DNA from: Planctomycetaceae bacterium
Lineage (GTDB): Bacteria > Planctomycetota > Planctomycetia > Pirellulales > Thermoguttaceae
Direction of reading: 5' to 3'
Assembly: GCA_031268995.1 (NCBI GenBank)
Contig: JAIRWK010000317.1
Span: 1-39,636 of the forward strand
DNA length: 39,636 nt
Shown: piece after piece, positions 1 through 39,636 of the stretch
How the letters are laid out: each line of letters opens with the position of its first letter
Position numbering within the stretch: position 1 is the first letter of the stretch
The notes under the pieces: model-generated
Databases searched by the model: none
The model's input: only the letters and a program-made list of their open reading frames with translations
What the model was told of the DNA's origin: nothing
Translations under genes and position numbers: made by a program

Positions 1-174
1 ATATGCGCGACAGTAACTCGCTCGCTTGGAGCCGCTTTTTCGTCGTCGCCGAACACAACCGACAACGGCAACACCAACGGCGCGCCCGCAACAGCAGACG
101 TTTTCAAAAAATCACGGCGCGAAAATTTGTTTTGTTTCTGTCTCATTTTTATTTCTCCTGAAAACAGAGTGTGA
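1..174 (+). CDS. possible 3' end of a CDS truncated by the window edge
   Basis: Frame 1 is open from base 1 to TGA at 172-174 (…LGAAFSSSPNTTDNGNTNGAPATADVFKKSRRENLF…); no start in window, no recognised domain. Confidence 0.25.
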   Translation: MCATVTRSLGAAFSSSPNTTDNGNTNGAPATADVFKKSRRENLFCFCLIFISPENRV

Positions 175-240
175 AAAAAAATATCGATCATCCGACCCAT
201 TGCGGATTAGACGACACATTCCTGAAAACCGATAACCAGT

Positions 241-271
241 TATACCGTAGCCGGTAGGGCGATAGGCTTCC
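241..271 (+). repeat. truncated copy of the ~100-bp TA element
   Basis: 'tataccgtagccggtagggcgataggcttc' then divergence. Confidence 0.8.
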
Positions 272-360
272 TCAAAATCAACCACCAAGCCGCGAGAGTG
301 TAAAACAATTTGCCAAAAAACGCAATACCCATTTCCCAGATTTAAGAAAAAATTTTTTTT

Positions 361-456
361 AGCACGCAGAGGACGCAGATTTGGAAAGACATTCGCAAGA
401 TCAAAAAATGAAATCCGATCTTGCGAATATCTTTTTCAAATCTGCGTGCTGACTTT
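361..456. repeat. 'agcacgcagA…TctgcgtgctGA' hairpin repeat
   Basis: Arms 'agcacgcagaggacgcagattt…attcgcaagatc' and 'gatcttgcgaatatc…aaatctgcgtgctgac'; downstream of CDS 470-4480. Confidence 0.85.
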
Positions 457-469
457 TTAAAAATGTTTT

Positions 470-3400
470 TTATTTTCCTATTTCTGTGGTGTATGTTTCG
501 AATCTTTTTTGTAAGGCTTTGGGTGGTGTTAGGTTTTTGGATTGTGTTTTTTGGGTGTTATCTTTTATGGTTGTTTGGTTGCGGTTTAATTTTGCATTTT
601 TGCCGGACGGTCTGATGTTGAAACTTTTTAATGCATTTTCCCATGCTTCGTTTGAGTTTGTGGTCAAGTTATCACGTTTCGCGTTATTTGACATTTCGCG
701 CCATTTTTTGTGAAATTTACGCAACTGATCTTCCGTCCAACCTAGCTCGTCCAATAACTCCTCACTCGGTTTTCCCTTGTCCAACTGATCCTGCAAATAA
801 TCCAACGCAAGATTAACATTCTTCTCCGTAAACTCACGCCGCGCCGCCTCCGCGTCAATTGAACCATTGCTTCCGCCAAGCCCGCCTCTATTTGTACCGC
901 CGTTTGCCGATGCGTTATTACTCTTATCAACTTTCGGGTTATCGGTCGGTTTATCCGAAGAATTATTTGTAGAATTTGCGGAATTATTTGTTTGGTTATT
1001 TTCTGAATTTCCGTTTGAATTTGATTTGTTATTGCCGGTTCCTTGATTATTATTTTTTCCGTTTGGTTTGCCGTCTGAATTATTTTCTGATTCTGAAGGT
1101 GAATTTTCGCCTTTTGAGTTTTTACCGTTTTCGTTAGTTTTTCCGCCGTTTTTATCGCCGGAATTTTCGGTTTGGGAATCTGATTTCGGCTTTGATTGCG
1201 ATTCAGTTTGTGTTTTGTCAACAGTGTTAGCTTTGGAATTATTGCCTTCATTTTTAGGCAATCTATTTGCGTCATTACGGTCAATATCAGATTCTTTCGG
1301 ATTAGATCTATCGTTTCCGTCATTGCGCAATTTACCTGTTTTCGGATCAAATTTGCTGCGTGTACGTTTTGCGTCGTCATTTGGATCAACCGGTTGCTTA
1401 TTTGTTTTTGTAATTTTATCTTCTTGGTCATCTTTTTTTGCAACATCGTTGTTGGTTTTATTTGGATTATTTTCAATATTTTTTTCGGTTGAATTTTTTC
1501 CGTCGTCGGAATTATTGCTATTATTTTTTGGATCATTTTTGCCGTTGTTCTGCTCGGAAGCAATGTTGTCCGAATTTACATTATTATTTCTTTCTGAAGA
1601 ATTTTTTGCGGGATTATTTCTGTCATTACTTTGGGTTTGGTTTCCGTTATTATTTGGGGTTTGGTTATTATTTTTGTTGTCATTATTTGTTGTGGGGGCA
1701 CCGGAATTTGATTTGGTGTTTGGGTCGGAGTTGCTGGTATTATTTTTTTCGTCGTTTGGGTTTTCGGTTTGGTTGTCGGATTTTGAGGTTGATTTATCGT
1801 TCTGCGAATTTTTTTCAGCATTTTCGGCAGTTGGATTATTTGAGGACTGTTGATTTTCGGATTTATCTGTTTGATTTCCTGGGTTAGATTGATTTTTTTC
1901 GTTGCCGTTTGAGTCATTTTTAGTTGTGTTGTCCTTTTCTCCGTCACTGCCATTTTGGTTTTGTTTATTTTCTCCGTTGTTCTTTTTCTCGTTTTTGTCG
2001 CTGGAAATTTTACTTTCTTGTCCCTTGGTTTCGTCTTGTTTTTCTTGCTGTTTATTCTCTTCGGAATTGTTTTTATTTGGTTTTTGAGGCAGTGAATTTT
2101 TATCTTGTTTGTCCTGTTTGTCCGAATTATTTTTATCGTTGTCGGAGTCGGATTTCGGTTGCCATTTATCCTTGCTCATCTGATCAACAATTTTCTGCAT
2201 CGCGTCCGCACTTTCAGTTTCAGGATCAATTGGTTTACTCTGTTTATTGTTTTTACTTTTGTTTTCGGTCGTGGTGTCGTTTTCATTTTCATTCTTGTTT
2301 TTTTCTTCGTTGGGGGCAACGTTATTTTTGGTGTTTGGGGCGGAATTGGCGTTTTCGGTTTTTTGGTCGCCGCCTCTATTTTGTTCAAGTTGTTCGTTTC
2401 CCCGTTTCTCGTCTACGTCATTTTGGGGACTATTTTCATTTGAGTCATTAGCATTTTGATTTTTGTCCTCTTTAGCAACAACCTTTTCGTCTCGTTTATT
2501 TTCTTGATTGTCCGGTTCGTTTTTTCCGTTTGGTTGAGCGGAATTATCGTTCCCTTTTTGTTGGTCATTCTCTTGCGTTTTATTTGGTTCTTTGGATTCG
2601 GATTTGTTGTCGTTATTCCCTTTATTTTTTTCGTCGTTTTTATTTTCTTGTTGCTCAATGATTTTGATCGTGATGTGTCTTGTTTCTGCGGTATTTGCTG
2701 TCGGTAATTTTGTGTCAACAGCTTCGCCCCACACTTCAACCTTGTCGCCTACGGCGAGTTTATGTTGGCTTGGTTTGAAGCTTACGGATTTTTTAATTTG
2801 TCCTTTGTGATTGGTTGATCCTGCGGCGGGTGATTGCAATAATTCGTTTGGTTTTATTTGTCTGTTTACTTTTTTGTCCGACGTAACTTTATACTTTATC
2901 CTCAAATACCTGATCGCAAAATCCGGATCCTCCGCCTGCAACTGTAACTCAATCACAGCATTCAAGGGCAAATCAATTTGCGCAACTTCCTTCAACTCCT
3001 TCGACGTATCGCTCCATTGAATTAGAGGCGGTTGATCGCGTGTTGCTTCTTGTCTGAAAGTTCCGCTGCGGCGGCTCTTGAAGCCGTCTTGATCGGTTGC
3101 GTTGATGGAGAAGAGGTTTACAACTTCGTTTAGATTATTCGAATTCGGATCAATCGGCGAATCATTTTTTAGAGATATCTTTGCAATCGCGGCGGTTGGA
3201 TTATTTTTGTCAATTTGCATTGTAATTTTCGGCGTATTTGTTGAGGCGTTGTTGGGCAAATTATTTTTGTCATATACCGAAGCCGATATGGGCGGTAGGC
3301 TTCGCCCTTGAACAACCGCTTCACGTTGTTGCGCTTGCGTGTTCAGCTTCAGGAATTTTAAAGTAGCTTCAGCATAAACAATATCAGCTTGTGCAAGCGG

Positions 3401-4480
3401 CATTGTGCTTTTTGCCAAAACAGTAACTTCCGTACCGCTCACAGCACGAATATCACCCGTGTTGCCCACAACCTTATCCGCAAGCCCCGTGTAATCAGGA
3501 TACTTGTACGTCAACGACTCAACCTCAACCGTCGCAACCGGTCGCACCTCAATTCTATAAATGTTACTTTTGCTTTCATCTTGTTGAATCCAGTAATCGG
3601 TATTGCTGACAAATCCTTGTTTACCCGGCGGAAACGGAGTTTCGAATTTTACGCCTTCGTTTCGTCCCCAAAAATTATCGCTGCCGCCGCTGCCCGTCAA
3701 CTTGTTCATCGGTACAGCTTGTTTCACAGCACGACCGTCATCGGTCGAGAAAAATACATACACGGGCGACTTGCTCTTGCTTACAACTTTAGCCGTTACC
3801 GTCAAACGTTCACCTTGAAGGGCGGTTGTATTTTGTGGTTCGATGTCGAGAAATTTTGCGGCTTGCGGCGGGTCAATTGACGCGAACGGCAGAACTATCC
3901 GCGCAAAAGATTGAATTGGATTTTTAGGCGAAATACAAGAATACACGACCAAAATTGTAACAATAATTGCAAGAGAAATGAGACAAATTTTTATTTTGTT
4001 TTGGTTGGTTATGTGTTCGTCCGGCACGGCGTTTACGCTTTCTGCGGCGGTGCGGGTAAGTCCTTCAAATATCTTTTCGCCAAGTTTATCAGTTACAGTT
4101 TGACCGCGTTCAACACGCTCGCGTTTGAGAGTGATCCAATTTATTATCGAGTTTTTGGCAGACGCGGAATTATTGTCCAAAATCTGAGCGGCGTAAACGG
4201 GATTGATCGGATAAAGAAAAAGAGGTAAAATTCGCCGATACACAGAAAAAGCTGACACGGAAAACATCGCGGCAAAAACACACAACCGCAATGTTACACT
4301 TAACCCGCCAACAAATAACCATTGATCCGCAACTATCGAAATAAACAACACCACCGCAAGAAAAACCGATAAAAGCAAAACCGATGACCAGAAATCTGTC
4401 TTGAACAAAAGTTTACGGGCTTCGTCAATACGCGAATCAATAACTTCGTCAAGATGTTCTTTAACGTTTTGTGTACTCAT
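470..4480 (-). CDS. giant membrane protein, planctomycete DUF4175-like, with ~600-aa Asn/Lys/Asp/Ser-rich low-complexity region
   Basis: 1336-aa ORF with N-terminal TM segments, long NKDESQ-rich linker (about 880-2665) and C-terminal 'ALDYLQDQLDKGKPSEELLDELGWTEDQLRKFHKKW' segment; overlapping plus-strand ORFs are antisense artefacts. Confidence 0.85.
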   Translation of the reverse strand: MSTQNVKEHLDEVIDSRIDEARKLLFKTDFWSSVLLLSVFLAVVLFISIVADQWLFVGGLSVTLRLCVFAAMFSVSAFSVYRRILPLFLYPINPVYAAQILDNNSASAKNSIINWITLKRERVERGQTVTDKLGEKIFEGLTRTAAESVNAVPDEHITNQNKIKICLISLAIIVTILVVYSCISPKNPIQSFARIVLPFASIDPPQAAKFLDIEPQNTTALQGERLTVTAKVVSKSKSPVYVFFSTDDGRAVKQAVPMNKLTGSGGSDNFWGRNEGVKFETPFPPGKQGFVSNTDYWIQQDESKSNIYRIEVRPVATVEVESLTYKYPDYTGLADKVVGNTGDIRAVSGTEVTVLAKSTMPLAQADIVYAEATLKFLKLNTQAQQREAVVQGRSLPPISASVYDKNNLPNNASTNTPKITMQIDKNNPTAAIAKISLKNDSPIDPNSNNLNEVVNLFSINATDQDGFKSRRSGTFRQEATRDQPPLIQWSDTSKELKEVAQIDLPLNAVIELQLQAEDPDFAIRYLRIKYKVTSDKKVNRQIKPNELLQSPAAGSTNHKGQIKKSVSFKPSQHKLAVGDKVEVWGEAVDTKLPTANTAETRHITIKIIEQQENKNDEKNKGNNDNKSESKEPNKTQENDQQKGNDNSAQPNGKNEPDNQENKRDEKVVAKEDKNQNANDSNENSPQNDVDEKRGNEQLEQNRGGDQKTENANSAPNTKNNVAPNEEKNKNENENDTTTENKSKNNKQSKPIDPETESADAMQKIVDQMSKDKWQPKSDSDNDKNNSDKQDKQDKNSLPQKPNKNNSEENKQQEKQDETKGQESKISSDKNEKKNNGENKQNQNGSDGEKDNTTKNDSNGNEKNQSNPGNQTDKSENQQSSNNPTAENAEKNSQNDKSTSKSDNQTENPNDEKNNTSNSDPNTKSNSGAPTTNNDNKNNNQTPNNNGNQTQSNDRNNPAKNSSERNNNVNSDNIASEQNNGKNDPKNNSNNSDDGKNSTEKNIENNPNKTNNDVAKKDDQEDKITKTNKQPVDPNDDAKRTRSKFDPKTGKLRNDGNDRSNPKESDIDRNDANRLPKNEGNNSKANTVDKTQTESQSKPKSDSQTENSGDKNGGKTNENGKNSKGENSPSESENNSDGKPNGKNNNQGTGNNKSNSNGNSENNQTNNSANSTNNSSDKPTDNPKVDKSNNASANGGTNRGGLGGSNGSIDAEAARREFTEKNVNLALDYLQDQLDKGKPSEELLDELGWTEDQLRKFHKKWREMSNNAKRDNLTTNSNEAWENALKSFNIRPSGKNAKLNRNQTTIKDNTQKTQSKNLTPPKALQKRFETYTTEIGK
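3273..3376 (+). mobile_element. ~100-bp TA element, in frame inside CDS 470-4480
   Basis: 'tataccgaagccgatatgggcggtaggcttcgcccttgaacaaccgcttcacgttgttgcgcttgcgtgttcagcttcaggaattttaaagtagcttcagcata'. Confidence 0.95.
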
Positions 4481-4549
4481 TTCTTCGAGGTTTGGTTGAA
4501 GAGTTAAATTTTTTTGTAAAAGATCAAAATCGTTTGCACGATTAGCGAA

Positions 4550-4589
4550 ACCTACCAGCTTCGGTATCGTATCGGCTTCGGTATAAAAT
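4550..4589 (-). repeat. degraded end fragment(s) of the TA element
   Basis: 'taccagcttcggtatcgtatcggcttcggtata'. Confidence 0.5.
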
Positions 4590-4623
4590 CAACTTTAAAT
4601 TATAAAATATAAGGCATTCTATT

Positions 4624-5031
4624 ATGAATACAGAATATAGTCAATGGTTAGAAAAATTCAAGGAAGATCATTTTGCGACAAAAGTAGTTGGTGCAGAGAT
4701 ATTGGATGTTCGCATCGGCTACGCCAAAACATCTTTGAAAATCGAACCCAAACACCACAACGCCGTCGGAATAGTACAAGGCGGAGTGCTTTTTACGTTA
4801 GGAGATTTTTCTGCCGCGGTTGCGAGTCATGTTGGGCAAAATGAAACGCTTGTTGCGGTTGAGTGTAATATTTCGTATTTAAAACCTGTAGGGTCTGGCA
4901 CAATTTACGGCGAAGCACAAAAAATCGCGGAATCAAAATCACTCGCCTACTACGAAACAAATATCACCAACGAATCCAACGACCTAATCGCTAAATTCCA
5001 TTGCCGACTGTTCAGAAGACAAAATAAATAA
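4624..5031 (+). CDS. PaaI-family hotdog-fold thioesterase
   Basis: 135 aa; 'HHNAVGIVQGGVLFTLGDFSAAVASHVGQNETLVAVECNISYLKPV' is typical of PaaI/4HBT thioesterases. Confidence 0.85.
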   Translation: MNTEYSQWLEKFKEDHFATKVVGAEILDVRIGYAKTSLKIEPKHHNAVGIVQGGVLFTLGDFSAAVASHVGQNETLVAVECNISYLKPVGSGTIYGEAQKIAESKSLAYYETNITNESNDLIAKFHCRLFRRQNK

Positions 5032-5036
5032 CATGT

Positions 5037-5138
5037 TATACCATAGCCGGTAGGCGATAGGCTTTACCCTTGAACAACCGCTTCACGTTGTTGCGATTGC
5101 GTGTTCAGATTCAGGAATTTTAAAACAGCTTGAGTATA
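5037..5138 (+). mobile_element. ~100-bp TA element
   Basis: Near full-length; fills almost the entire gap between CDS 4624-5031 and CDS 5144-6121. Confidence 0.95.
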
Positions 5139-5143
5139 AAAAA

Positions 5144-6121
5144 ATGAAAAGACGCGATTTATTACAGACGATTTTTTGGGGGTTATCAATTCCGTCAAGT
5201 TTGTTATCGGCGGTTTATTGTGCGGAGTTGCCCGATGAAATTGCGGTTGCTGATAAGTTGTTCAAAAAAAGTAAATTCGCAGAAGCACGCGAAATATACA
5301 AAAAATTCCGCAACTTATCGGCAACCAAAAATCAAGCCGATAATTGGAAATATTGTACGCTACAAATCGTTCGTTGTTCGCGTCGTTTGTGTGATCTGTC
5401 GCTTGCGGTTGAGGAATATTTTCAATATTGCCGAATAGATTCTGCCGCATCGCTTGAAACGATTCCAATAATTTGGTCAACATCAAGCTCGCTAATTCAA
5501 GGAACAAAACCAAATTCACAATCATCACTTAATTTGTTGCGCCAAATCACCTCGTCAAATTATAATCCGGCAGCAGAATTACTTGCGGCTTCTGTATTGG
5601 CGGCGGAACGCGAACCTTCATTGCGTAATACCGGCTTACATCACTTGCAAAAACTAGCCAACCCGCACGATTCGGAATCAAACAACACAGAAAAAAATTC
5701 AAACCCACAACCAGAACAAACCGAACCAATAAAAATTCTTGCCAATAATGTCATGTTGCTTGCGGGAGTGTTATTGTGGAAGGAACGAATTCCGATTTTG
5801 CGCAACGAAAAAGAACTCACGTCATTGCGACGACATCTTGAACGAATCCCCGAACCATTGCGTGCCGGCGCATTTTTTTGGTACGGAAAAGCAACCGCAC
5901 AATTAGGATTGCTAGACGAAGCCGTAATCGAAATAATGAAAATACCTATCCAATATCCCGAAGACACCGTACTTGTCCTCGACGCATTGGAAGAAGCCGC
6001 CAAAATTCTGGATAAACTCAACCGAAAAAACCAAGCAGAACAATTACGAAACGAAAAAAAAGAACTATTGAACGAAATAGCAAAACCAGAAAAAATATGG
6101 TTTGCGAGCTTTTATTTTTAA
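5144..6121 (+). CDS. exported hypothetical protein, TPR-like helical repeats
   Basis: N-terminal signal-like segment (MKRRDLLQTIFWGLSIPSSLLSAVYCAELPDE) and TPR-like 'ADKLFKKSKFAEAREIYKKF'. Confidence 0.65.
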   Translation: MKRRDLLQTIFWGLSIPSSLLSAVYCAELPDEIAVADKLFKKSKFAEAREIYKKFRNLSATKNQADNWKYCTLQIVRCSRRLCDLSLAVEEYFQYCRIDSAASLETIPIIWSTSSSLIQGTKPNSQSSLNLLRQITSSNYNPAAELLAASVLAAEREPSLRNTGLHHLQKLANPHDSESNNTEKNSNPQPEQTEPIKILANNVMLLAGVLLWKERIPILRNEKELTSLRRHLERIPEPLRAGAFFWYGKATAQLGLLDEAVIEIMKIPIQYPEDTVLVLDALEEAAKILDKLNRKNQAEQLRNEKKELLNEIAKPEKIWFASFYF

Positions 6122-6130
6122 AGGGACAGT

Positions 6131-6345
6131 AGGGACATAAAGGACATTAGGGACAAGGTAAAATTTTACCAAACATTATTAAGAAAACAGCTATTATACC
6201 GTAGCCGGTAAGGCGATAGGCTTCGCCCTTGAACAACCGCTTCACGTTGTCGCGCTTGCGTGTCCAGCTTCGGGAATTTTAAAACAGCTTGAGTATAAAT
6301 GATCTATCACGAATACGCTTTGTCCCTAATGTCCTTAATGTCCCT
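6131..6345. repeat. 25-bp inverted repeat (agggacataaaggacattagggaca) split by a TA element
   Basis: 6131-6155 versus reverse complement of 6321-6345: one mismatch in 25. Confidence 0.9.
6195..6297 (+). mobile_element. ~100-bp TA element
   Basis: Full-length; lies between the arms of a 25-bp inverted repeat (6131-6155 / 6321-6345). Confidence 0.95.
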
Positions 6346-6378
6346 CTATCGATAATATTCTGAACTAAACCATATTAT

Positions 6379-7113
6379 ATGAGGTTAAAGTTAATAGCGT
6401 GTGAGATTCTTTTTCGTGAGATTAATTTTGTGGTAAAAAATTCGCCGCATGAGGTTGAGGTTGAGTTTCTGGCGAAGGGTTTGCATGATCTTGGCAAAGA
6501 AGGTATGTTTGGCAAATTATTTGAGGCGGTCAATGGTTTTGAAGTGGATGGTTATGATGCAATTTTGCTTGGTTATGGTTTGTGTAGTGGAGGAGTTGTT
6601 GGTTTGCGTGCGGGGCGTGTGCCGATAATTATTCCGCGAGCGCATGATTGTATAACTCTTTTTATGGGAGATCGGTGGCGGTATTTGGAATATTTTTCGG
6701 CGAACAATGGTGTTTATTTTCAAACGACCGGTTGGATAGAGCGTGGCGGCGAGTTGACTCAAAAGTTACCGGATTCGGTTGCGGTGAAACTTGGAATCAA
6801 TCTTACAAAAAACGAATTGAGAGAACGTTACGGCAAGGAGAAAGCCGAATATTTGCACGAACAACTTTCAAGCTTAAAGCATTACACAAAAACAACATTT
6901 ATTGAAACAGGAGTTGAGCCTGACAATTCATTTGAAGATTTTGCCAAAACAGACGCGCAAAAAAGAAATATGAAATTTGAAAAGATCAAAGGCGATCTTT
7001 CTCTACTAAAAAAATTGGTCAACGGCGACTGGAACGACGACGAATTTCTCATCATAAAACCAAATCAACAAATCGCATTTTCTTATGATGACAACATCAT
7101 GAAAAGCCAGTAA
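6379..7113 (+). CDS. DUF1638 domain-containing protein
   Basis: 'YDAILLGYGLCSGGVVGLRAGRVPIIIPRAHDCITLFMG' matches my knowledge of the DUF1638 family. Confidence 0.8.
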   Translation: MRLKLIACEILFREINFVVKNSPHEVEVEFLAKGLHDLGKEGMFGKLFEAVNGFEVDGYDAILLGYGLCSGGVVGLRAGRVPIIIPRAHDCITLFMGDRWRYLEYFSANNGVYFQTTGWIERGGELTQKLPDSVAVKLGINLTKNELRERYGKEKAEYLHEQLSSLKHYTKTTFIETGVEPDNSFEDFAKTDAQKRNMKFEKIKGDLSLLKKLVNGDWNDDEFLIIKPNQQIAFSYDDNIMKSQ

Positions 7114-7115
7114 TA

Positions 7116-7216
7116 TATACTCAGCTACTTTGAAATTCCTGAAGCTGATACGCAATCGCAACAACGTGAAGCGGTTGTTCAGGGGCGAAGCCTATCGCCT
7201 TACCGGCTACGGTATA
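7116..7216 (-). mobile_element. ~100-bp TA element
   Basis: Reverse-orientation full-length copy starting 2 bp after the stop codon of CDS 6379-7113. Confidence 0.95.
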
Positions 7217-7398
7217 TGAGGGGCGGTGCCTAGGTATAACGCGCAAGAAAAGCCTAAAAAACGGCTCGTTTTTTTACCACAAAGTCGACAAAGCCACAAA
7301 AAGGGTTTTAAAATATCCTTATTCGCCTTTCTCGCCTTTGCGGTGTTTACTCTTCACCGAAGCCTAACGCCTCATAGGTTTCGGCATTTCAATCAGCC

Positions 7399-7797
7399 TC
7401 AAGGTCTCTCGACAACAATTGAAATATCCTTTTGGCTTTTTTGGATGTCATATTCAATACCTGATGTTGCAGTTGAGGTGTACTTCTCCGCAACCAGAAG
7501 TTTTATCGGCAATTGATTGGGCGCGGCTGACACCCATTCAAATGCCTCCGCAACAGCTACATTGTATTTGCCTGCGGGAATTCCTTCGCCGTCTTTCAAC
7601 ACACCCATTCGAAATGTTCCGTCTTCGTTTATTGTGGCGGTGAATGTGTTTTTGTCGTCTTCAAATACTATTTTCCCTTTGGACAACGGCGTACCGTCCG
7701 AAAAACTTACCTTGCCTTCCACCTTGATTTGACCACAACCAACCAAAAATAAAATGAAAAACAATAAGGCACTTCCCCCAAATATACGATCTATCAT
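7399..7797 (-). CDS. small lipoprotein, carboxypeptidase-regulatory/transthyretin-like
   Basis: Lipobox 'LLFFILFLVGCGQ' and 'VEGKVSFSDGTPLSKGKIVFEDD…IPAGKYNVAVAEA'. Confidence 0.75.
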   Translation of the reverse strand: MIDRIFGGSALLFFILFLVGCGQIKVEGKVSFSDGTPLSKGKIVFEDDKNTFTATINEDGTFRMGVLKDGEGIPAGKYNVAVAEAFEWVSAAPNQLPIKLLVAEKYTSTATSGIEYDIQKSQKDISIVVERP

Positions 7798-7834
7798 GAT
7801 TACAGATTTTTTTGAAATTTAATGATTTAATTTG

Positions 7835-7939
7835 ATACCGTAGCCAGTACGGACGGTGGGCTTCACCCTTGAACAACAGCTTCACGTTGTTGCGCTACCG
7901 TGTCCAGTTCCATGAATTTTAAAGTAGCTTTAGTGTATA
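7835..7939 (+). mobile_element. ~100-bp TA element, diverged
   Basis: 'ataccgtagccagtacggacggtgggcttcacccttgaacaacagcttcacgttgttgcgc…ttaaagtagctttagtgtata'; followed by a mini-fragment 'ccgactccggtata'. Confidence 0.85.
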
Positions 7940-7962
7940 CCGACTCCGGTATAGAATTTCCA

Positions 7963-9165
7963 TCAAGGTAACGATGCAGGATTACCGTCATTTATGTGAG
8001 ACAGGTACTTCAAAATATTATTATTTAATGTTACCGCAACACTGTGAACAGAACCATCACCTAAAAGGAAATTTACAACTCCAGCATGAAAACTGCCGTA
8101 ACTAGGAAGTATAAGATCCATATCACCGTATCCTCCGACTCCATCGGTGGGACCCCTAGCGATAAATTGAGCCTTGATCGGTGCATTTGAGTATCTGGCA
8201 TAGTTAAAACGGCAATTCATCGATGCAAAAAGATATGAACAATCCCATCCATTTGAATCTGTACACGTCCCTACTCTACTTTGTGGAATATACTTCTCTC
8301 CAAGAAGAAACTGATTACTCAAGCCATCCGCTAAATTGTCGAAATTTAGCACGGATTCCCACCTATTAACATCTGCAATTACGGTCGTCAAGAAAAAATT
8401 GACCGAAACCCTAAATGGTCCTGAATTATTGTTATTGTTGTATGATATGACAATATTGTTGATTGGCAGTCCGGGAGACAGGATGAATCCCATTATGTCA
8501 TCCTGTGTTGCTGCAACAACTGCGGCATAATCACCAACGGGACCGGGGAAATACGGATCAGCACCGTCTTTAGGACGGGTAATTTGCGATCCGCCGGTAC
8601 GCCGTGCTGGACACCTATAAATGGAGACCGAACCGAAACCTAATCGGTCTTCTTCTGTCAATTTCGCATCATCAGTACCGGCGGCAGTACCGTTCCACCA
8701 ATCCCTATCTAAAGGTGCCGCGAATGATTCGTCTATATTCCTTTTATTGGATTCGATTTTTGAATAGAGTGCGGTTTGCTCGACGTAAGGATAAAGTAAA
8801 CCAAAAAAGGAAGTCCGGTGAGCATGACCAACATGTATTGGCGGAATGCCGCCTCGTCCGTCGTGAAAATTGTGGATTCCTAAACCCGTCTGTTTCATGT
8901 TATTGGAACAACTCATTCGTCTTGCTGCTTCACGCGCTGCTTGAACTGCGGGTAATAGTAATGCGATCAATGTTCCAATAATCGCTATCACAACCAAAAG
9001 CTCAACAAGCGTAAAACCAAGCATTGAGGGTTTGTTACAAAATTTTAGCCCGCTTGCCCCCCCCCCCCCCCGTTTGCCTATTTTGCCAAAATTAACATCA
9101 AAAATGGCGTAAATAGTATCAGAAAGACGGTGAATGATTCCTGAAATCCGAAAAGTTTTTTTCAT
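7963..9165 (-). CDS. DUF1559 domain protein with type II/IV prepilin N-terminal motif
   Basis: '[45 protein letters not shown]' and C-terminal '[30 protein letters not shown]'. Alternative internal start at 9024. Confidence 0.9.
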
Positions 9166-9853
9166 TGTTCAAATTAGCTGTTTGTTTAACCATAATGTGG
9201 TTAAAATGTTCATGTTGACCAAGTGATTGTCAAGTCAACAGTTTTTGTCCACCATAATAATAAAATTTTAAAACATTATTCGATTTCAATCTTGATCACA
9301 ATAATCATCATTAGAAATTGAATTATGCTCATTTGTAATTTGTATGTTAGCAATTCAAATGCCAAAAGGAATTTTTGCTACGACAAAATTGATAAAAGAT
9401 TTGTAAATTTTACACAATGGCAGTAATGGAAGCAGAATTTATTTTTAGGATAATTGTTTTATATTGTTATATTTGCGCAAACAGTTTTAAGGATTTTATA
9501 GTTGTGTTGGCATTTGGAAAAAATTTTTTGGAAACTTACAAATAAAAAATTTTTTTGCGGATTTATAACAAATTTGTCATAGAATTTTACAGACACAAAT
9601 GAAAACTAACCTTTAAATTTGCTGGATCAGCTACAAGCCGTCATATTTAACGGCGGCAACCAGTATATTTGACGGCGTTTATTTTTTGCCGACAAAATAC
9701 AACGGTTATGGTTGGATTTTTTTGTTGTGTGTTGAGTAGTGAGTAGAAACGACGCGTGCTAGCATAAAACTACCCCTAACTCCTCCGAAGGAGGGATTAG
9801 AGGTGATTCCTTTTGCTTTAGAACTGCCCTAAAGTAAAACCGTTTATTGAACA

Positions 9854-11128
9854 TTAATGGTCATTTATTTTGGGGCAATGCCTAATGTTAGGCAGTAGGT
9901 AAGTTGCCAATCCTAGCAACGGTAATATTGAGCAGGTTTTGAAAACAAAATCTATTCCGTACACATCAGCAACCTTGCCCAAAACAACAGACGCGACTCC
10001 GGCAATCCCAAACGCTAGCCCGAAAAAAAGTCCAGCTACCATACCAACTTTACCCGGCATTAATTCTTGTGCAAAAATTAAAATTGCCGAAAACGCAGAC
10101 GATAAAATAAAGCCAACCAACACACTCAAAACACACGTCCAAAAAAGCGAATCCACAAAAGGTACACAAACCGCAAACGGAAACGATCCCAATATCGAAA
10201 CCCAAATTACATACTTGCGACCCACCCAATCACCAATAGGTCCGCCAATCAACGTACCCGTCGCCGCCGCAAATAAAAATAAAAACAAATATATTTGCGA
10301 ATCACCAACCGAAACACCAAACCGTTCCATCAAATAAAACGTATAAAAACTCCTAAAACACGCTAAATAGACATACTTTGAAAAAATCAAAATCATCAAA
10401 ATAATTAACGACATCACAACCGTTGACCGACTCAACACAACTAAATTCTTGCCCAAAAGATCAACATCCTTATCCTTTTCTGTACGAAAATCATTTAAAT
10501 CATTCGTATTGGCAATTTTGATATTTTCGCGTTGTTTATTCTTATTGCGTGTTTGATTAAAACGGTGCAAATTGTAAGAATACCAACGACAAACCGGTAA
10601 CAACACAATTATCGTGCAAATAACTAATATAGATAACCAAATCGAATGACCATGACCATACGGCGCAATCAAAATTGCCGCGAGTAATGCACCAAAAGAA
10701 CCGCCGACATTGCCGCCAACAAGAAATAAAGATTGAAAAAAACCAACCCGCGTACCTGAAACCAAAAACACTATCCGCGATGCCTCAGGATGAAATACCG
10801 CCGACCCCACCCCAATAAACGCAACAGAAATAAGCACAGCCGCAAAACTATCAGCATACGAAATCAAAACGACACCAATCAAAGTTGACACCATCCCAAA
10901 AGGCAACAAATAAGGAAACGGTCGCTTGTCAGTTACATAACCAACTACGGGTTGACAAATTGACGACGTAAATTGAAAGGTCAAGGTAATAAATCCTATT
11001 TGTGTAAATGTCAATGATAACGTCTCTTTGATCTGCGGATAAATCGCTTGAAAAAACGTTTGAAAAAGATCATTCGCCAAATGCGTAAACGTAAGAACCA
11101 ACACAACCACAATTGAAACCGCTCTCAT
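9854..11128 (-). CDS. fsr: MFS transporter, fosmidomycin-resistance (Fsr)-like
   Basis: 'DLFQTFFQAIYPQIKETLSLTFTQIGFITLTFQFTSSICQPVVGYVTDKRP' and 'GSAVFHPEASR' are Fsr-type signatures. Start placed at internal ATG (11128) because the longer ORF runs into a dispersed repeat. Confidence 0.85.
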   Translation of the reverse strand: MRAVSIVVVLVLTFTHLANDLFQTFFQAIYPQIKETLSLTFTQIGFITLTFQFTSSICQPVVGYVTDKRPFPYLLPFGMVSTLIGVVLISYADSFAAVLISVAFIGVGSAVFHPEASRIVFLVSGTRVGFFQSLFLVGGNVGGSFGALLAAILIAPYGHGHSIWLSILVICTIIVLLPVCRWYSYNLHRFNQTRNKNKQRENIKIANTNDLNDFRTEKDKDVDLLGKNLVVLSRSTVVMSLIILMILIFSKYVYLACFRSFYTFYLMERFGVSVGDSQIYLFLFLFAAATGTLIGGPIGDWVGRKYVIWVSILGSFPFAVCVPFVDSLFWTCVLSVLVGFILSSAFSAILIFAQELMPGKVGMVAGLFFGLAFGIAGVASVVLGKVADVYGIDFVFKTCSILPLLGLATYLLPNIRHCPKINDH

Positions 11129-11152
11129 CGTAAAAATAAAGAAAAATAATGA

Positions 11153-11255
11153 TATACCGTAACCGGTAGGGCAATAGGCTTCGCCCTTGAGCAATCGCTT
11201 CACGTTGTTGCGCTTGCGTGTTCCGCTTCGGGAAATTCAAAACAGCTTGAGTATA
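11153..11255 (+). mobile_element. ~100-bp TA element
   Basis: Full-length copy directly upstream of the fsr-like gene. Confidence 0.95.
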
Positions 11256-11343
11256 TAACAATGATTAAAAATTTTCGACATCAAAAAAATATCCGCGAAC
11301 ACCCATCAAATCTGCGTTATCTGCGTGCTTCTCCCAGAACGTA

Positions 11344-14300
11344 TTATTTCCATGTTACCCACGATTTTACGCGTTGTAGTATTCCGGTTTTTGTGGGTTT
11401 ATTTGGTATGCTTTGTTCTTTTTGTAGCGAGGCAATTTTTGTATTTGGAGAAATGTTATTTGGTGAATTGTTTGTTGTAATATTTGCAGGTGGTGTTGTG
11501 TTGTTTGGGTCAGGTATATTGTGTAACAAAAATTGCGCCCAATAACTATCAAAAAGTCTCAATAAATCTGATACCCGATACTTCGCTCTGCGAACATCCG
11601 CCGCCGACAATAATTTTAATAACTCATTCGTCTCCTCCGGCGTAAACGCGACTTGATACAACGTAATATCATCAACCCAAACCGTAGCCGACCCGATTAA
11701 ATTAAAACGCAAAACCACATCATTGCCCGTACTCATTGGAAGTTGTTCAAACGGAATCACCACCTTGAACCATTGAACGCCGTCCGCAACCGCAACACCG
11801 CCGCCAACACTTGCACCACGTGAAACCGGTTTTAACAACGAATCCATATTAAATGTACGATTAATCAGTTTGTCCGATCCCACGCTGTTTCCGTTGTTGC
11901 CTTCAACACCGCCCAACCCGACAATCGATAACTGAAATAATAACGGCGTGTCAATTCCAACTGTTGATTTATTTGATATTGTTGTCGTTGTTACGGGCAA
12001 ATTTGTTGAGCCGGTTCTATTTTGTCCCGCGAAATCTTTTATGCCGACAAAAAGCGAAACGAAAAGCCGACCGGTTGTCGGAATTTCAAACGGGTCACTG
12101 CTCACGCAAATATTTTTGTCCGTACCCGTACTCGACAACCTCAAACTCGCATTGCCCTCATGCTTAACCGCCCGATCAATATTGGCAGACGCTCCGTTAG
12201 TCGAAAGAGCTTGCCAACCGTGATATTCACTGTATTCGTAGTTGCTGACGTTAATGTGTTCGGGCGAATTTTGCAAAATATTTTGCGGCAAATCTGTTTT
12301 TTTGAAATCCCGTTCGCCGCGTTCTTCGTCGAATCCTGTGTTATTTAATTTATTCCATTTTATTCCTGATCTTGCAATTTGAATACGTTGACCGAGTTCT
12401 TTAACCCGCTTGTGCAAAATTCCGTTCGCGCCGCAAATATGTTCGGGAAGCAACACCTCCACATTCTCAATAAACGCCGCCGCATCGTGTACATAAACCG
12501 CCGTCAAATTATACGCCTCAACCCTAAATGAACCCGTTTGCCGACCGCCATTCCAAGCTCTTGTCTCACATTTTTTTTGACCGCTTAACTCATAAAATCC
12601 CGCACCTTCCGCAACACTAAACCCAACATCCACACGCACTTCAAACGGCGCATCGTTGACAATATAAACGAACAAACCCAAACCATTATTCACATACCGA
12701 ACAGTAACAGGCTGCAATGATTTTTCATCTGGAACGGACGACGCGGACGATGATAAAGTTGACGATGGATTTGTTGATGCGTTTGGCGTGGGATTTATTG
12801 TTGCGCTGGTTGGAGTGTAAACTGATTGATTTTGCGGATATGAAAAAGTCTTGAAGGGCAACGCTGGAAGTTGACGGAACACGGCGAGCAATTCACGCAA
12901 CGAATCATTTTCGCCGCTCAACAAAGAATTACCGCCGTCAAAAAACATTGCAACATCGGATTGAGCTAGTTGTTTTACGAACCGGCTACGGTTATGAATT
13001 GACGGCGGAACGGATGGCGATTGGTCAAAATCGTCAAAAAATAATGTGCCGAATGAAATTTCGTTACGAATAAATTGTGCGCCGGTATTCACGACATCAA
13101 AATCACTGTAAACAGCTGCGGATTCGTTTTGCATATCGGGCGATCTACGCGACGGACGCAAAAAAGTTACAGACGGAATATCACAAATTAACGCCGGATC
13201 ATAACCAAGTAATCGTTGCGACAACAACACCGTACCGGAACGCGGAAGAGACGGAAGGCAAAATTTCTTAACTTCAGGTCGATCCAAAATTGTGTCGGCG
13301 GCTAAATACAACCGTGCATCACGACGAACATCAGTAATCGTCTTGACAACTTCTTGATAAAATTCTTTTACTTTAACGTTGCGCCAATTGACAAACGCAT
13401 CAAATGTTGCATTATTGTTGCGCAAAAAAATTGCCCTCGCCTCAATCCGATCACGAATTTCTGCAAATTGCGCTTCCGGTATCTGTATTCCGGTCTCTCT
13501 TGTAAATTCGCGGATCGTTCTGTCATCAAGTGACTTAAACGGATCATTTAAAAGCGTATGACTGTCATGCGCAAGTATAACACCAATTCCGCCAAAAGAT
13601 CGATGTGTTCCGTAACGTGTTGTGATTTCGCGAATCGTGTTGAGCAATGTTTCTTTGACGATTGGGTGAAGAAAGTTATAACGTGTTTTTGATTTGTCCG
13701 TTTCGTTATTATTTATTGTAACGTTAATTTCGGATTGATTTGACGGCGGTTCCGTATCGAATTGCAAAAGTTCGTAAGCGAGTTGCGGATTGTTTCGTAT
13801 TATGCTGTCAATTTTTGGCAGCCGCATGTTGAAGTTGACGGCGGGTATCAGCGAGAATGTTTCGCGATCAAATAATTTATGCAACAATTCAAGCATATCA
13901 CGCGGTGATTCCAATTTCGCTGAATCGGATCGGTACAAAATCGCTTCATTTGAGGCAACATTTAACATCACGCCGTCAAATCCATTCCAATGTAAAATCT
14001 CAACTAATCGATTGGCGGATTCATAAAGCGTCTGCCAATCACGAGCGGGAATTTTAGTTATTTTGGCGGAGTTAGGATTTGGTGTTGTGTCTGTTTTTTC
14101 AACAGTTGACGCAAGTTGAAGCAACATTTCGGGCTTGTTGAGATAACCGGCAACAAGACGTTTGGGAACGAATTTATATTGACGCGAAATTGAGTCAGAT
14201 GTTATTTTGTACAACTTAACATTGCCGAAAATACAATTTCGTCCCGTGCGATTCATCAACAACAATGTCGGCGTTTTTGTTTTTGACCAGAACAAAATCT

Positions 14301-15414
14301 TATGCGTGTTATTCGCCTCCGATCCCGCCGACGCGATAGCTTGCCCGACCGTTTCCGTAACATGAATACACGACTCCGCACTCACAACATGCTCGCCGTC
14401 AATCGCCTCAACAACAGCAATCTCAAGTTTCTGCGAAGCCGATAATGGATAATCAATCTCAATCAAATGCGGCTTGCCGATTTCATGCAAATTAAGCGGA
14501 ATCGCATTCCACGAATACGGTGAAAATTTATCGTCGGACGGATGTAAAATTGAATAATTATTTTCAGTTTTTGTTATATTGTTATTATTACTTTCCGCAA
14601 GATTTGTAATTTGATTTATATATTGTTCAAAAAACGGCGCGAGTGAATTTTTATTTATTGCAAAACGGAAGTTACTGGCGGGAGTAGTATTTGTTGCTTG
14701 GCTACGGTCAATAAATGATGGCAATTTCGGCGTAGGAATTGTGGGCAATCGTCTTAAATTTGGTTTCCACCATTCGTTTTTTTGAGTATTGTTTTGTTCG
14801 ATTAGTTCTTTATCAAATGTAAGATTACCGGATTCGGCGGCGGACAAAGAACGGCGTTTAGGGGCAGAGTTGACGATGACAATTTGTTTAACAATTTCGA
14901 TGTCAGGTTTAGAAAAACTGCGAGGCAATGAAGGTTGACCTTGTGCGTAGAACGATACAATAATTTCGTAAACACCGTCATTTTGAGGGGCAAGAAAAGT
15001 AACAGGAAAGTTGTATGGCGAATCGGTTGAGATTGTTATTGGAAATTCGTTTTCGTATTCGGGCGTTTTTTTCGACGTATCGGAGCGTTTTGATTCGGGA
15101 GTGATAGTCAAGCCGTTTGGTTCGGGAATTTGGTAAACGCCGACGTGAATAATTAGATTTCTTGTAATTTTGGGCGGAGTGGTTCGTATCGGCGAAAAAT
15201 TTCGCGCAAGAGTGAGCGAACCCGTAACTCGCAATTGTACAGAATTTCCCGATTGATAAATTTCGTTGCCGTCCTGCAAATTTACTTCGGCGTTAATGTG
15301 TGTACTGGCAAGCCGAAGCACGTCAAATCCTTGCGATTTAAGCGTACCGCTCGCGCAAACAATAAACGCAACGATAATCATAATAACAAAAACCGCTCGC
15401 AATATTGCGCTCAT
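11344..15414 (-). CDS. large secreted protein with possible glycoside-hydrolase-like (GHL10-type) central domain
   Basis: Signal peptide 'MSAILRAVFVIMIIVAFIVCASGTLKSQG'; 'WNGFDGVMLNVASNEAILY' and 'FGGIGVILAHDSHTLL…' resemble barrel-type hydrolases; family call tentative. Confidence 0.6.
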   Translation of the reverse strand: MSAILRAVFVIMIIVAFIVCASGTLKSQGFDVLRLASTHINAEVNLQDGNEIYQSGNSVQLRVTGSLTLARNFSPIRTTPPKITRNLIIHVGVYQIPEPNGLTITPESKRSDTSKKTPEYENEFPITISTDSPYNFPVTFLAPQNDGVYEIIVSFYAQGQPSLPRSFSKPDIEIVKQIVIVNSAPKRRSLSAAESGNLTFDKELIEQNNTQKNEWWKPNLRRLPTIPTPKLPSFIDRSQATNTTPASNFRFAINKNSLAPFFEQYINQITNLAESNNNNITKTENNYSILHPSDDKFSPYSWNAIPLNLHEIGKPHLIEIDYPLSASQKLEIAVVEAIDGEHVVSAESCIHVTETVGQAIASAGSEANNTHKILFWSKTKTPTLLLMNRTGRNCIFGNVKLYKITSDSISRQYKFVPKRLVAGYLNKPEMLLQLASTVEKTDTTPNPNSAKITKIPARDWQTLYESANRLVEILHWNGFDGVMLNVASNEAILYRSDSAKLESPRDMLELLHKLFDRETFSLIPAVNFNMRLPKIDSIIRNNPQLAYELLQFDTEPPSNQSEINVTINNNETDKSKTRYNFLHPIVKETLLNTIREITTRYGTHRSFGGIGVILAHDSHTLLNDPFKSLDDRTIREFTRETGIQIPEAQFAEIRDRIEARAIFLRNNNATFDAFVNWRNVKVKEFYQEVVKTITDVRRDARLYLAADTILDRPEVKKFCLPSLPRSGTVLLSQRLLGYDPALICDIPSVTFLRPSRRSPDMQNESAAVYSDFDVVNTGAQFIRNEISFGTLFFDDFDQSPSVPPSIHNRSRFVKQLAQSDVAMFFDGGNSLLSGENDSLRELLAVFRQLPALPFKTFSYPQNQSVYTPTSATINPTPNASTNPSSTLSSSASSVPDEKSLQPVTVRYVNNGLGLFVYIVNDAPFEVRVDVGFSVAEGAGFYELSGQKKCETRAWNGGRQTGSFRVEAYNLTAVYVHDAAAFIENVEVLLPEHICGANGILHKRVKELGQRIQIARSGIKWNKLNNTGFDEERGERDFKKTDLPQNILQNSPEHINVSNYEYSEYHGWQALSTNGASANIDRAVKHEGNASLRLSSTGTDKNICVSSDPFEIPTTGRLFVSLFVGIKDFAGQNRTGSTNLPVTTTTISNKSTVGIDTPLLFQLSIVGLGGVEGNNGNSVGSDKLINRTFNMDSLLKPVSRGASVGGGVAVADGVQWFKVVIPFEQLPMSTGNDVVLRFNLIGSATVWVDDITLYQVAFTPEETNELLKLLSAADVRRAKYRVSDLLRLFDSYWAQFLLHNIPDPNNTTPPANITTNNSPNNISPNTKIASLQKEQSIPNKPTKTGILQRVKSWVTWK

Positions 15415-15449
15415 GTGTTCGGATTCAGTGATTTTAAAGCAGCTTGAAT
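15414..15449 (+). repeat. 3' remnant of the TA element overlapping the start of CDS 11344-15414
   Basis: 'gtgttcggattcagtgattttaaagcagcttgaata' versus consensus 'gtgttcagattcaggaattttaaaacagcttgagta'. Confidence 0.7.
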
Positions 15450-15626
15450 ATGCCTGATGCATTGTCGATCTATATTATTGTACAATAAATAACTCTGTAT
15501 ATAACGTGAGTAAATAAAAAATAAAATTATCAGGTGGTTTGTGATCAGAATTCTTGCAATAATGAACTATACACTCCCACACCGCGAATTATGCAGATTT
15601 CAGACAACCGAGTCCAGATCAATTTT

Positions 15627-15684
15627 TTCACGTTGTTGCGCTTGCGTGTTCAGATTCAGGAATTTTAAAGTAGCTTGAGTACAA
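15627..15684 (+). repeat. 3' half of the TA element
   Basis: 'ttcacgttgttgcgcttgcgtgttcagattcaggaattttaaagtagcttgagtac'. Confidence 0.85.
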
Positions 15685-15862
15685 TATAAAACCAGCCCTA
15701 ACTTTAGAGCATTAGTGATTTTTATTTCAGAGCAATGCCTAAATATTTGTGTGCCAAAAATTCAATTGAAGGAATAGTTGTAAATTGATCTTGCGTTGGT
15801 TGCCGGAAAATTGTTATACTTCGTTTTGTGCGATGTCGTGATGTGTAATTTGTGGGTGTTGC

Positions 15863-15946
15863 TATACCGAAACCGGTATGGGCGGTAGGCTTCGCAATGT
15901 TACGCTTGCGCGTTCAACTTCAGGAATTTTAAAACAGCTTGAGTAC
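15863..15946 (+). mobile_element. ~100-bp TA element with internal deletion
   Basis: 'tataccgaaaccggtatgggcggtaggcttcg|caatgttacgcttgcgcgttcaacttcaggaattttaaaacagcttgagtaca'. Confidence 0.9.
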
Positions 15947-15991
15947 ATTATCGCATGACAAAGATCAGGAAATTTTCAGTAATCCTTTAGC

Positions 15992-16288
15992 GAAAACATA
16001 ACCTCATTTTCACCTAATTTTTTTAACTAAACAACTTCAGTAGCAAATAATTAAAAAAACACTAACCTCATTATACTCAAGCTGTTTTAAAATTCCTGAA
16101 GCTGGACACGCAAGTGTAGCATCGCGAAGCGGTTGTTCAAGGGCGAAGCCTATCGCCTTACCGGCTACGGTATAAACAGGTTTTGTGTTGGCGTGAAATA
16201 ATCAAATTAGGTAATGAGGTTGGGTGTGGGGGGATTCATTGGCTACTGAGGTTGCTTTGTTAAAAAATTAAGTGGAAATGAGGTTTTC
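15992..16288. repeat. long imperfect palindromic repeat interrupted by a TA element
   Basis: 'gaaaacataacctcattttcacctaatttttttaa' pairs with 'ttaaaaaattaagtggaaatgaggttttc'; 'caacttcagtagc' pairs with 'gctactgaggttg'. A related half-copy at 30136-30192. Confidence 0.75.
16072..16174 (-). mobile_element. ~100-bp TA element
   Basis: Full-length reverse copy located near the centre of a larger palindromic repeat. Confidence 0.95.
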
Positions 16289-16299
16289 AAAAATTCCCT

Positions 16300-16372
16300 A
16301 TGAGAATTTCTAAAAATTAATTTTATTCGAATTCGGTCAATTTATATCGACTGAATTTGAAATAGTTTGTTT
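16300..16372. repeat. 'ggtcgattt' palindromic repeat, reverse orientation
   Basis: 'attttattcgaattcggtcaatttatatcgactgaatttgaaatagtttgtttt' is the reverse complement pattern of 21597-21675. Confidence 0.75.
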
Positions 16373-16373
16373 T

Positions 16374-16476
16374 TATACTGAAGCTACTTTAAAATTCCTG
16401 AAACTGAACACGCAAGCGCAACAACGTGAAGCGGTTATTCAGGAGCGAAGCCTATCGCCTTACCGGCTACGGTATA
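16374..16476 (-). mobile_element. ~100-bp TA element
   Basis: 'tatactgaagctactttaaaattcctgaaactgaacacgcaagcgcaacaacgtgaagcggtt…ctaccggctacggtata'-type full-length copy. Confidence 0.95.
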
Positions 16477-16526
16477 GCAAATAGTATTTTTAGAAAATTC
16501 CCCTACATTGGCTTCGGTTTATAAAA

Positions 16527-17624
16527 ATGCAAAAATCAATTCGATTTGATCGAAATATGCAACGGATACGGCGAATTTTAATTATATGTTTTTCAGATAC
16601 GGTTAATGTCGTGCAAGGTTTACCGATTTTGCCTACGCTCAGGTTGCGTTTTCCGCATGTTGAGCTTGCGTGGTTGACCGAAGAAACAAATTCGGCGTTA
16701 CTTAATAGGCTTCCTTCGCTTGACCGTTTAATTATTGTGAAAGATCGTTATTTGCATTCGTGGAGCGAGGCGATGCGGTTACGAAAACGTTTACGATCAT
16801 TCGCGCCGGACGTAACAATAGATTTGCAAAACCGATTCAAAAGTGCGTTTGCCGCGTGGATTTCAGGGGCAAACGTTCGTATCGGATTCGGTAACAATAA
16901 CGGTTACGAAATAAGCCGATGGTTAAATAATCGTCTTGTTGCAACAGATACCGATCATATTGTCGAGCAAAATTTGCAGCTTCTTCAAGCGTTGGGAATC
17001 TATGGTTCAAGTATAAATTTCGATCTGTTTGAGTGTGAGATTGACCGTTATTGTGCGCAAGGCATTTTGAATCGTAGCGGTTTGCATGGCAATTTTGCGA
17101 TTGTGTGTGTTGGTGCGGAGGCGGAGTATAAACTTTGGCGTGAGGAGCGTTATACGGAGTTGACGAATTATTTATCAGAGCAATGGAATTTGCCGTCTAT
17201 TGTGTGTTGGTCGAGTGAGGTGGATCGGAAATTTGCGGAACGAGTGGTGAGCGGGGTTGACGGAACGGCGATACTTGCGCCACCTATCACGCTCAACGAA
17301 TTTGCGGCGATTGCAAGACGGGCAACAATTGTAGTCGGTTCGGATTCCGCACAATTGCATATCGCCGCCGCAGTAGAAGCAAATTGTATCGGACTATTTG
17401 GCGCAACAGATGTAAAACGAAACGCGCCCTACGGAGAAAATAATTGCGCAATACAAAAATTGCCAAACAACGCACCACAAAATAAAAACTCACGAATACC
17501 AATGGACACAATCGATACAAAAACCGTTTACAATACTTGCGATAAAATGCTAGCCGATATCCTAGACCCGCCTAAAGTCATCCCAACAACACAAAAAACA
17601 ACAACAGGAAAAAAAGTCGCATAA
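16527..17624 (+). CDS. glycosyltransferase family 9 (ADP-heptose:LPS heptosyltransferase-like)
   Basis: 'RRILIICFSDTVNVVQGLPILPTLRLRFPHVELAWLTEE' and 'IVVGSDSAQLHIAAAVEANCIGLFGATDVKRNAPYG'. Confidence 0.88.
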   Translation: MQKSIRFDRNMQRIRRILIICFSDTVNVVQGLPILPTLRLRFPHVELAWLTEETNSALLNRLPSLDRLIIVKDRYLHSWSEAMRLRKRLRSFAPDVTIDLQNRFKSAFAAWISGANVRIGFGNNNGYEISRWLNNRLVATDTDHIVEQNLQLLQALGIYGSSINFDLFECEIDRYCAQGILNRSGLHGNFAIVCVGAEAEYKLWREERYTELTNYLSEQWNLPSIVCWSSEVDRKFAERVVSGVDGTAILAPPITLNEFAAIARRATIVVGSDSAQLHIAAAVEANCIGLFGATDVKRNAPYGENNCAIQKLPNNAPQNKNSRIPMDTIDTKTVYNTCDKMLADILDPPKVIPTTQKTTTGKKVA

Positions 17625-17632
17625 TAAAAAAA

Positions 17633-17735
17633 TCAGCACGCAGACAACACAGATTGGAAAAGATCAGATTTCGTTTTCAGATCTTGCGAATATCCTGACA
17701 AAATCTGCGTTATCTGCGTGCTTATTTTTTTAATC
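17633..17735. repeat. 'agcacgcaga…tctgcgtgct' hairpin repeat
   Basis: 'atcagcacgcagacaacacagatt…aaaatctgcgttatctgcgtgctta'; between convergent genes. Confidence 0.85.
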
Positions 17736-17741
17736 GTTTTA

Positions 17742-17781
17742 ATACTATATCGAAGCCTATCGCCTTGCTGGCTACGGTATA
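17742..17781 (-). repeat. internally deleted or truncated TA element
   Basis: 'atactatatcgaagcctatcgccttgctggctacggtata'. Confidence 0.7.
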
Positions 17782-18233
17782 ATCCTATCGCCAACACCGC
17801 CTCCGGTCTGTTTTGCTCTTTGGACGGTGATTTCCAAAGTTGCATTTTTACCTCGTATAACTTCAATATTTGGTGGTTTGGCGGACGATTCGGCGACTAA
17901 ATCTTCTTCGCCGTAGGCTGGAGCGGACGACACACTGATGGTGTAATTGCCAGCCGGAATCCCCGATTTATTCTCTGAGGTTTCCATAACAAAATTTCCG
18001 TTTGGACTAATCCGTCCTATAAACGATTCCGTATCCGTTGATAACATAACCGTACCGTTGGCTAAAGGATTTCCATCATCAAATTTGACATTTCCAGTCA
18101 AAGAGATATTTGAATTGCCGCAACCACAGACTAATACAATAACGAAAAAAGAGTAAAGTAAACGTTTAATAATAATTGTTGAAATTGTTGAAATTTTATA
18201 CCGAAGCCGGTATGGGCGGTAGGCTTCGCCCAT
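17772..18233 (-). CDS. small lipoprotein, carboxypeptidase-regulatory-like; start and stop codons lie in repeat sequence
   Basis: Lipobox 'LLYSFFVIVLVCGCGNSN', 'LTGNVKFDDGNPLANGTVMLSTD…IPAGNYTISVSSAPAYGEED'. The in-frame ATG (18233) lies in the dispersed repeat; TAG at 17772-17774 lies in a repeat remnant. Confidence 0.7.
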   Translation of the reverse strand: MGEAYRPYRLRYKISTISTIIIKRLLYSFFVIVLVCGCGNSNISLTGNVKFDDGNPLANGTVMLSTDTESFIGRISPNGNFVMETSENKSGIPAGNYTISVSSAPAYGEEDLVAESSAKPPNIEVIRGKNATLEITVQRAKQTGGGVGDRIIP

Positions 18234-18384
18234 AAACAATCGCTTCACGTTGTTGCGTTTGCGTGTTCTTTATACCGTAGCCGGGCTTCGCCCTTGAACA
18301 ACCGCTTCGCGATGCTACGCTTGCCCAACGCTCTGTGTTGTAGGTTTACCGTAGCTTCAGGAATTTTAAAACGGCTTGAGTATG
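18197..18384 (+). mobile_element. composite of two TA element copies (18197-18268 truncated, then 18271-18384 variant)
   Basis: Two 'tataccg…' starts in tandem; the second copy carries the variant segment 'cccaacgctctgtgttgtaggtttaccg'. Confidence 0.85.
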
Positions 18385-18406
18385 TCAATCAAAATGGTTC
18401 TGTAAT

Positions 18407-19537
18407 CTATGGCACAGTAACCACATTACCATCATTGGTACTGACCCAATTACATCCCATTGTTTGACTCAAATTTACCGAAAAACCGAACACGGAACCA
18501 TCCGCCCGAAGCATATTGCAAATGCCCGGATGCGAACTTCCGAAACCATGTGTGAACCAACCTCCTGCATAAGGTTTTGTATGTGATGCAATTGGAGTAC
18601 GATTGCCAACTGACGGATTCTGTACCATTGCGAAATGTGATCGCGGTAAAGAAATTGATTTGGATTCTGTATTATTTGCCGCGATAATTTGACAATCAAG
18701 GCTTCCTAAATCTGTACCAATGGCAGATTTTTCGCAACTTGTTTGTTTACCGGTGGCAAGATAACGTTCACCCATTAAGATTTGATTACTTGTTCCGTCG
18801 CTCAACCAAGAAAAGGAATCACGCCATTCAGGTCTATCCATTGTGCCGCTTGCTATCCGAACAGGACCGAGTTCAAGAGTTACATCTGCATCAAATAGCA
18901 CCCAATTCTTGTGATTGTAGTACCTTGCCCAAGCGTAATCTGTCAACATTCCAGCTCCACCGTCAGGTGCTTCCGTTATTCGTTGCGCTTTGGTACGTCT
19001 GGACGGGCAATACAAACTATTCACACTTTTGAAAGCATCTTTGTTGTCAACACGATCTTTCCACCATGTTCCGGTAATATTTTTACCAAGTTTTCCGGCA
19101 TTGTTGTTGTCCTTGTCGGGCAACGAAACAAAGTAGTCGTACAAAGGTTGCTGTTCTTGGTAAGGTAATAGCAAGATGTAGAAACTGGCACCATTAACTG
19201 CGATACATGACGGCGGTAATCCGTTTTGTGTATCGTGAAAATTGTGGACAGTCAGTCCCAATTGCTTGAGATTGTTACTACATTGAATCCGTCGCGCCGC
19301 CTCACGTGCAGCTTGTACCGCTGGCAATAATAACGCGATTAACACACCGATAATCGCAATAACTACCAGCAGTTCGACGCGATTGAAAGCTTCTCGTTTA
19401 ACTCTACTTAGTCCCCCCCCCCCCCCTATCTTAACATGCCTTTTAGGGAATAAATGAAATATTTCCCGACATATTTTGATGATTTGGAATGGGGATATTA
19501 GCAGAGTACAGTCAAATGAAAATTGACGTTTTGACAT
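18407..19537 (-). CDS. DUF1559 domain protein with prepilin-type N-terminal motif
   Basis: '[50 protein letters not shown]'. ATG at 19537 preceded by AAAGGAGAAATTAAA. Confidence 0.9.
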
Positions 19538-19811
19538 TTTAATTTCTCCTTTAAGAAATTTGAAAACTGGAAATAGTTTGGCAACAGTTGCCAAACTTTT
19601 TGGAAAACACAACAAGTCATACCACAGACTTTCCCTTGTGTCCGCCAATAATTTTACTTCCAATATGTTAAGAAAATATTAAGAGAATATTAAGATTGCG
19701 TTAAGTTTTAAAATTTTTTCTGTATTCTCAAATAACACCTAAAATGAAAATTCACCAGACAAATATACCAAAGAAAATTTCCCAATATCTTTTACCTTAT
19801 CCTGTTTAAAG

Positions 19812-19922
19812 AATCAGCACGCAGACGACGCAGATTGTTAAAGATATTCGCGAGATCAGATTTTATTTTCCGATCTTGCGATTATCCTTACAAAATCGCG
19901 TTATCTGCGTGCTGATTTTTAA
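19812..19922. repeat. 'agcacgcaga…tctgcgtgct' hairpin repeat
   Basis: 'aatcagcacgcagacgacgcagatt…aaaatcgcgttatctgcgtgctgattt'. Confidence 0.85.
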
Positions 19923-19932
19923 ATGTGTTAAC

Positions 19933-20787
19933 TCAATGATGTAGGTGCAAAATGTTTTTTATTGTTGTGAAATTGAAGTCGTTTAGTAGTTTTGTTAATC
20001 TTTGAGACGTGCGTTTTAGATTTAGGTAATGTCTGAAACGACTTTTCAACGGCGCGTTTGGTATGCGGGGTTGGTCGGGGTCTAGCTCCCAAGGATGAAT
20101 GTAAAACACAAACGGCATATCTTGTTTGTTCACCGAACGCAAACACATTTTTGTTACAAAATATGGAAAAAACCTAAAATAACCACCGCCGCTAACCGGT
20201 AAATTTTGCCCAAAATATCTCACAACAGCAGGCGGAAATTCTTGAATCGAACCCGCAACCGTTTCTATTGTGTGAATTTCCCGCGGCGCGTCAGCGTTGC
20301 CGTGCAAGTCGTGATGAATTGGGAAAACACTGCTGTCGTATTTGTAACCAGCCTCCGCCAAAATTTCATGCGCCCACGACGTACGCTTGACAATAGAAAA
20401 ACTCGGCGCACGAAAACCAATTACCTCTTGTCCAGATTGGCTGATCAATATTTGACGCGCCCGCACAACATCCTCGCGAAACTCAGATTCCGTTTGCTCG
20501 TAAACAAGACGATGACAAAAACCATGAGAAGCAATTTCATGCCCACGAGAAACTATCTCCGGCACAAGCTCAGGATACCGCTCCGCCACCCAACCAAGAA
20601 CAAAAAACGTCGCCTTGACCGGCTCAGCCAGCGCATCAAATATATCAAGAACTCTCCGCGTATTGGCTACAACTCGCGACTCCCAATTGCCCCAATCACC
20701 AAAAGAAATTATCCGCGAAAACGCACCAACTTGATAATAATCCTCAACATCCACCGAAAAAGCATTTTGCATAGTACAAACCGACAA
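19933..20787 (-). CDS. polysaccharide deacetylase, XrtA-system/DUF3473 type
   Basis: 'NAFSVDVEDYYQVGAF', 'ATFFVLGWVAERYPELVPEIVSRGHEIASHGFCHRLVYEQT', 'GFRAPSFSI', 'PVSGGGYFRFFPY', 'FYIHPWELDPDQPRI'. Confidence 0.92.
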   Translation of the reverse strand: MSVCTMQNAFSVDVEDYYQVGAFSRIISFGDWGNWESRVVANTRRVLDIFDALAEPVKATFFVLGWVAERYPELVPEIVSRGHEIASHGFCHRLVYEQTESEFREDVVRARQILISQSGQEVIGFRAPSFSIVKRTSWAHEILAEAGYKYDSSVFPIHHDLHGNADAPREIHTIETVAGSIQEFPPAVVRYFGQNLPVSGGGYFRFFPYFVTKMCLRSVNKQDMPFVFYIHPWELDPDQPRIPNAPLKSRFRHYLNLKRTSQRLTKLLNDFNFTTIKNILHLHH

Positions 20788-20827
20788 TTACAACATGGCA
20801 AACATAAAACGCAGACTCTAAAAAGCA

Positions 20828-20900
20828 ATCGCAGATCAGATTTCATTTTCTGATCTTGCGAATATACTTTTCAAATTGCGTCGTCTGCGTGCCAAAAATT
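20828..20900. repeat. 'agcacgcaga…tctgcgtgct' hairpin repeat, one arm truncated
   Basis: 'atcgcagatcagatttcattttctgatcttgcgaatatacttttcaaattgcgtcgtctgcgtgcca'. Confidence 0.75.
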
Positions 20901-20923
20901 TATTATCCGTTCACCGACAAATT

Positions 20924-21391
20924 TTATTCAACTGATGTGGTTGAAGTTTGTGTTGTGGTTGCGACGGCTGCTTTTTTCTTGCCTTTTGAGCCGCGTTTTT
21001 TTGTCTTCTGGACAACAGTCTCATCAACCTTACGCTTGACAATTCTCTCTTTGAGCCGCACCGCCTTACCAACACGATCACGCAGAAAATACAGTTTTGC
21101 CCGATGCACAACCGCACTGCGTACCGTTTCGATTTTTGCGATTCGCGGTGAATGTATTGCGAACTTCCGCTCAACACCTTCGCCAGCAACAATACGCCTA
21201 ACCGTAAACATCTCGCGTGTCCCGCTACCGCTACGCGCTATCACAACTCCGTTGAATAACTGTATGCGTTCCTTTTCGCCCTCAAGAATACGACAATGAA
21301 CATTGACCGTGTCCCCAATCTCAAATTCGCTAACCTCCGACGCGGGTTTGACACAATTCGCCTCGACAAGCCTCAATACTTGATCACTCAT
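20924..21391 (-). CDS. rplS: 50S ribosomal protein L19 with Lys/Thr-rich C-terminal extension
   Basis: 'GDTVNVHCRILEGEKERIQLFNGVVIARSGSGTREMFTVRRIVAGEGVERKFAIHSPRIAKIE'. Confidence 0.96.
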   Translation of the reverse strand: MSDQVLRLVEANCVKPASEVSEFEIGDTVNVHCRILEGEKERIQLFNGVVIARSGSGTREMFTVRRIVAGEGVERKFAIHSPRIAKIETVRSAVVHRAKLYFLRDRVGKAVRLKERIVKRKVDETVVQKTKKRGSKGKKKAAVATTTQTSTTSVE

Positions 21392-21596
21392 TTCGTTAAT
21401 CCTCCAAAATTTATTCCAATATTCTCCAACCCCAAAAATACCACAAAAACCAGCACAAATAAAAGGCTTCGGGAATCTTTACGCAGTACAGTAAACAACT
21501 TGATCACGGTACAAAATTTCCACACAACACAGAAGAGTCGACCATTTTAACACACACCGCCAACACGACAAGCCCCCAACTTCCTATTTGCCAAAA

Positions 21597-21675
21597 ACAA
21601 ATTATTTTCAAATTTGGTCGATTTTATTCGATAGAAATCGACCAAATTCGAATAAAATCAACTTTTAGAAATTCT
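21597..21675. repeat. 'ggtcgattt…atcgatagaaatcgacc' palindromic repeat
   Basis: 'tttggtcgattttattcgatagaaatcgaccaaattcgaataaaat'. Confidence 0.85.
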
Positions 21676-21693
21676 CCTGTCTTCCTAAATTTT

Positions 21694-21790
21694 CATCACG
21701 AAAAGCACGAAAGTTACGAAAGACACGAAAGTGGAATTTAAAACCTTTTCGTGCTTTTCGTAATTTTCGTGCCTTTCGTGTTAAAAAAAT
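21694..21790. repeat. 'cacgaaaagcacgaaa…tttcgtgcttttcgtg' hairpin repeat
   Basis: 'cacgaaaagcacgaaagttacgaaagacacgaaag…cttttcgtgcttttcgtaattttcgtgcctttcgtgtt'. Confidence 0.9.
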
Positions 21791-21872
21791 CTCCCATTTT
21801 CGTGATTGTTTGGGCGTAGTCTTGTTTTTGTTTTTGTGTCTGCTAGAATCCTTCAACTTGTTTGGGGGTAAT

Positions 21873-21974
21873 TATACTCAAGCTGTTTTAAAATTCACTA
21901 AGCTGGACACGCAAGCGCAACAACGTGAAGCGGTTGTTTAGGGGCGACACCTATCGCCTACCGGCTACGGTATA
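21873..21974 (-). mobile_element. ~100-bp TA element
   Basis: Full-length reverse copy ending 26 bp before the purL ATG. Confidence 0.95.
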
Positions 21975-22000
21975 GAAACAAAAAGGAATACATATATTTT

Positions 22001-25000
22001 ATGCTTTGGGAAATAACTATTCTGCCAGCGGATAGCCAACTCGATATACACGGTGCCGCCATAACACACGATGCCACCGATCTCGGCTTCACTGATCTGA
22101 AAATCAATTCCGCCTACGGATACTTGATCGAAGGGAATTGCTCCGAACAACAAATCCACAACATCACCGAAAATTTGCTCGCAGATAAAATCGTTGCCAA
22201 AACCAATATCCGCAAAATTGAGCCGACCCCAATTGATCAAAACCCAAAAACACAACCCGACAATATTATCTACATATTGCCCAAGGTCGGCGTAACCGAT
22301 ACTGTTGCCGAAAACGTTAAACAAGTTATGGAAGATTGGGGAATCAACGCCCGCGCCGTTAGAACCTTCAAAAAATACTACATCACAAGCTCAAATAAAA
22401 ATAACATAAAAGGAATTATTGCAGATTCGGTCGATTGTCAGTCGATAGAAAACGACCAAAATCGACCGAAATCTGTTTTCAAAAATTCACTGGAATTACT
22501 CGCGACAAAATTGCTCGCGAACGATGCAGTTGAACAAGTCGTTTTTGGTGAATTGCCATTCGATCACTTGTTGCCCAACCCCATAACATCACAATCACAA
22601 TACGACGAAATTGCCCTCAAACAAAATTTGCCACACTCCCACTCCGAACATAAATTTGACCTGATCACCGTCCCACTCCTCAATATGAACGATCAGGAAC
22701 TCCTACTCCTCAGCACAAATAAACAACTTTACTTGTCCCTCGCCGAATTGCAAACAATTAAATCCGAATTTCATAAACTCGACCGTAACCCCACCGATAT
22801 TGAACTCGAAACAATCGCCCAAACTTGGAGCGAACATTGCTCCCACAAAACCCTCGCCGGACACATCCACTACACCAAACATAACCCCGACGGAACAACC
22901 ACTACACGCATGTTCAATAACATGCTCAAAGAAACCATCTTCGCCGCAACCGAAAAACTAATCGCCGAAAACCCATACATCGCTAAACATTGCATCAGCG
23001 TCTTCTCCGATAACGCCGGTATCGTCGCCTTCGACAATAACTACAACGTTTGCTTCAAAGTCGAAACCCACAACCACCCGTCCGCCCTCGAACCCTACGG
23101 CGGCGCAAATACCGGACTCGGCGGCGTAATCAGAGACCCTATGGGTACAGGTCTCGGCGCAAAACCAATCGCAAACACAAACGTATTCTGCTTCGCACCA
23201 CCCAATACCACCGATGATAAAATCCCCACCGGCGTTTTGCACCCACGCCGAATCATGAAAGGTGTCGTCGCCGGCGTCCGAGACTACGGTAACAGAATGG
23301 GCATCCCAACCGTCAACGGCGCAGTCTATTTCGATGAACGATACCTCAATAACCCACTCGTCTTTTGCGGTAACATAGGGATATTGCCCAAAAATAAATC
23401 CTTCAAATCAACACAACATAACGACCTCATCGTAGTCGTCGGAGGTAAAACCGGTCGAGACGGCATACACGGCGCAACCTTCAGTAGCACCGAATTAACA
23501 AGCGAAAGCGAATCCGTGTCCGGCGGCGCAGTACAAATCGGTAACGCCATAACAGAAAAAATGGTTCTCGACATAATGTTAATAGCACGCGATCAAGAAT
23601 TGTATAATGCTGTTACAGATTGCGGCGCAGGAGGATTGTCCAGCGCAATCGGCGAAATGGGAGAAAAAATAGGCGCAACCGTCGAATTGTCAAACACTCC
23701 CCTAAAATACGAAGGACTAACCTACTCCGAAATATGGATATCAGAATCCCAAGAACGAATGGTATTCGCCGTACCAGCCGAAAAATGGGAAAAATTCAAA
23801 AAACTTTGCAACTCCGAAAACGTTGAAGCAACCGCACTGGGAAAATTCGAACCAACCGGAAAACTAATATTGAAATTCCACAACCAAATCGTCGCAAATA
23901 TCAATATGGAATTTCTACACAAAGGACGACCACCAGTCATAAGAAAAGCAATATACTCTCAACCTTACACAAAACTAAATGCTACGGAAAATAATGTTGC
24001 GGAAAATAATTTGCCCAATAATACCACTTGCAAAAAAAATAATAAAACCGGCGAATCCTACCTGTCCGACCTCAAACAAATACTAAGCTCCCCCAACATC
24101 GCCAGCAAACATTGGATCATCCGACAGTACGATCACGAAGTTCAAGGCGGAAGCATCATCAAACCACTCATCGGCTTAAATAACGACGCACCAAGCGACG
24201 CAGCTGTTGTTCGACCACTCCTCAACTCACGCAAAGGATTGGTAATCGCTTGCGGAATGAACCCACTCTTCGGAGACCTCGACATCTACCGCATGGCAGC
24301 CTCCGGCATCGATGAAGCCATCCGAAACGCCATCGCCGTCGGTGCAGAATTGCAATCAATCGTCATCCTCGATAACTTCTGTTGGGGAAATACCGAAAAA
24401 CCAGAAACATTAGGTAGCCTGGTCGAAGCCGCTATCGCTTGTTACGACACTTCCGTCGGATTCGGTACACCATTCATCAGCGGTAAAGATAGCCTAAATA
24501 ACGAATTTCGTACACTAGACAAAAAAAATGCCGCCATCCCGCCAACATTGCTAATCTCAGCAATGGGACAAATAAACGACATCGCAAATTGCATAACAAT
24601 GGACCTCAAACAAAAAAATAATATACTCTACCAAATCGGCACAACAAAAAATGAACTCGGAGGCTCACACTTCGCAATACTACACAACCTCAAAAACAAT
24701 ACCACCCCAACTCTCGATATCCCAACCGCACGAAAACTCTACGAATCCTTGAATACCGCCGTTTACGAAGGATTGGTCGAAAGCTTGCACGACTTGAGCG
24801 AAGGGGGATTAGCCGTCGCCATCGCCGAAATGTGCTTCGGAGGAAACCTAGGCGCAACCCTAAATAATAACCTCGACGAAATAACTCTATTCAGCGAATC
24901 AAATAGCAGATTCGTTGCCGAAATTCACCCAAATAACACCACAAAATTCGAATCCATCTTCAACTCACAACCAATCAAAAAAATCGGTTACGTAACAGAT

Positions 25001-25087
25001 AAAAAACAAATCCAGTTCGGAAATCTATTCACCGCACAAATCAACGAACTAAAAAACGCTTGGCAATCAACTCTAGATTTCAAATAA
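22001..25087 (+). CDS. purL: phosphoribosylformylglycinamidine synthase with PurS-like N-terminus
   Basis: 'TQTWSEHCSHKT'-like motif (AQTWSEHCSHKTLAGH), 'FKVETHNHPSALEPYGGANTGLGGVIRD', 'GKTGRDGIHGATFSS', 'SGKDSLNNEF', 'HDLSEGGLAVAIAEM'. Confidence 0.97.
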   Translation: MLWEITILPADSQLDIHGAAITHDATDLGFTDLKINSAYGYLIEGNCSEQQIHNITENLLADKIVAKTNIRKIEPTPIDQNPKTQPDNIIYILPKVGVTDTVAENVKQVMEDWGINARAVRTFKKYYITSSNKNNIKGIIADSVDCQSIENDQNRPKSVFKNSLELLATKLLANDAVEQVVFGELPFDHLLPNPITSQSQYDEIALKQNLPHSHSEHKFDLITVPLLNMNDQELLLLSTNKQLYLSLAELQTIKSEFHKLDRNPTDIELETIAQTWSEHCSHKTLAGHIHYTKHNPDGTTTTRMFNNMLKETIFAATEKLIAENPYIAKHCISVFSDNAGIVAFDNNYNVCFKVETHNHPSALEPYGGANTGLGGVIRDPMGTGLGAKPIANTNVFCFAPPNTTDDKIPTGVLHPRRIMKGVVAGVRDYGNRMGIPTVNGAVYFDERYLNNPLVFCGNIGILPKNKSFKSTQHNDLIVVVGGKTGRDGIHGATFSSTELTSESESVSGGAVQIGNAITEKMVLDIMLIARDQELYNAVTDCGAGGLSSAIGEMGEKIGATVELSNTPLKYEGLTYSEIWISESQERMVFAVPAEKWEKFKKLCNSENVEATALGKFEPTGKLILKFHNQIVANINMEFLHKGRPPVIRKAIYSQPYTKLNATENNVAENNLPNNTTCKKNNKTGESYLSDLKQILSSPNIASKHWIIRQYDHEVQGGSIIKPLIGLNNDAPSDAAVVRPLLNSRKGLVIACGMNPLFGDLDIYRMAASGIDEAIRNAIAVGAELQSIVILDNFCWGNTEKPETLGSLVEAAIACYDTSVGFGTPFISGKDSLNNEFRTLDKKNAAIPPTLLISAMGQINDIANCITMDLKQKNNILYQIGTTKNELGGSHFAILHNLKNNTTPTLDIPTARKLYESLNTAVYEGLVESLHDLSEGGLAVAIAEMCFGGNLGATLNNNLDEITLFSESNSRFVAEIHPNNTTKFESIFNSQPIKKIGYVTDKKQIQFGNLFTAQINELKNAWQSTLDFK
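22424..22488. repeat. 'ggtcgatt…atcgacc' palindromic repeat within purL
   Basis: 'gattcggtcgattgtcagtcgatagaaaacgaccaaaatcgaccgaaatctgttttcaaaaattc' inside the coding sequence. Confidence 0.75.
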
Positions 25088-25090
25088 AGA

Positions 25091-25292
25091 AAAGAGGATT
25101 TTTAAACACGAAAAGCACGAAAAAAACGAAAAAGGGGAATTTAAACCACAGAGAACACAGAGGGGGATTTTTAAATACGAAAATATACGAAAGAGTTGAA
25201 AATGAAATTGTCGTTTATTTCATTTCTTTCGTACTCAAAAAATTTATCTCTGTGCTCTCAGTGGTTAAAATTTCCCTTTTTTCGTTTTTACA
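25091..25292. repeat. triple-nested hairpin repeat (cacgaaa / ccacagag / tacgaaa arms)
   Basis: Left arms 'cacgaaaagcacgaaaaaaacgaaa', 'accacagagaacacagag', 'tacgaaaatatacgaaag'; right arms in mirror order 'ctttcgtac', 'ctctgtgctctcagtggtt', 'ttttttcgttttt'. Confidence 0.85.
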
Positions 25293-25299
25293 AAATTAT

Positions 25300-25779
25300 T
25301 CATAACGAGGTAATAGATTTTTTTAGGGCTTCCATCGTTTGATCAAATTTTGTTCCGGTTGATGTGATTTGGAATTTTCTTGAGGTTTCGCCAGTGATCT
25401 CTATTTTGATTTCTAGCCTCTCCTCCGGTAAAACTTGCGGGAATTTGTCCCCCCACTCAATAAACGTTAACCCGCCACGATCAAAATAATCGTCTGGATC
25501 AAGTTGCCTAAACTCCGCCTCACTCGAAAGCCTGTAAACATCAAAATGATAAACCCAACGCTCCCCCTCATACTCCCGCACCAACACAAATGTCGGACTC
25601 ATAACAACCCCCTCACCAATCCCCAAATAACTCGCAATACCTTGAACTAAACACGTCTTCCCACCCCCCAACGTCCCCGATAACACCACAACCGCACCAT
25701 CCGGCAAAAACTCCGATAACACCCGACACAATAAATCCAAACCAGAAAAATCAAAAATCTCAAACGATATATCACACAT
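25300..25779 (-). CDS. tsaE: tRNA threonylcarbamoyladenosine biosynthesis ATPase TsaE
   Basis: 'VVLSGTLGGGKTCLVQGIASYLGI…VMSPTFVLVREYEG…VYHFDVYRL…GLTFIEWGDKF'. Internal ATG 25779 chosen as start. Confidence 0.93.
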   Translation of the reverse strand: MCDISFEIFDFSGLDLLCRVLSEFLPDGAVVVLSGTLGGGKTCLVQGIASYLGIGEGVVMSPTFVLVREYEGERWVYHFDVYRLSSEAEFRQLDPDDYFDRGGLTFIEWGDKFPQVLPEERLEIKIEITGETSRKFQITSTGTKFDQTMEALKKSITSL

Positions 25780-25885
25780 AATTTTTAAATGACAAAAAGG
25801 GACACAAAGGAAATAAGGCACTGCCCGAAAATATTTTTTCCCAAATTTCACAAAAAACACTAAAATACAAATGTGTATTGATTGT

Positions 25886-25988
25886 TATACCGTAGCCGGT
25901 AGGGCGATAGGCTTCGCCCTTGAGCAACCGCTTCACGTTGTTGCGCTTGCGTGTTCCGCTTCGGGAATTTCAAAACAGCTTGAGTACA
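25886..25988 (+). mobile_element. ~100-bp TA element in a filled site
   Basis: Element 25888-25986 flanked by TA / CA; flanks match an uninterrupted copy of the same background sequence at 34220-34324. Confidence 0.95.
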
Positions 25989-26051
25989 ATGGTACATTTA
26001 TTCCTCGACGATGCTTAAGGGACAAAATGTGGAATCGAAGAGTTTTGAGAA

Positions 26052-26140
26052 ACTCCCATTTGCCAAAAACAAACTATTTCAAATTCAGTCGATTTTAAAT
26101 CGATAGAAATCGACCCAATCCGAATAAAATTATTTTTTAA
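26052..26140. repeat. 'ggtcgattt…atcgatagaaatcgacc' palindromic repeat
   Basis: 'gccaaaaacaaactatttcaaattcagtcgattttaaatcgatagaaatcgacccaatccgaataaaat'. Confidence 0.85.
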
Positions 26141-26345
26141 AAAAATTCCCCAAACCCGAAATCGGCTTATTGAAAAAAAAAATCTACTTTGTACAATTAC
26201 CGAACTTTTTAAGTTTAGTTGCCGACAGCGGCGGAATTGTAGCCCAAAAAAAAATTTTTCCAAGCACAAACCGCATAATCCACAACTAGCCTTAATCGGG
26301 AATTATCGTTTTTGAAATCGAATCGAAATTAGTATTAGGCGGTTC

Positions 26346-26448
26346 TATACTGAAGCTACTTTAAAATTCCTGAAGCTGAACACGCAAGCGCAACAACGTG
26401 AAGCGGTTGTTCAAGGGCGAAGCCTATCGTCCTACCGGCTACGGTATA
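26346..26448 (-). mobile_element. ~100-bp TA element
   Basis: Full-length reverse copy upstream of the DtxR-family gene. Confidence 0.95.
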
Positions 26449-26451
26449 AAA

Positions 26452-26496
26452 ACCAACTGTAACAGCAGCGAGGACACTACTGTTACAGAACTAATG
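26452..26496. repeat. 'aaccaactgtaac…gttacagaacta' palindromic repeat
   Basis: 'aaccaactgtaacagcagcgaggacactactgttacagaactaa'. Confidence 0.75.
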
Positions 26497-26641
26497 ATTT
26501 TTTAGAACTTTCCATTTGACGATTTCATTGTTACTAAAAGAAAAAAATATTGACCAAATTCACTTGCACACAATAAAATCATTCGGCATTAGAAATTGCC
26601 GAAATTTAAGTGTGAATACCCACAACTTCAAGGAGGCTTTT

Positions 26642-27100
26642 ATGCCAAAAAACATTCGTCACGGAAATCCGTTAACCGCAGCAATGGAAGATTACTTAGA
26701 AGCAATCTACCACATCGCACAAAAACACGGCTACGCCCGGTCAGGACAAATCTCAAAACGTCTCAACGTCCATAAATCAACCGTAACTACCGCATTGCAC
26801 CACCTGCAAGTACAAGGTTACATCGACTACGAACCATACCAAGAAGTCCGAATAACACCAAAAGGTGAACTTGAGGCAAAAGGTATCGTCCGACGACACG
26901 ATATATTCTTCAGACTACTACACAACTTGCTCGAAATAGAACAAGAAGAAGCATCACAACTCGCATGCGAATTAGAACACGCCCTGCCACCAGATGTCGT
27001 CGATAGGTTCGTTAAACTCGTCGAAAAAGCACTGCGAAATAAAAACGAAGCCGTCGCAAAACTCCGACAAAAACCAAAAACCAAAAAAAATACACCTTGA
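26642..27100 (+). CDS. DtxR/MntR-family metal-dependent transcriptional regulator
   Basis: 'TAAMEDYLEAIYHIAQKHGYARSGQISKRLNVHKSTVTTALHHLQVQGYIDYEPYQEVRITPKGELEAKGIVRRHDIFFRLL'; AAGGAGG upstream of ATG 26642. Confidence 0.88.
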   Translation: MPKNIRHGNPLTAAMEDYLEAIYHIAQKHGYARSGQISKRLNVHKSTVTTALHHLQVQGYIDYEPYQEVRITPKGELEAKGIVRRHDIFFRLLHNLLEIEQEEASQLACELEHALPPDVVDRFVKLVEKALRNKNEAVAKLRQKPKTKKNTP

Positions 27101-27113
27101 TCAATACAAAAAT

Positions 27114-27222
27114 ATAGCACGCAGATGACACAGAGCAGAGAATGATATTCGCAAAATCAGAGAATAAATCAGATCCGCGAACACCTTTAAAATCTGCGTT
27201 TTCTGTGTGCCAATATTTTTAA
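27114..27222. repeat. 'agcacgcaga…tctgcgtgct' hairpin repeat
   Basis: 'atagcacgcagatgacacagagcag…aaaatctgcgttttctgtgtgccaat'; between convergent genes. Confidence 0.85.
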
Positions 27223-27230
27223 AAGGGAAA

Positions 27231-28139
27231 TTATTTCAACGGAACAAAAGTCCAATCAAATTGCTTGTCTGGTTGGATTGTGAGCAAACGAAATCCATAA
27301 GGACGCTTGTCGAAATTTTTGCTCGTCGTCTCGCCATTCAAAATAGTAATTTTGCCATGCTTGCGTTTCAACGTCTTATGCAAATGACCAGATAACCAAA
27401 TAATAACACCACTTTGCTCAAACTTCTCAAGTAACTCACCCCGCTTGATCTTAGGAATATTGTGATAATCGTCCTTCTCGTCAGCACTCGACACAAACGG
27501 CGGAATATGCGTAATCAAAATTATAGGTATACCGATGTCGGTATGGGCGGTAGGCTTCGCCCTTGAACAATCGCTTCGCGATGCTACGCTTGCGTCAGCT
27601 TCAGGAATTTCAAAACAGCTTGAGTATACATTGCCCCTCCTCGCCTTTTGCAAAGATTCACTCAATAACTTTTCATGCCGCTCAACCTCACCCGCCGGAG
27701 CCTTGCGCCACAGTTGAGAATTAGCAGATATTAACACCCAACCCTTGCACTCCAACGTATTAAAATCATTGCCAAAAATACGCCTATAACGCTCCAACCC
27801 CTCCGCCGTTACCGGATCTGGTAAATCATGATTGCCCGCAGTCAATAAAACCGGCGGCTTTAACTTGGCAATCTGCCCCTTAATCGCAACTACCTCCCGC
27901 TCACTCTTAATATCATTCACCATGTCCCCAGCAATAACCACAACATCCGGCGAAAGCTGATTGACTTGCCGAACCGCTTGCTCAAAACGCGCTAAATCCG
28001 CATCAAATCCACCCATCCCCAATTGCGGATCACACAAATGCACCACAACCAACTTCCCCAACTCCTCACAACACACCAACCGCTGATTAACAACAACACT
28101 CAAAAAAATAACTAACACAACCAAAATACACTTTTTCAT
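27231..28139 (-). CDS. calcineurin-like metallophosphoesterase, with in-frame repeat insertion
   Basis: 'VVVHLCDPQLG', 'DVVVIAGDMVND', 'LLTAGNHDLPDP', 'IILITHIPPF', 'IIWLSGHLHKT'; residues 'VYSSCFEIPEADASVASRSDCSRAKPTAHTDIGI' are encoded by a repeat copy. Confidence 0.9.
   Translation of the reverse strand: MKKCILVVLVIFLSVVVNQRLVCCEELGKLVVVHLCDPQLGMGGFDADLARFEQAVRQVNQLSPDVVVIAGDMVNDIKSEREVVAIKGQIAKLKPPVLLTAGNHDLPDPVTAEGLERYRRIFGNDFNTLECKGWVLISANSQLWRKAPAGEVERHEKLLSESLQKARRGNVYSSCFEIPEADASVASRSDCSRAKPTAHTDIGIPIILITHIPPFVSSADEKDDYHNIPKIKRGELLEKFEQSGVIIWLSGHLHKTLKRKHGKITILNGETTSKNFDKRPYGFRLLTIQPDKQFDWTFVPLK
27528..27628 (+). mobile_element. ~100-bp TA element, in frame inside the metallophosphoesterase gene
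   Basis: 'tataccgatgtcggtatgggcggtaggcttcgcccttgaacaatcgcttcgcgatgctacgcttgcgtcagcttcaggaatttcaaaacagcttgagtata'. Confidence 0.95.
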
Positions 28140-28275
28140 TTTTCTTTTTTAGGTTAAAGGAACATAAGAGACATTGGGGACAAAAAGGAAATGCGGGTTT
28201 GTTTTTTTAGGGCTTTTTAAAAACTCTTTCTAAAAGTTTTTGTGTGATTTTTTTGTTTTGGCGGAGGGGTGAGTA

Positions 28276-28378
28276 TATACTCAAGCTGTTTTGAAATTCC
28301 CGAAGCGGATCACGCAAGCGCAACAACGTGAAGCGGTTGCTCAAGGGCGAAGCCTATCGCCCTACCGGCTACGGTATA
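28276..28378 (-). mobile_element. ~100-bp TA element
   Basis: Full-length reverse copy abutting the nadB stop codon (28379-28381). Confidence 0.95.
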
Positions 28379-29998
28379 TCAGATTATTTCTTTGTTTACT
28401 ATGGTGGTGTGTTGGGCGTTGGGGGATTTTTGGGAGTAGTCTTCTCGGTTGTGGGCACCTCTCGTTTCACACCTTGATAACGCACCCTCAAGTATTAAAC
28501 GCGCGACAATAAGCATGTTCTGAACCTCCCAACCCGCAACATCCGAAAAATTTTGCGACAAAATATATCTTGACCATTGCAACGTGTCATCAAACGCAAC
28601 TCTCAAATTGTTGCCGTCCCTTATCACTCCCGCCGTCCGCCAAAGTAAACTCTTAAGCGAATTACCAATATCAGCTAAATCAATCCGCTCCGGCAACTGC
28701 AACGCCTGATCCATCGGCGGTAACGGCCTGCTTTCTATCGGTTCAACATCACAGTCGTTCGTCATCGTTTGGGCAATCCTTGACGCTCCACGCCCCGCCG
28801 ATTCGCCATACACCAACGATTCCAAAAGACTATTCGACGCAAGACGATTCGCACCATGCAACCCCGTACTCGAAACCTCACCCGCCGCCCATAAACCACT
28901 CAATGTCGTTCGACCCTCCATATCAACCAATACCCCGCCCATCGCAAAATGTGTACCCGGACGAACAGGTATCCTGTCCTTGCTCACATCAATTCCAAAA
29001 CGTTGGCAAGTCGCCGCAATACCCGGAAAACGAGAATAAATCCACTCCTTCGGTTTGTGCGTCAAATCAAGATACACATTCGACGCATTGGTCTTCTGCA
29101 AATGACGCACAATACTCAAACTGACAACATCACGCGGTGCTAAATCACCACGCGAATCATAATCACGCATAAACTCATAGCCACCCCGATCAACAAGCCG
29201 CGCCCCCTCACCACGCATCGCCTCCGAAATCAAACTGCGACTACTGCCCGCAATATATAAAACCGTCGGATGAAATTGAACAAACTCCATGTCCCTAATC
29301 TCAGCACCCGCACGAAACGCCATCGCAACACCATCACCAGTCGCAATCGAAGGATTAGTCGTCTCCCTATAAACTTGACCAATCCCACCACTCGCCAATA
29401 TCGTCTGCTTCGCCCAAATAAGCTCCTTCTCACTATGCCGCTTCCAATAAACTATCGCACCACGACAACTACCACCAAAAGTCAAAAGATCCAACGCAAA
29501 CGTGTCCTCCCAAATCCGAATGTTAGGACGCTTGCGCAACTCCACAATCAACGACCGCATTAACTCTCGCCCCGTCGAATCACCATTGGCATGCAATATC
29601 CGATCACGACAATGACCACCCTCACGACCAAGCATCATCTCACCACCACTAGCCCGATCAAACTTCGTACCAAACTCTATCAACTTGCGAATCTCAAAAG
29701 GTCCACGATTGACAACATGCTCAACCACAGACCTGTCACAAAGCTCGCCGCCCGCAATAATCGTGTCCTCAACATGCTCCCCAAACGTGTCCGACTCCGA
29801 CCAAACCGCCGCTATACCACCTTGCGCATTGACACTATTTGAATTGTCAAGCCCATCCTTGCAAACCAAAAGAACATTGAGAGAAGGATCAACCGCCAAC
29901 GCCGCACGACAACCCGCTAAACCACCGCCTACAACCAACACATCAGTAAAAAAATGCGGATGACGCTTAGGATGAAATGGAACAAGATACCTCAACAT
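28379..29998 (-). CDS. nadB: L-aspartate oxidase
   Basis: 'DVLVVGGGLAGCRAALAV', 'NSVNAQGGIAAVW', 'GEHVEDTIIAGGELCDRSVV', 'HFAMGGVLVDMEGRTTLSGLWAAGEVSSTGLHGANRLASNSLLE'. Confidence 0.95.
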   Translation of the reverse strand: MLRYLVPFHPKRHPHFFTDVLVVGGGLAGCRAALAVDPSLNVLLVCKDGLDNSNSVNAQGGIAAVWSESDTFGEHVEDTIIAGGELCDRSVVEHVVNRGPFEIRKLIEFGTKFDRASGGEMMLGREGGHCRDRILHANGDSTGRELMRSLIVELRKRPNIRIWEDTFALDLLTFGGSCRGAIVYWKRHSEKELIWAKQTILASGGIGQVYRETTNPSIATGDGVAMAFRAGAEIRDMEFVQFHPTVLYIAGSSRSLISEAMRGEGARLVDRGGYEFMRDYDSRGDLAPRDVVSLSIVRHLQKTNASNVYLDLTHKPKEWIYSRFPGIAATCQRFGIDVSKDRIPVRPGTHFAMGGVLVDMEGRTTLSGLWAAGEVSSTGLHGANRLASNSLLESLVYGESAGRGASRIAQTMTNDCDVEPIESRPLPPMDQALQLPERIDLADIGNSLKSLLWRTAGVIRDGNNLRVAFDDTLQWSRYILSQNFSDVAGWEVQNMLIVARLILEGALSRCETRGAHNREDYSQKSPNAQHTTIVNKEII

Positions 29999-30057
29999 AA
30001 CAAAATCTTTTTAAAATCAATTTTCCTACATGCGAAAAAATATAAAGGGGATTTTTT

Positions 30058-30122
30058 GTCACGAAAAACACGAAAAGGGGAATTTTAAAAAACTTTTCGT
30101 GTTTTTTTTAACTTTCGTGTTA
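30058..30122. repeat. 'cacgaaa' hairpin repeat
   Basis: 'cacgaaaaacacgaaaagg…cttttcgtgttttttttaactttcgtg'. Confidence 0.8.
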
Positions 30123-30212
30123 AAAAAATTTATTCAGGGAATTTTCAAAAAACCTTAACGAAAATGTAACCTCATTTTCACCTAATTTCCTGATTGTTAC
30201 ATACGTTTATGA

Positions 30213-32831
30213 TTATGCCATTTCGACGGTGTTTTCCAGATCGTCGAAGGTGGTGCCGGCGTGTCGAGTTGTGTTTGATGTGTTTTCTTCCCATACTTGG
30301 AATTTATTTACCGGCGAGGCGGAAAAAGAACCGGACATTTGACTCACCGCACCAACATCAACTATCAAACTAACCGTACCATCACCAAGAATCGTACAAC
30401 CGGAAAATCCATTCGCTTCGCCAATATAATCCGGTAAACCTTTGATCACCGTCTGTTGCTGCCCAATGATCTCGTCAACAAAAAACGCAAAAGAACGACC
30501 GCCATCCTCCGCAACTATCAAAATACCATCCTTCAACTTTTCCGCACCGGGCTTGCAAGCAAAAACATCATAAAGCCGAATTATCGGTACCATCTCCTCA
30601 CGTAACCGCAATATCTCACGACCTTCTGGCGTAACTGTAACTTGTTTCATTGTCGGCACTAAACTTTCGCGAATCGACAGCGTTGGAATCATATACTTGC
30701 CATCGCCAACCCTAACCAACATCGCATCCACTATTGCAAGCGTGAGCGGAATCCGAAGCGTAAACGTTGAACCGATTCCGGCTTTGCTCGAAATATCTAT
30801 GCGACCATTCAACTTTTCAATATTACGCTTGACAACATCCATCCCAACACCACGACCCGAAACATCCGTTACCTTGTCCGCCGTCGAAAAACCGGGTTCA
30901 AATATCAATTTGAAAATCCGATCATCGGACCAATCACGTACTTCACTGCCCGCAAGCCCCTTCTCCAACGCCTTCGCAATAATTTTTTCCTTGTTCAAAC
31001 CGCGACCGTCGTCCTTGATAATAATCCAAACCTCGCCGCCTTCGTGTCTTCCTTCAAGCGTTACCGTTCCCGTGTCCGACTTGCCCGTACCCACTCGCTC
31101 ATCCGGTAACTCAACTCCATGATCACAACTATTCCGCACAATATGAACCAACGGATCCGCAATCTGCTCAATCACCGTCTTGTCAACCTCCGTGTCCTCG
31201 CCAACAAGATTCAACTTAATACGTTTGCCCGTCTTCGTCGCAAGATCATGAACCAAACGAATCATTTTGCGGAAAGTCGCCGACAACGGAATCATCCGCA
31301 CCGACATCGCAACATCTTGCAAATCATCGCAAATCCTACGCAATTGATGTTTAGCGCGATTGTAATATTCGTCCTCAACATGTGCTACCGCAGGACAACG
31401 AGTAACCATCGACTCCGCAATCACAAGCTCACCAACAAGATTGATCAAAATATCAAGTTTGTGTAAATCGACACGAATATCTTGTTTTCCTTTTGAGGCG
31501 TTGCTTGTTGTTCCGCCGGTACCGCCGGTTACAGTTGGAGCGGCTGGGTGTTGCGGTACATTTCTTTCCGCAGGCAAAACGTCCGAAAGTTGCAACTGCG
31601 GCGGTGCTACCGGTTTAACTGGCGGAGTTGCGGGCGGAGTTGTCGGCGCGTCTGGAGTTCTGGCGGTATTGATTGCGGTTTGGGGCGGGAGTTGCGGGGT
31701 TGCGGAGGGCGGCGTTTGAGCGGGCGCGGCGGGTTGTGTGGTTGCCGTTGGAGTTGTTCCCATCAGAGAGCTTATTGTTTGGATGTGAGATTGCAAATCT
31801 TTAATTTTCGCCGAACCGCCTTCCTCTACATCTTTCGTTGCCTCCCTTAATACATCAACCATACCGAGTAATTTTGTAACAATGGTCGTGTCGGGTTTGA
31901 TTGTGCCGCTGCGTAAATTGTCGAGCAATGTCTCCATCGTATGACTCAAATGCTCCAAATCAATAAGCCCCATAAAACCACAGTTGCCCTTAAAACTATG
32001 CACATACCTAAACAAATCTTTAAGTGCTTCGGTGGGATCGGCAGTTGCTTCGTCTTGCACTAACAATAGAGCTTGTTCGGCGGCGTCGAGTTGTTCGGTT
32101 GCTTCTGCGACGAAACCGTGCCGCATTTCCGGCGAGAGTTGCAGGTTTGTCAACACCGCTTCTGCGGCTGTTACTATTTTTGTTACATCTTCAACAGGCG
32201 GCGAAGAAACCGAAGTCGGGGCAACGGTATCGTCCGGTTCAGTTACAGCGGCAAATTGCAATTCCGAAATTGGAACGGGGGTTCTTAACGGTTCGTCTTT
32301 TAGAATTTCAAAAGATAAATCATCAACTTCGGCAGTTTGGGGCGGCGTGGTGATTTCGTCGGTTGCGTTTGGGAAATTTCCACCAGCTGCGGACAATAAT
32401 TGTACTAGCTCGTTTTCGCCTACGGGTTCACCGGCAACATGTTTTTTCAGAACTGTAATGATAGCATTGGCAGGCGCATCGAATCCTTCGTCGTTGCCCG
32501 TGTCCGCAATATGGTCAAGCATTTCACGAAACAAATCAAGCACTCTGCAAAGAGTTGAGGTGATTTGTACGGTCAAGCTTAATTTACCATTGCGGATTTT
32601 ATCCAGCAACGTTTCCGCTTCGTGTGTAACGGAAACTACAGTTGCCAGAGCAAGAAATCCCGCTCCGCCTTTCATTGAGTGGAACAGGCGGAATACTGAA
32701 TTAATTAGTTCCGAATCAACTGCTCCGGCGGCACTTTCGCTGCCGTTATTGATTTCGATCAATGTGGGTTCTATTTCTTCGATGTATTCGCGAGCTTCTT
32801 GAACGAACTCCAAAATCAATGACATGTCCAT
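30213..32831 (-). CDS. cheA: CheA-type chemotaxis histidine kinase with two Hpt domains
   Basis: Hpt 'FRLFHSMKGGAGFLAL' and second Hpt 'FRYVHSFKGNCGFMGL'; HATPase 'HIVRNSCDHGVE', 'DDGRGLNKEKI', 'GRGVGMDVVKRNIEKLNG'; C-terminal CheW-like domain. Confidence 0.93.
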   Translation of the reverse strand: MDMSLILEFVQEAREYIEEIEPTLIEINNGSESAAGAVDSELINSVFRLFHSMKGGAGFLALATVVSVTHEAETLLDKIRNGKLSLTVQITSTLCRVLDLFREMLDHIADTGNDEGFDAPANAIITVLKKHVAGEPVGENELVQLLSAAGGNFPNATDEITTPPQTAEVDDLSFEILKDEPLRTPVPISELQFAAVTEPDDTVAPTSVSSPPVEDVTKIVTAAEAVLTNLQLSPEMRHGFVAEATEQLDAAEQALLLVQDEATADPTEALKDLFRYVHSFKGNCGFMGLIDLEHLSHTMETLLDNLRSGTIKPDTTIVTKLLGMVDVLREATKDVEEGGSAKIKDLQSHIQTISSLMGTTPTATTQPAAPAQTPPSATPQLPPQTAINTARTPDAPTTPPATPPVKPVAPPQLQLSDVLPAERNVPQHPAAPTVTGGTGGTTSNASKGKQDIRVDLHKLDILINLVGELVIAESMVTRCPAVAHVEDEYYNRAKHQLRRICDDLQDVAMSVRMIPLSATFRKMIRLVHDLATKTGKRIKLNLVGEDTEVDKTVIEQIADPLVHIVRNSCDHGVELPDERVGTGKSDTGTVTLEGRHEGGEVWIIIKDDGRGLNKEKIIAKALEKGLAGSEVRDWSDDRIFKLIFEPGFSTADKVTDVSGRGVGMDVVKRNIEKLNGRIDISSKAGIGSTFTLRIPLTLAIVDAMLVRVGDGKYMIPTLSIRESLVPTMKQVTVTPEGREILRLREEMVPIIRLYDVFACKPGAEKLKDGILIVAEDGGRSFAFFVDEIIGQQQTVIKGLPDYIGEANGFSGCTILGDGTVSLIVDVGAVSQMSGSFSASPVNKFQVWEENTSNTTRHAGTTFDDLENTVEMA

Positions 32832-32856
32832 CTAAATTTACCTTTGTATTAGCGGT

Positions 32857-33076
32857 TATACCGAAGCCGGTATGAGTGATAGGCAACAACCACGCTTTCA
32901 CGTTGTTATACTTGCCTAACGTTCTGCGTTGCTTGTTTATACCGACACCGGTATGGGCGGTAGGGTTCGCCCATGAACAACCGCTTCGCGATGCTACGCT
33001 TACGTGTTCAGCTTCGGGAATTTTAAAACAGCTTGAGTTTACCACAGCTTCGGGAATTTAAAAACAGTTTGGGTAT
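32857..33076 (+). mobile_element. diverged TA element (outer copy) interrupted by an inner copy
   Basis: Outer left part 32857-~32938 and right part ~33041-33076 ('ccacagcttcgggaatttaaaaacagtttgggtata'). Confidence 0.75.
32938..33041 (+). mobile_element. inner TA element nested in the outer copy
   Basis: 'tataccgacaccggtatgggcggtagggttcgcccatgaacaaccgcttcgcgatgctacgcttacgtgttcagcttcgggaattttaaaacagcttgagttta'. Confidence 0.9.
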
Positions 33077-33083
33077 AGTCCGG

Positions 33084-33185
33084 TATACCGTAGCCGGTAG
33101 GGCGATAGGCTTCGCCCTTGAACAACCGCTTCACGTTGTTGCGCTTGCGTGTTCAGCTTCAGGAATTTTAAAACAGCTTCAGTAT
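33084..33185 (+). mobile_element. ~100-bp TA element
   Basis: Full-length copy just downstream of the nested pair. Confidence 0.95.
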
Positions 33186-33496
33186 GTCCCTTCGCCCGTT
33201 ATCGACATATTATTTTTGAAACCAGTCAATTATACGCGAAAAATACGGTTACAACGGGCATACCCATTTTTTCGTTACAGTAATATCTATACTCTGCAAA
33301 AACGGAATTGATTATAACAAATATATTCACCAGAACAATCGCCCCAGTAAGATCGAAATATGACTTTTTAAAATCAGCACGCGGATAACGCGGACTATTA
33401 ATGCATCGCCCTCAAATAATTTTCCCAAAATAAAAAAGTGGCAAGTGGTGAGTGTCTAGGCGAAACTTCCCAATATCGGACACGTGTTAGCATAAA

Positions 33497-33605
33497 ACTA
33501 CCCCTAACCCTTTAAAAACCACCCCTAACCTCTACTTCGGAGGGGTTAGGGGTGATTCCCCTTAACTTTAGAGCATTAATGGTAATTTTATTTCAGGGCG
33601 ATGCC
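33497..33605. repeat. 'ctacccctaacc…ggttaggggtg' hairpin plus 'attaatggtaattttatttcagggcgatgcc' motif
   Basis: Related copy at 9769-9885; partial at 15693-15745; motif alone in reverse at 34198-34230 and 39494-39522. Confidence 0.75.
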
Positions 33606-33750
33606 CAAATCTGACCCACCACTTTCTTTGGAATCTGGTTATTTGCGTGCTGATTTTTTTAGGACGATTAGGGGGGGTTGTCAGGTTACGTTGTACTGAT
33701 AGAATGTTCGCTCTTTTGGATTAGCATTGGCTTGAAATTTGTGTTGTTTT

Positions 33751-33833
33751 GTACTCAAGCTGTTTTAAAATTCCGAAAGCTGAACGCGCAAATGCAACAT
33801 CGTGAAACACCGCCCATACCGGCTAGGTGTATA
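33751..33833 (-). repeat. internally deleted TA element
   Basis: 'gtactcaagctgttttaaaattccgaaagctgaacgcgcaaatgcaacatcgtgaaac|accgcccataccggctaggtgtata'. Confidence 0.85.
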
Positions 33834-33878
33834 ATTCAGTATAACTTCAACTCAGTCCCCAAAATAAGGTAAAATATA

Positions 33879-34193
33879 ATGTACGCAATTTTTGAGAAAG
33901 GAAATCATCAATTCAAAGCCGAAATAAATAAAAGGATCACCATTGATTATCAAGGCGAAATCGAACCCGGTACAGAAATCGAATTTGATAACGTACTACT
34001 GGTCAGCGACGATGAAAGCGTGAGGGTTGGTACGCCTAAATTGAATAACGCTAAAGTGATAGGTAAAGTTATTTCAACTGTGAAAGGTCCCAAATTAACG
34101 GTTGCGAAATTCCGCCGAAGGAAAAATTCTAAAAGAAAGACCGGACACAGACAGATTTTCACGCTAGTTGAAATAAACGAAATAGTCAGCTAA
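33879..34193 (+). CDS. rplU: 50S ribosomal protein L21
   Basis: 'MYAIFEKGNHQFKAEINKRITID…TPKLNNAKVIGKVISTVKGPKLTVAKFRRRKNSKRKTGHRQIFTLVEI'. Confidence 0.95.
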   Translation: MYAIFEKGNHQFKAEINKRITIDYQGEIEPGTEIEFDNVLLVSDDESVRVGTPKLNNAKVIGKVISTVKGPKLTVAKFRRRKNSKRKTGHRQIFTLVEINEIVS

Positions 34194-34422
34194 GATGTTG
34201 TCCTGAAATAAAATTACCGTTAGGCACTGCCCGAAAATATTTTTCCCTCAATTTCACAAAAAACACTGAAGCACAAGCGTGTATTGATTATTAATGGTAC
34301 ATTTATTCATCGGCGATGTCTTACTGCCCTAAAGGGATTGCTAAAAACTCATTTTAGTCCTGTAACGGTAGCGTCCTCGTTTCCGTTACAGGTGTTTTTT
34401 AGAGCCTCCCTAAAGGAAACTT

Positions 34423-34543
34423 CCTCAAGCCGCTTTAATTTCCGAAGTTGCGGTAAACCTGCAACGCATAGCGTTGGACAAGCGTAACAGCGAGAAGCGG
34501 TTGTTCAAGGGCGAAGTCTGTTGCATGTATTGACTTCGGTGTA
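34423..34543 (-). repeat. diverged TA element, variant subfamily
   Basis: Reverse complement contains 'gacttcgcccttgaacaaccgcttctcgctgttacgcttgtccaacgctatgcgttgcaggtttaccgcaacttcgg'. Confidence 0.8.
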
Positions 34544-34560
34544 GATTGTTATTGAGACCG

Positions 34561-35892
34561 ATGCCACAATATCCTTATAAGCCTTTTATCTGGGACGAGA
34601 GCGAAACTCTTTCGCGTGATGAAATTCGTGCGATTCAATTTGTTCGTTTGCGTGAATCGGTTCGTCGTTGTATGTCGATTCCGTTTTATCGCAAGAAGTT
34701 TGACGAAATGGGATTACAAGTTGAATCGATTGGTTCGGTTGATGATATTGTCAAGCTGCCGCTTACGACCAAATCTGATTTGCGGGACAGTTATCCGCTT
34801 GGTTTTCTTGCTGTGCCGCGTGAAAAAGTTGTCCGTTATCACGGTTCGACCGGCACTACCGGCAAACCTACGATTATGGCTTATACTCAAACGGATATAG
34901 AGTTATGGTCAAATCTTTGTGCGCGTTTTCTTGTTTCCGGCGGGTTGCAATCTCATCATACGGTTCAAGTTGCGTTTGGTTATGGTCTTTTTACGGGCGG
35001 TTTTGGCTTGCATTATGGGATTGAGCGGGTTGGTGCGGCGGTGGTTCCGGCGGCGGCGGGCAACACTAAACGGCAAATTATGTTGCTCAAAGACATACAA
35101 GCAGACGGGTTAGTTTGCACGCCAAGTTACGCTCTGACAATCGCGGAAGCAATTAGAGCGGAAAATGTTGACACTTCCGAGCTATCGCTCAAATTCGCTT
35201 TTCTAGGCGGCGAACCTTGGACGGAGCAAATGCGTGAATCGCTTGAAACAACTATAGATATAAAAAGTTCAAACAACTATGGGTTGAGCGAAGTGATGGG
35301 ACCGGGCGTGAGCGGCGAATGTCAAGCGAGGTCGGGAATGCATTTTCAAGAGGATCATTTTATTGTCGAGTGTATTGATCCTGATACGTTGCAACCGGTT
35401 CGGGAAGGTCAAGCGGGCGAGTTAGTTATTTCGTCGATTTCGCGCGAGGCGATGCCGATTTTGCGCTATCGGACGCGGGATATTGCGGTAATTTATTCCG
35501 GTCGTTGTGAATGCGGTCGGGAGACATTGCGGATGGGTCGGGTGATTGGGCGAAGTGATGACATGTTGATAATACGCGGAGTGAATATTTTCCCGTCGCA
35601 AATTGAGGAGGCGTTGCTTTCTATTGAGGGTGCTGCGCCGCATTACCAAATCATACTTGAGCGTCCGAAAACTCTTGATGAAGTGCGGGTTCGTGTCGAG
35701 TTGGACAAGAATTTACTTTCGGACAAAATGATTGACATGGTTCAACTAAAAACGCGAATCGAAGGGGCAATTCATCAAATTACAGGATTACATCTTCCCG
35801 TCGAATTATTGCCGCCAATGACTCTCGAAAGATATGAGGGCAAAGCTAAAAGAGTAATCGATAAAAGAAATATCGTTACAAATAATCTTTAG
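34561..35892 (+). CDS. phenylacetate-CoA ligase (PaaK)-like adenylate-forming enzyme
   Basis: 'RCMSIPFYRKKFDEMGL', 'YHGSTGTTGKPTIMAYTQTD', 'NNYGLSEVMGPGVSGEC', 'RYRTRDIAVIYSGRCECGRETLRMGRVIGRSDDMLIIRGVNIFPSQIEE'. Confidence 0.93.
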   Translation: MPQYPYKPFIWDESETLSRDEIRAIQFVRLRESVRRCMSIPFYRKKFDEMGLQVESIGSVDDIVKLPLTTKSDLRDSYPLGFLAVPREKVVRYHGSTGTTGKPTIMAYTQTDIELWSNLCARFLVSGGLQSHHTVQVAFGYGLFTGGFGLHYGIERVGAAVVPAAAGNTKRQIMLLKDIQADGLVCTPSYALTIAEAIRAENVDTSELSLKFAFLGGEPWTEQMRESLETTIDIKSSNNYGLSEVMGPGVSGECQARSGMHFQEDHFIVECIDPDTLQPVREGQAGELVISSISREAMPILRYRTRDIAVIYSGRCECGRETLRMGRVIGRSDDMLIIRGVNIFPSQIEEALLSIEGAAPHYQIILERPKTLDEVRVRVELDKNLLSDKMIDMVQLKTRIEGAIHQITGLHLPVELLPPMTLERYEGKAKRVIDKRNIVTNNL

Positions 35893-35901
35893 AAAACTTC
35901 T

Positions 35902-35970
35902 AAAAACCAACTGTAACGGAATCGTCCCGCTTCCGATTTCGGTAGCGGGGACGCTACTGTTGCAGAACTA
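35902..35970. repeat. 'aaccaactgtaac…gttgcagaacta' palindromic repeat
   Basis: Shares 'aaccaactgtaac…ggacgctactgttgcagaactaa' with 26452-26496; partial relative at 34362-34394. Confidence 0.75.
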
Positions 35971-36013
35971 AAAATACTTTTGCCAAAAAAATTTTTTGGA
36001 GGAAATTTATCTG

Positions 36014-39000
36014 ATGAGAAATTGCTTTATTATTTGTGTGGTGATTTTGTTTTTTATTATTTTGGGCAATGATTTAATTTGTGCGGAACGGGATCGCGAG
36101 CGGGTGCGGGAGCGTTTTTGGCAAATTCTGGTTGAATCGCCGCGTCGAGGCGCAACATTTGATCGTGTCTATAATTATTATGCGGAATCAAATGCAGTCG
36201 ATCAACTTATAGACAAAGGTTTGGAGTTATCGAGGCAAAAGCCGGATGTTGCGGGTTCGTGGGTTTTACTTGGTTTGATTTATGAGCGTTGCGGTGAGTT
36301 GGGGAGTGGGATTGAGGCGTTTAGGCGGGCAGTTGAGATCAATAAATTTGATTCGTTGGTGTTTTATTATCTTGGCGAAATGTTGATCGCGCAAGGAAAT
36401 TTGCGAGAAGCGGCGGATGTGTTGGATAAGGCATTGCAAAATAAACCGGCGAATAAACATGAGCTTCGGTCTATTCTTTTATTGTTGGGCAAGACATCGG
36501 AGCGCTTGGGTGATTCAAGAAAAGCCGATGCCGTTTGGTCGCAACTCGAACAACTTTACCCGAACAACCCCGAAATAATTACCGTAATAACAAGTATTCT
36601 TGAAGCGGAGGGGCGGATTGACGAAGCGATAAAGCGGTACGAACGATATCTGAAAGTTCAGCCTAGCGGTTATAATTTTGTCCGATTTAAGTTGGCGGTG
36701 ATTGGGTTGAATATGCGGGCGGGCGAGGGATTTTCGCCGGTTGGTGATTATGCGGAGTTGTTGGACAAGGTTGATGCGGGTGGTTGGATGGCGGAGATTG
36801 TTAGGAGGCGTTTGGAGCTGTATTTTTCAGAGCGAAATGATTTTGTCGGGCTTGCGAATTTTTATGAAAAGCGATTGCGAGATCACCCAAACGAACCCGC
36901 CGTGATTCTGCAACTCGCAAATTTGTTTGTAAAACTTGATCGCAAAACGGATGCGTTGGAGTTGCTTAACGGTTCTATTGAGAAATTTCCCAAAGATGTT
37001 TTATTGCGGCGGGCAATAATTGATATTTACGTCACAGAAAATAATTTTGATAAAGCAATCACGCAATACCAACAAATCATCTCAATTACTCCCGCCGATT
37101 CAAGTGTTCTGATTGCTTGGGGCGAGTTGGTTATGAAAACGGAGCGGGCGGACAAACGCGGCGAAGCTGCAAAAATCTGGTCGCGGTTAATTGATTTATC
37201 GCCGAATGATCCGTTAGTTGCGATTCGGGTTGCGGAGTTAGCGGCGAAGTATGGTATGGTTGAGTTTGCGGAAAAATATTACAAACGGGCGGTAGTTTTG
37301 CGTCCTGATGATGCGGCGTTTCGCGAGTATCTTGGTTTTTTTTATTACAGTCAGTCCGAATTCAAAAAGGCTGTCGAAACAATTCAATCAATCGCCGAAG
37401 GTGAACGAAAAAACGCCGAAACTCTCGTCCTCGCCGGAACTTTACTCCAATCAATTCAAGCCGAAACGGAAGCCTTCAACGCATTTGAAAACGCCGTAAA
37501 AATTGCTCCAAAAAATCCAATGATAAAATTGAAATATATTGAATCATTGATTCGCCGTCATGAAATTGATCGCGCAATTTCGCAATTGATTGAGTCCGAT
37601 CAATTGATTATAAGCGACGATGAGTTTGATATGTTTTTGCGCAACGAAATTAGAATTGTGTTGCGAAGTTCGCAGATGGACAATATTTTGAGCAAATTGA
37701 CAAATGAAAGTTTAGAAAAATCGTCCAATATACCGAAGCCGGTATGGGCGGTAGGCTTCGCCCATGAACAACCGCTTCGCGATGCTACGCTTGCGTGTTC
37801 AGTTTCGGGAATTTCAAAACAGCTTGAGTATAATATTGCAACAAAAAAGCCGCGGCAGAGATTATATTGGCGGCTTGCGGTTTACAATCAATACGCGGGC
37901 AAAAGTGAAGTTGCGGTTAAAATGATGGATGCCGCGATTGAATATGTTGAAGTTATGCCGGATACGGTGTCGTTGCGAATATTGCAAACGGCGGCTGAGC
38001 TTTACGCGACTTGCGGCGCGGCGGATAAAGCGGTCAAATTTTTACAAATACTCGCAGCCCAAAATAACATAATGCAACCCGTATATCTTCGGCAACTTGC
38101 GGAATTGCAAATTAAAACTGGCGACCAAAACGCCGCTGCCCAAACGGTTGACCGTTTATTTAACTCCGGTACCGCCAATACAACAACCACAATATCAACT
38201 GCCGAATTGCTTCTCAATTTGGGACGAATAAAAGACGCAATTGATCTGTTGCGGCGAAGTTCGCGTTCAAAGCCGAATGAATTATTGATACAAAAAATGC
38301 TCATCGAATATTTGGCAAAAGACGGACAAACAAAAAACGCAATTGATGCGGCGTTGCGTTTATTTGACCGGCTTGACGACGTGGAGGGCAAAATGCAGTT
38401 GGCGAAATTGACGGCGGAATATTGTAAGGCTATCGGCGACAACGAAAAAAATATTGACGGCACAAAAAACGCTGAAAAATTTAGAAATGATAAGTTGCGT
38501 GAATTATTGTACAAAATAAGAATTTTGCCTGGCAAGCGTTTATCTGTGCTTTGTGTTGCGAGCGTGTTTGAGGTTTTGGAGGATTTTGTTTCGGCGCGGT
38601 CGGAGCTTGAGGGATTTTTCATTTTGTCCGAAGGAAAGCAGAACGCGGATAAATTATTGTTACAAAAATTAGTAACTGTTACGAAAAAATTACACGACTA
38701 CGAGGCGGCGGTCAAATATCAAGAATTGATTTGCAAAAATCATTCGGATTCGGCGGAATTTGACAAGTTATTTATACTCTACGATCTTGCTGGTAACCGC
38801 GAAAAAAGCTCGCAACTGTTCATGCAACAAATATTAAATAAAACCGAAATCAATGAACAAATTATAATGATTGACAGAATGATTTGTCGTGAGGAGTATG
38901 ATGCGGTTGAGCATGTGCTTGCGTTTTTTGAGATACATGAGGAGCTGAATTGGGAGATAATGTATCGGCAAATAGTAATCGCCGCATACAAAAAACAGAA

Positions 39001-39463
39001 AAATTTGCCCGAACTAGTACAAAAATTCCGCAAACAAAAATTCGTCAACAACGCCGTGAATAACCACAATAAACACACGCCCGATGATCAATTGACAAAA
39101 TATCTCAAAGATCAATTCAACAACAACGCATGGATTTTATCGGACAATTTACCGACGAATGATTTTAGTATTTGGGGCAAAGATTCGGAGATGTTGTCGA
39201 TTTTCAGGCAACAGGAGATTTTTTTATTGACATTGTGTGGTGAGCGGTTGTGGCGTAATCCAAATTATCGTACATTTAATAACGTTCCGCCGCCCAAGCC
39301 GTTTTATTATATTGATAATTTTTCGGATGCGAAATTTTTTGCGTTATGTTGGTTGTTACGGGAAGAGGACGCAGACAAAATTATTCACAACAACGAAATA
39401 ACCGGCGACGAAACAAAACGCCTAAAAGCATTATCAGAATCCCTGAAAAAAAATACACCGTAG
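36014..39463 (+). CDS. large exported TPR-repeat protein with in-frame repeat insertion
   Basis: Multiple TPR units (e.g. 'SWVLLGLIYERCGELGSGIEAFRRAVEINKFDSLVFYYLGEMLIAQGNLREAADVLDKAL'); GGAGG upstream of ATG 36014; residues 'IPKPVWAVGFAHEQPLRDATLACSVSGISKQLEY' are encoded by a repeat copy. Confidence 0.85.
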   Translation: MRNCFIICVVILFFIILGNDLICAERDRERVRERFWQILVESPRRGATFDRVYNYYAESNAVDQLIDKGLELSRQKPDVAGSWVLLGLIYERCGELGSGIEAFRRAVEINKFDSLVFYYLGEMLIAQGNLREAADVLDKALQNKPANKHELRSILLLLGKTSERLGDSRKADAVWSQLEQLYPNNPEIITVITSILEAEGRIDEAIKRYERYLKVQPSGYNFVRFKLAVIGLNMRAGEGFSPVGDYAELLDKVDAGGWMAEIVRRRLELYFSERNDFVGLANFYEKRLRDHPNEPAVILQLANLFVKLDRKTDALELLNGSIEKFPKDVLLRRAIIDIYVTENNFDKAITQYQQIISITPADSSVLIAWGELVMKTERADKRGEAAKIWSRLIDLSPNDPLVAIRVAELAAKYGMVEFAEKYYKRAVVLRPDDAAFREYLGFFYYSQSEFKKAVETIQSIAEGERKNAETLVLAGTLLQSIQAETEAFNAFENAVKIAPKNPMIKLKYIESLIRRHEIDRAISQLIESDQLIISDDEFDMFLRNEIRIVLRSSQMDNILSKLTNESLEKSSNIPKPVWAVGFAHEQPLRDATLACSVSGISKQLEYNIATKKPRQRLYWRLAVYNQYAGKSEVAVKMMDAAIEYVEVMPDTVSLRILQTAAELYATCGAADKAVKFLQILAAQNNIMQPVYLRQLAELQIKTGDQNAAAQTVDRLFNSGTANTTTTISTAELLLNLGRIKDAIDLLRRSSRSKPNELLIQKMLIEYLAKDGQTKNAIDAALRLFDRLDDVEGKMQLAKLTAEYCKAIGDNEKNIDGTKNAEKFRNDKLRELLYKIRILPGKRLSVLCVASVFEVLEDFVSARSELEGFFILSEGKQNADKLLLQKLVTVTKKLHDYEAAVKYQELICKNHSDSAEFDKLFILYDLAGNREKSSQLFMQQILNKTEINEQIIMIDRMICREEYDAVEHVLAFFEIHEELNWEIMYRQIVIAAYKKQKNLPELVQKFRKQKFVNNAVNNHNKHTPDDQLTKYLKDQFNNNAWILSDNLPTNDFSIWGKDSEMLSIFRQQEIFLLTLCGERLWRNPNYRTFNNVPPPKPFYYIDNFSDAKFFALCWLLREEDADKIIHNNEITGDETKRLKALSESLKKNTP
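37729..37832 (+). mobile_element. ~100-bp TA element, in frame inside the TPR protein gene
   Basis: 'tataccgaagccggtatgggcggtaggcttcgcccatgaacaaccgcttcgcgatgctacgcttgcgtgttcagtttcgggaatttcaaaacagcttgagtata'. Confidence 0.95.
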
Positions 39464-39636
39464 TCCCGGTGTGGACGCAAGCATTCCACGCATCGCCCTG
39501 AAATAAAATTACCATCTCATGTTACGCACTCTCAGTAGAAAGTGCCTGAATAATTTGTCAAAGAGCATTTTCCGTAGCCCCGCATGGGGCGAGATTATCA
39601 AACATTCAGCAACTAGACTTTGAACGCTTATCAATT

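Follow-up and report, generated by a model that had tools for sequence, protein, structure and literature searches.

An IS630-type MITE carried in frame within unrelated protein genes of a Planctomycetaceae bacterium

Several kinds of small mobile repeat in bacteria are known to be fused in frame to genes, and the 107-bp Correia elements, the enterobacterial repeat units and the Rickettsia palindromic elements (RPE) are described cases among bacterial MITEs (PMC2229807, PMC2759123, PMC10969869). The 107-bp form of the Correia/NEMIS element of Neisseria has two open frames and is fused in frame to many ORFs, and the 155-bp length class stays out of ORFs (PMC2229807). RPE are mobile-type repeats of 105-150 bp that lie in frame in conserved Rickettsia protein genes, and a guanylate kinase bearing one was shown to be active (PMC2229807, PMC10969869); whether they duplicate a target is uncertain, and they do not generally end in TA (PMC2229807). 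The enterobacterial repeats ERIC/RU-1 and YPAL/RU-2 are small and MITE-like and keep open frames in annotated genes (PMC2759123). The RUP element of pneumococcus is a 107-bp MITE with TA at its termini that is attributed to an IS630 transposase; it is intergenic and has stops in all six frames (PMC2229807). Transposition of the IS630 type into TA with duplication of the TA is established for ISY100, which uses a DDE transposase (PMC2170065).

The element described here works like the Correia, RPE, RUP and enterobacterial repeats, and we do not claim that it belongs to the Correia or RPE family. It resembles Correia in its length of ~105 bp, in having TA at both ends with target duplication, in its high copy number and in its insertions in transposase genes (PMC2229807), but it occupies another host phylum, its length classes lie one base apart (103 and 104 bp), four of its frames are used, and Correia counts of 20 to over 120 (PMC10969869) fall far below the copy number estimated here. 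The sequence-only reading of this DNA had named RPE as the nearest precedent, and the comparison is apt, since both insert in frame in unrelated protein genes (29 in-frame open copies in our sample); the present element differs in its IS630-type ends, TA duplication, use of both strands and want of a consistently strong palindrome. It shares size class, TA termini and IS630 affinity with RUP but not the confinement to intergenic DNA, and it differs from ERIC/RU-1 and YPAL/RU-2 in its hosts and in number, those being individual cases against roughly 130 extrapolated in-frame insertions. The same reading had put the element forward as a candidate for an undescribed kind of system, a claim that is not supported, open-frame MITEs fused to genes being known (PMC2229807, PMC2759123, PMC10969869); for the present lineage, a limited search of the open-access literature found no description. 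The novelty lies in the lineage and the scale, in length classes one base apart that serve as an internal control, and in the quantified frame filtering with an unconstrained peptide.

The window, by which we mean the whole 39,636-nucleotide stretch analysed, had been read as containing a mobile element, its ends transposon-like, that sits in frame within three unrelated genes and is read in a different frame in each. With the copy at 37729-37832 as query, nhmmer places the other two at 3273-3376 (E = 1.7e-22) and 27528-27628 (8.5e-24), all on the forward strand and where that reading had put them. The three host ORFs stay open through the element and are unrelated, the encoded peptides are those quoted earlier, and three frames are in use: the copy at 3273 is read at antisense offset 0 (YAEATLKF...), that at 27528 at antisense offset 2 (YSSCFEIP...) and that at 37729 at sense offset 1 (IPKPVWAV...). 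The copies are 104, 101 and 104 bp long. Because the TA target is duplicated, the net gain is the length minus 2, so that a 104-bp copy contributes 102 bp, or 34 codons; the three net insertions are thus 102, 99 and 102 bp, each divisible by three. Orthologues from the same genus are missing exactly those 33-34 residues, rather than sharing them as a conserved segment would require, and once the inserts are removed the three proteins align to their relatives with no gap at the junction.

Each host illustrates this in its own way. The TPR protein of 1155 residues (35996-39463, +) carries the insert as residues 579-612, which add IPKPVWAVGFAHEQPLRDATLACSVSGISKQLEY, and orthologues in G019, G020, G004 and G017 (57-64% identity) span the site uninterrupted. 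The large membrane protein of 1336 residues (470-4480, -), which matches no Pfam family, holds its insert at residues 369-402 and without it aligns to five relatives at 49-58% identity. Its target site was a Tyr codon, the junction reading ADIV|YDK in most relatives, and Tyr now stands at either end of the insert, as TA duplication predicts. The calcineurin-like metallophosphoesterase of 302 residues (27231-28139, -) has gained 33 residues (172-204) from a copy with an internal deletion of 3 bp, and without them it aligns to the G019 and G015 proteins at 55.7-56.6% identity. In its structural model the insert forms a low-confidence loop (pLDDT below 50) that joins the helix at 149-168 to the strand at 206-210; the core elements are intact, and the predicted fold continues to agree with metallophosphoesterases of solved structure.

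The ends and the duplicated target identify the element as a MITE of the IS630/Tc1-mariner type: it is short, has no transposase gene and occurs in many dispersed copies. Its left end reads TATACCG(T/A)AGCC and its right end AAAACAGCTTGAGTATA, and the terminal inverted repeats are imperfect over ~11 bp (left TATACCG(T/A)AGC, right in reverse complement TATACTCAAGC). The genome contains remnants of IS630-family transposase genes of the DDE_3 type (PF13358) whose last codons run straight into AAATCTAAAACAGCTTGAGTATA, with the IS end TCTAAAACAGCTTGAGTATA, and which start upstream with TATAC(C/T)G(T/C)...CTACTATGAAATTCCT. The right end is identical between remnants and element over 17 bp and the first 11 bp of the left end match, and the element's ends are therefore those of an IS630-type insertion sequence; an intact parent would have the ends TATACCGTAGC / AAAACAGCTTGAGTATA. 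One such remnant (L128) is itself interrupted by a copy of the element, reading TACTT-TA-TACC...GTA-TA-CTAAC where uninterrupted remnants read TACTCTACTAAC, which establishes the TA target duplication. At the protein level, the orthologues provide empty sites. The preferred target is TTAA.

TA targeting and duplication are features shared with ISY100 and the IS630 family, and remnants with the element's own ends lie in the same genome. The element differs from that family in having no transposase gene and, beyond the ends, no significant internal similarity to the resident IS; derivation as an internal deletion of the IS was rejected on this ground. Searches of the genome's own assembly (86% complete), its genus and other element-bearing genomes for an intact parent transposase yielded only fragments, interrupted genes or more distant relatives. 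Given the incompleteness of the assembly an intact copy may be missing or may have been lost, and with none found the element may no longer move. A structured RNA was also considered and rejected: the window gave no Rfam match, and fold z-scores among copies range from +1.0 to -3.3, not consistently better than shuffles.

The window holds ~25 matches in all, most of them beside genes or away from them. Outside long ORFs lie copies at 32938-33041 (+), 33084-33186 (+), 16072-16174 (-) and 16374-16476 (-), together with 103-bp copies at 6195-6297 (+), 25886-25988 (+) and 26346-26448 (-). Two further 103-bp copies touch gene ends, one intergenic and abutting the 3' end of a FAD-binding protein ORF (28276-28378, -; ORF 28379-29998, -) and one at the 5' end of an MFS ORF (11153-11255, +; ORF 9854-11203, -). 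Copies at 5037-5138 (+) and 21873-21974 (-) lie immediately upstream of ORF 5144-6121 and of a PurL-like ORF (22001-25087, +), respectively; that at 7116-7216 (-) adjoins the 3' end of ORF 6379-7113, and that at 7834-7939 (+) is immediately downstream of a DUF1559 ORF (7963-9165, -). The remainder are altered forms: a copy with an internal deletion (15863-15947, +), two copies at 18197-18384 (+), one beside or interrupted by the other, and degraded copies at 33750-33836 (-) and 34419-34543 (-), the latter longer at ~125 bp.

Other repeats share the window. A palindromic repeat of ~90 nt (GGTCGATTTTATTCGATAGAAATCGACC...) occurs at 21582-21671, 26054-26143 and 22396-22485, one copy falling within the start of the PurL-like ORF. 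Another dispersed family, with motifs AGCACGCAGA-GACGCAGAT and GATCTTGCGAATAT / TCTGCGTTATCTGCGTGC, has sites at 353-447, 11284-11328, 17627-17721, 19808-19902, 20832-20882, 27108-27210 and 33368-33405, and a 72-nt repeat (AGGCACTGCCCGAAAATATTTTT...) is present in two copies that are 88% identical (25816-25887 and 34222-34293).

The genome is a fragmented metagenome assembly of 4.19 Mb in 438 contigs. A base-by-base scan of 917,472 bp (~22% of the genome, including contigs picked for length or known matches) found 572 matches on both strands, covering 5.9% of bases. Extrapolation gives roughly 2,600 copies genome-wide, ~6% of the DNA, a figure that may be somewhat high since the sample includes contigs chosen as long or match-bearing. 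With at most 2 mismatches allowed, the right-end pattern GAATTTYAAAACAGCTTGAGTATA has 1,086 occurrences genome-wide and a reversed-pattern control has 0. Lengths have modes at 103 and 104 bp, and a longer subfamily of 124-126 bp has ~22 extra internal bases (GCCTAACGCTCTGCGTTGCAGGTTTACCGC). Divergence from the subfamily consensus is ~7% in the younger subfamily and ~13% in the older.

Across the family the element is patchy, with one massive expansion. The right-end pattern is present in only 4 of 119 family genomes, with counts of 1,086 in the window's own genome, 37 in the congeneric G012, 28 in G131 from a different genus and 1 in G128, and BLAST adds copies in same-genus G013, G014 and G019. 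A scan of named genomes, among which the window's own record may be missing, found the element end in the MAGs Planctomycetaceae bacterium Gsp477_bin66 and Gx481_bin193; the former appears to be G131, as the within-contig positions agree. The style of these bin names suggests that the genome probably comes from a termite gut. The 28 right ends of G131 stand against 0 in the other genomes of its genus, g55. Such patchiness across genera points either to horizontal transfer of the element or to cross-contamination of MAGs obtained from similar samples. Spread by viruses was rejected, the conserved element end having no exact match in a viral contig collection.

Evidence on what happens to the element in genes comes from 397 full-length copies, each cut out to leave one TA in a procedure blind to element length. 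ORFs were called by length, a long ORF being at least 150 codons with at least 40 on each side of the empty site. Only 37 of the 397 empty sites (9.3%) fall in long ORFs, where 61% of TA sites taken at random would lie (odds ratio 0.066). Those that do are distinctive in length: 32 of the 37 are frame-preserving against 135 of the 360 elsewhere (p = 1e-9), and 29 are open through the element and in frame. The exceptions disappear as ORF thresholds rise, and at 250 codons with 80 each side all 23 of 23 copies keep the frame and are open. Where copies within genes have other lengths (83, 95, 95, 101 and 122 bp), these too all preserve the frame. Tabulated by frame and length, as the sequence-only reading had proposed, the copies thus bear out frame preservation within genes but not for the family at large, whose commonest length of 103 bp gains a net 101 bp and shifts the frame; this class contributes 0 open copies in genes. 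Relatives' proteins provide a separate view, spanning 18 of the cut-out sites: every one of the 11 copies whose match reaches 79 bits is open and in frame. The four disrupted copies in this comparison are weak matches of 35-58 bits.

The size of the deficit can be gauged against an expectation for genes built from the non-gene copies, the TA flank preference and codon phase. Open 104-bp copies number 24 against ~28 expected if they were harmless, an expectation that uses the openness of decayed copies and becomes ~45 with consensus openness. For disrupting 104-bp copies 3 are seen and ~104 expected, for 103-bp copies 4 and ~227, and for disrupting insertions overall 7 and about 330. By our estimate, survival relative to the neutral level is about one-half to four-fifths for open insertions and ~2% for disrupting ones. 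Hosts elsewhere in the genome include UvrA-like, S1-like, UbiD-like, HAD, histidine kinase and short-chain dehydrogenase proteins, and by extrapolation there would be ~130 in-frame insertions genome-wide. Four proteins carry two independent in-frame copies each (L111:16685-19930, L103:3384-6482, L088:3666-5324 and L110:9410-11359). The copy in a HAD hydrolase (L109:9833-9954) is partly duplicated internally (SGCSSGCSG) and contains additional bases, yet still comes to a multiple of three.

These results are very probably explained by an IS630-type MITE that inserted at random TA sites and was then filtered by purifying selection, leaving translated but passive inserts. The transposase of an IS630-family IS, now decayed in this genome, would have recognized TATACCG(T/A)AGC...AAAACAGCTTGAGTATA and mobilized the element. 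Copies were presumably pasted into TA dinucleotides with duplication of the TA, as the shared ends and duplication show for the sites described, and would have landed both within and between genes. Selection would then have removed frame-shifting or stop-bearing insertions and left those in frame and open, a step for which the statistical evidence is strong. From the conservation of frame, the survivors are likely to be translated as extra, mostly loop-like segments of their hosts, and they do no evident job, their amino-acid sequence being free apart from stops in the 22 copies compared. Since only exact, stop-free blocks of ~34 residues survive in genes, many ordinary proteins in this genome probably carry a passive insert derived from a transposon.

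The behavior of the peptide bears directly on this reading. Relative to the subfamily consensus, 22 in-gene 104-bp copies show 71 synonymous, 197 non-synonymous and 0 stop changes; the expectation, taken from non-gene copies read in the same frames, is 54, 154 and 12. On these 22 copies the in-gene peptide drifts freely except that stops are avoided, although the zero is in part a product of scoring open ORFs only; disrupted ORFs were looked for and are nearly absent. The element had been proposed to be readable in at least three frames, and across the sampled genome four are used by in-gene copies (sense 1 ten times, antisense 2 eleven, antisense 0 seven and sense 2 once). It is not specially rich in open frames, an idea that was rejected: the consensus of the 104-bp form has 2 of 6 frames fully open, which is not above shuffles (P = 0.18-0.24).

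Two readings would give the 104-bp lineage a larger part. One, which we consider doubtful, holds that the lineage was split by a single base into a gene-compatible 104-bp form and its sister, that a core change opened a new frame, and that about a hundred proteins were then seeded near-neutrally. The other, which seems to us improbable, holds that the 104-bp lineage was itself selected for several open frames and so spreads harmlessly through genes. The latter draws on the restriction of open in-gene copies to 104 bp and other frame-keeping lengths, and on the younger variant with an RDAT core, which is common in genes and whose core change makes antisense frame 2 open, as it is in 30 of 33 non-gene copies. 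The same core, however, closes antisense frame 0 (6 of 33 open versus 33 of 58), the number of open frames in the consensus is what shuffles give, the frames used are roughly what TA codon phase and openness would predict, and the majority of 104-bp copies are still outside genes. RDAT is the core in 8 of 10 sense-frame-1 in-gene copies, all those that are clear, and the more hydrophobic HVVA in none, both cores being open there; this excess is weak evidence given the small numbers.

Domestication of the inserted peptides, whether for a new function common to the hosts or as a tag for regulation, is very unlikely. The breadth of unrelated hosts, from UvrA-like and ribosomal-S1-like to UbiD-like, HAD and histidine kinase proteins, might be read in its favor. 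Against it, the four frames yield unrelated peptides, amino-acid changes occur as often as they do in copies that are non-coding, and both modelled inserts are low-confidence and unstructured, the metallophosphoesterase loop being one and the other lying in a HAD host whose model is poor overall. With four frames in use and no amino-acid constraint, a functional domain was rejected.

It is hard to credit that a metagenome assembler wrongly joined repeats into genes, even in an assembly of 438 contigs in which ~100-bp repeats are a known hazard: chimeric joins would not respect the frame in 23 of 23 cases, duplicate a TA or leave seamless orthologous sequence on both sides, and the copies have diverged by 7-13% or more from the consensus of their subfamily. 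That similar peptides recur in many proteins could suggest an ancient protein domain of homologous genes, a reading already refuted by the position of most copies outside ORFs, the use of both strands and several frames, the ends matching an IS630 element and the orthologues without the segment.

In-frame MITE insertion has been known from small sets of cases, and here a single genome appears to hold ~100 or more independent insertions of 34 residues, with the frame-shifting 103-bp sister form available as a built-in control alongside the chance expectation. If the one-base split of lineages were true, the genome would amount to a natural insertion-tolerance scan of a bacterial proteome. It allows one to ask how often bacterial proteins tolerate a random 34-residue insertion, and the results suggest that the persistence of such inserts needs no function.
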